Part shown: piece after piece, positions 1 to 48,517 of the stretch
Numbering within the stretch: position 1 is the stretch's first letter
Layout of the letters: each line of letters begins with the position of its first letter
Source: Pseudomonadota bacterium
GTDB taxonomy: Bacteria; Pseudomonadota; Alphaproteobacteria; SP197
NCBI GenBank assembly: GCA_039028155.1
Contig: JBCCIS010000036.1
Coordinates: 1 to 48,517 of the forward strand
Direction of reading: 5' to 3'
Length of the DNA stretch: 48,517 nucleotides
Notes under the pieces: model-generated
Told to the model about the DNA's origin: nothing
Database searches by the model: none
What the model saw: the letters and a program-made list of their open reading frames with translations, nothing else
Translations under genes and position numbers: made by a program

Positions 1-107
<107 letters not shown>

Positions 108-108
<1 letters not shown>

Positions 109-566
109 TGAAAGTCGATGTTCTGAAGATCAAGGCAGACGATGACGAGGACCTCGAGGTCTTCGCCACCATGCTGCAGGACGCGCCGATGCCGCTCGCC
201 GAGGTCACGTACCTGGACGACGAGAAGCGCTTCGCCGCCCTGTTCCACCGCTTCTGCTACGAGCACGAGCATGAGCACGACCCGTCCTGGAAGGACGGCA
301 TGTGCCAGGTCGACTGCGCGCTGATCTTCGAGAATGTCGACAGCGCCGAGGCCTGGGATATCGGCGGCCTGGGCGGCGAGGGCATGGTGGAGCTGATGAC
401 CATCGTCTCCGACCCCGACGAGGGCGAGCGCATCGTCATCACGCTGGTGTTTCACGGCGGCGGTCATATCCGCCTGGAGACGGCGGCGATCGAGGGCCGG
501 CTGCACGACATCGGCACGCCGCAGAACACCAAACGCAGGCCGCGCCACACGCCGGTTATCGGCTAG
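108..566 (+). CDS. DUF2948 family protein
   Basis: A 152-residue acidic cytoplasmic protein starting MKVDVLKIKA with no signal peptide or membrane segment. Its sequence and its position directly after murA fit the DUF2948 family, which is largely restricted to Alphaproteobacteria and has no established biochemical function. A central acidic and histidine-rich stretch (CYEHEHEHD, about residues 45-53) is visible. The ATG overlaps the murA stop by one base. The C-terminus is basic (residues NTKRRPRHTP). In many alphaproteobacteria hisD follows this gene, but here UPF0262 comes next. Confidence 0.85.
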
Positions 567-584
567 GGCCGGCGCCATTGGCCG

Positions 585-1076
585 ATGACGGTGTCTGACG
601 ACACAGCACGGTATCACATCACCGATATCAAGCTCGACGACCGGCTGGTGGTGCGCCGCAGCCCGGAGGTCGAGCACGAGATGGGCGTGGCGATCTATGA
701 CCTCCTGGAGCAGAACTACTTCGCTCCGGTAGGCGATATGAGCGGTCCCTACCATGTCGAGCTCTCGATCCGCGACGCCCGCACCCTGGTTTTCGCGATC
801 AGCACCGAGGCCGACGAGCCGCTGGGCGAGGTCATGCTGACGCTGAGCCCCTTCCGGCGCATCGTCAAAGACTACTTCACGGTCTGCGAAAGCTATTTCG
901 ACGCGATCAAGGACGCGCCGGCGTCGCGCATCGAGGCGCTCGACATGGGTCGGCGCGGGTTGCACAACGACGGCGCGGAGCTGTTGCGCGATAACCTCAA
1001 AGGCAAGATCGATATCGACGAGGAGACCGCCCGGCGCCTGTTCACCCTGGTCTGTGTTCTGCATATCAGGGCCTAG
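585..1076 (+). CDS. UPF0262 family protein
   Basis: A 163-residue protein matching UPF0262 along its length, with family-typical segments LSPFRRIVKDYF and GRRGLHNDGAELL and the closing cysteine-containing helix LFTLVCVLHIR. No function is established for the family; it is conserved in Alphaproteobacteria between hisD and a tyrosine-phosphatase-like gene. Translation probably starts at the ATG at 585, 18 nt after the DUF2948 stop, although the ribosome-binding site is weak; a GTG two codons later is possible. The next gene begins 3 nt after its stop, so this is part of the housekeeping operon. Confidence 0.85.
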   Translation: MTVSDDTARYHITDIKLDDRLVVRRSPEVEHEMGVAIYDLLEQNYFAPVGDMSGPYHVELSIRDARTLVFAISTEADEPLGEVMLTLSPFRRIVKDYFTVCESYFDAIKDAPASRIEALDMGRRGLHNDGAELLRDNLKGKIDIDEETARRLFTLVCVLHIRA

Positions 1077-1079
1077 CGT

Positions 1080-1532
1080 ATGATCGAGCTGCCCGGTGCG
1101 GTGTTGTTCTGCTGCAATTACAACGCCATCCGCTCACCCATGGCCGAGGGTTTGTTGAAGTCGCGGTTGGGTCACCGGGTGTTCGTCGATTCCGTCGGTG
1201 TACGCCACAGCGACGAAGCCGATCCATTCATGGTCGCGGCGATGGACGAGATCGGCATCGACATGAGCCGGCACCGTCCCAAGACCTTCGAGGATCTGGA
1301 AGACGAGAGCGAGGCATTCGACCTGGTCGTCACGCTGTCGCCGGCGGCGCAGCACAGGGCGCTGGAGCTGACGCGATACGCCTCACTCGATGTCGAGTAC
1401 TGGACGACGTTCGATCCCTCAACGGTCGAAGGCAGCCGGGAAGTGCGCTTAGACGCCTATCGCAGCATGCGCGATCTGCTCGATAAGCGCATTCGCGAAC
1501 GCTTTCCGGTCGAGGCCGCACCGAACGTCTGA
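1080..1532 (+). CDS. Low-molecular-weight protein-tyrosine phosphatase / arsenate reductase-like protein
   Basis: A 150-residue cytoplasmic protein. Near the N-terminus it has the P-loop CNYNAIRS (Cys12 to Arg18), the CX5R(S/T) signature of low-molecular-weight tyrosine phosphatases, where the Cys is the nucleophile. A candidate general-acid Asp lies in TTFDPS near residue 118, the expected place for the family's DP loop. The length is normal. Close relatives are often annotated as arsenate reductase-like; nothing here shows arsenate activity, and no ars genes are nearby. The gene is 3 nt downstream of UPF0262 and lies before infA, a conserved alphaproteobacterial arrangement. Confidence 0.85.
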   Translation: MIELPGAVLFCCNYNAIRSPMAEGLLKSRLGHRVFVDSVGVRHSDEADPFMVAAMDEIGIDMSRHRPKTFEDLEDESEAFDLVVTLSPAAQHRALELTRYASLDVEYWTTFDPSTVEGSREVRLDAYRSMRDLLDKRIRERFPVEAAPNV

Positions 1533-1626
1533 GCAGGGCACCAGCCGGGTAGAAGACAGAATTGCCTTGATTTCGCAGCATGTGGGACCCATGTTCGCCG
1601 CGGTTTTTTCTCAATGATGAGGGCCC

Positions 1627-1845
1627 ATGGGTAAGGAAGACGTAATTGAGATGACGGGCACGGTCACCGAACTGCTGCCCAACGCGATGTTCCGCGTCAA
1701 ACTGGACAACGATCATGAGATCCTGGCGCACACGTCAGGCAAGATGCGTAAGAACCGCATCCGCGTTCTGTCGGGCGACAAGGTGACGGTGGAGATGACA
1801 CCCTATGATCTGACCAAGGGTCGGATCGTCTTCCGCTTCAAATAG
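1627..1845 (+). CDS. infA: Translation initiation factor IF-1
   Basis: A 72-residue protein, exactly the usual IF-1 length, forming one S1-type OB fold. Diagnostic segments are [11 protein letters not shown], the [13 protein letters not shown] loop and the closing [13 protein letters not shown]-1 binds the A site of the 30S subunit during initiation. A GAGG ribosome-binding site lies just upstream of the ATG. The 94-nt gap before it is the longest in this block and may hold a promoter, though no convincing -35/-10 pair was seen. maf follows after 8 nt. Confidence 0.97.
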
Positions 1846-1853
1846 CACGTCCC

Positions 1854-2447
1854 ATGGCCCGGCGCCCGCCGCCGCCTCTGATCCTCGCCTCTGCTTCGCC
1901 GCGCCGCCTGATGCTGCTTGAGCAGATCGGGATGGCGCCGGAACGGGTTGTTCCCGCCGATATCGACGAGACACCCTTGACCAACGAGTTGCCGCGCGAC
2001 CTTGTCTGTCGCCTTGCACTGGCGAAGGCGCGTTCTGTCGCTGATCAAGAGGCCGGTGCCGCTGTGCTGGGCGCCGACACGGTCGTCGCCTGCGGCCGGC
2101 GTATCCTGCCCAAAGCGGAGACCGAAGACCAGGCGCGGGCGTGTCTGAAGCGCCTGTCCGGTCGTCGGCACGTCGTGCACGGCGGCGTGGCGCTTGTTGG
2201 GCCCGATGGTCAGCCGCTGACCCGCTATGTGGCCACGCGCATCACATTTAAACGCTTAAGTGACGCGGAGATTGACAGTTATGTCGATTCGGGCGAATGG
2301 CATGGCAAGGCGGGCGGCTATGCCATTCAGGGTCGGGCTGCGGCCTTCGTCCCGTTTATCAACGGCTCCTATTCCAACGTGGTTGGCCTGCCGCTTTACG
2401 AGACCGCACAGCTCCTGAGGGGAGTGGGGTTGGGTCACGATGATTGA
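1854..2447 (+). CDS. maf: Maf family nucleoside triphosphate pyrophosphatase
   Basis: A 197-residue cytoplasmic protein opening with the Maf signature ILASASPRRLMLL (phosphate-binding Ser/Arg) and containing GADTVV (metal/nucleotide-binding Asp) and GKAGGYAIQGRAA, all typical of house-cleaning pyrophosphatases that hydrolyse non-canonical or pyrimidine NTPs. Length is normal. The exact subfamily (YhdE-like dTTP/UTP or YceF-like m7GTP) cannot be fixed by eye. The 3' end overlaps the next gene by 8 nt, indicating translational coupling with the RNase gene, as in other alphaproteobacteria. Confidence 0.93.
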   Translation: MARRPPPPLILASASPRRLMLLEQIGMAPERVVPADIDETPLTNELPRDLVCRLALAKARSVADQEAGAAVLGADTVVACGRRILPKAETEDQARACLKRLSGRRHVVHGGVALVGPDGQPLTRYVATRITFKRLSDAEIDSYVDSGEWHGKAGGYAIQGRAAAFVPFINGSYSNVVGLPLYETAQLLRGVGLGHDD

Positions 2448-3600
2448 CACGGTGCTGGTTGAGAGTACACCGCGCGTGGTGCAGATCGCTCTGCTCGCCG
2501 ATGGCGAGCTGGTCGAGTACCACGTCGACCGGCGCGGCCGGGGGCACCACGAGGGTGATGTCTTCGTCTGCCGCGTTACGCGTGTGGTGCCAGGTCTGAA
2601 GGCGGCGTTCGTCGATCTTGGCAATGGCGTCTCGGGTTTTCTACCGGCGCGCGACGCGCATCGTGAAGACGGCGCCACGCCCGACATCAACCGCCTGGTC
2701 CATGAGGGCCAGACCGTCGTCGTCGCCATAGCGAAACTGGCGACGGCGGAAAAGGGACCTAAGGTCACGCGGCGGTTCGCCGATCACGACGGCGCGGTCA
2801 CGCATGCCGCGGCGCGGCTTAAACCACCGGCCCTGGTTCAGCGTTCCGATCAGCGGTTGACGCGGCTGATCGATCGTCTGGACAAGGCCCACATCATTGT
2901 CGATTGTCCGGCGAAGTATGCGCGTCTCAGACAACGTGTCGATCCCGAGCGGTTGGACTACCATCAGGGCGTGACGCCGTTGTTCGCCATGGCCGATATC
3001 GAGGACCAGGTCGAACGCGCCTTGACACCCACCGTCGACCTGCCGAGCGGCGCGCGTGTCGTGTTTGAACCCGTGCGCACGCTGACGGCCATCGATGTCG
3101 ACGTGGCGTCGGCGGGCGAACGGACGGCCGACCCGCTCGCGGTCAACCTGGAGGCTGCGGCCGTCATCGCGCGTCAAATCCGGCTGCGCAATATCGGCGG
3201 CCTGATCGTCATCGATTTTCTCAACATGACGGGCGAGGACAAGGCCGGCCGGCTTGCCGATGCCATGCGTCAGGCGGTGGCAAACGATCCCGCCCAGGTC
3301 GCGCTGGTCGGCCCGTCGCGGTTTGGCCTGATCGAAATGGCCCGCGAACGGCGCGGCGATCCGTTGGCAGGCGCCTTGGGCAGCGCCGTCGAGCGCGCCG
3401 CCGACCAACTGGTTCGCGAATTGCGGCGGACGGCCGCACACGGCGCCGGTACGCTTGAGGTACGCGCGTCGCCGGCTGTGGTCGCCGAGTTTCAGCGCGG
3501 CAGCGGTGGCCAGGATGTGGCATCGTGGATCGGACGCAGGCTCGAGGTCGAGATCGAAAGCGAGCGCGCGGATCACGCCTTCCTGGTCACGGCGCTTTAG
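2440..3600 (+). CDS. Ribonuclease E/G family protein, short form
   Basis: A 386-residue endoribonuclease-like protein. The N-terminal S1-like part (GDVFVCRVTRVVPGLKAAFVDLGNGVSGFL) is followed by the DNase I-like catalytic core. Two candidate Mg2+-binding aspartates lie in AIDVDVAS and VIDFLNM, and the core also has NLEAAAVIARQIRLRNIGG and RFGLIEMARER. The C-terminal Zn-link CPxC motif of classical RNase E/G is absent; the chain simply ends after a small alpha/beta segment. This matches the short alphaproteobacterial RNase E/G found beside maf, distinct from full-length RNase E. The lack of the Zn-link suggests a different oligomeric state. It overlaps maf by 8 nt. Confidence 0.88.
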   Translation: MIDTVLVESTPRVVQIALLADGELVEYHVDRRGRGHHEGDVFVCRVTRVVPGLKAAFVDLGNGVSGFLPARDAHREDGATPDINRLVHEGQTVVVAIAKLATAEKGPKVTRRFADHDGAVTHAAARLKPPALVQRSDQRLTRLIDRLDKAHIIVDCPAKYARLRQRVDPERLDYHQGVTPLFAMADIEDQVERALTPTVDLPSGARVVFEPVRTLTAIDVDVASAGERTADPLAVNLEAAAVIARQIRLRNIGGLIVIDFLNMTGEDKAGRLADAMRQAVANDPAQVALVGPSRFGLIEMARERRGDPLAGALGSAVERAADQLVRELRRTAAHGAGTLEVRASPAVVAEFQRGSGGQDVASWIGRRLEVEIESERADHAFLVTAL

Positions 3601-3734
3601 AGCAGATCCTGTTTTGGTGGAATCGCTCCGCGATTCCGTCAAGTCAGGTGAATCTGCTCTTCTCATCGATGGAAAGCGGATTCACATGGTCAGATGGAAC
3701 CGTCAAGCGGTTCCATCTGACCATGATCCGCTTT
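3599..3734. repeat. Composite palindromic intergenic element with two structured halves
   Basis: The gap between the RNase gene and yacG is almost wholly occupied by inverted repeats. Half one: an outer stem AGAGCAGAT (3599-3607) pairs with ATCTGCTCT (3652-3660) and encloses a perfect 8-bp hairpin, GGAATCGC (3619-3626) with GCGATTCC (3630-3637). Half two: AAAGCGGAT (3673-3681) pairs with ATCCGCTTT (3726-3734) and encloses a perfect 18-bp stem, 3685-3702 with 3708-3725, with a 5-nt TCAAG loop and one 3-nt bulge. TCAAG also recurs at 3639-3643. The design resembles mobile palindromic units (REP/RIME-like) of alphaproteobacteria. The outer arm begins inside the RNase stop codon. No second copy was noticed in this window. 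Confidence 0.75.
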
Positions 3735-3757
3735 AGAAGAACGCTGAGGAGAACGAT

Positions 3758-4039
3758 GTGACGGACGACAGCAAGCCGACGGAACCTTGTCCGATTTGCA
3801 GCCAGCCGAGCCAGGCCGACTTCCAGCCGTTCTGCTCAAAACGCTGCAAGATGCGCGACCTCGCCCATTGGTTGGGCGGCGACGAACCCTATGTCATCCC
3901 CGGTGAGCCGTTGAGCGGCCTACTGGACGAGAACGGCGAACCGCTGGTCGACCTTGAAGAGCTGGCTGAGGAGACGGGCGAAAGCAATGTCGTCTATGCC
4001 AATTTTCGCCGCGATGGCGGCAAGGGCGAGCCGTCTTAA
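3758..4039 (+). CDS. yacG: DNA gyrase inhibitor YacG, zinc-binding
   Basis: A 93-residue protein with the YacG zinc knuckle: CPIC at residues 10-13 and CSKRC about 15 residues later, followed by the family motif RDLAHWLGGDEPYVIPG. In E. coli YacG binds GyrB and blocks DNA binding. The C-terminal extension is acidic. The start is GTG at 3758, because the overlapping ATG at 3756 is followed at once by a stop; a good GAGGAG ribosome-binding site sits 6-7 nt upstream. It lies in the conserved maf-RNase-yacG order but is separated by the palindromic element, so its expression may be modulated by that structure. Confidence 0.93.
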   Translation: MTDDSKPTEPCPICSQPSQADFQPFCSKRCKMRDLAHWLGGDEPYVIPGEPLSGLLDENGEPLVDLEELAEETGESNVVYANFRRDGGKGEPS

Positions 4040-4129
4040 GAGAATTACCCGGCCGCCCACCGCCAGCCGCCCACCATGATTCTGGACAACCCAGCCGGTT
4101 TTGCCTAAAACCCGTCGCCTTGATCCGGC

Positions 4130-4205
<76 letters not shown>

Positions 4206-4354
4206 TTTCCCTTACATCCGTTCTATGGCCCGCCCCGCTGGCCGCAGACCGGGCTCTGGTCAGCCTCATGGCCTAGGCCGTTGCTCTCGTATCGGCCATG
4301 GTCTGCGAGCGTCCGCGCGCGCTTTGCGCCTGACGGGACATCCAGACACCAGAC

Positions 4355-4681
4355 CTACCGTTCAAAGATAGAGTCGGTGGTCTCCGGCTGGCATTCGAGC
4401 TTCGGTTGCATGAGTGCGTAGTCTTCTGAATAGGTGCCGCCGGATGCGATGATCTCCTTGCGCCGTTGATCAAATTTGGTCGCGACACACGCGCAGTAGG
4501 CGGGCGGGTCCTCCAGCTCCATGCGATAGAACCATATTGGTTCTTCGACGCAGCGGTTGTAGACATCGACGGCCTCGGGCGCGAGATCGTCTGGCAGGTC
4601 CGTTGCATCGGCCCAGGCGATCGGACCTGCCGTCAACGTGATCATCAGGATTGCGATCATGTGTTTGGTGCCTGCAATCAT
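4355..4681 (-). CDS. Small secreted protein of unknown function
   Basis: A predicted 108-residue protein with an N-terminal hydrophobic segment (MIAILMITLTAGPIAWA) ending in a plausible signal-peptidase site AWA-DA, so probably periplasmic. The mature part, about 80 residues, has four cysteines, one in the segment YNRCVEEPIWF and two in YCACVATKF, compatible with disulfides or a small metal site. I do not recognise the family. An alternative start is the Met at 4660. No partner gene is obvious; it lies alone between tRNA-Phe and a 488-nt gap. Confidence 0.55.
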   Translation of the reverse strand: MIAGTKHMIAILMITLTAGPIAWADATDLPDDLAPEAVDVYNRCVEEPIWFYRMELEDPPAYCACVATKFDQRRKEIIASGGTYSEDYALMQPKLECQPETTDSIFER

Positions 4682-5169
4682 GTGTCAGCCACTCCATCCA
4701 ACGTCTTGAGGCCGACCTGCCTCGGAAACACTGGCAATGGTAGACCAGTTGAGAAGATCGCCTCAACGTTGATCCGTTGGCCGAGGGTTGGGTGGCGGGC
4801 GATGAAGTGGACTGACGTGAAACGGGGCGCAACTTGTGCAGTGGCAACACCACATTGCTCTTGACTCTCTTGTCGCAGACCGTCGTAGCGCATGCGCTGG
4901 AGCGCGGACAATGCGCGATCCCGCAGAGCCTCTCTCCCGGGTTTCAGATCGACGGCGAAGGTAACCCGCTCTCTTCTATTGCTGCGATGCACGACGGCAA
5001 TGGCGCGCTAGGCTGGCGGGAGTCACGACCGATGGGCATCGCTACCGTTACCGGTGAACGTCCAAGCGTTAGATGGTAACGCCGATTATTCCTAGTCGTA
5101 GAGGGTGGCATCACTGCCACGCGCCAGTATGGTTGATCCAGACACAGACAGCCTCCGGAACATGGTGCC
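4682..5169. other. 488-nt stretch without a convincing gene
   Basis: No recognisable gene, RNA or repeat was found between the secreted-protein gene and the carboxymuconolactone-decarboxylase gene. A minus-strand frame of 104 codons (4678-4992) is open and its stop overlaps the start of the secreted-protein gene by 4 nt, but its translation matches nothing I know. It could be a degenerated gene or chance. The region next to 5170 presumably contains the promoter of the downstream plus-strand genes. Confidence 0.4.
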
Positions 5170-5757
5170 ATGCCAGACAACGCGCCCGTCGACCCGCTGC
5201 CGCTTGACGACTGGGATGCCGCACTCTCCTCTATCATCGACGACATGGGAGGTGCGCCAATCAACGTGCATCGCCTGATGGCCCATCATCCGGCATTGCT
5301 GCAGGCCTGGTGGAGCTTCCGCAATTATGGTGTCGATGGCGGTGATCTCGGCCGGCGCAAGGGCGAGCTGGTCATTCTGCGAACCGCCATTCACCTGCGT
5401 GCCTGGTACGAATGGGGCGCCCATGTCGCACGCGCCATGGCATGCGGCCTGACGCGCGCTGAAATCGAACGGGTGAAGCAGGGGCCGGCCGACCCGGCGT
5501 GGCCGCCCGATGAGGCGCTGTTGCTGGAAACGGTCGACGCGCTGATAACCGAGCGCGGCTTGTCGGAGGATCTCAAGGCGCGTCTCAGCGAACACTATAC
5601 GGTGCGCCAAATCATGGATGTCATGGCGGTCCACGGCATGTATGTAATTCTGGGCAACATGGTGAACACGTGGCCGATCGAGCTCGACGCCAGCGTGCGC
5701 GAGGTCTTGCCGGAGGACGTCACACAAGAGACCTTCGAGGTTGAGTTTCCGCGCTAG
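5170..5757 (+). CDS. Carboxymuconolactone decarboxylase (AhpD-like) family protein
   Basis: A 195-residue cytoplasmic all-alpha protein. The segment GELVILRTAIHLRAWYEWGAH, followed by ARAMACGLTRAEIERV, matches the CMD/AhpD fold, with EW..H at the positions used for proton relay in many members. The CxxC of peroxidase-type AhpD is missing, so a thiol-peroxidase role is unlikely; decarboxylase or lyase chemistry on an aromatic or lactone substrate is possible but unproven. The start ATG at 5170 gives a full-length family domain. Two small plus-strand genes follow at short distance (5799, 6145) and may be co-transcribed. Confidence 0.78.
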   Translation: MPDNAPVDPLPLDDWDAALSSIIDDMGGAPINVHRLMAHHPALLQAWWSFRNYGVDGGDLGRRKGELVILRTAIHLRAWYEWGAHVARAMACGLTRAEIERVKQGPADPAWPPDEALLLETVDALITERGLSEDLKARLSEHYTVRQIMDVMAVHGMYVILGNMVNTWPIELDASVREVLPEDVTQETFEVEFPR

Positions 5758-5798
5758 GGAAGATCTGCTCTGAGCGTCGTCACAGATAAGGGCCGCCT

Positions 5799-6143
5799 AT
5801 GCCGGTATTGACGATCTACTATGATGAAAGCCTGGATGACGCCGTGCGTGCGCATTGCGCCGCCATCCAGGAAGGGTTGGAGGCAGTGATGCGCGACGTG
5901 CTGGTCGCCGATCCCGCGAAATGCCAGGTGGTGTTGGTTGTGGCGCGGCACGCTTCACCCAAACGCGTTCACGTTGCCCTGCAGTATCGGGCGAAACCAC
6001 ATCGCACGCGCGCGGTGGTCGCTGAGGCCATGAACCAGGTGGCCAGCGTTTTGCACGGCGCGCTGGGGTGTGGTCTCCACATCCGGGCGTTCGATATCGA
6101 TCAGTCGTTCCTGCACGCGCTCGACACGGACGGACCTGGCTGA
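5799..6143 (+). CDS. Small tautomerase-like protein
   Basis: A 114-residue protein beginning Met-Pro-Val-Leu-Thr-Ile-Tyr-Tyr. After Met removal, an N-terminal proline followed by a beta strand is the hallmark of the tautomerase (4-oxalocrotonate tautomerase/MIF/CHMI) superfamily, where Pro1 is the catalytic base. The rest (amphipathic helix near 15-35, then strand VVLVVARHASP) fits one long tautomerase unit, but I see no diagnostic family signature, so the assignment is tentative. The stop at 6143 is followed after one base by the ATG of the next hydrolase, implying an operon, plausibly for breakdown of an aromatic or lactone-type compound with the upstream CMD protein. Confidence 0.55.
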   Translation: MPVLTIYYDESLDDAVRAHCAAIQEGLEAVMRDVLVADPAKCQVVLVVARHASPKRVHVALQYRAKPHRTRAVVAEAMNQVASVLHGALGCGLHIRAFDIDQSFLHALDTDGPG

Positions 6144-6144
6144 G

Positions 6145-7116
6145 ATGACGGACGGTACAGCACAGACTGGCGTTCATGTCCGCGCGATAGGCAGTTTTTT
6201 TGCCGGTGGTGAGATCGCGACTCTGTCCGGTCAACCCAAAAGTCACATCCAGGTTGCCCGCCACGGTCCGAAACGTGAGGTCGATCTCAACGGCGACTAT
6301 GTGACCGGCCAAACCTACGTTCAGTTCGTCCAGCAGGTCGCGCCGCGCTTCGAGGCGCCGGTGATGTTCTGGCACGGCGGCGCCATGACCGGCGCAATGT
6401 GGGAAACGACACCGGATGGCCGCCCGGGCTGGCAAAGTCACTTTCTGAATGCGGGTTTCGATACGTATGTCTGCGACGCCATGGAACGCGGTCGCGCAAG
6501 CTGGTCGCCCTATCCTGATATCTACGCGACATCGCCCATTCACCGCACACTGAACGAGGCCTGGGAGATGTTTCGCATCGGTGAGCGCCAGTGTTATGCG
6601 ACAGACCCGGCGCATCGAAAGCCGTTTCCTGGCAGCCTTTTCCCGCTCGACAGCTTTGACACCTTCGGTGCGCAGTTCGTCCCCAGGTGGACCGACCATG
6701 GCCAGGAAACGCTCACCGCCTACTATGATGCACTCCGACGGACCGGGCCCGTTTGGTTGGTCGCCCACAGTCAGGGCGGCAATCTTGCCCTGGAAGCGGC
6801 GGCCCGGCATCCCGAGTTCTTTCGCGGTGTTGTCGTGATCGAACCGGCCTCAGCCCCACCCGACACTGGCGACGCAAGCGAGGTTCCGCACCTGATCGTC
6901 TGGTGCGACAACATCGACAAGGCGCCCGCGTGGGTGTCGTATCGGGAGTCGGTCGATGCCTATGCCGACAAGTTGGAAGCGATGGGCGGAGACGTTCAGT
7001 TGCTCGATCTGCCGGCAGTTGGCGTTCGAGGAAACTCCCATGTGCCGATGGCGGATTTGAACGCGGATGACGTCGCGGAAAAGGTCGTTGCTTGGATTGA
7101 AGCAGCTATCGCGTGA
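6145..7116 (+). CDS. Alpha/beta hydrolase (esterase-like)
   Basis: A 323-residue protein with an oxyanion-hole segment FWHGGAMTG, nucleophile elbow VAHSQGG (Ser) and a candidate catalytic His in GNSHVPMAD near the C-terminus; an acidic partner could lie in LIVWCDNID. The fold is a secreted-esterase-like alpha/beta hydrolase, although no signal peptide is seen. The reading frame is open 25 codons further upstream, but the ATG at 6145, one base after the preceding stop, is the natural coupled start. The substrate is unknown; cap-region residues 130-190 are rich in aromatic residues. Confidence 0.8.
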   Translation: MTDGTAQTGVHVRAIGSFFAGGEIATLSGQPKSHIQVARHGPKREVDLNGDYVTGQTYVQFVQQVAPRFEAPVMFWHGGAMTGAMWETTPDGRPGWQSHFLNAGFDTYVCDAMERGRASWSPYPDIYATSPIHRTLNEAWEMFRIGERQCYATDPAHRKPFPGSLFPLDSFDTFGAQFVPRWTDHGQETLTAYYDALRRTGPVWLVAHSQGGNLALEAAARHPEFFRGVVVIEPASAPPDTGDASEVPHLIVWCDNIDKAPAWVSYRESVDAYADKLEAMGGDVQLLDLPAVGVRGNSHVPMADLNADDVAEKVVAWIEAAIA

Positions 7117-7139
7117 CCGTGCGTTCGCTGCCGCACGAT

Positions 7140-7475
7140 CTATTCCCCGTTCGCGGCTGACAGATGGGCTTCGAGCAGGGCGGTCAACAAGGCCAGCGGC
7201 ACGGTCGCTGCCTGGGCCTCGAACTGTGATCTGCCCTTGCGGACGGAGGCATAGGGAAAGACACCGTCCGGACCATAGCCCACATGCCAGTGCCAGCCGG
7301 GCAGGGTGTGCTCAATCAACGCAATGCAGGCATCGACCGAGGCCGTATACGCCGGCGCTGCCTCGTCACGGGTGATGTGGGCGACGGCGTGGGCGATGGC
7401 CAGGTCGAGGTCGTGGTCCCGACCGGTCGCGGCTTTGACCTGCGGCAGGAGCGTCTTGAGTTTCCGCGCGACCAT
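7140..7475 (-). CDS. Phage ABA-sandwich-domain-like protein
   Basis: A 111-residue protein. The segment AYTASVDACIALIEHTLPGWHWHVGYGPDG, then a run ending in TVPLALLTALLEAHL, resembles the small ABA-sandwich domain usually found in phage and prophage proteins (Tyr-Thr-x-Ser-x-Asp-Ala start, Trp-x-Trp strand, closing Ala-rich helix). The N-terminal helix ending DLDLAIAHAV also fits. Function is unknown. It is isolated, on the opposite strand to its left neighbour, with no other phage genes in view, so it may be a domesticated or stray phage-derived gene. Confidence 0.6.
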   Translation of the reverse strand: MVARKLKTLLPQVKAATGRDHDLDLAIAHAVAHITRDEAAPAYTASVDACIALIEHTLPGWHWHVGYGPDGVFPYASVRKGRSQFEAQAATVPLALLTALLEAHLSAANGE

Positions 7476-7529
7476 AGCGCCAGTTTACGCTTGGTCGTGT
7501 CTGAGGACCAAGAGCACCGTCACTGGGGT

Positions 7530-8522
7530 TTAGCGTCCTGGTACCGGCTGGACTGCGCCGTCTTGGCCGGCCGACTTCACCACGGCCTCAAACACGGCGG
7601 CGTTGTGAATTGCCTGATCGACCGGCAACGGGAATGCCGCCTTGCCGGTCGCTGCGAGCGCGAAGGCTTCGAGTTCGGCGCGCTCCATGTCTTCATCGGA
7701 AAAGTCCAGCACCTCCCGCTCGCCGCCGGCGCGCGTGATCGTGACATGGCGATAGCCGTCCATCTCCAACTGTCCGTGGGTGCCGAACAGGATAATGCGC
7801 CAATGGCGCGGCGTGATGGTCAGCGTCGACAACGTGCCGGAGGCGCCGTTCTCGAAGGTCAGGAGCACGTTGGTCGTGTCGTCGGCCTCGGTGGTCACGA
7901 TCTGGCGCCGGCTTAACGCGCGCACGGTGTCAACCCGGTCGATCAGGTTGATCAGCATATCCAGAATGTGGACGCCCATGGTCGTCATGCCGCCGATGGG
8001 ATGTTCGGCGCGCATGACCCAGTATTCGCCAGGTTCGCACTCTAGTCCGTAACCGCCTGAGTAGTTGCCTTCGACATGGACAATCCTGCCGATGACGTCC
8101 TCATCCAACAGCCGCTTTATGGTGTTGGTCGCGGTCAGGAAGCGGCGATTGTGACCCAGCGCCAGGGTGACACCCGCCTTGGTGCAGGCCTCTTCCGCGC
8201 GTCGCGCTTCGGCCAGTGTGAAGGCCAGCGGCTTTTCGACAAAGACCGGCTTACCCGCGTCCGCGGCGGCGACGATCTGGTCGACATGCACGCTGTTGAT
8301 CGAGGCCAGGACCACGGCGTCGATATCGTCGCCCAGAGCATCGCCGAGGTTGTCGCTCAAGGTCATACCCTGCTTGTCGGCAAAATTCTGGGCTCGCGAC
8401 GGGGTGCGCGTGACCGCGCGATCGAAGCGGATGAGGTCGCCTTTTGGGTTGCCGTTCTCCTGAACCGCATCGACCAGGACCTGTCCCCAGCTTCCCAGAC
8501 CGACAATCGCAGCACGCAACAT
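7530..8522 (-). CDS. Gfo/Idh/MocA family NAD(P)-dependent oxidoreductase
   Basis: A 330-residue protein with an N-terminal Rossmann fold (AAIVGLGSWGQ, GxGxxG), the family signature FVEKPLAF (Glu-Lys-Pro, Lys being the usual catalytic residue) and the C-terminal GFO/IDH/MocA alpha/beta domain (GGMTTMGVHILDMLINL). The active-site region HILD is intact. Members oxidise or reduce sugars, inositols or similar polyols; the substrate cannot be told. An upstream extension of 58 codons is open, but the ATG at 8522 is preceded by AAGGGA and starts directly at the Rossmann strand. The gene is divergent from the PhzF gene across a 149-nt region that should hold both promoters. Confidence 0.9.
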   Translation of the reverse strand: MLRAAIVGLGSWGQVLVDAVQENGNPKGDLIRFDRAVTRTPSRAQNFADKQGMTLSDNLGDALGDDIDAVVLASINSVHVDQIVAAADAGKPVFVEKPLAFTLAEARRAEEACTKAGVTLALGHNRRFLTATNTIKRLLDEDVIGRIVHVEGNYSGGYGLECEPGEYWVMRAEHPIGGMTTMGVHILDMLINLIDRVDTVRALSRRQIVTTEADDTTNVLLTFENGASGTLSTLTITPRHWRIILFGTHGQLEMDGYRHVTITRAGGEREVLDFSDEDMERAELEAFALAATGKAAFPLPVDQAIHNAAVFEAVVKSAGQDGAVQPVPGR

Positions 8523-8671
8523 TTCGTGTTCCCTTCCCATGTGGTTTGACTGCCTACGCTGGCAGGCGGCAATCGGTTCACGGGACCGTTGGCATTCGTG
8601 CCTGCTGGCCCTTAGGATTTCGGTCGTGTCGCGGCCTGACCGGGTGGTCGCGGTGATCGTATCGGAACGCC

Positions 8672-9595
8672 ATGCCGCAGGATTTGCCCTTTGCACTCTA
8701 TCACGCCTTTTCGGCCGGCCCGTTTGGCGGTGCCGCAGCGGGCATTATTGAATCCACCGCCGAGTTGACCGCGACGACCATGCAGAGCATTGCCCGTGAG
8801 ATCGGCGCGCCGGCCACCGCCTTTTTGCAACGTGTGGAAGGAAGTTTGGTCGATGTACGCTTTTTCTCGACACAGACCGAGTACGGTATGTGTGGTCACG
8901 GTACGGTCGGCCTTGTGAGTCACTTGCGGGAGACCGGCAGACTTGCCGCCGATCGCGGCAACGCCGGCGTCACGTTGCGGACCTCTGGCGGCGACGCTGT
9001 TGTCGGTATCCGCGATGTCGGCGGCGAAACGCTCGTGATGCTGACCCTGACGCCGTCGCGTTTCGAGCCGGCGACACCTGATCGGGAGGCGCTGTCCAGA
9101 GCGCTCGGCATCGAGTCATCGGAAATCGATAACACGCTTCCCATGGAAAAAGCCGTTGGCGACTTCGTGCACCTTCAAGTACCCATCTGCTCACTGGCGA
9201 CGATGCAGGCGATGGCGCCTGACTTCAACGCCATCGCGGCGTTGTCGCGCGCCAACGGCGCCCATACGGTGACGGTCTTTACCCGCGAGGTCCACCATGG
9301 GCACAGTAAGGTGCACTGTCGAGATTTCTGCCCCGCGGTCGGCACACCGGAATCGCCTGGCGCCGGCACGACCAACGGCGCCTTGACGGCCTACATGGTG
9401 CGTCATGGTCTGATAGGGTTGATTGATGGCGAAACCACCGTCGTTTTGTCGGAGCAGGGCTACGAGTGCGGCCGCCCGAGCGAGATCCGGTCGGAAGTCG
9501 TGGCCGTCGATGGTCAAATCGAACACTTGGCCGTGGGTGGCTATGCGCGCAAGTCGATGGTTGGCACATTCTGCCTGAGCGATGGCGACCGCTAG
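8672..9595 (+). CDS. PhzF-fold protein with altered active-site residues
   Basis: A 307-residue protein with the two-lobe PhzF/diaminopimelate-epimerase fold: N-terminal YHAFSAGPFGG, middle MCGHGTVGL, and C-terminal FCPAVGTPESPGAGTTNGALTAYM. By alignment with classical PhzF, the catalytic Glu (SETxF motif) is Ala48 (APATAF) and the Asp of EDPATGSA is Ser228. The His of CGHxT is kept (His76) next to Cys74, which resembles the proline-racemase motif MCGHGT; the second racemase cysteine is not present. Phenazine biosynthesis is not implied. Isomerase activity is doubtful or changed. The 3' end overlaps the TPR gene by 14 nt. Confidence 0.85.
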   Translation: MPQDLPFALYHAFSAGPFGGAAAGIIESTAELTATTMQSIAREIGAPATAFLQRVEGSLVDVRFFSTQTEYGMCGHGTVGLVSHLRETGRLAADRGNAGVTLRTSGGDAVVGIRDVGGETLVMLTLTPSRFEPATPDREALSRALGIESSEIDNTLPMEKAVGDFVHLQVPICSLATMQAMAPDFNAIAALSRANGAHTVTVFTREVHHGHSKVHCRDFCPAVGTPESPGAGTTNGALTAYMVRHGLIGLIDGETTVVLSEQGYECGRPSEIRSEVVAVDGQIEHLAVGGYARKSMVGTFCLSDGDR

Positions 9596-10436
9596 GATGG
9601 TGGGGATGGGACAACAGCCGAACGGTGGCGCGCGCGCTCTTTTGATGGCGGCGCTCGGGGCGGCGCGCGCCGGGCGGCTCCAGGAAGCGGATGATCTGAT
9701 CGGCCGCGTTCTCGCTGTGGAACCGAACAATGCCGAGGCCCTGCATATGCAGGGCGCGCTTTTCCTTCAGGCTGGCGATGCGGAACGCGCGCTGGGTCCG
9801 CTCAAGCGGGCCTTCGACGCTATGCCAGACCATGCCGGGATCGCCGCCAACTATGGCATCGCGCTGGCGGAGCACGGTCAGGCGGACGAAGCCGAACCCG
9901 TCCTGCGCCGTGCCGCCGGTGCAGCGCCGGCCAACCCGCAGGCGCTGCTTAATCTGGCGCTTCTGGTGAAGCGCAACGGCGAGGCGGAGGAGGCCGAGGC
10001 GTTGTTGCGCCGCGCCGTGGACGTGGCGCCCGCTTATCCACGCGCCTGGCTCGAGCTTGGCGTACTCGTGGCTGAATTGAAGGGTGACGACGACGCGTTG
10101 GGTTGTTTCGAAAAGGCGCTTGAAACAGATCCCCAACATCCGGGCGCCCGCTTCAACGCGGCGATGGCGTGCCAGCGCCTCCATCGTTTTGATGACGCGC
10201 TCGCGCACTACGAGGCCTGTCGTGACGCCCTGGCGCAGAACCCCGATCTCTATTTCGGCCTGGGACTTTGTTTGCAGGAGGTCGGGCGCGTCGACGAGGC
10301 GATCGAGGTCTACCGCGACTTGCTTGCCATGGCGCCCGATGCCTATCGGATTGTGCTGAAGAACCTGACATCCGGCTCGTCCGGCATGGTTTGCCTGAAA
10401 CCGACCGACTTGCGCCGCCGTCTGGGTATGGCTTAG
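9582..10436 (+). CDS. Tetratricopeptide repeat protein
   Basis: A 284-residue, largely helical protein made of about seven TPR units: each has the pattern A..xxG(R/D)..EA...x..AL...P.(N/H), for example LQEADDLIGRVLAVEPNNAEAL, with later units ending in VEVYRDLLAMAPDA-type helices. There is no signal peptide or catalytic domain, so it is probably a cytoplasmic scaffold, similar to the TPR half of glycosyltransferase-TPR proteins. The start at 9582 overlaps PhzF; Met codons at 9597 and 9606 are equally possible starts. The short C-terminal tail after residue 260 (Ser-Gly-rich, then KPTDLRRRLG) is not TPR. Confidence 0.85.
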   Translation: MATARMVGMGQQPNGGARALLMAALGAARAGRLQEADDLIGRVLAVEPNNAEALHMQGALFLQAGDAERALGPLKRAFDAMPDHAGIAANYGIALAEHGQADEAEPVLRRAAGAAPANPQALLNLALLVKRNGEAEEAEALLRRAVDVAPAYPRAWLELGVLVAELKGDDDALGCFEKALETDPQHPGARFNAAMACQRLHRFDDALAHYEACRDALAQNPDLYFGLGLCLQEVGRVDEAIEVYRDLLAMAPDAYRIVLKNLTSGSSGMVCLKPTDLRRRLGMA

Positions 10437-10557
10437 CGCATTCTCGTTTTGACGGAAGCTTTGCCGCTCCGCTCCCCCTCCCGGCCAACCAGGTCAGGAT
10501 CCTTGGGGTGGCCAGGAGGAGGAGCGGGCTGGTGATGTCGTTCGAACGAAAAAAGCG

Positions 10558-11271
10558 TTAGCCGCCCGACCGTCTCTGGCGGTGGTGTTTGCGATAGGCG
10601 CCTGCGCCAGCCCTGACGGCTGTCTTGGTCTCGTTGAAACGGTCCGCGGCCTCGCCCTCCAATGTTTCGAAGACAAGATCGAGGTTTTCCAAAGGAACCG
10701 GCATGCACTGTGCGACCGGGGTGCCGCGCTTCAACACGCCATTGAAGTCCCGGTCGACCCATTGCGCGGGGAAGTGAACGAAGTTGTGATAGTTGTCGGC
10801 GTGAACGAAGCCGGTCACCGCGCGGAACGGCAGATCGGCGCGGTTGACGGGATGTGTGCACAACAGGCCGAAACCGTTCGGCAGTTCGACGGTCCAGTAG
10901 TTGATGAACTTGACCGCGTAGGTATCGGCCTCGAAGAACGGCGTCTCAACGAGTTGGTCGGCGACGTGGACCGCCATCGGTGCTCGCGTGTAGCCGGTCA
11001 GCGTGGTCGCCGGCGGATCCCAGTCCCAGGAGAACGTGCCGTCCTTGACCTGGATGTCGGCGGCAAGCGGTATCAAAAAACCTGCCGACATGGCATCGAC
11101 AAAGGGCGGACACTGCTTGACCGTCTCGACCTCGAAGCCCAGATCGGCGCTGTCGACCTTGGTCGGCATCGCCTTCAGCCAGTCGGGCAGACCGCGCCGG
11201 GCAGGGATCGGCTCGGGGATCAGGCCTTTCAGTTCAGGCGGGCATCGGAAGATGACCTTCATCGAGGGCAT
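10558..11271 (-). CDS. Uncharacterised 237-residue protein
   Basis: I do not recognise a named family with certainty. The N-terminus (MKVIFRCPPELKGLIPEPIPARRGLPDWLKAMP region) followed by KQCPPFVDAMSAGFLIPLAADI, then aromatic beta-rich segments (KFINYWTVELPNGFG, FVHFPAQWVD) and a late GTPVAQCMPVP strand, looks like a soluble beta-sandwich or cupin-like protein. Similar sequences occur in T4-like phages and marine bacteria as hypothetical proteins; DUF6065 has a comparable order of elements but I cannot confirm membership. There is no signal peptide. The C-terminus is strongly basic. It is convergent with the TPR gene and divergent from the transporter operon. Confidence 0.6.
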   Translation of the reverse strand: MPSMKVIFRCPPELKGLIPEPIPARRGLPDWLKAMPTKVDSADLGFEVETVKQCPPFVDAMSAGFLIPLAADIQVKDGTFSWDWDPPATTLTGYTRAPMAVHVADQLVETPFFEADTYAVKFINYWTVELPNGFGLLCTHPVNRADLPFRAVTGFVHADNYHNFVHFPAQWVDRDFNGVLKRGTPVAQCMPVPLENLDLVFETLEGEAADRFNETKTAVRAGAGAYRKHHRQRRSGG

Positions 11272-11523
11272 GCTCGGTCAGGAATGAGGCTTGCACCACC
11301 GTCTTATCGGAAATTTGGCGGCTTGAGAACGGCGCACGAGTCGCCGACGCACCGGCCCTGGAATCCCGCGCCCTGGCGATGGCTGTCCACAGGCGAAAGC
11401 GCAGTTTTTCGCCGGTTAGCGCGGGGCTGAGGTGCGTCATATGATGTTCATTTATTCGTCACTATAGTGTTGCGGGGGGTCACTACCCCTCCTGCATTCT
11501 CAGATTCTAGGGAGGTCAACCAA
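11272..11523. promoter_or_regulatory. Divergent upstream region of the ABC importer operon
   Basis: A 252-nt AT-enriched non-coding stretch separates the uncharacterised minus-strand gene from the binding-protein gene. It contains a hairpin GGCGAAA (11392-11398) with TTTCGCC (11407-11413) and a perfect 10-bp palindrome CACTATAGTG (11460-11469) 54 nt upstream of the start codon, which could be an operator or include a -10 element (TATAGT). A strong GGGAGG ribosome-binding site precedes 11524. No convincing -35 box was seen; the regulatory role is inference. Confidence 0.35.
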
Positions 11524-12660
11524 ATGACTAACTTCTCGCGTCGTTCGTTGCTCAAGACGACAGCGGCCGCGGCTGTCGGCGTGGCGACGCTGGCCGTCCT
11601 GCGGTCCAAAGATGCCCTATCCTCATCCGGCCAGGTCAACGTTTTTGCCTGGGGCGACTACGTCCAGCAGAACATGATCGACAAGTTCGAGGCTGACACC
11701 GGCATCACCGTCAACCTTTCGACATACGGTTCCAACGACGAGGCCGAGCAGAAGCTGAAGGCCGCCGGCGGTACCGGCTTCGACGTCATTTTCCCGTCGG
11801 TGACGAACGTGCCGAACTACAAGGTCGGCGACGACTTCGTTTTGATGGAACTGGACGAGTCCAAGGTCAATATGGACAACATCATCCCGTCGATGGTGCG
11901 CGACTCCATCCAGCTCGGCGGCGTGCAGCGCGGTAAGCGCTTGGCATTGCCCTTCGACTGGGGCACCGAGGCGGTGACATTCAACTCGGAAGTCTACCCG
12001 CTGGCCGACGACGAGGTGTCGTTCGGCTCGCTTTGGGGCTCCGGCATGGACGGCAAGGTCGCGTTCCGCCAGAAGTCGGTCATCATGGGCACCGGCCTCT
12101 ACCTTGACGCCATCGGCGAGGTGCCGTCAGACCGCATGCTTGATGTCTACAAGACCGAGGACGACGCCAAGCGCGTGTGGGACGCCGTCGCCAAGTTCGT
12201 CATCGAGCACAAGCAGAACGTCGGCGCCTTCTGGAACAACGCCACCGAGGCGACCAACGCCTTCACCCAGGCCGGCTGTGAGATCGGCCAGACCTGGGAT
12301 ACCACCGGCATCAAGCTGGGTTGGGATGTCGATCCCAAGTGGAAGTACCGCATGCCGGTCGAAGGCGGCATCACATGGATGGACTCGATCGCCATGCCGT
12401 CGGGTGCTGAGAACGTCGATCAGGGTTATGCCTTCCTGAATGCCATGTATGACGGTCCGATGGCGGGCATGTTCGTTGAGAACACCGGCTACAACTCGGC
12501 GGCCGTCGAAGGTGCTCAAAATGCCGGCGAGCAGTACGCCAAGACGTTCAACGAGATCTACACGACCGAAGCACTGGGCAATCTGTGGTGGTGGCAGCAG
12601 GACACGCCGTGGTTCGCACCCTTGCGGCAGGTCTATGTCGATGAAATCACCAACGCCTGA
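11524..12660 (+). CDS. ABC transporter substrate-binding protein, polyamine (PotD/PotF) type
   Basis: A 378-residue periplasmic binding protein with a twin-arginine-type signal (SRRSLLKTTAAAAVGVATLAV), then VNVFAWGDYVQQNMIDKFEADTGI, the typical opening of spermidine/putrescine-class binding proteins (family 1). Later aromatic-rich stretches (GFDVIFPSVTNV, WWWQQDTPWF) line the ligand cleft in this class. The start at 11524 is supported by GGGAGG and by placing the signal peptide at residue 1; the frame is open 19 codons upstream. It begins a four-gene importer operon. The ligand could be a polyamine, opine, quaternary amine or similar cation; sequence alone does not decide. Confidence 0.9.
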   Translation: MTNFSRRSLLKTTAAAAVGVATLAVLRSKDALSSSGQVNVFAWGDYVQQNMIDKFEADTGITVNLSTYGSNDEAEQKLKAAGGTGFDVIFPSVTNVPNYKVGDDFVLMELDESKVNMDNIIPSMVRDSIQLGGVQRGKRLALPFDWGTEAVTFNSEVYPLADDEVSFGSLWGSGMDGKVAFRQKSVIMGTGLYLDAIGEVPSDRMLDVYKTEDDAKRVWDAVAKFVIEHKQNVGAFWNNATEATNAFTQAGCEIGQTWDTTGIKLGWDVDPKWKYRMPVEGGITWMDSIAMPSGAENVDQGYAFLNAMYDGPMAGMFVENTGYNSAAVEGAQNAGEQYAKTFNEIYTTEALGNLWWWQQDTPWFAPLRQVYVDEITNA

Positions 12661-12683
12661 TTTGGTTTTTGATCGGTGATTCC

Positions 12684-12712
12684 CGGCCGGGCGGCGCTTT
12701 GCCGTCCGGCCG
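12684..12712 (+). promoter_or_regulatory. Intercistronic hairpin between binding-protein and ATPase genes
   Basis: CGGCCGGGCGGC (12684-12695) pairs with GCCGTCCGGCCG (12701-12712), a 12-bp stem with a single G-U pair and a GCTTT loop, starting 24 nt after the binding-protein stop. No T-run follows, so it is not a classical intrinsic terminator. In many ABC operons such a structure protects the upstream mRNA or causes partial termination, giving more binding protein than membrane subunits; that role is inferred here. Confidence 0.6.
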
Positions 12713-12763
12713 AACCGGCCCGGCCGGAGCATCGTCAGGAGTCGCGGTTAAGGGGGATTGGCG

Positions 12764-13867
12764 GTGAGCGACGGATTAAGCGGCAACGATGTCGAACTTG
12801 CGGGCGTCTCCATGTCGTTCGGCGACTTCGTGGCGGTGCAGCCGACCGACTTGACCGTACGGGCGGGCGAGTTCTTCTCCATTCTGGGCCCGTCGGGATG
12901 CGGCAAGACGACGATCCTGCGCATGGTGTCGGGCTTTCTGAAGCCGACGACCGGGCAGGTCCTGATCGGCGGCACGGACATGACGTCGCTTGGGCCCAAT
13001 CGGCGGCCCACGGCCCTTATTTTTCAGAACCTCGCGCTGTTCCCGCTGATGTCGGTTTGGGAAAATGTCGCCTTCGGTCTGGAGGCGCGCGGCATCGACA
13101 AGAAAACCCGTCGCCGGCGGGCGGAGGAATTGCTCGACCTGGTCGCGCTTCAGGGGCATGCCGACAAAAAGCCGACGGAGCTTTCCGGCGGCCAACGTCA
13201 GCGCGTCGCGGTGGCAAGGGCGTTGGCGGTCGAGCCATCGGTTCTTCTGCTCGATGAGCCTCTGTCGGCGCTCGACCTGAAGCTGCGCCAGCACATGCGT
13301 GCTGAGCTTAAGGATATTCAGCGCAAGACGGACATTACCTTCATCTACATCACGCACGATCAGGGCGAGGCGCTGACCATGTCCGACCGGATCGCGGTGA
13401 TGAACCGCGGACGTATCGAACAAGTCGCGGAGACCGAGGAGATCTACGACCATCCGGCGACGCCGTTCGTCGCGACTTTCGTCGGTGAACAGAACGTATT
13501 CCGCGGACGTGTTGCCGGCATCGCCAACGGTGTTGCGAGGGTCGACACCTCAAGCGGCACGTTCACGGGCCTGCCCAGAGGCACGCTCAATGATGGTGAC
13601 GAGGCGCTCGTCTTCGTCCGTCCGGAGCGCATGGGGCTGGCAAACGGCCAAGCAGGGGCGCTCAACACGGTTTCCGCGCATATCGAGCGGCGGGATCTGG
13701 AAGGCCCCTTCGTCAACGTCTTCATGCGCACGTCCGAAGACCAGGAGCTCGTCATGCACCTCACCAACTCAGGCGAGGTCTGGCGGTCCCTGGATGGTGA
13801 GCAAACGATCGGTTTCCAGACTGAAGATGCTCTGGTGCTCGCCGCCGGAGAACTGGCGCGTGAGTAG
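12764..13867 (+). CDS. ABC transporter ATP-binding protein, polyamine (PotA) type
   Basis: A 367-residue ATPase with Walker A GPSGCGKTT, Q-loop FQNLALFP, signature LSGGQRQRVAVARAL, Walker B VLLLDEPLSALD and switch His in ITHDQGEALT, followed by the C-terminal TOBE regulatory domain of the spermidine/putrescine class. It energises the importer at the inner face of the membrane. I chose the GTG at 12764 because the AGGGGG ribosome-binding site lies about 7 nt upstream; a TTG at 12758 is the alternative. Its stop lies within the start of the permease gene (8-nt overlap), indicating tight coupling. Confidence 0.95.
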   Translation: MSDGLSGNDVELAGVSMSFGDFVAVQPTDLTVRAGEFFSILGPSGCGKTTILRMVSGFLKPTTGQVLIGGTDMTSLGPNRRPTALIFQNLALFPLMSVWENVAFGLEARGIDKKTRRRRAEELLDLVALQGHADKKPTELSGGQRQRVAVARALAVEPSVLLLDEPLSALDLKLRQHMRAELKDIQRKTDITFIYITHDQGEALTMSDRIAVMNRGRIEQVAETEEIYDHPATPFVATFVGEQNVFRGRVAGIANGVARVDTSSGTFTGLPRGTLNDGDEALVFVRPERMGLANGQAGALNTVSAHIERRDLEGPFVNVFMRTSEDQELVMHLTNSGEVWRSLDGEQTIGFQTEDALVLAAGELARE

Positions 13868-15050
13868 CCTGTTCCGCAGCTACGGTCCTGTCATGGGCGG
13901 CATGTTCGTCGGCATGGTCGCGCTTTGGATCGTCGCACTGATCGTGCTGCCGCAGCTCAACATGATCGAGCGCGCGTTCATTTACGAACCGCGCGGCGGC
14001 GCGGCGATCCAGGCGCAAGTCGATGTCGACCGCGTTACCCAGCGCCTGTTCACCATCCGCTACGATATCCAGGAACTCGAAAAACAGGCAGCCGAGGGCG
14101 GGGAGGGGACCGGAGTTTTCACGCCGGGCGCCAAGATCGGCGAGGACAACACCGGCGCCGCCGACACCGTTGTCACCACGCCGAGCCTGTCGGGTGGTGG
14201 CGACAGCATTGCCGAGCAGATCGCAAGGCTCGAAGCCGAGGCCGTCGAACTTGAGGCGCAGCTTGTCGAGATGGAGGCCGAGGAACAGCGGTTGAAGGCC
14301 GAGCAGGAGGCCGCGGCCGGCTACTCCGTGCGCAACTTCACGACCATGAACGCGATCCACTTCAAGATCTTCGTCATGACGTTGTTCTATTCCTTCTGTG
14401 TCACGCTGATCTGTTTCGTGGTCTGCTATCCCATCGCCTACACGGTCGCCCAGACGACCAACCGGGAGCGCGCGGCGCTTCTGATGCTGGGCCTGATCAT
14501 CCCTTATGCGATCAACGAGCTCCTGCGCATCTTTGCCTGGACCATGATCCTGGCAAACCAGGGCATCTTGAACGCCGGCCTCGACGCCATTGGTATCCTC
14601 GATTTCAGCCAGGGCGAGACAATCCGCTGGGTCGCCTCCAACGGCGCCGTCTTCTGCGTCATGGTCTATGCCTACATCCTCTTCATGGTGTTCCCGATCT
14701 ACAACACCATCGAGACGCTGGACCGTAACCAGATCGAGGCGGCTCGGGATCTCGGTGCCTCGACCTGGCGCATCCATCGCCGCGTCGTCCTGCCGCATGC
14801 CAAGCCGGGTATCGCCGTCGGCTCGATCATGACGTTCATGCTGTCGGCCGGCTCGATTGCCGTGCCGGGTCTCGTCGGACCGGGCCTGCATCCCGACTGG
14901 TTCAGCCAGGTCATCTACCGGAACTTCTTCGAAGCCGGGAATTGGAACATCGGATCGGCCTATTCCCTGGCGCTGCTGGTCGCCTGTCTTGTCTTCATTC
15001 TTATCGTGATGTCGGTCTTCAAGGTCGGCATCAGGCAGATCGCGCGATGA
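13860..15050 (+). CDS. ABC transporter permease (PotB type) with a periplasmic coiled-coil insertion
   Basis: A 396-residue inner-membrane permease. TM1 is near residues 13-31; the remaining five or so helices run from about 165 onward and include the EAA loop (IEAARDLGASTWRIHRRVVLPHAKPG) that docks on the ATPase. Between TM1 and TM2, residues about 46-154 form an insertion absent from ordinary PotB (usually 280-310 residues): a Gly/Thr-rich linker flanked by heptad-like helices (VDRVTQRLFTIRYDIQELEKQ; IAEQIARLEAEAVELEAQLV). By topology it faces the periplasm. The start is GTG at 13860 overlapping the ATPase stop; the open frame further upstream lies inside the ATPase gene. Confidence 0.92.
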   Translation: MSSLFRSYGPVMGGMFVGMVALWIVALIVLPQLNMIERAFIYEPRGGAAIQAQVDVDRVTQRLFTIRYDIQELEKQAAEGGEGTGVFTPGAKIGEDNTGAADTVVTTPSLSGGGDSIAEQIARLEAEAVELEAQLVEMEAEEQRLKAEQEAAAGYSVRNFTTMNAIHFKIFVMTLFYSFCVTLICFVVCYPIAYTVAQTTNRERAALLMLGLIIPYAINELLRIFAWTMILANQGILNAGLDAIGILDFSQGETIRWVASNGAVFCVMVYAYILFMVFPIYNTIETLDRNQIEAARDLGASTWRIHRRVVLPHAKPGIAVGSIMTFMLSAGSIAVPGLVGPGLHPDWFSQVIYRNFFEAGNWNIGSAYSLALLVACLVFILIVMSVFKVGIRQIAR

Positions 15051-15940
15051 CGACACTTGCCGAATCCGCTCCCGCGACGCGCGAACGCCATCTTCTCGGC
15101 GTCGACTGGAGCAAGGCGATCCTCAGCCTCTACATGATCATCTTCTTCCTTTATCTCTTCGTGCCGCTGCTGATCATGGTACTCGCCGCGTTCAATTCGA
15201 ACGACACGCCGTCGGTTACCGACTGGCGCGGCTTCACCCTCGACTGGTTCACCGGGAGCTACAATGCCGAAGGGGACCTGACCGTGCGTGGCCTGCCGCA
15301 GGATGCCCGGTTCATACAGGGCCTGTGGCACTCGCTGTTGATCGCGTTCGGCGTCATCGCGATCTCCATACCGCTCGGCCTGTCCGGCGCGCTGCTGCTG
15401 ACACGCCTGGAGTCGCGCGCCAGCACGTTGCTTTACACGATCCTGGTCTCGCCGATCCTGATCCCCGGCATCGTGCTGGGCGTTTCCACCATGATCTTCT
15501 GGCGCGACATGTTCGGCGTCGAGGCCGGGCTCTTCACCGCCATGGTCGCGCAATCGGTCTTCATCGCGTCTTACTGCATGCTGCTCTTCATGGCGCGCCT
15601 GCAGCGCCAGGACCGCATTTTGGACGAGGCGGCGTTCGACCTCGGCGCCTCGTCCTTCATGGTCTTCCGCCGCATCACCCTGCCGTTCCTGATGCCGACC
15701 ATCGCGACCGCGACGGTGATCGCGTTCCTGCAGTCGATCGAGAACTACAACACCACGTTCTTCGCCATCGGCGGCTCATGGACCCTGGTGACGGAGATCG
15801 GCGCGCGTATGCGCTTCGGCCTGTCGCCGGTGGTCAACGCCATCGGCGTGATCTTCGTGGTCTTCACCGTTATCGCGGCGGTCACCTACGTGATGCTGAA
15901 GCGGCGCGAGCAGGCCAAGACAAAGGCCATGAAAGGCTGA
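15047..15940 (+). CDS. ABC transporter permease, PotC type
   Basis: A 297-residue membrane protein with about six helices (first at residues 25-48) and the EAA loop DEAAFDLGASSFMVFRRITLPFLMP near residues 190-220. It pairs with the upstream permease to form the channel of the importer. Length is slightly above the family norm because of a longer first periplasmic loop (residues 50-85). The ATG overlaps the preceding stop (ATGA), so the four genes from 11524 form one translationally coupled operon. The basic C-terminal tail ends the operon; the next gene is convergent after 9 nt. Confidence 0.94.
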   Translation: MTTLAESAPATRERHLLGVDWSKAILSLYMIIFFLYLFVPLLIMVLAAFNSNDTPSVTDWRGFTLDWFTGSYNAEGDLTVRGLPQDARFIQGLWHSLLIAFGVIAISIPLGLSGALLLTRLESRASTLLYTILVSPILIPGIVLGVSTMIFWRDMFGVEAGLFTAMVAQSVFIASYCMLLFMARLQRQDRILDEAAFDLGASSFMVFRRITLPFLMPTIATATVIAFLQSIENYNTTFFAIGGSWTLVTEIGARMRFGLSPVVNAIGVIFVVFTVIAAVTYVMLKRREQAKTKAMKG

Positions 15941-15949
15941 GCGCTTGTC

Positions 15950-17068
15950 CTAGGCCGCCTCGAAACGGCCGGATTCGGCAAAGGCCTCCAGCTGTGATCG
16001 GTAGGGCGCGATGTCGATACCCTGTTCGGCCAGCCAGGTGTCGCTGAAATAGCTCTGCAGGTAGCGCTCACCGGGGTCACAGATCATCGAGACGATGCTG
16101 CCGTTCTTTTCCGCCGCCATCATTTCAGCCGCGATCTTCAGTGCGCCATAGAGGTTGGTGCCGGTAGATGCGCCGCACTTGCGGCCCAGCACGTCCTCCA
16201 GCCACCAGATAGTGGCGAGCGAGGCGGCGTCGGGGATCTTGATCATGCGGTCGATCACGCGCGGCTGAAACGACGGCTCGACCCTTGGCCGCCCGATCCC
16301 CTCGATGCGCGATCCGCGGTCCGACGTCAGGCTGCAGTCGCCGGTTCGATAGCTGTCGTAGAAAACGGAAAACTCCGGATCGACGACGCAAAGCCGGCTG
16401 CGGGCATAGAGTTCCGGGCGATAGCGCAGGTAACGGCCGATCGTTGCCGAGGTGCCGCCTGTACCGGCGCTGACGACGACCCAATCGGGTATGGGAAAGC
16501 GCTCTTTGGCCAGTTGCGAAAAAATGCTCTCGGCGATGTTGTTGTTGCCGCGCCAGTCGGTCGCGCGCTCGGCGAAGGTGAACTGGTCCATGTAGTGCCC
16601 GCCCAGGCTCTCGGCGAGCGCCTGGGCTTCGCCATAGATGTCCTTGGGATCGACCAGTTGGCATTCGCCGCCATAGAACTCGATCGTCGCGATCTTCTCC
16701 CGGGCGGTCGACTTCGGCACCACGCAAATGAAGCGCAAACCCAAGAGGCGCGCGAAGTAAGCCTCCGAAATCGCCGTGCTGCCGGATGATGCCTCGATAA
16801 CGGGGGTGTCCGCGCGCACCATGCCGTTACAGAGCGCGTAGAGAAACAGGGAACGCGCCAAGCGGTGTTTCAAGCTGCCCGACGGGTGAGTCGACTCGTC
16901 TTTCAGATAGAGGTCGACGCTATGGAGACAGGGCAAGTCGAGCTTGATGAGATGGGTGTCGGAGGAACGATTGTAGTCGGCCATGATCTTGGCGATGGCG
17001 CCGCAGACCCACGCGCGATCGTCTCCCTCAAGCGCGTGGTCGAGCGATCGCACGTTCTCTATGGCCAT
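15950..17068 (-). CDS. PLP-dependent cysteine synthase-family protein, Cds1-like
   Basis: A 372-residue fold-type II PLP enzyme. The motif KDESTHPSGSLKHRLARS holds the Schiff-base lysine (Lys67); ASSGSTA and SAGTGGTSATIG are the substrate-carboxylate and PLP-phosphate loops. The overall pattern, including CDPGERYLQSYFSDTWL near the C-terminus, matches the Cds1 group described in mycobacteria as L-cysteine desulfhydrases, longer than the usual 300-residue CysK. Release of sulfide and pyruvate from cysteine is the best guess; other amino-acid beta-eliminations are possible. It is divergent from the GMC oxidoreductase across a 178-nt region. Confidence 0.85.
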   Translation of the reverse strand: MAIENVRSLDHALEGDDRAWVCGAIAKIMADYNRSSDTHLIKLDLPCLHSVDLYLKDESTHPSGSLKHRLARSLFLYALCNGMVRADTPVIEASSGSTAISEAYFARLLGLRFICVVPKSTAREKIATIEFYGGECQLVDPKDIYGEAQALAESLGGHYMDQFTFAERATDWRGNNNIAESIFSQLAKERFPIPDWVVVSAGTGGTSATIGRYLRYRPELYARSRLCVVDPEFSVFYDSYRTGDCSLTSDRGSRIEGIGRPRVEPSFQPRVIDRMIKIPDAASLATIWWLEDVLGRKCGASTGTNLYGALKIAAEMMAAEKNGSIVSMICDPGERYLQSYFSDTWLAEQGIDIAPYRSQLEAFAESGRFEAA

Positions 17069-17246
17069 GGTTCCCGTTTCCTTTTCTCACCGGCATGCGG
17101 GGCAATCAGGGAGACGGGCCATGCTACCGGAGCAGGTCGAATCGGCAAAGCGCGACGGGCATTGGGTTTCGGTCAGGGATCCAGTGGCGTCGGCCCCTGG
17201 ACCCTGTGGTCATCCGCGTTCATCATGACCTCACGAAGGGGGAACC

Positions 17247-18932
17247 GTGGACGGCACATTCGACTACATCATCGTCGGCGCGGGTTCGGCCGGGTGTGTT
17301 CTGGCGAACCGTCTGAGCGAAGACCCCGCCACGACCGTCCTGTTGTTGGAGGCAGGTGGCGGCGACGACACTTACAAGGTCCAGATGCCGGGTGCGCAGC
17401 AACTGCCGCTGGCCGATAAGGACCTCAATTGGTCCTATCTCTCCGAGCCCGAGCCGCAACTGAACAACCGGCGCATCGACGTGCCGCGCGGGCGCGTGTT
17501 GGGCGGTTCGTCGTCGATCAACGGCATGGTCTATCTGCGTGGCCACCCGCTTGACTACGACGCCTGGGCCGAACTGGGCGCGACCGGCTGGTCCTACCGC
17601 GATGTGCTCGCCTACTTCATGCGTGCTGAGAATGCCGCGCACGGTGATCCGTCGATCCGCGGGCATGGCGGCCCCCTCCATGTCACCCGCCCGGATCTTA
17701 CCAACCCCCTGTTCCAGGCGTTCCTGAAAGCCTGCGGCGAAGCCGGACATCCAGCGGACGATGATCTCAATGGTTTGTCTCCCGAAGGTGCCGGCGCCTT
17801 TGAGCGCACGGTGCATAAGGGGCGGCGCTGGAACACGGCCAGTGCTTACCTGCGTCCCGCCCGGTCGCGGCAGAACCTGGAAGTGCTGACGCGCCGACTC
17901 GGCAAAAAGATCATTATCGAGGCGGGACGGGCAACCGGCGTTGTCGCGATTCACGGCGACCGGGAGGAGACGTACCACGCGCGGCGCGAGGTGATTATCG
18001 CCGGCGGCGCCATCAACGCGCCCCAACTCCTGTTGCTGTCGGGCATCGGTCCGGGCGAACACCTGCGGGAGGTCGGCGTGCCCGTCGCCCATGACTTGCC
18101 GGGGGTCGGCAACGGGCTGATGGATCATCTGGAGGTCGTGGTCAAATCCGCCTGTACCCAACCCGTCAGCCTTTACAGCAAGACCGGCCGATTGGCGCGC
18201 CTCGGTGTCGGGCTGCGTTGGATGCTGTCGAAGTCCGGTGTCGGGGCGAGCAACCAGTGGGAGGCCGGGGCCTTCCTTAGAAGCCGCGACGGCTTGTCCC
18301 ATCCCGATATCGAGCTGGAGTTCTTTCCGATCGCAATCTCCTATGACGGATTGCAACTGGCCGACCAGCACGGTTTCCAGGCCGATGTCGGACCCATGCG
18401 CTCGAAGAGCCGGGGTTGGATCCGTTTGGCGGGCCCGGATCCGCGCACGCCGCCCAGGATCTTCTTCAACTACATGAGCCACGAGGATGACTGGCTTGAA
18501 ATGCGCGCGGGCGTGCGGCTGGTTCGCGAGATCTTTGCGCAGCCGGCTTTTGATCCCTATCGGGGCGCCGAAATCGCACCGGGCGCCAGCGTCGTCTCCG
18601 ACGACGACATCGACGCCTTTATCCGCGAAACCGCCTTGACCGTCTATCACCCCTGCGGTTCATGCCGCATGGGAACGGATGCCATGGCCGTTGTCGATCC
18701 CGACTGCCGGGTGCGTGGTCTTGACGGTCTACGCGTTGCCGACGCCTCGATCATGCCGCAGATCACGACCTGCAACACCAACGGCCCGACCATCATGATC
18801 GGCGAAAAGGCTTCCGACCTCATCCGGGGCCGCGATCCCTTGGCGTCGCCCAATATCGGTCCGGAACGTCATGTCGGCGCCCTGCAACGTCCGCGCGCGC
18901 CGATGCGCGAGATGGCGGCGGTCGACCGATGA
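17247..18932 (+). CDS. GMC family FAD-dependent oxidoreductase, choline dehydrogenase-like
   Basis: A 561-residue flavoprotein. It has an N-terminal dinucleotide motif YIIVGAGSAGCVLANRL, the GMC signature RGRVLGGSSSINGMVYLRG, the second GMC signature AGGAINAPQLLLLSGIG, and the active-site His in YHPCGSCRMG with a later Asn in CNTNGPTIMIGEKASDLI. Family members oxidise alcohols; choline to betaine aldehyde is the classic reaction and is compatible with the nearby importer and aldehyde dehydrogenase, but other primary alcohols cannot be excluded. The start is GTG at 17247 with an AAGGGGGAA ribosome-binding site. The C-terminal 40 residues extend beyond the usual end. Confidence 0.88.
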   Translation: MDGTFDYIIVGAGSAGCVLANRLSEDPATTVLLLEAGGGDDTYKVQMPGAQQLPLADKDLNWSYLSEPEPQLNNRRIDVPRGRVLGGSSSINGMVYLRGHPLDYDAWAELGATGWSYRDVLAYFMRAENAAHGDPSIRGHGGPLHVTRPDLTNPLFQAFLKACGEAGHPADDDLNGLSPEGAGAFERTVHKGRRWNTASAYLRPARSRQNLEVLTRRLGKKIIIEAGRATGVVAIHGDREETYHARREVIIAGGAINAPQLLLLSGIGPGEHLREVGVPVAHDLPGVGNGLMDHLEVVVKSACTQPVSLYSKTGRLARLGVGLRWMLSKSGVGASNQWEAGAFLRSRDGLSHPDIELEFFPIAISYDGLQLADQHGFQADVGPMRSKSRGWIRLAGPDPRTPPRIFFNYMSHEDDWLEMRAGVRLVREIFAQPAFDPYRGAEIAPGASVVSDDDIDAFIRETALTVYHPCGSCRMGTDAMAVVDPDCRVRGLDGLRVADASIMPQITTCNTNGPTIMIGEKASDLIRGRDPLASPNIGPERHVGALQRPRAPMREMAAVDR

Positions 18933-18945
18933 CAGGTGTCGCGCG

Positions 18946-20148
18946 GTGACAGATAACCCAACGCCCAAATGTCGAAACGTGTTGCCGCCGCGTGGTGTCG
19001 ACGGCGACGCGTTGGCTGGTGAGATTGACGCGTTGGTGTCCGCGGATGAAACGCCCAGCCTTCCCGTATCGTCTATTCACCCTTTGGACGCTGTCCGGCG
19101 TCATGCATGTGCGATCGTCGGGCAGGTCTATGCCAGTCCCGGCGATTGGCATTGGTCGACGCCGCTGGCGAGGAAGTTGGTCAACGAGACCGCCGCCTTC
19201 GTCCGTCCGATCTTTAGCGCGCCCCCGGATGCGGCCGTCCTGTTTGCGGCGAGTGGATCGGAAAGCAATCTGCTGGCGCTCAAGGGCGCCCGTGATGCGA
19301 CCGCGCGGCGTGAGGTCGTGATGGCTGCAAGCGCCCACCCTTGCCTCGACAAGGCTGCCGCCGTACTGGGCCTGACCGTCGTGCGGACCGCCGTTAGCGA
19401 TGGAGGCCGTGCCGACGTTCAGGCAATGATCGAAGCAACGGGACCTCAGACAGCCGCCGTTGTCCTCTCGATGCCGTGTGACTCGCGCGGTGTCTGCGAC
19501 ATGGTCGCGCCCGTCGCCGAGGCGGCGCAGCGCGCGGGATCGTGGTGTCACGTCGATGCGTGTTTGGGCGGCTATCTTGTGCCGTTTCTTAAAGCCATCG
19601 GCAGGCAGCTTCCCGATTTCGACTTTGGCGTGCCGGGCGTGCGATCGATCTCGGCGGATCTTCATAAGTACGGCTACGCACCCACCGGCATATCGTCATT
19701 GCTGCTGCGCAAGAGGTCGGATGAAGAGGTGATCGGCTTCGCGTTCGATGGCTGGAACGGGAGCCCTTATGCCAGCGCCACCATGGCTGGTACCCGAAGC
19801 GTGGCACCCTTGGCCGGGGCTTGGGCGACGCTTCTGCAGCTTGGCCAGGAGGGTCTATCAGAGCGCGCCGCCGCGGTGGCAGATTGGACCGATCGGCTAG
19901 CGGGGATGGTACGCGCCGACACAGACCTGCAACTATTGTCGTGCGCCGAGGCTGGGATGGTCCATTTCAGTCCGCTAGGCGATTGCTCGGGCTTCGGCAC
20001 CGCCATGGCGCGGCTTGGCTTGCGCGGCAACGCGACGACCGATCCCGACGGGTTCACAACGACCGTGGGGCCGTACTGGGACGATGAGGAGATGGCGCAG
20101 CTGCTTGACGCCGCGAGATCAATCGCCGCGTCAAGCCGCGCCGTCTAG
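18946..20148 (+). CDS. Sphingosine-1-phosphate-lyase-like PLP-dependent enzyme (group II)
   Basis: A 400-residue fold-type I PLP enzyme. The motifs HVDACLGGYL (Asp204 for the PLP nitrogen) and SISADLHKYGYAPTG (Schiff-base Lys241) are those of sphingosine-1-phosphate lyase rather than of glutamate or DOPA decarboxylase, and His131 (SAHPCLDKA) is at the stacking position. It is shorter than most S1P lyases, and no transmembrane anchor is seen. S1P lyase cleaves a phosphorylated amino alcohol into a fatty aldehyde and phosphoethanolamine; whether this one does so is unknown. Start is GTG at 18946, 13 nt after the GMC gene, so the two are probably co-transcribed. Confidence 0.8.
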   Translation: MTDNPTPKCRNVLPPRGVDGDALAGEIDALVSADETPSLPVSSIHPLDAVRRHACAIVGQVYASPGDWHWSTPLARKLVNETAAFVRPIFSAPPDAAVLFAASGSESNLLALKGARDATARREVVMAASAHPCLDKAAAVLGLTVVRTAVSDGGRADVQAMIEATGPQTAAVVLSMPCDSRGVCDMVAPVAEAAQRAGSWCHVDACLGGYLVPFLKAIGRQLPDFDFGVPGVRSISADLHKYGYAPTGISSLLLRKRSDEEVIGFAFDGWNGSPYASATMAGTRSVAPLAGAWATLLQLGQEGLSERAAAVADWTDRLAGMVRADTDLQLLSCAEAGMVHFSPLGDCSGFGTAMARLGLRGNATTDPDGFTTTVGPYWDDEEMAQLLDAARSIAASSRAV

Positions 20149-20154
20149 CTCTTC

Positions 20155-21663
20155 TCAACCCGGATAAGCTTCCTCGTCCTTGTAGGGATACCACCAGAAG
20201 TCCGCCGGCTTGTCCTCGTGGTCGATCATCGAGAGCTTGGAATGACGGAACTGGTCAAGGCCTTCTGCGCCCAATTGCCGGCCGGTGCCTGACATCTTGC
20301 GGCCGCCGAACGGACCGGCGTCGTTGTCGAGCAGGGCGCTGCAGTTGATCCAGGTCATGCCCGCCTCCAACTCCTCGATGCCGCGCATGGTCTCGTGCAG
20401 GTCGGCCGTATAGAGGAACGAGCCCAGGCCGTACTTCGAGTTGTTGGCGTGCTCCAGCGCCTCGTCGAAGCTGCCGACGCGGCAGATTGGCATAACCGGA
20501 CCGAAGCTTTCGTTGTTCATGATTTCCATGTCCGGCGTGCACTCGGTCATGATCGTCGTCTCGCAGAAGAAGCCGCGATTGAAACCATCGGGCCGGCCGC
20601 CGCCCAGGACGACCTTGGCGCCTTCGTCTTGGGCGCGCGCCAGCATCGCCTCGTAGCGGTCGCGTTCGCGAAGTGCCGCCATCGGTCCCATGTCGATCTT
20701 GTCGAGGCCGTTGCCGATACGAAGCTTCTTGGTCAGCTTGACGGCTTCGTCGACAAAGGCGTCATGCACCTGGTCGTGGACGTAGAACCGTTCGGCGGCG
20801 GCGCACACCTGGCCGCAGTTGAGATAAGCGCCGAACACCGCACCCTGGACCGCCATGTCCAGATTGGCCGACGGCATGACCAGGAACGGATCGTTGCCGG
20901 AGGCCTCGATCAAACAGCGCTTGAACGTGGTGCCGCACGTCTCCGACACCGCCTGGCCGGCGCCGATCGAACCGGTGAAGGCGACGCCGTCGATGCCATC
21001 GTGACCGACCAGATGTTTGCCAACCTCGACCGCGCCGGTGATGCACTGCACCAGGCCCTTCGGCAGATGGTCGAAACACTCCATCATCATCAGCGAGGAG
21101 AAGCTGGTGAGATCCGACGGCTTCAAGATGACCGCGTTGCCGGCACCGAGCGCCGCACCGGCTTCCCAGCCGAAGAGGACATAGGGGAAGTTGAAGGGCA
21201 GGATGATGCCGACAACACCGAGCGGATGCTTGGTGACGATATGCATCTGGCCGTCGGCGACCGGGCCGACCACGCGGCCGTTCTCGTGGCGGGCGGCCTC
21301 GGCATAGTAATCAAAGGCGGTCGCTGTCCATTCAACCTCGTCGGCGGACTCTTTATAGGGCTTGCCCATCTCACGGGTCAGGGCCTCGGCAAGCTTGGGC
21401 GAGAGTTCGCGGAATCGGCGCGCGACTTCGTGAAGCTCCTCGCTGCGCTTCAGCATGTTGATGCTGTTCCAATGTTTCTGGGCCCGCTGCGCATTGGCGA
21501 CCGCCTCGTCGACCTCCTCGACCTTGGCCATGGCGATCTCGCCGTTGACCTCTTCGGTGGCGGGATCGATGGCGTCCACGCCGTCGGACGCGGCGCTTTT
21601 GCGGAAGCTGCCGTCCAGATAGATCGAACCGCTGAGTTGCTTGAAGGTGTCGATAACGGTCAT
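20155..21663 (-). CDS. Aldehyde dehydrogenase family protein
   Basis: A 502-residue NAD(P)-dependent aldehyde dehydrogenase. Key residues are visible: Asn158 in PFNFP, Lys181 in KPSD, general-base Glu253 in IEASGNDPF (the usual ELGG is EASG) and catalytic Cys287 in NCGQVCAAAERF. The C-terminal tail includes GGRKMSGTGRQLG. It resembles betaine-aldehyde or succinate-semialdehyde-type enzymes, and oxidation of an aldehyde made by the neighbouring GMC oxidoreductase or lyase is a reasonable inference. The open frame continues 186 codons upstream, but that part overlaps the divergent dipeptidase gene and is a shadow; the start is the ATG at 21663. Confidence 0.93.
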   Translation of the reverse strand: MTVIDTFKQLSGSIYLDGSFRKSAASDGVDAIDPATEEVNGEIAMAKVEEVDEAVANAQRAQKHWNSINMLKRSEELHEVARRFRELSPKLAEALTREMGKPYKESADEVEWTATAFDYYAEAARHENGRVVGPVADGQMHIVTKHPLGVVGIILPFNFPYVLFGWEAGAALGAGNAVILKPSDLTSFSSLMMMECFDHLPKGLVQCITGAVEVGKHLVGHDGIDGVAFTGSIGAGQAVSETCGTTFKRCLIEASGNDPFLVMPSANLDMAVQGAVFGAYLNCGQVCAAAERFYVHDQVHDAFVDEAVKLTKKLRIGNGLDKIDMGPMAALRERDRYEAMLARAQDEGAKVVLGGGRPDGFNRGFFCETTIMTECTPDMEIMNNESFGPVMPICRVGSFDEALEHANNSKYGLGSFLYTADLHETMRGIEELEAGMTWINCSALLDNDAGPFGGRKMSGTGRQLGAEGLDQFRHSKLSMIDHEDKPADFWWYPYKDEEAYPG

Positions 21664-21798
21664 CGTGCTCTCCCTCGTTTCCGGCGCGGTCGCCGCGCGT
21701 CCTTTTCCCGTGCCAAACGATATGAGGCGAGCGCTGGCGTGACAATGGGTTTCGCCAGGGCCTAAGCTGAAACCAACACAAATCGGGGAGATCGAACC

Positions 21799-22809
21799 AT
21801 GGCGACCGAACTCCAGGTTGCAGCGCGCGCACTCTATGACGACGCGTTGATCTGGGACGACCACGCTGGCTTCGGCCCCGATCCGTCGGTCGACCTCAAC
21901 AGACTGGCAATCTGGAAGAATGCGGGCATCAACTACCTCTCGATCAATGTTGGCTATGACCGCATGGATTGGCGCGACACCGTCAAGTCGCTGGCCGCTT
22001 TCCGGCGATGGATCAGGGCGAGCGACGCGTATGAACTGGTCGGCACGGTCGATGAGATCGAACCGGCCCGAAAGGCCGGCAAGATGGCCTGCACCTTCGA
22101 CCTGGAGGGCATGAACGCGCTCGACGGATCGGTTGATATGGTTGAGTTCTATTACGACCTCGGCGTGCGCCAAATGCTGTTCGCCTACAACAAAAACAAC
22201 CAGGCGGGCGGCGGCTGTCACGACGAGGATACCGGCCTGAGCGCGTTCGGTCGCGAGGTCGTGGCCGAGATGAACCGGACCGGCATGGTCATCGATTGTT
22301 CACATTGCGCCTACACGACCAGCATGGAGGCGATGGAGATGTCGTCGGCGCCGACGATCTTCTCTCACTCCAACGCGCGGGCGCTACGCGATCACGAACG
22401 CAACATCACCGACGATCAGGCCAAGGCCTGCGCGGCCAATGGCGGCGTGATCGGCGTCGTCAGCCTGGATCTCTTCATGACCGATGGTGAGGCGACCGAG
22501 GAAATTCTGGCAGACCACATCGATCACTACGTGAACCTGGTAGGCGTGGACCATGTCGGCATTGGCCTGGACTATGCCTGGGACGATGAGGAGAACGACG
22601 ATGGCGGCAACGAGCTTGCCGAAACCATCGCCAAGAACCGCGACTTCTGGCCTGCGCGTCAGTATCCCGACCGACCGGTGCGTTTCCTGCCGCCCGATTG
22701 CCTGCCGCGCCTGACCGAGATTCTGTTGGAGCGCCAATATGCCGAAGGAGATGTGCGCGCCATTCTGGGTGGCAACTTCATGCGCGTCGCCCGGCAGGTG
22801 TGGAAGTGA
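21799..22809 (+). CDS. Membrane dipeptidase-like protein (peptidase family M19)
   Basis: A 336-residue TIM-barrel metallopeptidase without a signal peptide. Family features include TFDLEGMNAL (bridging Glu), VIDCSHCAYT and IFSHSNARAL (two His ligands) and GVDHVGIGLDYAW near the C-terminus. At the N-terminal metal site the usual HxD reads HAG (WDDHAGFG), so one ligand of renal dipeptidase is lost, as in some bacterial subgroups. Family members hydrolyse dipeptides, including D-amino-acid and dehydro forms. The stop overlaps the GTG of the DMFase-like gene by 4 nt (GTGA), which implies joint action on one substrate. Confidence 0.88.
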   Translation: MATELQVAARALYDDALIWDDHAGFGPDPSVDLNRLAIWKNAGINYLSINVGYDRMDWRDTVKSLAAFRRWIRASDAYELVGTVDEIEPARKAGKMACTFDLEGMNALDGSVDMVEFYYDLGVRQMLFAYNKNNQAGGGCHDEDTGLSAFGREVVAEMNRTGMVIDCSHCAYTTSMEAMEMSSAPTIFSHSNARALRDHERNITDDQAKACAANGGVIGVVSLDLFMTDGEATEEILADHIDHYVNLVGVDHVGIGLDYAWDDEENDDGGNELAETIAKNRDFWPARQYPDRPVRFLPPDCLPRLTEILLERQYAEGDVRAILGGNFMRVARQVWK

Positions 22810-25040
22810 CGGGCCGCGCGCTGAACGGTTATAGCGACGTCGTCTCTGTCGCGCCCGGCGGGCGTATCGTCTTCTACGTAAGCTGTGAGGGATACGAGAC
22901 CTACGACGCCCGGATCGTCAGGCTGATCTGTGCGGACGACAATCCAAAGGGCGCGCCGTTTCATGCCGAGCCTGTGAAGGCACCGTGCAACGGCAGCCAC
23001 CCCGGCCACCACCAGATCATTCACGCCGGCTCTCACGGTGTCGTCGATCCGGCGCCAGACTTCATGGGGCCGGGCGGTTTCACCTTGCAGGCGCTGGTCA
23101 TGCCGACAACACCAGGCAGCCGCAAGCAAGGCTTGCTCGGAACCTGGTCGGAGACCGGACAGACGGGCGCCAGCCTGATCCTGGCCGAAGACGGCTCGCT
23201 AGGCTTTGTCGCCGGTGATGGCGACAAGTCCGCCATGGTCAGCACCGGCGTACCGTTGTCGCGCCGGGCCTGGTACCGGGTCGCTGCGGTGTATGACGAT
23301 GAAGGCCAGACGGTGAGGCTCCACCAAGAACCGCTCAACGGCGGCAAACCGCTCGTGACGACAGCGCCGCTTGCGCTTGCTCCAGTGCCGGGAGATGGAA
23401 AATTCCTTATCGCCGCGTGGCAGCACGCTCATCCGGATGGTCGCGGCTACCAAGCCGGGTGTTTCAACGGTCGTGTAGAAAAGCCATGTGTGTCAACCCT
23501 GGCCTTGGATGTGGAAGAACTGGCGCAGGATGACGAAGACTCGTCCAATGGCGTTGTCGCTTCTTGGGATTTTTCCCTAGATATCAGTAGCGAACGGCTG
23601 ACGGATGTATCCGGTAACGGCCACCACGGCGAGACCGTCCATCTGCCCCAGCGTGGCATGCGCGGCGCTGGATGGACGGGCCGCGAGATGTGCTGGCGCC
23701 ATGCGCCCGAAGAGTATGGCGCGATCCACTTCCACGACGACGACGTCTATGATTCCGATTGGCGGGAGAGTTTCGCCTGGACCGTGCCGGTGGGCACGCG
23801 AAGCGGCATCTACGCCGCACACATAACGACCGGTGAGCATGAGGAGTTCATGCCGTTCTGCGTGCGCCCGCCCAAGGGCACGGCGACGGCGGAAGTCTGC
23901 TTTCTCTATCCGACCGGCACCTACGTGGCCTACGCGAACTCCGGCCGGCACTTCCGCAACGACACGGTTGAGATGAAGCAGTTCCGCGCGACCGTCATGA
24001 CCACCGCCGACTGCTTCCTGCAGGAACACTCGGAATACGGCCTTTCGACCTATGACACCCATTCCGACGGTAGCGGCGTCAGCGTGTCGTCGAGGCTCAG
24101 GCCAATCCTCAACATGCGCCCGAAGGTTCGTGTCTGGGGGCTCGCCGCCGACACCCACATCACCTCATGGCTTGAACATGACGGCCAAGCCTATGACGTC
24201 ATCAGCGACGAAGACCTTCATGCCGAGGGCTTCGAGCTCTTGTCGCGCTACCGCGTCGTCATCACCGGCACCCACCCCGAATACCACACGACCGAGATGC
24301 TCGACGCCCTTGCCGCTTTTACCAAGGCTGGTGGCAGGCTGATCTATACGGGCGCCAACGGATTCTATTGGCGCATTGCCTATCACCCGAAAAAACCCGG
24401 CGTCATCGAATGCCGCAAGACCGAAGGCGGCACCAGGTCCTGGGTCAGCGAGGTCGGCGAATCCTTTATGAGCTTCACCGGCGAATACGGCGGCCTGTGG
24501 CGTCGCTCCGGGCGTACGCCTCAGCAGCTGACCGGCATCGGATTCACCGCCCAGGGTTTCGACTGGTCGTCCTGGTACGAGCGCCGACCGGGAAGCTACG
24601 ACACGCGCGCCGCCTTTATCTTCGAGGGCCTGGCCGAAGACGAGAAGATCGGCGATTTCGGTCTCGTCGGCGGCGGCGCGGCCGGCTTGGAGCTCGATCG
24701 CTGCGACTACGCATTGGGGTCGCCGCCGCACACCCTGGTGCTGGCCTCGTCTGCCGGTCACAGCGAAGGCATGCTGGTGGTGATCGAGGAACTGACCTCG
24801 AACCAGCCGGTCATCGGCCCCAACCATCCCAAGGTCCACGCCGACATGACCTTCTTCGAACTGGACGGCGGCGGCGCCGTCTTCTCGACCGGTTCAATTG
24901 CGTGGGCGGGCAGCCTGCCGATCAACGGTTTCGACAACAACGTCGCGACCGTCATGCGCAACGTGCTGTCGCGTTTCCTTGATTCCAAACCCTTTACTGG
25001 TTTCGACGCCTCCGCGCCTGCCAGCCGGCCGATGGCGTGA
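22806..25040 (+). CDS. N,N-dimethylformamidase large-subunit-like amidohydrolase (copy A)
   Basis: A 744-residue soluble protein, close to the 760 or so residues of DMFase large subunits. Order: N-terminal beta domain (to about 85), LamG/concanavalin-like domain (about 90-220), linker, then the catalytic DMFase domain with GAIHFHDDDVYD, TYVAYAN, YDTHSDGSG and THPEY. DMFase binds a mononuclear iron through two tyrosines and a glutamate; the matching residues here appear to be Tyr376, Tyr416 and Glu492. DMFase hydrolyses the amide of dimethylformamide to dimethylamine and formate; the true substrate of this paralog is unknown. The GTG start at 22806 overlaps the dipeptidase stop, and its own stop overlaps the FrhB start. 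No small-subunit gene is adjacent. Confidence 0.85.
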   Translation: MTGRALNGYSDVVSVAPGGRIVFYVSCEGYETYDARIVRLICADDNPKGAPFHAEPVKAPCNGSHPGHHQIIHAGSHGVVDPAPDFMGPGGFTLQALVMPTTPGSRKQGLLGTWSETGQTGASLILAEDGSLGFVAGDGDKSAMVSTGVPLSRRAWYRVAAVYDDEGQTVRLHQEPLNGGKPLVTTAPLALAPVPGDGKFLIAAWQHAHPDGRGYQAGCFNGRVEKPCVSTLALDVEELAQDDEDSSNGVVASWDFSLDISSERLTDVSGNGHHGETVHLPQRGMRGAGWTGREMCWRHAPEEYGAIHFHDDDVYDSDWRESFAWTVPVGTRSGIYAAHITTGEHEEFMPFCVRPPKGTATAEVCFLYPTGTYVAYANSGRHFRNDTVEMKQFRATVMTTADCFLQEHSEYGLSTYDTHSDGSGVSVSSRLRPILNMRPKVRVWGLAADTHITSWLEHDGQAYDVISDEDLHAEGFELLSRYRVVITGTHPEYHTTEMLDALAAFTKAGGRLIYTGANGFYWRIAYHPKKPGVIECRKTEGGTRSWVSEVGESFMSFTGEYGGLWRRSGRTPQQLTGIGFTAQGFDWSSWYERRPGSYDTRAAFIFEGLAEDEKIGDFGLVGGGAAGLELDRCDYALGSPPHTLVLASSAGHSEGMLVVIEELTSNQPVIGPNHPKVHADMTFFELDGGGAVFSTGSIAWAGSLPINGFDNNVATVMRNVLSRFLDSKPFTGFDASAPASRPMA

Positions 25041-26302
25041 GCGCGACCATGACGTCCGTCGACAGTCTTCAGACCATCGTCACCCACGGTCTGTGCATCG
25101 GCTGCGGTCTTTGTGAAAGCATCGCGGGCGCTGACAAGGTCGAGATGGCGATCACGTCTTATGGGCAGATGCGGCCGCAGGTGAAGCAGGCATTCACCGA
25201 CGACACCATGGAGATGATCAAGGCGGTTTGTCCCGGCATTCTGATCAACGGTCCCGATCCGGCCAACGCGGGTGAGCACGGCGTCATGCACGATGTCTGG
25301 GGCCCCATCCGCACGATGACGCGCGGTTGGTCGACGGACGAGGAGCTGCGCTTTCGCTCCGCCGCGGGCGGCGCCATGACCGCGCTCGGCTGTTACATGC
25401 TGGAGAAAGAGTTGGTGGACGCGGTCGTTCATGTGCGCGCGTCGGCGACGAACCCGATGGAGACCGACGCTCTGGTCAGCCGAACACCGGACGAGGTGCG
25501 CTCTGGCGCGCAGTCGCGCTATGGCCCCGCCGCGCCGCTGCGCCACGTCATGCGGCTTCTGGACGATGGCCTTACCTTTGCCGTGTTGGCCAAACCCTGC
25601 GATTGCGCGGCGATCCGCAACCTGGCCACGGTCGATCCGCGGGTCGAAAGGCAGATCCCTTACCTCATCACCATCTTCTGCGGCGGCGTGCCGACGCGCC
25701 ATACCGCCAGTAAGATCGTGCGCTACCATGGCCTCGACGACGATGACGTCGAGATCTTCCGCTGGCGCGGCAACGGTTGGCCCGGTCCGACCCATGTCGA
25801 AACGATGGACGGCGCGTCCTATGACCTGACCTATGACAAGGTCTGGTACAGCGACGACGTGCCGTGGACCTATGACATCCAGTTCCGCTGCAAGATCTGC
25901 CCCGACGCCATCGGCGAACTGGCCGATGTCAGTTGCCCGGACTCGTGGATCATGGTCGACGATAAGCCGATCCACGACGAGGCGCCCGGTGCCAACCTCT
26001 TCATCGCGCGCACCAAGGCGGGTGAGGATCTGGTCGCCGCGGCCATCGCCGATGGCGCGATTGCGGTCGAACCGTTCACGGTCGGCGACCTCGATGCGCA
26101 ACACGCCGATCACGTGACACGCAAGATCGAAAACCCGGCCCGCATACGCGGCGTTGGAAAAGAGGGTGAACCGGCGCCCCGGTTCACGCGCTTCCGCAGC
26201 GGCCGTATGGCGCAGATGGCGGGCGCCGAGAGAGATCGCGCCGCCGAGGAGGGCATGCGCCAACGCATCCAACGCGGCGCCAATCGGGAACCCCTGACAT
26301 GA
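25037..26302 (+). CDS. FrhB/FdhB-family flavoprotein (coenzyme F420 hydrogenase/dehydrogenase beta-subunit family)
   Basis: A 421-residue protein with an N-terminal CIGCGLC cysteine cluster (about residues 20-26), AVCPG, a central LAKPCDCAAIRNL, and a later KICPDAIGELADVSCPD Fe-S motif, the arrangement of the FrhB family. Homologs bind FAD and one or two [4Fe-4S] clusters and pass electrons between ferredoxin, F420 or another carrier and a substrate. F420 is not general in Alphaproteobacteria, so a ferredoxin-linked reductase, as in the chlorophyll reductase branch, is at least as likely. GTG at 25037 overlaps the DMFase-like stop by 4 nt; an ATG at 25049 is the alternative. Confidence 0.85.
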   Translation: MSATMTSVDSLQTIVTHGLCIGCGLCESIAGADKVEMAITSYGQMRPQVKQAFTDDTMEMIKAVCPGILINGPDPANAGEHGVMHDVWGPIRTMTRGWSTDEELRFRSAAGGAMTALGCYMLEKELVDAVVHVRASATNPMETDALVSRTPDEVRSGAQSRYGPAAPLRHVMRLLDDGLTFAVLAKPCDCAAIRNLATVDPRVERQIPYLITIFCGGVPTRHTASKIVRYHGLDDDDVEIFRWRGNGWPGPTHVETMDGASYDLTYDKVWYSDDVPWTYDIQFRCKICPDAIGELADVSCPDSWIMVDDKPIHDEAPGANLFIARTKAGEDLVAAAIADGAIAVEPFTVGDLDAQHADHVTRKIENPARIRGVGKEGEPAPRFTRFRSGRMAQMAGAERDRAAEEGMRQRIQRGANREPLT

Positions 26303-26374
26303 TGGACGCCGGCCGGGTGTGGTGACACGATCGCCGCTGCTCAAAGGGTGGCAGTTGCAGGAGAAGGATTAATC

Positions 26375-27877
26375 ATGGCTCGTATCGCCGTCGGCGGCTT
26401 TCAGCACGAAACCAACACGTTCTCGCCAACCCTGGCGACACTCGACGAGTTCGAGAAACACGATGGCTGGCCCGGTCTCACCCGTGGCGAGGCGATGTTT
26501 GATGCAGTCGCCGGCATCAACATTCCAATCGAGGGTTTCATCCAGGCGGCGCGCGAAGACGGCCACGATCTCGTCCCACTGGCCTGGTCTTCGGCCGAGC
26601 CATCCTCCTATGTGACCGAAGAGGCGTTCGAGACGATTACCGGCATGCTGTGCGAGGACCTGGCGGCCAAGGGCCCGTTTGACGCGGTCTATCTGGACCT
26701 GCACGGCGCAATGGCAGTCGAACACCATGAGGACGGCGAGGGCGAAACCCTGGCGCGCGTGCGCGATGTCGTCGGTTTTGACATTCCCGTCGTCAACAGT
26801 CTGGACCTGCACGCCAATGTCACCGAACGCATGGTCCAGATGTCCTCGGTGATGACGATCTTTCGCACCTATCCGCATATCGACATGGATGTGACGGCGG
26901 CGCGCGTCTACCGCCAGCTGCAGCGCATTCTGGCCGGCGAAACCATGGCGAAGGCGTTCCGCAAGTCGCCGTTTCTGGTTCCGTTGACGGCGCAATGGAC
27001 GGATGCGCCACCGAACCGCACGCTTTATGACATGGTGATGGCGGAAGAACTCGACGGTGTCGCCAATGTCGATCTCGCGCTCGCGTTTCCGCCTACGGAT
27101 ATCCACGATTGCGGTCCGGCGGTCGTTGCCTATGACCCCGATCCCGAACGCGCGGCGGCGGTCGCCGATCGCGTTATCGGCGCGTTCATCGATGCAGAAC
27201 CCGACTTCGACAATGCGCTGTTGTCGCCGGATGAGGCGGTCCAGCGCGCCATGGGTCATGGATCAGGGCCGGTTGTGTTGGCCGATGCCCAAGATAATCC
27301 GGGCGCCGGCGGCACGTCGGACACGGTCGGCGTGCTTGAAGCTCTGGTGCGTAACGGCGCGCGGAAGGCCTCGGTCGCGCTTCTGAACGATCCCGAGGTC
27401 GCCATGATGGCGCACCAGGCCGGTGAAGGTGCCGTGCTGAGCGTCGATCTGGGTGGCAAGTCCGGCCAGGACGGTCAGGCGCCATTCAACGGTGACTTCC
27501 GCGTCGAGCGGCTGGGCGACGGTGTCTTCGAATGCACCGGCGAGATGTATCGCGGCGTGACGACCAATCTGGGTCCGATGGCGCTCCTGAAGGTCGACGG
27601 CGCGGACTGCGATGTCAGCGTCGTCGTATCGTCGAACCGGTTCCAGAATCTCGATCAGGCGTGTTTCCGCCATATCGGCGTCGAGCCGACCGAGCAGCAG
27701 ATCCTGGTGGTGAAGAGCACCGTCCACTACCGCGCCGACTATGACCCAATCGCCGCCGAAACCCTGACGGTCGAGGCGCCTGGTGCCCACCCCTGCCGCT
27801 TGGTCGGTCTGCCCTACAAACACTTGCGCGAAGGCGTGCGGCTGGAGCCGATGGGTCCGGAACACCGGATGTCATAG
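26375..27877 (+). CDS. M81 family metallopeptidase (MlrC-like)
   Basis: A 500-residue protein beginning RIAVGGFQHETNTFSP, the M81/DUF1485 N-terminal signature, with YLDLHGAM and SLDLHANV as probable zinc-ligand motifs and the C-terminal MlrC domain (QDNPGAGGTSDT, SNRFQNLD, KSTVHYRADYD). MlrC is named from microcystin breakdown, where it cleaves linear peptide products; most homologs act on unknown peptides or amides. A GGAGAAGGA ribosome-binding site fixes the ATG at 26375. It is 72 nt downstream of the FrhB gene on the same strand, so it is probably part of the same catabolic operon. Confidence 0.9.
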   Translation: MARIAVGGFQHETNTFSPTLATLDEFEKHDGWPGLTRGEAMFDAVAGINIPIEGFIQAAREDGHDLVPLAWSSAEPSSYVTEEAFETITGMLCEDLAAKGPFDAVYLDLHGAMAVEHHEDGEGETLARVRDVVGFDIPVVNSLDLHANVTERMVQMSSVMTIFRTYPHIDMDVTAARVYRQLQRILAGETMAKAFRKSPFLVPLTAQWTDAPPNRTLYDMVMAEELDGVANVDLALAFPPTDIHDCGPAVVAYDPDPERAAAVADRVIGAFIDAEPDFDNALLSPDEAVQRAMGHGSGPVVLADAQDNPGAGGTSDTVGVLEALVRNGARKASVALLNDPEVAMMAHQAGEGAVLSVDLGGKSGQDGQAPFNGDFRVERLGDGVFECTGEMYRGVTTNLGPMALLKVDGADCDVSVVVSSNRFQNLDQACFRHIGVEPTEQQILVVKSTVHYRADYDPIAAETLTVEAPGAHPCRLVGLPYKHLREGVRLEPMGPEHRMS

Positions 27878-27899
27878 AGCTGTGGAAGGGGAGGAGACC

Positions 27900-28649
27900 A
27901 TGTCCAAGACCATCATCGTGACCGGCGCCAGCCGCGGTATCGGCGCCGCGATTGCAATGGGGGCCGGGCGGCGGGGTTGGCGCGTGTGCGTCAACTACAA
28001 CAGTTCGCCCGACAAGGCCGAAGAGGTCGCGGCCGCCGTCGAGGCCAACGGCGGCGAGGCCTTCACGTTCAGGGCCAGCATGGGTGTCGAGGATGAGCTG
28101 GTTGCCATGTACAAGGCGGTCGACGACAAGTGGGGCGGCTTGGACGGTGTGTGCAATAACGCGGGCATCGATCACGAGGCCGACTTCGCGGAGACGACGT
28201 GGGAGAACTACCTGAAGGTTTTCGACGTCAACATCCTGGGCCTGATGGCCAGTTGCCGCGAAGCCGTCCGGCGCATGGCGACATCGAGAGGCGGCTCGGG
28301 CGGTTCGATCGTCAATATCGGGTCGATCTCGGCGCGCACCGGCGGCCTGCCGGGTGATGTCATCTATACGGCGACCAAGGGGGCGGTCGATTCGTTTACG
28401 CTTGGCCTGGCCAAGGAAGTCGGTCCCGATGGCATCCGTGTCACCTGTGTCCGGCCCGGCGTCATCCGAACGGATATCTTCTCCGGCAACGCATTTGGCC
28501 TGGAACAGGTCGAGGAACTCGCCCGCACGAATTCGCCGATGCAGCGCATTGGTGAACCCAACGAAGTCGCCGCCATGGCGCTGTTTTTGCTGTCGGATGA
28601 GGCGTCGTTCTGTACCGGCATGACCTATGATGTGAACGGCGGGCGCTAG
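27900..28649 (+). CDS. Short-chain dehydrogenase/reductase (SDR)
   Basis: A 249-residue classical SDR: cofactor motif TGASRGIG (residues 8-15), NNAG (86-89), active-site Ser in IGSISA, and Tyr156/Lys160 in YTATK, ending with the family-typical MTYDVNGG. The Asn-Tyr-Asn stretch after strand 2 suggests a preference for NADP over NAD, but this is not firm. It oxidises or reduces a hydroxyl/keto group of unknown substrate. The start ATG at 27900 follows a GGGGAGGAG ribosome-binding site; it lies 22 nt after the M81 gene, likely the last gene of that operon. Confidence 0.9.
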   Translation: MSKTIIVTGASRGIGAAIAMGAGRRGWRVCVNYNSSPDKAEEVAAAVEANGGEAFTFRASMGVEDELVAMYKAVDDKWGGLDGVCNNAGIDHEADFAETTWENYLKVFDVNILGLMASCREAVRRMATSRGGSGGSIVNIGSISARTGGLPGDVIYTATKGAVDSFTLGLAKEVGPDGIRVTCVRPGVIRTDIFSGNAFGLEQVEELARTNSPMQRIGEPNEVAAMALFLLSDEASFCTGMTYDVNGGR

Positions 28650-28754
28650 CTGGCGGCCAGGTCAATCGTGAGTTAGGGCGAGGGACGGCTATCACACTGA
28701 CACCAATGTGTAATTGACCTCGACCGGCGTGCCGGACATGGTGGTAGTGACTAT

Positions 28755-28771
28755 TGTGAGTTCAGCTCACA
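28755..28771. promoter_or_regulatory. Inverted repeat upstream of lipoprotein hydrolase gene
   Basis: TGTGAG (28755-28760) and CTCACA (28766-28771) form perfect 6-bp arms around TTCAG, 26 nt before the ATG of the next gene. It resembles a CRP-type half-site pair, but the TGTGA-to-TCACA spacing is 7 instead of 6, so another dimeric regulator is equally possible. A second, looser inverted repeat, AGGTCAAT (28659-28666) with ATTGACCT (28713-28720), lies upstream. Function is inferred from position only. Confidence 0.35.
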
Positions 28772-28797
28772 TCAAACTCATGGCGATAGAGAAGAAA

Positions 28798-29652
28798 ATG
28801 ATCAAAAGAAGCCTGCTAGGGGCCATTATCGTAACCGCCGCCGGGGCATTGGCGGCCTGCCAGTCCTCGCCGAGCGAAACACCACCAATCGGCCAGTTTT
28901 ATGCCGGCGATGACGGCACGGAGAGCGTCGGCTTGTTCGATCAGGGCTTCGATCAAGCGGTCGAGGATCCCGCCGAGACAATCTTCATCATCTACAATCA
29001 CGGCACCTATTGGGGTGCCGGCTACGAAGACTGCTATCCCGGCACCATACCGAGCTTCGTCCGTCGTTGGGGCGAGTACGGCATCGACGGCCGCGATGTC
29101 ACCGTGTTCTATCTATGCACCCAGGTGACCGAGAAACGCTTTGTCCTGGGCCGCCAGCGTTCGGAAGAGAACGAGGCGTTGCTTGACCGCCTGGCTGCTC
29201 TCGGTGTGCCGCGCGAACATATCTTCGTCTTCGGCCATTCCGGCGGGGCCAGCGCGGCGTTGCTGACCGCCGAGCGGGCGCAGGAGAAGTTCAACGCCGC
29301 GGTCGTCAGCGCACCGGGCTACGGCTTTGCGTACCTGGAAGCCGAAGGCGAGTCCGCAAACTGGCTCGACTTGGAGTACGACAAGTGGCGCAGTCGTCTG
29401 GCCACCGCCGACGACATGCAGGCGCTGGTCTATGTCTATGATGGCGACATCATCACGCCGCCGGCGCAGGCGCTGTTTCTACGCGACCATCCGGGTGTTC
29501 GGATGATCCAGATCCAAGCGCCGAACGACGACGGCGTGTTGTGCAAGGACGAACCTGAGCCGCACTTCTATTGGTGGAGTGCTTGCTTCAAGCGTGACCA
29601 GGTCGATGTCGTTGAGGCCTACATCAAGGAGCGCCTCGACCTCGACAGTTGA
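28798..29652 (+). CDS. Lipoprotein alpha/beta hydrolase
   Basis: A 284-residue protein with a lipoprotein signal peptide (KRSLLGAIIVTAAGALAAC; lipobox LAAC, acylated Cys at residue 21), so it is predicted to be membrane-anchored at the cell envelope. The nucleophile elbow FVFGHSGGAS supplies Ser; a His candidate is in EPHFYWWSAC near the C-terminus. The central region YNHGTYWGAGYEDCYPG is not common in esterases, and I cannot name a subfamily. The start ATG at 28798 is preceded by AGAGAAG; an ATG at 28780 would add six residues. Four or more cysteines in the mature protein suggest disulfides. Confidence 0.75.
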   Translation: MIKRSLLGAIIVTAAGALAACQSSPSETPPIGQFYAGDDGTESVGLFDQGFDQAVEDPAETIFIIYNHGTYWGAGYEDCYPGTIPSFVRRWGEYGIDGRDVTVFYLCTQVTEKRFVLGRQRSEENEALLDRLAALGVPREHIFVFGHSGGASAALLTAERAQEKFNAAVVSAPGYGFAYLEAEGESANWLDLEYDKWRSRLATADDMQALVYVYDGDIITPPAQALFLRDHPGVRMIQIQAPNDDGVLCKDEPEPHFYWWSACFKRDQVDVVEAYIKERLDLDS

Positions 29653-29679
29653 GGGTCGATGGGTCTGGAGCGGCGCGGC

Positions 29680-30108
29680 TTACTCGGCGGCGTCGCTCTC
29701 TTCTGCTGACTGGCTCTCGTCGAGTACCAGGGCCGCGGAGTTCATGCAGAAGCGTTGCCCCGTCGGCTGGGGGCCATCCGGGAAGACGTGACCCAGATGG
29801 GCATCGCAACGGCTGCACAACACTTCTGTGCGCGGCATGAAGAAGAGGCTGCGGTCCGTCTCCGTCGCAACGGCCTCATCGGAGACCGGCTCGTAAAAAC
29901 TCGGCCAGCCGGTGCCTGAATCGTACTTCGTCGCGGCATCGAACAGGGGTTGGCCGCAACAGATGCAGCGATAGATGCCCGGCTTCTTGCTGTCGTGATA
30001 CTTGCCGGTAAAGGCGCGCTCGGTGCCTTTCAGGCGGGTGACGCTATAGGACTCCGGCGACAGCTGGCGCTGCCACTCGGCTTCCGTCTTGACGACCTTG
30101 TCCGTCAT
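29680..30108 (-). CDS. msrB: Peptide-methionine (R)-S-oxide reductase
   Basis: A 142-residue MsrB. Zinc-binding CxxC pairs (Cys48/Cys51 and Cys98/Cys101), the [13 protein letters not shown] substrate loop, [10 protein letters not shown] and the catalytic Cys121 in RFCMNSAAL are all present. It reduces the R-epimer of methionine sulfoxide in proteins, normally with thioredoxin. No signal peptide is seen, so it is cytoplasmic. AGGAGA lies upstream of the ATG. It is the last gene of a long minus-strand run, 81 nt after the iminopeptidase-like gene, and is probably unrelated to it in function. Confidence 0.96.
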
Positions 30109-30189
30109 CCTGTTTCTCCTGGCTTCCGTTGCAGGATATGGCCCGCGAACGCCCGTAGGTCAACGCCGTGCACACAGCCGTGAACGCCG

Positions 30190-31092
30190 CTAACCGCCGT
30201 GGCGCGTCAGGAACCCTTCCAGGATCGGGAAATAGGTGTCCGGTTGCTCAAAGGACGTCATGTGGGCGGCGTTGGCGATGACATGGATCTCGCTTGTCGG
30301 CATTTGTTGGTGCATACGCATCGAGCATGACGGCGTCAGTTCGTCGTGCTCACCCACAACGATCAGCGTCGGCGCCTCGATGCGGGCGAGATCGTCGAGC
30401 CGATTCCAGTCCTTCAAATTGCCAGTGCACTGAAACTCGCTGGCGCCCCACATGTAGCCGTAGATCCCCATCTCGATGTTATCCATCGAGCGCTTGATCG
30501 GCGCCGGCAGGGCCTCCAGACGATGGACGTGACGCCAGCTCAGGATGTCGAGCGCTGCCGCATACTCCGGGTGGTCGGTCGACCCTTCGGCCTCGCGGCG
30601 CAGCATCATGTTGACGGTCTCGCTTCCCAGCGCGGTGCGCAGCCGGTTCTGCTCGGTCAAGAGATGCGGCACGTCCGCCACGGTGTTGGAGAGCGTCAGG
30701 CTCTTGATGTCATCAGGAAAGGTGAGCGCATGCTCGATGGCCAGGAAGCCACCCCAAGACTGACCGAGTACATGGACGCGGCCCAGGTCGAGGCCGGCCC
30801 GAACCTGCTCCATCTCCCGCGCGTAGCGTTCGATGGTCCAGAGTGCCGTGTCGCCGGGCCGTTCGGAGCGGCCGGTGCCCAGTTGGTCCCAGGTCACGAC
30901 GCGCCAGCCTTTGTCGGCCAGGTGGCTGTGGCCGTCGCGCAGGTAGTCGCAAGGCAGACCCGGGCCGCCGTTGACCAGGAACAGGACCTCGTCGCCCGAA
31001 CCGAAGCTATAGGTCATGACCTCGCCGCCGTCGACGGCGACCGCGGTCATCGCGTCAGGCTGGCGTTCGACGTCAGGAAGTGATTCGCTCAT
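30190..31092 (-). CDS. Proline iminopeptidase-family alpha/beta hydrolase (tandem copy 1)
   Basis: A 300-residue alpha/beta hydrolase of the prolyl-aminopeptidase (S33) type: oxyanion-hole segment VNGGPGLPCDYL, WDQLGTGRS, nucleophile elbow GQSWGG, Asp in VGEHDELTP and His in AAHMTSFEQPD. Such enzymes release N-terminal proline or hydrolyse small peptides and amides. It is the downstream member of a tandem pair that is clearly homologous over the full length. The start at 31092 lies 4 nt after the stop of copy 2; the open frame reaching 31215 overlaps that gene and is not used. Cytoplasmic. Confidence 0.9.
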   Translation of the reverse strand: MSESLPDVERQPDAMTAVAVDGGEVMTYSFGSGDEVLFLVNGGPGLPCDYLRDGHSHLADKGWRVVTWDQLGTGRSERPGDTALWTIERYAREMEQVRAGLDLGRVHVLGQSWGGFLAIEHALTFPDDIKSLTLSNTVADVPHLLTEQNRLRTALGSETVNMMLRREAEGSTDHPEYAAALDILSWRHVHRLEALPAPIKRSMDNIEMGIYGYMWGASEFQCTGNLKDWNRLDDLARIEAPTLIVVGEHDELTPSCSMRMHQQMPTSEIHVIANAAHMTSFEQPDTYFPILEGFLTRHGG

Positions 31093-31096
31093 GGCA

Positions 31097-31999
31097 TCAA
31101 CCGTTCTGTTCCGCCAGGAAGTCCTCGAGCACATTGAAGTAGGCGGCGGGATCTTCAAAGCAGGTGGAGTGGGAGGTGTTCGGGAACACCGTGATGCGGC
31201 TGTTGGGCAGGGCATGATGCATCTTCATGGCGCAGGCGGGCGTCAGCTCGTCGTGTTCACCGACGATGATCAATGCCGGCCGGTCGATGCGATGCATATC
31301 GGGAATGCGGTTCCAGTCCTTCAGGTTGCCCGTGTACACGAACTCGTTGGGACCCTGCATGATGTTGTAGATATCGAACACCATCCCATCCATTGAACGC
31401 TGGAGTGCCGGCGGGATGGTGTCGAGACGATGAACATGGCGCCAGTCCAGCAAGGCGACCGCGGCCTTGTACTCGGGATGGCCGATCGTGCCATCGGCTT
31501 CACGCCGCAGCATCATGGTCACGGTCTCAGGGCCAAGCGCCGAGCGCAGCCGGCTGAGTTCGCTGACAAGGTGGGGCAGGTCGCCGGCCGTGTTGGAGAG
31601 CACCAGGGACTTCACGCCGTCTATGAAGGTCAGCGCATACTCGATGGCGAGCCAACCGCCCCAGGATTGGCCGAGCAAGTGAATGGGACCCAGGCCCAGA
31701 CCGGTCCGGACCGCCTCCAGTTCGCGCGCGTAACGTTCGATCGTCCACAGCGACGGGTCGTCTGGCCGGTCGGAACGACCCGTACCCAATTGGTCCCAGG
31801 TCACGACGCGCAGCCCGTCCATGGCCAGATGGCTGTGGCTATCGCGCATGTAATCGCACGGCAATCCAGGACCGCCATTGGCCAAGAACAGGACGTCATC
31901 GCCCGAACCGAAGCTGTAGGTCATTACGTCGCCGCCTTCGACGGCAACACGCTCCATGGCGTCGGGCTGGCGTTCAACGCCTTCAAGCGTTTCGGTCAT
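31097..31999 (-). CDS. Proline iminopeptidase-family alpha/beta hydrolase (tandem copy 2)
   Basis: Also 300 residues, with the same layout as its neighbour: ANGGPGLPCDYM, WDQLGTGRS, GQSWGGWLA, VGEHDELTP and a His in TSHSTCFEDP. Differences concentrate in the cap region (about residues 145-230), which usually determines substrate, suggesting divergence after tandem duplication. AAGGAG precedes the ATG at 31999. Together with the M19 and M81 peptidases elsewhere in the window it adds to an unusual density of small-peptide or amide hydrolases. Confidence 0.9.
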   Translation of the reverse strand: MTETLEGVERQPDAMERVAVEGGDVMTYSFGSGDDVLFLANGGPGLPCDYMRDSHSHLAMDGLRVVTWDQLGTGRSDRPDDPSLWTIERYARELEAVRTGLGLGPIHLLGQSWGGWLAIEYALTFIDGVKSLVLSNTAGDLPHLVSELSRLRSALGPETVTMMLRREADGTIGHPEYKAAVALLDWRHVHRLDTIPPALQRSMDGMVFDIYNIMQGPNEFVYTGNLKDWNRIPDMHRIDRPALIIVGEHDELTPACAMKMHHALPNSRITVFPNTSHSTCFEDPAAYFNVLEDFLAEQNG

Positions 32000-32064
32000 G
32001 GTGATTGTTCGCTCCTTATCATGTGGCGGCTCAATAGCGTTCCCGGCACGCTCGACAGATCGTG

Positions 32065-32895
32065 TCAGACATCGCCTTCATGAGCTCTTAGAAACGCGGC
32101 CATCGTGTCATCGCCTTTGAATTCGGCCCAGCCACGCGCGGTAGACTTATGGGTATCGTCGAGAATGTCCAGCCGAGCGCCGCGCTTGACAAGATGTTCG
32201 ACCATCAGAGGATGGCCCCCCGACACGGCTGCGTGAACCGGCGTACAACCGACGTCCAACTGCGGCGCGAGCGCATTGATATCGGCACCGTGATCGAGCA
32301 GCACGTCGGCAGCTTCGATTTGTCCGTTGCGAGCCGCATAGGAACACGCCTGCGCCACACCGTCTTCCACGCTGAGTGTGGGGCCGGGTTGACCGGGTAA
32401 CCCGATACAATTGGCTCGAAAACCGCCGGCCTCGTCCAGGTGGCTGCGCACGGCGTCGGCATCGCCCAGACCGGCATGGATTCGCAAATCGGTTGGCGCG
32501 CCGTGATCGACGATCAGTTGTGCCTCGGCCGGCAGACCGTAGTAGAGACAGATCTCAGCAGGCGACATGTTCAGGTGATCGACCGCATAGACATCACCGC
32601 GCGCGCCAGCTTCAAGTAACACGCGCGTCAGCTCCAGGTCACCAGTAGCGCCATGAAGCGGGCTTTGGCCATCGTCATCAAACGCGTTGACATCCATGCC
32701 TGCCCCAAGAAGGAGGCGCGCGACATCGGCGCCGTTTGCAAGTTTCGGCCATTGACGAACGGCGATGTGCAGCAGGGTCTCACCGCTGGCATTGCGCCGC
32801 GTCGCCAGGTCGGGCTCGGTCTGCAGCCGCGCCGCTAGTCCCGCCAGGTCGCCTGTGGCGGCGAGGCCGCAAACGCTATCGTCCAACTGGCTCAT
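32065..32895 (-). CDS. Ankyrin repeat protein
   Basis: A 276-residue protein of about six ankyrin repeats: SGETLLHIAVRQ..., DGQSPLHGATGDLELTRVLLEAGA, HLNMSPAEICLYYG..., GVAQACSYAARNGQIEAADVLLDHGADIN, and GCTPVHAAVSGGHPLMVEHLVKRGA are clear. No signal peptide or enzymatic domain is present, so it is a probable cytoplasmic interaction module. It lies between the arginine-deiminase-like gene (49-nt gap) and the tandem hydrolases (65-nt gap), all on the minus strand; the functional link is unknown. Confidence 0.85.
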   Translation of the reverse strand: MSQLDDSVCGLAATGDLAGLAARLQTEPDLATRRNASGETLLHIAVRQWPKLANGADVARLLLGAGMDVNAFDDDGQSPLHGATGDLELTRVLLEAGARGDVYAVDHLNMSPAEICLYYGLPAEAQLIVDHGAPTDLRIHAGLGDADAVRSHLDEAGGFRANCIGLPGQPGPTLSVEDGVAQACSYAARNGQIEAADVLLDHGADINALAPQLDVGCTPVHAAVSGGHPLMVEHLVKRGARLDILDDTHKSTARGWAEFKGDDTMAAFLRAHEGDV

Positions 32896-32944
32896 CGCTG
32901 TACTCAGAAGACGTGCTGGTTTGGCCGTTGCTTCTGTCCGCTGC

Positions 32945-33952
32945 CTACGTCAAACGTTCGCGTGCCAGCGGTGCGGTCGAGCAGTGAATGCCGCCGCCGC
33001 CGCGCCACACGGCCTCGTAGTCGAGCTGGATCACCTCGATGCCCGCTTTGTCGAGTTTTTCCAGCGTACGTTCGGAGGTCTCGCTCATGATCACGCGGCC
33101 CGGCGCGATCGCCAGACAGTTGATCGTGAAGGCTTCGTCTTCCGGCGACAGCTCGATCAGCCTGATGCCGCGCTTCTGGAGATCCTCCATGAAAGCAAAC
33201 GGCAACAGGATCGGATTGACCAGGGCGGTATCGACATCGACCATGACAAACATGCCGTCGATATGCAGGCGGAAACCCGGTACCTGCATGCGTATGAGCT
33301 CGATACCCATAGGCGCCAGAACTTCGTCAATCTGGCGCGCGGCTTCTTCGTTGACCCGGCTCGAGATGCCGATGACGGCGGTCTGTTCATTGATCCAGGC
33401 AAAGCTGCCGCCTTCGCAGATGCCCGTGCCGTTGATCGTGCGCAGGATCGGCATGCCAAGCTTGGCCAAGGTCCGCGTCGCCGGCATCTCCTCACCGCGC
33501 CGCACGCGCGGGCCCAGACGGCACACGATCGCACCGCCATCGACCGCGATGACGACGTCGCGGGTGTAACAGCTTTTCATGCGGCCCGGCGCGCATTCGT
33601 CCAGCATGACGACACGAACCTGGTTTTCCTCCAGCGTCTTGACCAGGGCATCGTGCTGGGCCTGCATGGCCGGCAGGTCGGGCGGCTCCGCGCCGCGCCA
33701 GTACCAGCCGGTTTCCGGATCGCCATAGGCGCCCAACTCCTCGATCTTCTTGTCCGGGTCGACGGTGTTGAGTTCGTCGCCGGGGCGATGCATCAACACG
33801 GACTGCAGACGCCCAACATCGTTACGGCAACCCCAGACCTGACCCCAGTTGCCTTCTTGCTCTTCCGCCGTCTCGAACGCCGGCTCGGGCTCCGAGGCGA
33901 AGGTCTTGATCAGTTGGTTATAGCGCACGTCTTCAGGGGTCATGATCGGCAT
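32945..33952 (-). CDS. Arginine deiminase / dimethylarginine dimethylaminohydrolase-like hydrolase
   Basis: A 335-residue pentein-fold protein. Catalytic residues can be placed: a Glu in ICEGGSF (Glu180), His in LHIDGMF (His230) and the nucleophilic Cys near the C-terminus in GGIHCST (Cys324), with TRD (130-132) as a conserved substrate-binding turn. The size is between DDAH (about 255-285) and arginine deiminase (about 410). Family reactions hydrolyse or transfer the amidine group of arginine, methylarginines or related guanidines; DDAH releases dimethylamine. The substrate here is not determined. It lies 88 nt from the acyl-CoA synthetase in the same direction. Confidence 0.82.
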   Translation of the reverse strand: MPIMTPEDVRYNQLIKTFASEPEPAFETAEEQEGNWGQVWGCRNDVGRLQSVLMHRPGDELNTVDPDKKIEELGAYGDPETGWYWRGAEPPDLPAMQAQHDALVKTLEENQVRVVMLDECAPGRMKSCYTRDVVIAVDGGAIVCRLGPRVRRGEEMPATRTLAKLGMPILRTINGTGICEGGSFAWINEQTAVIGISSRVNEEAARQIDEVLAPMGIELIRMQVPGFRLHIDGMFVMVDVDTALVNPILLPFAFMEDLQKRGIRLIELSPEDEAFTINCLAIAPGRVIMSETSERTLEKLDKAGIEVIQLDYEAVWRGGGGIHCSTAPLARERLT

Positions 33953-34040
33953 GGGGGTCGGTCCTCGCTATCGGTGATGGCGCATGGTCGGCCTTGGCCG
34001 TCGCGGCGTCAATCGTGACGATAACCGAAAAGGCAGATCT

Positions 34041-36143
34041 TCAACCGGCGAGCACCACCAGCGCATCGGCGGCCACCGTGGATCCGTCCCGCCGCACCAT
34101 GACGGGATTGACGTCGAGTTCGGCGAGCCGTTCGGCGTTGGCCATGGCGAACCGCTCGATCGCACGAATCGTTGCGACCAGGTTGGCCCGAGCGGTACAT
34201 TCGAGTGGTATCGAAAGCCGATCCAGAACCGCCGTCATCTCGCGATCGCTGGCGGGAATCAGGGCTAAGGCGTAGTCGCGGATCTGTTCAACGTCGACCC
34301 CGCCACGCCCGATGACGAGCGCCAGACCCAACGCGGCATGGCGCTTGACGCCTATCAGAAGTTCGGCGGCGACGTCGTCGACCATTGCCTCAATCAAGAC
34401 GTGTTCGAGGACATGATCTGGTGCCGATCGTTCGAGGTCCTGGCGCATGGTGTTGACCGCTGTCTCGACGTCGTCGATGGAATGAAGGCCGAGTTTGACT
34501 CCGCCCAACTTGCTCTTGTGCGCCAGGGTTTCGCTCAGGACTTTCAGTACAACGGGAAAGCCGATCTTGGCGGCGGCTTCGCCCGCCTGACCGGCGGGTC
34601 CCGCCCAGCCCTTGGGCGCTCGAAGACCGTGCTCGGCCAGCGCCCGCTTACCCGCCCATTCATCAAGGGCGCGCGGCGTTGTGGCCGGCGCGGTGCCTTG
34701 CAAGGGCGGTTCCGGTGGTGCCTCTATCTGATCGAGCCGCGCGCCATACGCGGCCGCTTGTGCCATGGCATCGAGCGTCTCGGTGAAACCGCATAGCGGC
34801 GCCACGCCGCCGGCCAGTAGTTTTCCGCGCAGGTGCGGCTCCAGTCCTTCCGGCAGCAGCGACGCGGTAACGACCGGAAACCCGACACGCCGACGCAATG
34901 CGATCAGCGCATCGATGGTCGGGTGCCACGGCGTGTCGCCACCTGTTTCCCGGCGCGGCACATCCAGTATGAAGGTCAGGATATCCGTCCTGTCACGGCT
35001 GATGTCTTGGAGACAGGTTGTCATGGAATCCGCGTTATCCATGGAGACAGCCGCATCGGCCCGCCAAGGCAGGTTGAAGTCAAGCGGGTTCGACACCGTG
35101 ACGACATCGGGCAGGGTCGGTTTGATCGCTGCCTCAACCTCGGCTGGGATCGGCGGCAGTGCCAAACCGCGATCGCGCGCCTGTTCGGCCAGCAGCGTCG
35201 CCGCCGCGCCGGAGTTAGTGACGAAGAAGGCGCGATTGCCTGCCGGCACGCCGCTCACGGCCACAAGCTTGGTGGTTTCGACGAGCTGCTTGGGAGAGGC
35301 GACATCGATCAGGGCGTAACGCTCGATCAGGGCGCGCCAGAAGTCGTTGGGGACGGCAAGATTGCCGGTGTGACTCAGGGAGCGCTCGGCCGATGCCGGT
35401 GTGCCGCCGCCACGCAACAACACCACGGGGATGCGCCGGTCGAGCGCCTTGCCCAGCGCCTCCGACAGCGCAGCGCCATTCGTCAGGCCTTCGACATAAA
35501 GGCCGATCACGCGCACCCGTTCGTCATCCAGGACGAAGTCGATCAGGTCGGCGCTATCGATCACCGCCTGGTTCCCCACGCTTATTCCGTAGCCCATGGG
35601 ATAGGCTTGCTCGACACTGATGATGCCGTAGAGAAACGCCCCGCTCTGCGAGATCAACGCGACCCCCGACCCGTCGACAGGCGACAGGGGATTGTATTCG
35701 CCCCACAGCGCGACGCCGTCGAAGGCGTTGATCACGCCCATGCAGTTGGGGCCGATGACCGCCATGTCGCCCGCTGCCTTGGCCAGGTTTTCCTGGGCGA
35801 CGCTGAACTCGCCGCCCAATTCGCCGAAGCCGGCGGCATGGCAGACGGCGCCGCCCGCGCCCATCTGGGCGAGCGAGGTCACCATGTCGATGGAGCCGTC
35901 CCGCGACAGAGCGATGAATGCCGCATCCGGCGCCACGTCCAAGGCGTCGAGCGACGGCGTACAGGCGATGCCGGCGAGGGTTTCATAGCGCGGGTTGATG
36001 GCGATGATCTCGCCGCTGAAGCCGCTGTCCCTGCACATGGCGATACACCGCTCCAGATGCCGGCCGCCGATAAAGGCAATATGTCGTGGCTTCAGCATAC
36101 GTTTGAGATTGGCGCGCTGTCGTTCGCGGCGTTGGTTGGTCAT
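34041..36143 (-). CDS. Acyl-CoA synthetase, ADP-forming (fused alpha-beta type)
   Basis: A 700-residue fusion with CoA-binding domain (IAFIGGRHLERCI..., residues 20-140), succinyl-CoA-ligase-like domains with the phosphohistidine motif SLSHTGNLAVP, and a C-terminal ATP-grasp domain (FPVVLKVLSETLAHKSKLGGVKLGL). It makes or uses an acyl-CoA with ADP/ATP, as in acetate-CoA ligase (ADP-forming) or pimeloyl-CoA-type enzymes; acid preference is unknown. I chose the ATG at 36143 because GAGAGA precedes it and it begins 37 nt after the oxidase stop; a longer frame to 36230 would overlap that gene. Confidence 0.9.
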   Translation of the reverse strand: MTNQRRERQRANLKRMLKPRHIAFIGGRHLERCIAMCRDSGFSGEIIAINPRYETLAGIACTPSLDALDVAPDAAFIALSRDGSIDMVTSLAQMGAGGAVCHAAGFGELGGEFSVAQENLAKAAGDMAVIGPNCMGVINAFDGVALWGEYNPLSPVDGSGVALISQSGAFLYGIISVEQAYPMGYGISVGNQAVIDSADLIDFVLDDERVRVIGLYVEGLTNGAALSEALGKALDRRIPVVLLRGGGTPASAERSLSHTGNLAVPNDFWRALIERYALIDVASPKQLVETTKLVAVSGVPAGNRAFFVTNSGAAATLLAEQARDRGLALPPIPAEVEAAIKPTLPDVVTVSNPLDFNLPWRADAAVSMDNADSMTTCLQDISRDRTDILTFILDVPRRETGGDTPWHPTIDALIALRRRVGFPVVTASLLPEGLEPHLRGKLLAGGVAPLCGFTETLDAMAQAAAYGARLDQIEAPPEPPLQGTAPATTPRALDEWAGKRALAEHGLRAPKGWAGPAGQAGEAAAKIGFPVVLKVLSETLAHKSKLGGVKLGLHSIDDVETAVNTMRQDLERSAPDHVLEHVLIEAMVDDVAAELLIGVKRHAALGLALVIGRGGVDVEQIRDYALALIPASDREMTAVLDRLSIPLECTARANLVATIRAIERFAMANAERLAELDVNPVMVRRDGSTVAADALVVLAG

Positions 36144-36180
36144 CGCATATCTCTCTGCGAGGGATGCCTGGCGTGTCGCT

Positions 36181-37623
36181 TTAGGAACCGGTGGACGTTT
36201 CCTTCGCGGCTGCTTCCGTGTCGGCGACACCGGCGGCGATTAACTTGCCGAGGCGACGCGTTGTCGCGCCGACCCGGCCGTTGTCGCGGGCGGCAAGGTC
36301 GATCTTGCCGGCGGCGCGGCGAACCAGTTTGGTACCGATCCATCGGACGGGCTCAGGCGGGAACTCCGGATCGGGCGGTCGGACCAGGCCAAGCGCCGTC
36401 AGCTCATCCGGTGTTTCGAGGACGAGCGAGGCCAGCACCTTGCCGGCAAGCCGGCACGGGCCCACACCATCACCGGAGAAGCCGGTGGCATGCACGATAT
36501 CCGGCGACCCGGGCAGGGGACCGAATACCGGCAGGCCGTCGCGCGACCGGTCGATCGGGCCGGACCAGGCATAGGTGGCTTGAAGTCCCGGCATGATGGG
36601 ATCGAGTTCCTTGCGGCGGCGATCGGCATCGAGAAGGCGTGCCGTGTCGTCCTCGAACGACGCGTCGACGTGACCGCCCAGAGCCAGCGCGGTGCCGGGT
36701 TTGCCGAACAGCACACGCCCGCCGGCCGTTGGCCGCAGTGAGTTGATCAGGTTGTAGGAATCGTTGACGCACGGACCGTCGGCAAAACCGGTTTCTTGCA
36801 GGCGCTCGGGCTGGGGAGCGGTCATCGCGTTGCCATAGCCGGTGACCATGATGAAGCGGCGCAGCTCGGGCAGGCGGGCGCCCCAGGCGTTCATCGCGAT
36901 GACCACCTTGTCCGCCGTGATCGATCCATGGTCCGTGCGCACGACCGGCGGCCGCCGCCTCTCCAGACCCGTCAGGCCCGTGTGTTCATGGATGGTGACA
37001 CCGCGCTCAAGAGCAACGCGCCTCAGTCCCCTGACCAGCTTCGCCGGTTGCAGATGCCCGGCGGTGCGGTCAAGCATGCCGGACAGGATCCCGCTCAGCC
37101 CCCAGCGGCTCTCGATCTCAGCACCCGACAGTTCTTCGTAGGGCGTTATCTGATGACGCGCCAGATCGTCCATCATGGCGGGCCAGTGACCGTCATGATG
37201 GGGCCGTGTCGCTGCCATCAGCCAGCCGTGCCGGCGTATCTCCGCGTCGATCCCGTTGTCATCGCAGAACTGGACGAGGTCCTCGATGCCTTGATCGACG
37301 GCGCGGCCGATGGCGACGGCCTCGTCGCGTCCGAACCGGCGCTTCATGGTTGCGAACTTGGCCCACAGATTAAGCAGGTAGCCGGCGTTGCGGCCACTGG
37401 CGCCCCAACCGCAGATGTCGCGTTCGATCAGGACGACGTCGAGTGACGGTTCGCGGGTCTTCAGATCGATCGCGGTCCACAGACCGGTGTAGCCGCCGCC
37501 GACAATCGCCACATCGGCGCGGCGGTCGCGGTCCAGGGGTGGTGCGTCGCTGCCTGGCGTTTCCAGCGCCAGCGCCTCGTCCAGCCAATAGTTACGGTGG
37601 ATGATCTTGTCCGGTGGTGTCAT
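36181..37623 (-). CDS. FAD-dependent amine oxidoreductase (DAO/DadA family)
   Basis: A 480-residue flavoprotein with DVAIVGGGYTGLWTAIDL (FAD-binding GxGxxG), the family segment GWGASGRNAGYL, and a C-terminal FAD-contact segment ATGFSGDGVG. It belongs to the glycine/D-amino-acid oxidase-sarcosine/glutamylputrescine oxidase group, which oxidises secondary or primary amines; N-demethylation with formaldehyde release is one possibility. A His/Lys residue for covalent FAD attachment was not identified. The start at 37623 is directly before the acidic N-terminus. It is divergent, across 138 nt, from the TMADH-like gene and leads the acyl-CoA synthetase gene. Confidence 0.85.
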   Translation of the reverse strand: MTPPDKIIHRNYWLDEALALETPGSDAPPLDRDRRADVAIVGGGYTGLWTAIDLKTREPSLDVVLIERDICGWGASGRNAGYLLNLWAKFATMKRRFGRDEAVAIGRAVDQGIEDLVQFCDDNGIDAEIRRHGWLMAATRPHHDGHWPAMMDDLARHQITPYEELSGAEIESRWGLSGILSGMLDRTAGHLQPAKLVRGLRRVALERGVTIHEHTGLTGLERRRPPVVRTDHGSITADKVVIAMNAWGARLPELRRFIMVTGYGNAMTAPQPERLQETGFADGPCVNDSYNLINSLRPTAGGRVLFGKPGTALALGGHVDASFEDDTARLLDADRRRKELDPIMPGLQATYAWSGPIDRSRDGLPVFGPLPGSPDIVHATGFSGDGVGPCRLAGKVLASLVLETPDELTALGLVRPPDPEFPPEPVRWIGTKLVRRAAGKIDLAARDNGRVGATTRRLGKLIAAGVADTEAAAKETSTGS

Positions 37624-37761
37624 GGCGCGCTGCCTTGGCTGTGGCGTCGCGAAGTCTAGACCCAAGCCGCCCTCGGTCCATCACGGAAATGCCGGTGTTT
37701 CGGGTTTTCCAACCGGCTTGCGGGTGATTAGGTTGAGTCGGCATTTTCAAAGGGGCACCGC

Positions 37762-39846
37762 ATGAGCCGAGACGAGCGTTACGATATCCTGTTCGAGCCG
37801 GTAAGAATCGGTCCGGTCACGGCCAAGAACCGCTTCTTTCAGGTACCGCACTGCACCGGTATGGGATCGAACTGGCCGCTGTCCCATGCCGCCTTTCGCC
37901 GTCAGCGGGCCGAAGGTGGTTGGGCCGTCATCTGCACCGAAGAGACGATGATCCATCCGACGTCGGACGCCTATCCCGGTGCCTCCATGCGGTTGTGGGA
38001 TGACGACGACATCAAGACCTTCGCCTTGGCCGCAGACGCTGTCCACGAGCACGGATCGTTGTTCGGGGTGGAGCTGGTCCATGGCGGTCTGTCGCGCGCT
38101 AACCGGACCAGCCGCATGACTCCCGTCGCCCCGTCCCATACGGCCAACAAGTACCCGACCCGCCCACAGGCGCGCGGGATGGACAAGGCCGACATCAAGG
38201 AGTTCCGGCGCTGGCACCGCGACGCCGCGATCCGCGCCAAGAAGGCGGGCACCGACGTCGTCTATATCTACGCTGCCCACAACATCGCGCTTCCCATGCA
38301 CTTTCTGTTGCCCCGCTATAACCGGCGGAATGATGAATACGGCGGTTCGCTGGAAAATCGCGTGCGCCTGTTGCGCGAAGTGCTGGAGGACACCCACGAA
38401 GCGATCGGCGACACCTGCGCCGTCGCACTGCGTTTCGCGGTCGACGAATGCATGGGTGCTGATGGGCTGGAGTGGGACAAGGAAGGTCGCGAGGTCGTCG
38501 AGATGCTGGCGGACGTGCCGGATATCTGGGACGTCAACATCAGTGGCTGGGAGTATGACTCCAACACCAGCCGGTTCTCCGAAGAGGGCTATCAAGAACC
38601 CTATATCGCCTTCGTCAAGCAGTTGACGTCGAAACCGGTTGTCGGTGTCGGCCGTTACACGTCTCCCGACGCCATGGTCGCGGCCGTGAAAAATGGCGTG
38701 ATGGATTTTATCGGCGCGGCACGCCCGGCCATTGCCGACCCGTTCCTGCCCAACAAGATCGAAGAGGGGCGGATCGACGACATTCGCGAGTGCATCGGCT
38801 GCAATATTTGCGTCACCGGCAACAACACCTTCGCGCCGATGCGCTGCACCCAGAATCCCGTTGTCGGCGAGGAGTGGCGTCGCGGCTGGCATGCCGAACA
38901 AATCGCCGCCAAGGGCTCCGACGAGCAGATCCTTATCGTCGGCGGCGGGCCCGCGGGCCTGGAAGCGGCACGAGCCCTGGGACAGCGTGGCTATTCCGTG
39001 ACCTTGGCCGAGCGCGAAAAGGAACTGGGCGGTCGTCTGAATTGGGAGACCAGCCTGCCGGGCCTGGCCACCTGGGCCAGGGTGCGCGACTGGCGGCTCG
39101 GTCAGATCGGCACCATGGCCAACGTCCAGGTCTATCTGGATAGTCTCCTGGACGATAAGTCGATACGCCAGTTCGGTGCCGCCCACGTGGTTCTGGCGAC
39201 CGGCGCGACATGGCGTCGCGACGGTGTCGGCCATAGTCATCATCACGCGCTGCCGGGTGCCGGGCGGTCGGGTGTGATTGGACCGGAAGATGTCGCCCGA
39301 GGTCCTGTCGGCGAGGGGCCGGTGGTCGTCTATGACGACGACCAAATGTATCTGGGCGGGGTGTTGGCCGAAAAGCTGGCCCGCGACGGCCATGACGTGA
39401 CCTTGGTGACGCCTGGCTCGGATGTTTCCGCGTTCACCATTTTGACGTTGGAGCAGCCTTTCGTGCAGCAACGCCTGCGCGAACTCGGCGTGACGATCCT
39501 GCAGCAGACCGACCTGGTCGCCGTTCATGACGGTGAGGCCGAACTGGCTTGCATCTTCACACGAGCGACGCATCGGGTGCCGGCCGCGACGGTGGTGTTG
39601 GTGACGTCGCGGGTGCCAAACGAGGCGATCTATCACAAGCTGGCGCGCCGGCCGGACCTGTTGGATGCCGCTGGCATCAAAACGGTGGGGATTATCGGGG
39701 ATTGTGTCGCGCCCGGCCTGGTTGCGGCGGCGGTCCACGATGGCCATCTCTATGCCCGGGAACTTGATATGCCGACGCCGCCTAATCCCGATGTGCCGTT
39801 CTTGCGCGAGCACATGGACCTGAGAGAGGAAAGGGAGAGCGTGTGA
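37762..39846 (+). CDS. Trimethylamine/dimethylamine dehydrogenase-family iron-sulfur flavoprotein
   Basis: A 694-residue protein colinear with TMADH: (beta/alpha)8 FMN barrel, [4Fe-4S] site and ADP-binding domains. Aligned by eye with Methylophilus TMADH: Cys31 (QVPHCTG) equals the cysteine carrying covalent FMN. Tyr170, His173 and Asp266 equal the catalytic triad. Cys344/347/350/362 equal the cluster ligands. In the substrate bowl Trp263 is kept, but TMADH Tyr60 is Glu61 and Trp355 is Asn354. The enzyme therefore probably oxidatively demethylates or deaminates a different amine. AAAGGGG precedes the ATG. Its stop overlaps the first GFA gene by one base (TGATG). Confidence 0.92.
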   Translation: MSRDERYDILFEPVRIGPVTAKNRFFQVPHCTGMGSNWPLSHAAFRRQRAEGGWAVICTEETMIHPTSDAYPGASMRLWDDDDIKTFALAADAVHEHGSLFGVELVHGGLSRANRTSRMTPVAPSHTANKYPTRPQARGMDKADIKEFRRWHRDAAIRAKKAGTDVVYIYAAHNIALPMHFLLPRYNRRNDEYGGSLENRVRLLREVLEDTHEAIGDTCAVALRFAVDECMGADGLEWDKEGREVVEMLADVPDIWDVNISGWEYDSNTSRFSEEGYQEPYIAFVKQLTSKPVVGVGRYTSPDAMVAAVKNGVMDFIGAARPAIADPFLPNKIEEGRIDDIRECIGCNICVTGNNTFAPMRCTQNPVVGEEWRRGWHAEQIAAKGSDEQILIVGGGPAGLEAARALGQRGYSVTLAEREKELGGRLNWETSLPGLATWARVRDWRLGQIGTMANVQVYLDSLLDDKSIRQFGAAHVVLATGATWRRDGVGHSHHHALPGAGRSGVIGPEDVARGPVGEGPVVVYDDDQMYLGGVLAEKLARDGHDVTLVTPGSDVSAFTILTLEQPFVQQRLRELGVTILQQTDLVAVHDGEAELACIFTRATHRVPAATVVLVTSRVPNEAIYHKLARRPDLLDAAGIKTVGIIGDCVAPGLVAAAVHDGHLYARELDMPTPPNPDVPFLREHMDLREERESV

Positions 39847-40322
39847 TGGTCGAGGTCATGTTGCCGCTAACCGGTGCCTGCCAATGTCGTGCGGTCACCT
39901 ATCGTGTTTCTGCGGCACCGTTGACGCTCTACTGTTGCCATTGCACGGAGTGCCAGCACCAGTCGTCGTCGGCCTTCGGTATGTCGTGCCTGGTCGACCG
40001 GGCCGACCTGACGGTGGACTGGTCGCAACTGGCTGTATGGACCCGACCGACCGATAGCGGCAATCAGCTGCAGTGTTACTTCTGTCCGACCTGCGGCGGG
40101 CGGCTGTTTCACATGTCGAAGGGCGATGACAGCATCGTGTCGGTCAAAGCGGGCTCATTCGACGACCGGTCCTGGCTTGTCCCGGTCGGTCATATCTGGA
40201 CCGCGAGTGCGCAGCCATGGGTTGATATCCCGGAAGACCTGCTGAACGTGTTGCACGACCCCGACGACATGACACCCTTCGTGGAGCGATGGCGCGCCAC
40301 GACCAGCGGTTGGTTCGCCTGA
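39846..40322 (+). CDS. GFA family (glutathione-dependent formaldehyde-activating enzyme-like) protein, copy 1
   Basis: A 158-residue zinc-fold protein: GACQC, CCHCTECQHQSSSAFG and CPTCGGRLFH give the cysteine pairs of the GFA/CENP-V domain. Some members spontaneously combine formaldehyde with glutathione; many have other or unknown roles. The ATG at 39846 overlaps the dehydrogenase stop; a GTG one codon before in the same frame is possible. AAGGGAG is upstream. Position in a one-base-overlap operon with a TMADH-family enzyme suggests handling of released formaldehyde, which is inference. Confidence 0.88.
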   Translation: MVEVMLPLTGACQCRAVTYRVSAAPLTLYCCHCTECQHQSSSAFGMSCLVDRADLTVDWSQLAVWTRPTDSGNQLQCYFCPTCGGRLFHMSKGDDSIVSVKAGSFDDRSWLVPVGHIWTASAQPWVDIPEDLLNVLHDPDDMTPFVERWRATTSGWFA

Positions 40323-40849
40323 TGCCGGGTCGCGGCGGACAGCGCGCGGCCTTGCCGCAGCATGGTGGCTGCCAGTGCGGTCATGTGCGTTATCGCCTGA
40401 GCGCGCCGCCGCTGGTCCTCTACGCCTGCCACTGCACCGAATGCCAGCACCAATCAGCGTCGGCCTTTGGGATGTCGATGGCCGTGGACCGCGGCGCGCT
40501 GTCCGTTGATTGGGCACGTTGCGGGACCTGGGAACGAGAAAGCGCGAGCGGCAGGACGGTCGCATGCCGGTTCTGTCGCCGGTGCGGGGCCCGCCTGTTC
40601 CATGAGCCCTCGCGCAATCCCGCCATCGTCAACATCAAACCGGGTTCGCTCGACGACCGATCCTGGCTGCAACCAGTGGGTCATCTGTGGGTGCGCAGCA
40701 AGCAACCATGGGTTAGGATCCCCGATCGTGCCTTGGCCTACGACGGACAGCCTGAAGATTTCGACGACTTGTTCGTCGCGTGGCGCGGCGTGGTGGACAA
40801 GCTGATCACAATGCCGTCGGTTTCTTCAACAGGATCAACCGTTTCGTGA
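40322..40849 (+). CDS. GFA family protein, copy 2
   Basis: A 175-residue paralog of the preceding gene with the same cysteine pattern (GGCQC, CHCTECQHQSASAFGMS, CRRCGARLFH) and shared segment SLDDRSWLQPVGHLW. It has a basic 15-residue N-terminal extension and a longer Ser/Thr-rich C-terminus. The ATG at 40322 overlaps the copy 1 stop by one base (TGATG), so dehydrogenase, GFA1 and GFA2 form one coupled operon. The two may act as a heterodimer or on different thiols. Divergence between the copies shows an old tandem duplication. Confidence 0.87.
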   Translation: MPGRGGQRAALPQHGGCQCGHVRYRLSAPPLVLYACHCTECQHQSASAFGMSMAVDRGALSVDWARCGTWERESASGRTVACRFCRRCGARLFHEPSRNPAIVNIKPGSLDDRSWLQPVGHLWVRSKQPWVRIPDRALAYDGQPEDFDDLFVAWRGVVDKLITMPSVSSTGSTVS

Positions 40850-40929
40850 CTCTTTAGTCGGTATCGCGTAATTGCTAACATTGAAGATACGGTCGGGCGG
40901 GCCAAAGTAACGTTGTATGGGGATGGGGA

Positions 40930-41037
40930 ATGAGGCGACTTTGCCCAGTCGCACGACAGACGGCGGCTCGCGATGACGCCGGTCGTTCAACCGGCAAGCG
41001 GCCGTCGGCCGCAATCGACAGCACTGTGAGCGCCTGA
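40930..41037 (+). other. Possible 35-codon leader ORF and twin hairpins before the cyclase gene
   Basis: An ATG at 40930 with a GGGGA ribosome-binding sequence opens a 35-residue, Arg/Ala-rich reading frame that stops at 41035-41037, two bases before the cyclase start. Inside it are two adjacent hairpins: GCCGGT (40978-40983) with ACCGGC (40990-40995), and GCGGCC (40998-41003) with GGCCGC (41007-41012). The arrangement allows translation-coupled control of the cyclase, whose own ribosome-binding site is weak. The peptide has no known homology, and chance is not excluded. Confidence 0.3.
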
Positions 41038-41039
41038 CG

Positions 41040-42857
41040 ATGGAACGCAGACTGTCTGCCATTCTGGCTGCTGATGTTGTCGGCTACAGCCGCCTGATGA
41101 GCCGCGACGAGGCTGGTACGCTGGTCTCTGTTCAGGCCCAGCTCAACAACGTCGTTCTGCCGCAAATCGAGCGACACCAGGGCCGCCTGATCAACATCAT
41201 GGGCGACGGCATCCTCGCGCACTTCCCCGACGCGGTCAGTGCGGCGGAGTGCGGTGTGACCATCCAACGGGCGATCCAGGAACGCAATCTGAATACCAGC
41301 CCGCTCAATCCCATCGTGTTTCGCATGGGCATCAATCTGGGCGACATCATCGTGTCGGCGGAAGGTGTTCATGGCCACCATATCAACATCGCGACACGGC
41401 TGGAGCAGGAAGCCAAACCCGGCGCGATCAACATCTCCCAGGCTGTCTTTGACGCGATAAAGGACAAGATCGAATTCCAGATCCGGGAAGTCGGCGAGCG
41501 CAGTGTCAAGAACATCGACGTGCCGCTCATGATTTATGAGATCGATACCGGCGGTGTCGACGAAATGTCCAAGTTGGCTCAGAAGATCTACGACGAAGAG
41601 GCAGCCAGCGACGGCACTCCGGCGCAGGCTGCCGAGCACCAGCGTCCCAAGGTGATCGTCTTGCCGTTCACCAATCAAACGGGTGACCAAACCCAAGTCT
41701 ATCTGTGCGACGGCATCACCGAGGAAGTGACGTCGGAGTTGTCGCGCTTCTGGTCGTTCGACGTGTTGGCCGCTAACTCGGCCTCGCTTTACAAGGAATC
41801 GTCGCCGCGGCCCGACTACTTGCTGCGCGAATTCGGCACCCAGTACGTTGTTGCCGGCAGCGTCCGCAAACAGCCCAGCCACCTGCGCATCAACGCCCAG
41901 CTGATTGATGCGCGCACCGGCACGAACCTGTGGGTCGATCGGTTCGATTGCGACGTTGAGGATCCGTTTGCCGCGCAAGACAAGCTAGTGAAGCAGGTGG
42001 TCGCCCAGTTGGGCTTGCGGCTCGACACCGCCGAACGCGAGCTGCTGGCCAAGGAGCGCAAGCCCGGCCCGACCTTGAATGCCTATGAAGCGTATCTGAA
42101 GGGCGTGCAGTCGTTCACGTTCGAAACGCAAGAGGGCATCGAGGAGAGCCTGAGTTGGTTCAAGCGCGCCACCGAACTTGATCCCAACTTTGCTCGTGCC
42201 TGGGGCTATCTGGCCTATACCGAAGTTCGCGCGGTGCTATGTGGTTGGCGCGACATCGGCGCGTTTGTCGATGCCGAGGCCAACGCCCGGCGCGCCGTCG
42301 ATCTGGCGCCCAACGACTATCAGGTCCATTGGGATCTGGCGTTCGTGCACCTAAACCGCGGCGAGTTCGAGCGGGCCCACAGCGAGTACGAACGCGCCTG
42401 CCAGCTCAATCGCAATGACCCCGACCTGTTGTGCGAGATGGCCGAAATGAAGATCTATTTCGGGCTCGCCGAGGATGCCATCGGGTTGATCACGAATGCG
42501 ATGGAACTCAATCCCTATTTTCCAGACTGGTACCGCTGGAACCTCGGCTGGGCGTATTTCTGCGCCAAACGTTACGAGGAGGCGCTGCTGGAGTATGGCC
42601 GGATGTTCAAACCGCCCAACGACCTGCACCTGACGGTCGCGGCGGCTCTTGCCCATAGCGGTCGCGTTGCCGAGGCCGAGGCGACGGTCAATCTTTTCAA
42701 CAGCGCCCATGAGCGGCCATACACCATTGAAGATGCCCGCCGGCGGGTCCGTTTTCGCAATGAACGTGACGAGGACCATTATCTTAAGGGCCTGCGGCTG
42801 GCCGGCTTGCGGGACGAGCCGGCAATTCTGCTGATGGAAGCAGGCAAGGCATCATAA
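41040..42857 (+). CDS. Class III nucleotide cyclase-domain protein with TolB-like and TPR domains
   Basis: A 605-residue cytoplasmic protein. Residues 1-170 are a class III cyclase homology domain: metal Asp12 (AADVVGYS) and Asp56 (GDG), and transition-state Asn116/Arg120 (INIATR). The two nucleotide-selecting positions are changed: the usual Lys (K-x-x-GD) is Asn52 and the usual Asp (GDxxN) is His113. Residues about 204-330 resemble the TolB N-terminal domain (VIVLPFTNQTGDQ... GTQYVVAGSVRK), and 345-590 form TPRs ending in FRNERDEDHYLKGLRLAGL. This architecture is common in Rhizobiales and Rhodospirillales. Activity on ATP, GTP or nothing is open. No terminal membrane anchor was seen. Confidence 0.85.
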   Translation: MERRLSAILAADVVGYSRLMSRDEAGTLVSVQAQLNNVVLPQIERHQGRLINIMGDGILAHFPDAVSAAECGVTIQRAIQERNLNTSPLNPIVFRMGINLGDIIVSAEGVHGHHINIATRLEQEAKPGAINISQAVFDAIKDKIEFQIREVGERSVKNIDVPLMIYEIDTGGVDEMSKLAQKIYDEEAASDGTPAQAAEHQRPKVIVLPFTNQTGDQTQVYLCDGITEEVTSELSRFWSFDVLAANSASLYKESSPRPDYLLREFGTQYVVAGSVRKQPSHLRINAQLIDARTGTNLWVDRFDCDVEDPFAAQDKLVKQVVAQLGLRLDTAERELLAKERKPGPTLNAYEAYLKGVQSFTFETQEGIEESLSWFKRATELDPNFARAWGYLAYTEVRAVLCGWRDIGAFVDAEANARRAVDLAPNDYQVHWDLAFVHLNRGEFERAHSEYERACQLNRNDPDLLCEMAEMKIYFGLAEDAIGLITNAMELNPYFPDWYRWNLGWAYFCAKRYEEALLEYGRMFKPPNDLHLTVAAALAHSGRVAEAEATVNLFNSAHERPYTIEDARRRVRFRNERDEDHYLKGLRLAGLRDEPAILLMEAGKAS

Positions 42858-42883
42858 TCAGCTTTTTCTAGGAGGGGATCTCT

Positions 42884-43675
42884 ATGCGCGGCACCACGAA
42901 CGAAAAGGCGTTTCGCGCCTATCTGGATGGCGAACGTCTTTTCACCATTATCGACAAACAACAGATGGCGAAGAGCCGCAAGAAGTTCGAAGAGGCCATC
43001 AAACTCGACAATTGTTTTGCCCGCGCATACGGCTATCTCGCCTACACGATTACGCGCAGCGTCGCCAATGGCTGGTTGGGCGAGGCCCAGTTGAAGGTCG
43101 CTGAGGGTCATGCGCGCAAGGCCGTCAAGCTTGATCCTTATGATTACGCGACCTACTGGGATCTCGGTTACTGCCTGATCGGACAAGGCAAACTGAAGCA
43201 GGCCTTGACGCAGTATGACAAGGCCATGGATCTCTACGAGAACTTCACCGACCAGTTGGATCGCAAGCACGGGCTGCTGGCCGAGGTCGCCGAAGCCTAT
43301 GTGTTCGACGGCAGGCCCCAGGACGCGATCAAGATGCTTGAGCGCGCCAAGCGTTTCCCCGACTGGTATCGCTGGAACCTCGGCTGGGCCTATTACAGCG
43401 CCCGCGACTATGATGCGGCGATCAACGAGCTTGAATGCATGCGCTGCAAGCCCGGCGATGAAGGTTATGTGATGGAAGTGCAGCTTCTTCTCGCCGCTGC
43501 CTATGCGCAGAAGGGCAACGCGACGATGTCGAAGAACGCCATCGGCTTGTTCCGGTCGGCCAAGGGCCGGGGCCAAAGCGTCAAGTCGCTCGAAGGGCGC
43601 GTGAAGTTCCGCAACAAGAAGGATCGCGACCACTGGGTCGATGGTCTGCGCAAGGCCGGCCTGCCGGAAGGCTGA
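42884..43675 (+). CDS. TPR protein homologous to the cyclase C-terminal domain
   Basis: A 263-residue protein, all TPR-like, with a strong AGGAGGGG ribosome-binding site 26 nt after the cyclase gene. It shares with that gene's C-terminus a series of signatures in the same order: ARAYGYLAYT, a long Leu/Asp-Pro repeat, FPDWYRWNLGWAYY, and the closing VKFRNKKDRDHWVDGLRKAGL. It therefore looks like a free-standing copy of the cyclase's TPR module without the cyclase and TolB parts. It could bind the same partner or the cyclase itself. A 30-nt terminator hairpin follows. Confidence 0.85.
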   Translation: MRGTTNEKAFRAYLDGERLFTIIDKQQMAKSRKKFEEAIKLDNCFARAYGYLAYTITRSVANGWLGEAQLKVAEGHARKAVKLDPYDYATYWDLGYCLIGQGKLKQALTQYDKAMDLYENFTDQLDRKHGLLAEVAEAYVFDGRPQDAIKMLERAKRFPDWYRWNLGWAYYSARDYDAAINELECMRCKPGDEGYVMEVQLLLAAAYAQKGNATMSKNAIGLFRSAKGRGQSVKSLEGRVKFRNKKDRDHWVDGLRKAGLPEG

Positions 43676-43737
43676 CCGGACAGGTCATACGCGACGTCGC
43701 TTGTGCGTGAACGCAAGCGGCGGTTCGCAAAAACAAC

Positions 43738-43767
43738 AGCGGCCCCGGTCATCTGACCGGGGCCGCT
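43738..43767. terminator. Bidirectional intrinsic terminator between convergent genes
   Basis: A perfect 14-bp stem, AGCGGCCCCGGTCA (43738-43751) with TGACCGGGGCCGCT (43754-43767), has a 2-nt loop in the 113-nt gap between the TPR gene (+) and the solute-binding protein gene (-). On the minus strand it is followed by a T-rich run (complement of CAAAAACAAC, 43728-43737); on the plus strand only TTG follows. It probably terminates both transcripts, most strongly the minus-strand one. Confidence 0.85.
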
Positions 43768-43788
43768 TTGCCGTCTAGGTCGTTGGCG

Positions 43789-45378
43789 TTAGGCGCTGGG
43801 GTCGACGAACCACCAGCGTTCCATCAGGCGTCCGCCGTCCAAGCCCCAGTTGCCGCCGACCTGGCCGCTATTGGCCAGGCTGGTCGACGCACCGTCGACA
43901 TGGTTGGCGAAGGCGACGACAAGCGCGCCGCCGTCGTTGGCCAGAATGTCCTGCATCTCCGTGTACATCTCCGCGCGTTTGGTGTCGTCAAGCTCCGCAC
44001 GGGCCTGGATCAACAACTCATTAAAGCGGTCATTGGTCCAGAACGTGTCGTTCCACGGCGCGTCGGCCGCGTAGGTGGTCGAGAACATCCAATCTTCCGT
44101 CGGGCGGCCGCCCCAGTAACACAGGCACCAGGGCTTCTGCATCCAGACGTCGGCCCAGTAGCCGTCAGCCGCCTCGCGCACGATGTTGATATCGATGCCG
44201 GCCGCCTTGGCGTGTTCCTGATAAAGGACGGCGGTGTCGACGGCGCCGACAAAGGCCGCTTCGGATGTCGACAGGTCGACCGACAGGCTGTCCAGGCCGG
44301 ACTGCTGCAGGTACCACTTTGCCTTATCGGGATCGTAGCTGTGCTGCTCGATGTTAGCGTGGAAGCGGTTGGAAGGCGCGATCGGATGATCGTTGCCGAC
44401 CACGCCGTGGCCGCGCAGGATCTTGTCGACGATGTCGTCACGGTCGATGGCGTACTTCAACGCCTGGCGGACATTGTTGTCGTCAAACGGCGCGACCGTG
44501 GTGTTCATCGGCATGGTGTAGTGGAGCGTGCCGGTCGCTTCGACAAGTTCGATGTTCGGCGCCTGCGCCATCAGGTCGGCCGTCTTGGGATCGACGCGGT
44601 CGATCACGTCGACCTGACCGGTGACAAGAGCGTTCTGGCGCGCCGTCGGATCAGCGATCGTGTACATCTCACAGGCGTCGAACCATGCGCGGTCAGTCTT
44701 CCAATAGTTGGGATGACGTTCCAGCACCGCTTCGGTCCCCGGCTCATAGGATGACAGCTTGTAGCTGCCGGCGCCGATGCCCGATGTGGCGTCGATTTTG
44801 CCTTCGCCATCGGACGGCATGATGCCCATGTGATAATCGCTGACGATGAACGGGTAGTCGGCGTTGGGGGCGCTCAGCTCGATGACGACGGTGTTGCCGT
44901 CAACGCGCATGTCTGAGACCTGCTCGAACAGGCTCGACACCGCCGAGGTCGAGTCCTCGCCGCGGTGATGGTTGAGCGAGGCGACGACGTCGTCCGGCGT
45001 CATCGTCTTGCCGTTGTGGAATTCGACGCCCTCGCGGATCTTGAAAGTCCAGGTCTGCGCGTCCGGCGAATCCCATTCTTCCGCCAGTTCCGGCTGCAAC
45101 TGGTTGTACTCGTTGACCTCGGTCAGATAGTTGAACAGGCCACCCATGCCCATACCGCTGGAGAAGCCGTTTTCAAACGTGCCCGGATCGAGCGAGTCGG
45201 TGGATGAGCCATGACCCAGGCCCATGCGCAACGTGCCGCCCTTCTTCGGTTCCGCCGCTTTTGCTTCGTTTCCGATAACGGCCGGGCCCATGCCCGCTGC
45301 GATACCAAGGGCGGCGGTGCCGGCCAGCAGATCACGCCGGCTGGTCGCCAAACCCGAACTTGTCGTTTTGTTTGTCAT
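43789..45378 (-). CDS. ABC transporter substrate-binding protein, family 5 (peptide/opine type)
   Basis: A 529-residue periplasmic protein with a Tat-type signal (SRRDLLAGTAALGIAAGMG) and the family 5 pattern: GGTLRMGLGHGSS, ELAEEWDSPDAQTWTFKIREGVEFHNGKTMTPDDVV (SBP_bac_5 core), GAGSYKLSSYEPG, and VRQALKYAIDRDDIV. Such proteins bind peptides, nickel, opines or glycosides. Permease and ATPase genes are not in view. The ATG at 45378 follows GGGAGA. Downstream on the same strand is the terminator hairpin; upstream, 344 nt away, is a DMFase-like gene, so the bound ligand may be the substrate of that enzyme. Confidence 0.9.
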   Translation of the reverse strand: MTNKTTSSGLATSRRDLLAGTAALGIAAGMGPAVIGNEAKAAEPKKGGTLRMGLGHGSSTDSLDPGTFENGFSSGMGMGGLFNYLTEVNEYNQLQPELAEEWDSPDAQTWTFKIREGVEFHNGKTMTPDDVVASLNHHRGEDSTSAVSSLFEQVSDMRVDGNTVVIELSAPNADYPFIVSDYHMGIMPSDGEGKIDATSGIGAGSYKLSSYEPGTEAVLERHPNYWKTDRAWFDACEMYTIADPTARQNALVTGQVDVIDRVDPKTADLMAQAPNIELVEATGTLHYTMPMNTTVAPFDDNNVRQALKYAIDRDDIVDKILRGHGVVGNDHPIAPSNRFHANIEQHSYDPDKAKWYLQQSGLDSLSVDLSTSEAAFVGAVDTAVLYQEHAKAAGIDINIVREAADGYWADVWMQKPWCLCYWGGRPTEDWMFSTTYAADAPWNDTFWTNDRFNELLIQARAELDDTKRAEMYTEMQDILANDGGALVVAFANHVDGASTSLANSGQVGGNWGLDGGRLMERWWFVDPSA

Positions 45379-45722
45379 TTTGATCTCCCAGTCTCCTTTG
45401 TCCTTGTGTGCGGCTTCGGCAATCACGACCAAACGTCGCACATCAACTGACATTTTCTAGGTTACGCGAAGCGTCCCGCATACCCGTCCGACAGATTGTG
45501 ACCCAATTCCGACATCATCATGGTCAGCACCCACTGACCCTAGCGCGGCAATGTCACGGTTCGGTGAATTCGCCGCTCTCGTGCAACAGAGTTCTGCTCG
45601 GCTCAGTTCTCAATGCCAACAAACTGTTTCGAACATCCCTTAGACGATGTCGCAATCAGGATTAATCGCGGGCGTGAGCTGATCGAGTCACATGCTGACA
45701 TGGGTGGCATAGGAGACGAAGC
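45379..45722. other. 344-nt gap between the binding-protein and DMFase-like genes
   Basis: No gene, RNA or strong repeat was recognised. The base composition looks less GC-rich than the flanking genes, consistent with a promoter region for the binding-protein gene on the minus strand, but no convincing sigma-70-type boxes or long inverted repeats were identified by eye. Confidence 0.4.
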
Positions 45723-47945
45723 CTAGTCTGGCGGCGATGGGAAGGGCGTCTCGTCGACAAATCGCGTGACGATGTTTTCCAGCAGAACGCTCACGTTGTT
45801 CTGGTAGTTGTCGTGGGCCAGCGAGCCGGCGAACGCAATGGAGCTGGTCGAAAACACCGCGCCGCCATTTGGTGTTTCGTAAAACACCATGTCACAGCGC
45901 ACATGCGGGCAGTTTTCGCCATTGACGGCGGAGTGCGTGTGGTGGAACTCCTCGTCGACCCAATGGACATCGACACCGAAGTCAGTCGCCTCCGCGACGA
46001 TGAGCGCATGGGGCGGTGTGCCAAGAGCGTAGTCGATGGCGTCGATCTCGCTTCCGGCCGCACCGCCCAGGACGGTTCCGAAATCGCCGATACTCTCGTT
46101 TTTGCCGATACCGTCGAACATCCACGCGGCGCGCGGGTCGTTGCTCTCGTCGCGACGCGCATAGGGTCTGGCGGCAATGAAACCTTGCGCCGAGAAACTG
46201 GTGCCGCAGATCACCTCAGGCGGGATGCCGTTACGCCGCCATAGGCCGGAGAGTTCGCCGGTGAAGCTCATATAGTACTCTCCGGGCTCGGCAATCCATG
46301 AGCGCATGCCATCCTCGGCCCGCCGCATCTCGATCACGCCGGGCAGCGTCGGGTGATAGGCGACACGCCAATAGAAGCCGTTGCCGCCCATATAGATGAA
46401 CCGCCCGCCACGCTGCTGGTAGTGCAGCAAGGCCTCCATCATCGGCTTTGAATAGTACTCCGGGTGCGTCGTCGTCATGACGCAAGGGTAGTTCTCCAAC
46501 AGGCTGACGCCTTCGGCGTCCAGGTCGTCATCGGTGAAAACGTCGAAGTCGATGCCTTTTTCTTCCAGCCAGTCGGTGATGTGGGTGTCGGCGTTGTATT
46601 GCCACAGATCGTCTCGCGGACCCATGCGCAGAAAAGGGCGCAGGCGCGAGGCATAGCAGACGCCGCTGCCGTCAGTGTGGTTGTCGTACATGCTGAGCCC
46701 GTGTTCGGGGTGCATGTGCAAATGCAGGTCGGTCTGATCCAGCGTCGTGAACCGGTTGCCCGAATGCTCGCCCAGCGTATCCCACTCGATCGGCATGTGA
46801 TGGTTGACATAGGCATAGTAGCTGGCGGTCGCGATCAACAGGCCCAGCTTCGCCGTCGTCGTGCCCTTCTTTGGCCGGACATAAAAGGGGACGTAGAACC
46901 ACTGATCGCCTTGGGTAAGGCGCGCGCAATAGGTGCCGCTCTTGAAGTCGTCGGGAATCGACCAACTGACGTCGGTCTGCCAGCCGCAGTCATAGACATC
47001 GTCGTCGTGAAAATGGATGGCGCCGTAGTGTTCGGGTTTGTGCGTCCAGACCATCTCGGTGCCGTCATGGTTTCGCCCTTTCATGGCGCGCGTCGGCAGA
47101 TTGACCGTCTGGCCGTCCAGACGATTGGGCGATGTGTCGACGATGCGCGTCCCCGGAATGTCCTGACTAAAATCCCAGGCGGCAACCGTGCTGGTCTGTA
47201 AGTCTGCAGGAGGCCTCACCGCCTTCATACGCTCCATCTTAGGCCGGGAGAGCGCGCGGTTGGCGACGCGCGGGCTGTCGATCTTGCCGTTGAAGAAGTT
47301 GGTGGCGATCTGGTCGCCCTCGCGCTGATTGTTGCACGCGGCAATGGTGAAGCGTCCGCCTTGGCCGGGCTTCAACGCTACGTCCAACTCGGCACGCGCC
47401 TTGCCACGTTCACCGGCGTAGCGCACCAGCGGTTCCTGAATGACTGTCATGGCGCCCGTCGCGGCATCGAAGCTCGCGGCGACGAAGTACCAGTGGCGCG
47501 GATCCATCGCGGCGCCGGAAACAAGCGTCTCGACAATCGACCCATCGCCGATGACGAGTGCCGCCTGTTTGTCATGCACCGCCAGCGCATACCCCGCGTT
47601 TTTCGCCCGGTCGAGGGCGCCCATAATCGTCTGACCTTCCTTGTCAGGCGTCGTTGGCCAGACGAAGGCCTGCAGGGTGAAGCTCTCCAGCGCGAAACGC
47701 TCCGGATGCGGCACGACAACAAACGAACCAACCTGGGTCCACTGGTAACGCGCGGGATAGTCGCCATTGACGTCGGCGTCGATGACCGTCTCCTTCAGGC
47801 CCTGACCCTGCGGCGTATCGTCGCCGCAGCGAATGCGAACGATGTCGAGACGATAGCTTCCTTCGACTTCGGAACTGACCTTGAAGTCGATTGTCTGACC
47901 GGGTTGCCGGCTGATTTCGTTGGCGTAACCCAACAGCTTGCGCAT
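45723..47945 (-). CDS. N,N-dimethylformamidase large-subunit-like amidohydrolase (copy B)
   Basis: A 740-residue protein with the same plan as the gene at 22806: N-terminal beta domain starting LLGYANEISRQPGQTIDF, LamG-like domain (about 85-235), GAIHFHDDDVYD and the catalytic DMFase domain. Candidate iron ligands by alignment are Tyr379 (SYYAYVN), Tyr420 (LSMYDNHTDGSG) and Glu496 (THPEYYS). The 41-residue gap between the two Tyr agrees with characterised DMFase as I recall it. I chose the ATG at 47945 because GAGGA is well spaced from it; the ATG at 47954 overlaps the upstream stop. No signal peptide. It is directly coupled to copy C. Confidence 0.87.
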   Translation of the reverse strand: MRKLLGYANEISRQPGQTIDFKVSSEVEGSYRLDIVRIRCGDDTPQGQGLKETVIDADVNGDYPARYQWTQVGSFVVVPHPERFALESFTLQAFVWPTTPDKEGQTIMGALDRAKNAGYALAVHDKQAALVIGDGSIVETLVSGAAMDPRHWYFVAASFDAATGAMTVIQEPLVRYAGERGKARAELDVALKPGQGGRFTIAACNNQREGDQIATNFFNGKIDSPRVANRALSRPKMERMKAVRPPADLQTSTVAAWDFSQDIPGTRIVDTSPNRLDGQTVNLPTRAMKGRNHDGTEMVWTHKPEHYGAIHFHDDDVYDCGWQTDVSWSIPDDFKSGTYCARLTQGDQWFYVPFYVRPKKGTTTAKLGLLIATASYYAYVNHHMPIEWDTLGEHSGNRFTTLDQTDLHLHMHPEHGLSMYDNHTDGSGVCYASRLRPFLRMGPRDDLWQYNADTHITDWLEEKGIDFDVFTDDDLDAEGVSLLENYPCVMTTTHPEYYSKPMMEALLHYQQRGGRFIYMGGNGFYWRVAYHPTLPGVIEMRRAEDGMRSWIAEPGEYYMSFTGELSGLWRRNGIPPEVICGTSFSAQGFIAARPYARRDESNDPRAAWMFDGIGKNESIGDFGTVLGGAAGSEIDAIDYALGTPPHALIVAEATDFGVDVHWVDEEFHHTHSAVNGENCPHVRCDMVFYETPNGGAVFSTSSIAFAGSLAHDNYQNNVSVLLENIVTRFVDETPFPSPPD

Positions 47946-47950
47946 GGTCG

Positions 47951-48517
47951 TCATTCCTCGTTGAGCGGTGTCGGGTCGGCGAACCGCCGCAAGACGTTAT
48001 CGGTGATCGTGGAAATGTCGTTGTCGTAGTTGTTATGGCCCAGGCTTGCGGACCAACTGATCGAGCCTGTCGAGAAGACCGCCGACCCGTCGGGCCGCGT
48101 GAAGTAGGCCATGTCGGCGCGCACCCTGGGGTTAGCGTCACCGGTGATGGCGGCGTGATTGAAGACGACCTCGTCTGGGCTCAGCATGTAGTAGCCGGAG
48201 TGGCCGGTCGAACTGGCCAGAATGATCGTGTCGGCGGGCGAACCGAGAGCGGTGTCGACGCCGTCCAGTTCGATGCCCGCGGCGCCGCCCAATGCGCCGA
48301 AGTCACCGATGATGTCGCCCTCGACACCGTCCATAATCCATCGGGCGCGCGGGTCGTCAGCGCCGGGTTGGCGCACATACCAGCCGCAGGTATCGAAACC
48401 GGTGGCAAAGGTGCCGATGCCGACCAGGCTTTGCGGTGGCCGGCCGATGCGTTTCCACAAGCCGCCGTATTCGCCGCTGAAGCTCAAATAGGATTCACCG
48501 GGCCGCGACGCCCAGAA
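47951..48517 (-). CDS. N,N-dimethylformamidase large-subunit-like amidohydrolase (copy C), C-terminal part (partial)
   Basis: Only the last 188 codons are in the window; the gene continues past its right edge. The segment FSGEYGGLWKRIGRPPQSLVG, then IIGDFGALGGAAGIELDG and SAVFSTGSISWSASLGHNNYDND, is the C-terminal DMFase domain and is homologous to both other copies. In characterised DMFases this region forms the end of the catalytic lobe. Its stop at 47951 lies 5 nt before the chosen start of copy B, so copies C and B are in one operon. Whether the full gene has the LamG and metal-binding parts cannot be seen. Confidence 0.85.
   Translation of the reverse strand, partial: FWASRPGESYLSFSGEYGGLWKRIGRPPQSLVGIGTFATGFDTCGWYVRQPGADDPRARWIMDGVEGDIIGDFGALGGAAGIELDGVDTALGSPADTIILASSTGHSGYYMLSPDEVVFNHAAITGDANPRVRADMAYFTRPDGSAVFSTGSISWSASLGHNNYDNDISTITDNVLRRFADPTPLNEE

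Follow-up and report, generated by a model that had tools for sequence, protein, structure and literature searches.

A conserved, lineage-restricted set of M19-like, DMFase-fold and FrhB-family genes in uncultured Alphaproteobacteria, most likely a catabolic operon

Genes for an M19-like hydrolase, a DMFase-fold amidohydrolase (DMF), a FrhB-family protein, an M81 peptidase and an SDR lie head-to-tail on the plus strand of the 48,517-nt stretch of DNA analysed here (the window), corresponding to contig C36 in a genome of 5.3 Mb (G000; 97% complete, 4% contaminated). This gene set is real, conserved and restricted to one lineage, and most likely constitutes a catabolic operon; we give about an even chance to the more specific reading that it serves, as a lineage-specific operon, to break down an N-acylated amino-acid or peptide-like amide after its import, FrhB being an accessory protein independent of F420. 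The near relatives of the focal genome are uncultured alphaproteobacterial MAGs, several of them from sea water according to their titles.

Gene content and organization of the locus

The five genes and their order, as given in a preliminary description of this DNA, were borne out by the open reading frames and the Pfam matches, all on the plus strand. The features of the window are the following:

11524-15940, plus strand: ABC importer, whole
11524-12660, plus strand: ABC importer, SBP_bac_8
12812-13867, plus strand: ABC importer, ATPase
13827-15050 and 15047-15940, plus strand: ABC importer, permeases
20155-21663, minus strand: aldehyde dehydrogenase (ALDH), divergent partner
21799-22809, plus strand: M19-family (membrane dipeptidase-like) hydrolase; PF01244, 282 bits
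22800-25040, plus strand: DMFase-fold amidohydrolase (DMFA2_C); PF20254, 313 bits; 540 bits to DMFase 6lvb
25049-26302, plus strand: FrhB-family flavo-Fe-S oxidoreductase with an N-terminal CxxCGxC...CP half-ferredoxin; PF04422 and PF04432
26375-27877, plus strand: M81 / MlrC-like metallopeptidase; DUF1485 and MlrC_C domains both found
27900-28649, plus strand: SDR oxidoreductase
28798-29652, plus strand: alpha/beta-hydrolase-like protein; lipoprotein-like N-terminus judged by eye; kept downstream in relatives

Two GTGA overlaps had been proposed to join the first three genes. GTGA is present in the DNA at both the M19/DMF and the DMF/FrhB junctions, and the overlap of the M19 and DMF frames is real, being kept among relatives even at 62-64% protein identity; however, the relatives favour starts at 22800 and 25049, so that translation of DMF and FrhB probably does not begin at either GTGA. 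The DMF start kept in relatives (g2 and g3) is a GTG or ATG located 10 nt inside the M19 frame (GTG GAA ATA...), corresponding to 22800 in the window, with the GTG at 22806 as a possible alternative, while FrhB orthologs begin at an ATG equivalent to 25049, 8 nt past the DMF stop, a GTG at 25037 being the alternative in this case. Overlap of DMF with FrhB is confined to genus g1, and in the focal locus this junction is probably an 8-nt gap with no overlap.

A promoter and terminator scan gave matches no better than the chance level, and a literature search for an M19-DMF-FrhB operon or for a bacterial catabolic FrhB gave nothing direct. Homologs of the ABC importer permeases adjoin ALDH in loci L039 and L121.

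Conservation of the gene set in related genomes

Our survey covered the 143 nearest genomes, and FrhB orthologs were also sought in 84,980 species. M19-DMF-FrhB-M81-SDR was contiguous in five genomes (G000, G001, G002, G006 and G015) belonging to three genera, thus the focal arrangement is not due to chance, and the early description is supported in so far as the locus is a tightly packed, conserved set of hydrolases with a flavin/Fe-S protein. The neighbourhood search suggested there, intended to run across bacteria, found an order that is not unique to the focal genome but belongs to one family only: all the genomes displaying it come from a single family-level alphaproteobacterial lineage, and the loci of the FrhB orthologs recovered from the 84,980 species did not show this order in any other lineage. 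Genome G013 carries DMF-GNAT-FrhB-M81-SDR, its M19 being off the contig, and FrhB-M81-SDR was found in seven genomes.

Among the 11 testable loci of the focal DMF clade, the divergent ALDH lies beside DMF in every one and is its sole constant partner; M19 is located upstream of DMF in 8 of the 11, and FrhB is present in fewer, although MAG binning errors could distort single cases of presence or absence. Each of FrhB, M19 and M81 is lacking from some of the relatives, and the three may serve separate steps, or pathways that are merely co-located, and some of the conserved order may reflect general synteny within one family. It is possible, but rather doubtful, that this holds for the whole locus, mutually independent hydrolase and redox genes having stayed side by side through family-level synteny, with no single pathway: the five genes stay unbroken in three genera although their flanks gain several genes, and the M19 and DMF frames overlap, against which stand a modular gain and loss (G008, G010 and G011 have ALDH and DMF but no M19, and G009 has M19-DMF only), the synteny of genes downstream of the unit, and a CRISPR locus lying between DMF and M81 in G007.

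The latter (L120, 3946-10055) is a type IV-A-like locus (DinG, Cas7, Cas6, Cas5, HNH) with an array of 10 repeats at a 66-nt period, and it occupies the place of FrhB in relatives. From their size these genes had suggested an Rnf complex, which would have implied a supply of ferredoxin; Pfam and PADLOC identified CRISPR genes and the array, and the Rnf reading was dropped.

Analysis of the DMFase-fold amidohydrolase

In a tree of 43 sequences the focal DMF belongs to a 13-member monophyletic clade (100/100 support) found in one family only. The protein is similar over its whole length to the large subunit of Paracoccus DMFase (6LVB; 540 bits, 40% identity), and its residues Y376, Y416, E492, H490 and N518, counted from the GTG at 22806, align with Y399, Y440, E521, H519 and N547, which are the iron ligands and nearby residues of DMFase (PMC7686228). 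These positions are invariant among the 43 sequences, with one gap each at E492, H490 and N518; the focal DMF keeps the 2-Tyr-1-Glu ligands of the mononuclear iron site (Y376/Y416/E492) as well as the His and Asn near the metal.

Unlike DMFase, the focal DMF has no small-subunit gene nearby, and none was found beside any DMF of the focal clade where the flanks were readable. The Paracoccus large subunit alone is inactive (PMC7686228), hence the focal protein must be self-sufficient or borrow a subunit in trans; by analogy, the N-acetyl-(R)-beta-phenylalanine acylase, whose solved entry (8HUY) likewise lists no small-subunit chain, suggests self-sufficiency. Many DMF paralogs have upstream an ORF of ~100 aa with the DMFase small subunit as top match (6lvb_B, E=0.0015), and the three such ORFs of G000 each lie beside another DMF gene (C85, C37, C50), none of them near the focal gene. 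Divergent short ORFs of this kind (L127:2996-3295, L128:3558-3860, L065:1823-2128 and others) are a possible new family model, the one that was scanned having no Pfam match. Two more DMFase-fold large-subunit genes lie in tandem with a 4-nt overlap on the minus strand of the window (45723-48517), the second being truncated at the end of the window, and a small subunit for them was not detected within the window.

The pocket also separates the focal protein from DMFase, which has I and T in place of R523 and R544, and a pocket-constricting Phe693 that is Ser in the focal DMF. Both arginines are found in the acylase, and they occur in 40 and 41 of the 43 sequences, respectively; being present in most of the superfamily, they set the focal gene apart from DMFase and do not single out acylases. 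A pocket with R523 and R544 would fit a carboxylated amide, an argument drawn from the alignment and not from a ligand-bound structure. The acylase and the focal DMF have in common the iron ligands, R523, R544, E560 and the motifs 'HPEYHT' and 'GEYGGLWR', but they are 37% identical and the focal clade falls outside the solved-acylase clade. Two arginines shared with the acylase and lost in true DMFase, in a clade devoid of a small subunit, speak against the N-alkyl amide substrate first proposed for this locus.

The family is rich in DMFase-fold genes, with about four to seven matches in most genomes, of up to seven scored per genome; nearly all of the family's genes keep the arginines lost in true DMFase, and some have no small-subunit gene nearby.

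The FrhB-family protein

Iron-sulfur flavin proteins of the FrhB type are best known from methane-making microbes. The focal protein has the FrhB_FdhB N and C domains, the Fe-S cysteines and the fold, and its eight conserved cysteines (C20, C23, C26, C65, C188, C215, C285 and C288) align with those of the CODH subunit 8RIU and are consistent with two 4Fe-4S clusters. The AlphaFold2 model (pLDDT 92.5) gave Z values of 35.6 to this F420-reducing CODH subunit, 30 to Fsr (7NP8) and 27.3 to HCAR (5DQR), members of the FrhB/FdhB family with the same fold and eight cysteines. In contrast to F420-type FrhB systems, the neighbours of the focal gene are hydrolases instead of hydrogenase or CODH subunits, and its host shows no F420 biosynthesis genes: CofD and CofE were undetected in G000 (97% complete), as in almost every member of the family, whereas 25 of 143 relatives were positive in the same search for CofE. 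An F420 enzyme was rejected on this absence; an F420-dependent FrhB with the cofactor imported or otherwise supplied is highly improbable, even though the nearest solved structures are F420 enzymes.

The view that a reductive step is needed is not supported by the comparison of loci, since the DMF loci of G007, G009 and G012 have M19-DMF without FrhB, with no FrhB match anywhere in the G009 genome (judged at E<=1e-20). FrhB orthologs with 48-65% identity were found both outside the family, in Myxococcales MAGs, Dongia, Bradyrhizobium and a Rhizobium MAG, and within it, in a fourth genus (L074, genome G004), and their fetched flanks contained no M19, DMF or M81. Together with a DMF pocket that is not DMFase-like, these cases make it unlikely that the locus encodes a single pathway acting on a modified peptide or N-alkyl amide, with an essential reductive step carried out by FrhB, despite FrhB lying immediately downstream of DMF in five genomes, and past one GNAT gene in a sixth, and despite having the fold of HCAR, a ferredoxin-dependent reductase of the FrhB family.

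Rather than being tied to DMF, FrhB resembles a redox module that can be exchanged. Eight loci of the family share the order ACAD-FrhB-CoA ligase-SDR, and a FrhB paralog of G000 lies in an operon of acyl-CoA dehydrogenase, ADP-forming CoA ligase and SDR (ACAD-ACAD-FrhB-CoA ligase-SDR; L044, G000:C28, 7321-13902). Distant FrhB homologs (L051, L086-L089) adjoin genes that we take to be polysaccharide pyruvyl transferase-like; no FrhB was found in viral contigs.

The M19-like and M81 proteins

The first gene had been called an M19 dipeptidase. Its family assignment stands by the Pfam match (PF01244, 282 bits), and the later ligand positions known from renal dipeptidase (Glu, two His, Asp) are kept; nevertheless, in this lineage HAG stands in place of the usual N-terminal HxD metal motif, leaving the M19 metal site incomplete, and the match begins only at profile position 62, so that the dipeptidase label needs care. 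Members of this M19 subfamily (44-55% identity) adjoin ABC transporters of oligopeptide type, as judged by gene sizes and similarity, in G000 (L063) as well as in two genomes from a different family (L170 and L173); these neighbours fit a peptide-related role for the subfamily, its dipeptidase activity being putative.

The M81 protein has both Pfam domains of the MlrC family but, unlike the MlrC system, no other mlr genes were recognised in its annotated neighbourhood. Further along the window (30190-31999, minus strand) there are tandem alpha/beta-hydrolase paralogs, at least one of them proline iminopeptidase-like (TIGR01250), which are kept in order in relatives beside an arginine-deiminase/DDAH-like gene (32945-33952).

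Proposed function and significance

According to the reading we favour, the ABC importer would bring the compound into the cell, where the DMFase-fold enzyme, with a mononuclear iron on Tyr376, Tyr416 and Glu492, would hydrolyse the amide while Arg523 and Arg544 hold the carboxylate of the substrate. The M19-like and M81 enzymes may then cut further amide or peptide bonds, and the divergent ALDH and the SDR may oxidise or reduce aldehyde or alcohol fragments. FrhB would act, in some variants of the pathway, as an accessory F420-independent flavo-Fe-S protein, probably trading electrons with ferredoxin. We infer the substrate, the direction of the FrhB reaction and its electron partner.

It is quite unlikely that FrhB works as a ferredoxin-linked reductase devoted to a dehydro- or oxidised N-acyl amino-acid or peptide intermediate that an iron-dependent acylase and an M19 'dehydropeptidase' release; if true, marine amide catabolism would include a new route that is both hydrolytic and reductive.

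Our analysis suggests that 'dimethylformamidase' is often a misleading annotation in marine bacteria, and the locus offers a concrete place to learn the role of FrhB in a bacterium without detectable F420 synthesis.

Follow-up and report, generated by a model that had tools for sequence, protein, structure and literature searches.

A paired alphaproteobacterial class III cyclase with both base-selecting residues changed and its catalytic residues kept

The base choice of class III cyclases is usually read from two residues, and annotation names such proteins adenylate or guanylate cyclases. Adenylyl cyclases use a Lys plus an Asp or Thr as selectors (PMC7384201), and the first selector of guanylyl cyclases is a Glu (PMC4215837). 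Residue roles are described for the Mycobacterium avium cyclase Ma1120 (PMC4215837, PMC7384201): K101E alone lowers ATP turnover about 20-fold, while Lys-to-Glu changes abolished activity in two other cyclases; D157G alone retains ATP use (kcat/Km of 1.98, against 1.25 for the wild type) and reduces GTP use (0.006 against 0.11); and the Glu/Gly/Tyr mutant uses ATP and GTP equally (all PMC4215837). No Lys-to-Asn cyclase mutant was found in the available parts of the literature searched.

The window, by which we mean the whole 48,517-nucleotide stretch of DNA that was analysed, contains a class III cyclase gene at the position given in the first-pass annotation:

41040..42857, + strand: cyclase/TolB_N-like/TPR protein, 605 aa (ATG at 41040; TAA ends at 42857)
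41058..41513, + strand: class III cyclase domain, residues 7-158 (PF00211, 39.5 bits against a cut-off of 21.9)
41634..41927, + strand: TolB_N-like domain, residues 199-296 (PF04052, 22.0 bits, slightly below the cut-off of 22.4)
42132..42599, + strand: TPR repeats, approximately residues 365-520 (PF07719 and others)

A PF00211 score above the curated cut-off makes the protein a class III cyclase by domain, and its domain order and full-length similarity place it in a cyclase/TolB_N-like/TPR family of Alphaproteobacteria, with the TolB_N assignment falling just short of threshold. The host genome (5.31 Mb, 118 contigs) holds 23 PF00211 places including this one; searching it with the full-length protein gives seven places at E ≤ 1e-60, the query itself counted, and several paralogues of the same architecture have Lys/Asp selectors. 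Eight cNMP-binding domains are also encoded, so receptors are available. A promoter scan found nothing, and the predicted structure of the cyclase protein (mean pLDDT 41.8, from a two-sequence alignment) was left out of all reasoning.

Alignments located the residues on which activity and base choice would depend:

41073..41075, + strand: Asp12, first metal Asp (alignments)
41193..41195, + strand: Asn52 at the adenine-recognising Lys site (opposite Ma1120 K101 and the 3mr7 Lys)
41205..41207, + strand: Asp56, second metal Asp (alignments)
41364..41366, + strand: Gly109 at the partner (Asp/Thr) site (opposite Ma1120 D157; Gly in the mutant 5d0g)
41376..41381, + strand: His113-His114, in place of the conserved Asp-Gly of GDxVN (alignments, residue frequencies)
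41385..41387, + strand: Asn116, ribose-orienting, transition-state Asn (alignments)
41394..41396, + strand: Thr119, third base-site position, equivalent to Ma1120 A167 (Ma1120 alignment; frequencies among architecture members)
41397..41399, + strand: Arg120, transition-state Arg (alignments)
41508..41510, + strand: Lys157, expected triphosphate-positioning Lys (kept in 51 of 56 architecture members)

Positioning the triphosphate is the role of the Lys at the Lys157 site in this class, and it is also described in PMC2576301. By alignment the five catalytic residues Asp12, Asp56, Asn116, Arg120 and Lys157 are intact; the first-pass annotation had already read the two metal Asp and the Asn/Arg pair in this way, and had correctly put Asn52 at the Lys site. 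The best PDB match, 3mr7, aligns across residues 2-167 with no gap (E 3.5e-33), and the Ma1120 alignment spans residues 28-146, with a single-residue gap separating the selectors and an ungapped stretch from the second selector through Arg120. Gly109 faces Asp157 of Ma1120, and against 5d0g, which has Gly157, Gly faces Gly; alignments to 3mr7 and to other family members also give Gly109 as the second selector. The annotation had taken His113 for the partner residue. This did not hold up: His113 lies four residues after Gly109, at the Asp of GDxVN, and judged from these alignments it is a genuine oddity, yet not the adenine partner. The expectation that alignment to characterised class III cyclases would leave no canonical Lys/Asp at the selectors was borne out, with the second residue being Gly109 instead.

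Both selector positions are thus changed in the aligned sequence, to Asn/Gly, and by this reading the protein is neither a canonical adenylyl cyclase, which would have Lys with Asp or Thr, nor a canonical guanylyl cyclase, which would have Glu where Asn52 stands. The broader point of the annotation was right: neither selector is canonical, the catalytic residues are intact, and base preference is in doubt. The cyclase domain contains four His residues (His61, His111, His113 and His114), and three of them stand where most of the 56 architecture members have another residue: Glu at the His61 position in 45, Asp at the His113 position in 47 and Gly at the His114 position in 48.

We surveyed relatives in two sets, both collected by similarity to the target and hence no random sample. 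The architecture set comprised 59 distinct domains with a TolB_N-like part, 56 of them readable (three rows were dropped); the close-domain set came from at least 134 matches to the target domain at E 1e-36, spread over 51 of the 376 genomes of the class, with at most nine candidates scored per genome, and 132 of the 134 were usable (two dropped). Lys/Asp was found in 33 of the 56 architecture members and 105 of the 132 close domains, so the claim that relatives keep this pair stands for the majority and fails as a uniform rule. In the architecture set, 5 members have lost only the Lys, 2 only the Asp and 16 both, with Thr at the second selector scored as a lost Asp; Thr is an accepted second selector of adenylyl cyclases (PMC7384201). 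The D/D/N/R set is retained by 14 of the 16 that lost both selectors, 2 having lost a catalytic residue, and by neither of the 2 that lost only the Asp. All 26 close domains without the Lys, of 132 readable, keep D/D/N/R, indicating that changed selectors are not tied to loss of catalytic residues in close relatives.

The particular residues of the target are uncommon among the close domains, although Lys/Asp is not universal there. Asn occupies the Lys site in 9 of 132, the target among them; Gly at the partner site occurs in the target only; and His at position 113, which is Asp in 119 of 132, is shared with a single other domain (L224), which has Lys/Asp. At position 119, 41 of 56 architecture members have Ala, and the target and its congener are the only ones with Thr; among close domains Thr occurs there in 5 of 132, target included. 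A phylum-wide search at E 1e-105 matched 1 of 398 genomes, the host's own, and no others. About a fifth of the close alphaproteobacterial relatives (27/132) depart from Lys/Asp yet keep the catalytic residues, which makes product predictions unreliable for a large family.

Several other cyclase domains came to light in these surveys. One lineage of the target's cyclase type (L013, L014, L016 and L022, in G013, G002 and G006) has Arg and Glu at the first and second selector sites and Tyr two residues before the first metal Asp, and L022 is without the second metal Asp. Two domains of other architecture in the host genome, L035 (G000:C7:64517-65026) and L007 (G000:C55:21650-22186), have His aligned at the Lys site, and the partner site of L035 aligns to Gly; the alignment here is gapped and less sure. 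In another genome, four cyclase domains like that of the target share a strand over some 6 kb (G221:C24:394071-400081).

The only close orthologue found (L010, with an identical ORF in L049) belongs to the same genus and is 97% identical. Between the two there are 155 synonymous and 24 non-synonymous differences, and Nei-Gojobori dN/dS is 0.045 in the cyclase domain and 0.035 over the whole gene, the latter value ruling out a decaying pseudogene. The codons for Asn52, Gly109, His113 and His114 each differ synonymously in the congener with the residue unchanged; the changed site is thus held, at least between these two species, which alone carry Asn/Gly and provide the one pair on which selection was measured. 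Faster decay of the cyclase domain alone was not clearly seen: compared with 30 outside Lys/Asp rows, the target has a mean identity of 43.3% in the cyclase and 38.8% in the TolB_N-like part. The same genus also contains a protein of the same architecture in which Asp56 has become Ala and Asn116 has become Arg or Lys (L034, G000:C1:212108-213823, and its counterpart L033 in the congener), likely a true pseudo-cyclase maintained in both species.

Immediately downstream of the cyclase is a second gene:

42870..42876, + strand: AGGAGGG, likely ribosome-binding site of the partner gene (read from sequence)
42884..43675, + strand: TPR-only partner, paralogue of the cyclase TPR tail, 263 aa, 26 bases downstream of the cyclase

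The partner protein shares 40% identity with the TPR tail of the cyclase beside it. Seven genomes, drawn from three families, have a similar TPR-only gene directly after the cyclase (the host's own, G003, G022, G178, G351, G403 and G406), and its first possible start lies 24-112 bases beyond the cyclase; the most distant partner, that of G403, is 25-31% identical to the others. Among 71 cyclase entries scanned, 17 have a TPR match downstream: 14 belong to the seven genomes, some in at least two loci, and the remaining three (L025, L028, L066) resemble pieces of disrupted cyclase frames. No such match was found for the remaining 54, five of them duplicates, one of which (L024) has too little sequence for a judgement. 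Searching the class with the partner protein as query (E 1e-35) matched 4 of 376 genomes and returned such pairs only.

The seven paired cyclases, the target among them, form a single clade (100/100) in a tree built from 51 cyclases. Partners cluster apart from cyclase tails with modest support (0.75), and the duplication that gave rise to them therefore looks old on sequence grounds. The first tree left out domains that scored low or covered less than roughly 140 profile positions, together with known duplicates and the short rows L016, L025, L028 and L031; the second additionally left out the long-branched L041, L044 and L047. Genes beside the pair differ between the window and the G178 and G351 frames (the latter judged by eye), an indication that cyclase and partner form a unit. 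Within the clade, G022, G403 and G406 have Lys/Asp selectors, G178 and G351 have Ser/Asn, and the window and G003 have Asn/Gly; two separate selector changes would be the simplest reading of a tree whose inner branching is partly weak. What is new here is this TPR-only paralogue after the cyclase in seven genomes, three families and one cyclase clade. No description of the architecture or the gene pair was found in the literature searched, which included the available part of PMC5498481 and had most subscription journals outside its scope.

Elsewhere in the window, tandem overlapping GFA-family genes (39843-40322 and 40289-40849, + strand) lie downstream of an OYE/FadH-like oxidoreductase, and a protein with a dimethylformamidase beta-subunit-like C-terminal domain (45723-47954, - strand) adjoins a family 5 solute-binding protein gene. 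Between the end of the solute-binding protein gene and the partner gene is a strong terminator-like hairpin of 13 pairs followed by a T-rich run (43738-43767, - strand).

We favour, at a probability just under one half (about 0.48), a working class III cyclase with loosened base selection that probably still uses ATP and would be gated or localised with its partner; a working enzyme is preferred because the whole catalytic set is kept and under selection. Such an enzyme would form a head-to-tail homodimer in which one chain contributes Asp12 and Asp56 to hold the metals and its mate contributes Asn116, Arg120 and Lys157 to orient the ribose and triphosphate. With Asn52/Gly109/Thr119 replacing Lys/Asp/Ala, the base would be held by weaker or water-mediated contacts, ATP probably remaining the main substrate and GTP or another NTP serving as a side or second substrate, while gating of dimerisation, or localisation of the enzyme, may fall to the TolB_N-like/TPR region together with the TPR-only partner encoded beside it. 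By analogy, the Gly is compatible with ATP use: Ma1120 D157G uses ATP, indicating that changed selectors alone need not change the product, and Gly is natural at the partner site of Cya2. Against a working cyclase, His113, His114 and His61 at otherwise conserved positions might upset the site, Lys-to-Glu changes cut or abolish activity in the other cyclases noted above, and 2 of the 16 doubly changed architecture members have lost a catalytic residue.

Doubtful, in our judgement, is a preference for GTP or another NTP that would yield a messenger other than cAMP, in line with the annotation's suggestion of a different nucleotide. The two selectors and Thr119, the third base-site position, are altered together, the Lys/Asp paralogues of the same genome could leave room for another product, and both the guanylyl cyclase Cya2, with Gly at the partner site, and the dual-substrate Ma1120 Glu/Gly/Tyr mutant (PMC4215837) offer precedents; yet the first site is without the Glu of guanylyl cyclases, D157G alone lowered GTP use in Ma1120 (PMC4215837), and neither the cytidylate nor the clade D uridylate residue set is matched. 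A fuller account, which we regard as speculative and rather unlikely as a whole, is that a conserved two-gene module (cyclase/TolB_N-like/TPR plus TPR-only paralogue), undescribed in the literature searched, changed its selectors twice, from Lys/Asp to Ser/Asn and to Asn/Gly, with the catalytic residues kept, and that its Asn/Gly/Thr member makes a different or mixed cyclic nucleotide regulated or read by the TPR pair. The paired clade, with Lys/Asp, Ser/Asn and Asn/Gly in one module, is a natural series for what sets the product.

The annotation had also proposed a non-catalytic sensor. A cyclase-like domain that binds nucleotide or only dimerises, acting as sensor or scaffold with the TPR partner, would fit the loss of both selectors, the three His at otherwise conserved positions and the likely pseudo-cyclase of the same architecture in the genus. 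We consider it unlikely: unlike that pseudo-cyclase, the target keeps all five catalytic residues under strong purifying selection in its cyclase domain, its close relatives without the Lys uniformly keep D/D/N/R, and a pure scaffold is not expected to retain the metal Asp and transition-state Arg. Improbable above all is a heterodimer half that would supply metal Asp and regulatory parts to a canonical Lys/Asp paralogue recognising the base, since, for all the same-architecture Lys/Asp candidates among the 23 PF00211 places, Asn116 and Arg120 are retained, residues that a C1-like half can lose, and no Lys/Asp paralogue is linked to the cyclase gene.

The working, loosened cyclase that we prefer can be set beside several known systems. 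Rv1900c (LipJ) is an active cyclase with Asn at the Lys site and so a precedent for Asn52; its Lys-site residue did not surface in the literature searches. The target matches its family model NF058673 weakly (44 bits against a cut-off of 800), and Rv1900c differs in being a lipase-cyclase fusion in which the catalytic Asn is replaced by His (PMC4886424). Rhizobial 'adenylate/guanylate cyclase domain-containing' proteins of similar length gave 390 matching plasmid records, all below 60% identity and 333 of them with a query coverage of 80% or more; no function for them was found in the literature searched.

A Pycsar assignment was rejected. The best PycC score for the target is weak (28 bits), PADLOC found no match among the three neighbours scanned, and the flanking genes (GFA, TPR and solute-binding protein) include no adjacent TM or TIR effector. 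The residues at aligned offsets (A10, N52, M54 and L59) match neither the CTP set (F/R/Q) nor the clade D UTP set (F/K/F) of PycC (PMC11224242), the two sets that the comparison covers. An aromatic residue two positions ahead of the first metal Asp was dropped as a pyrimidine mark: other class III domains in the genome carry Phe there, so its absence says little.

Closer to the target are three class III cyclases. The guanylyl cyclase Cya2 (2w01), which matched at E 3.2e-10, has Glu at the first selector site. It shares Gly at the second selector with the target and differs in having Tyr at the third site (PMC4215837), where the target has Thr119. The solved domain 3mr7, labelled 'adenylate/guanylate cyclase/hydrolase', belongs to the same domain family and has Lys and Asp at the selectors and Asp in GDxVN, in contrast to the Asn/Gly and His113 of the target. 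Ma1120 (4wp8, 5d15, 5d0g) has Lys/Asp/Ala in the wild type against Asn/Gly/Thr in the target; its K101E/D157G/A167Y mutant carries Gly at the Gly109 position, as the target does naturally, and the target adds the TolB_N-like and TPR parts.
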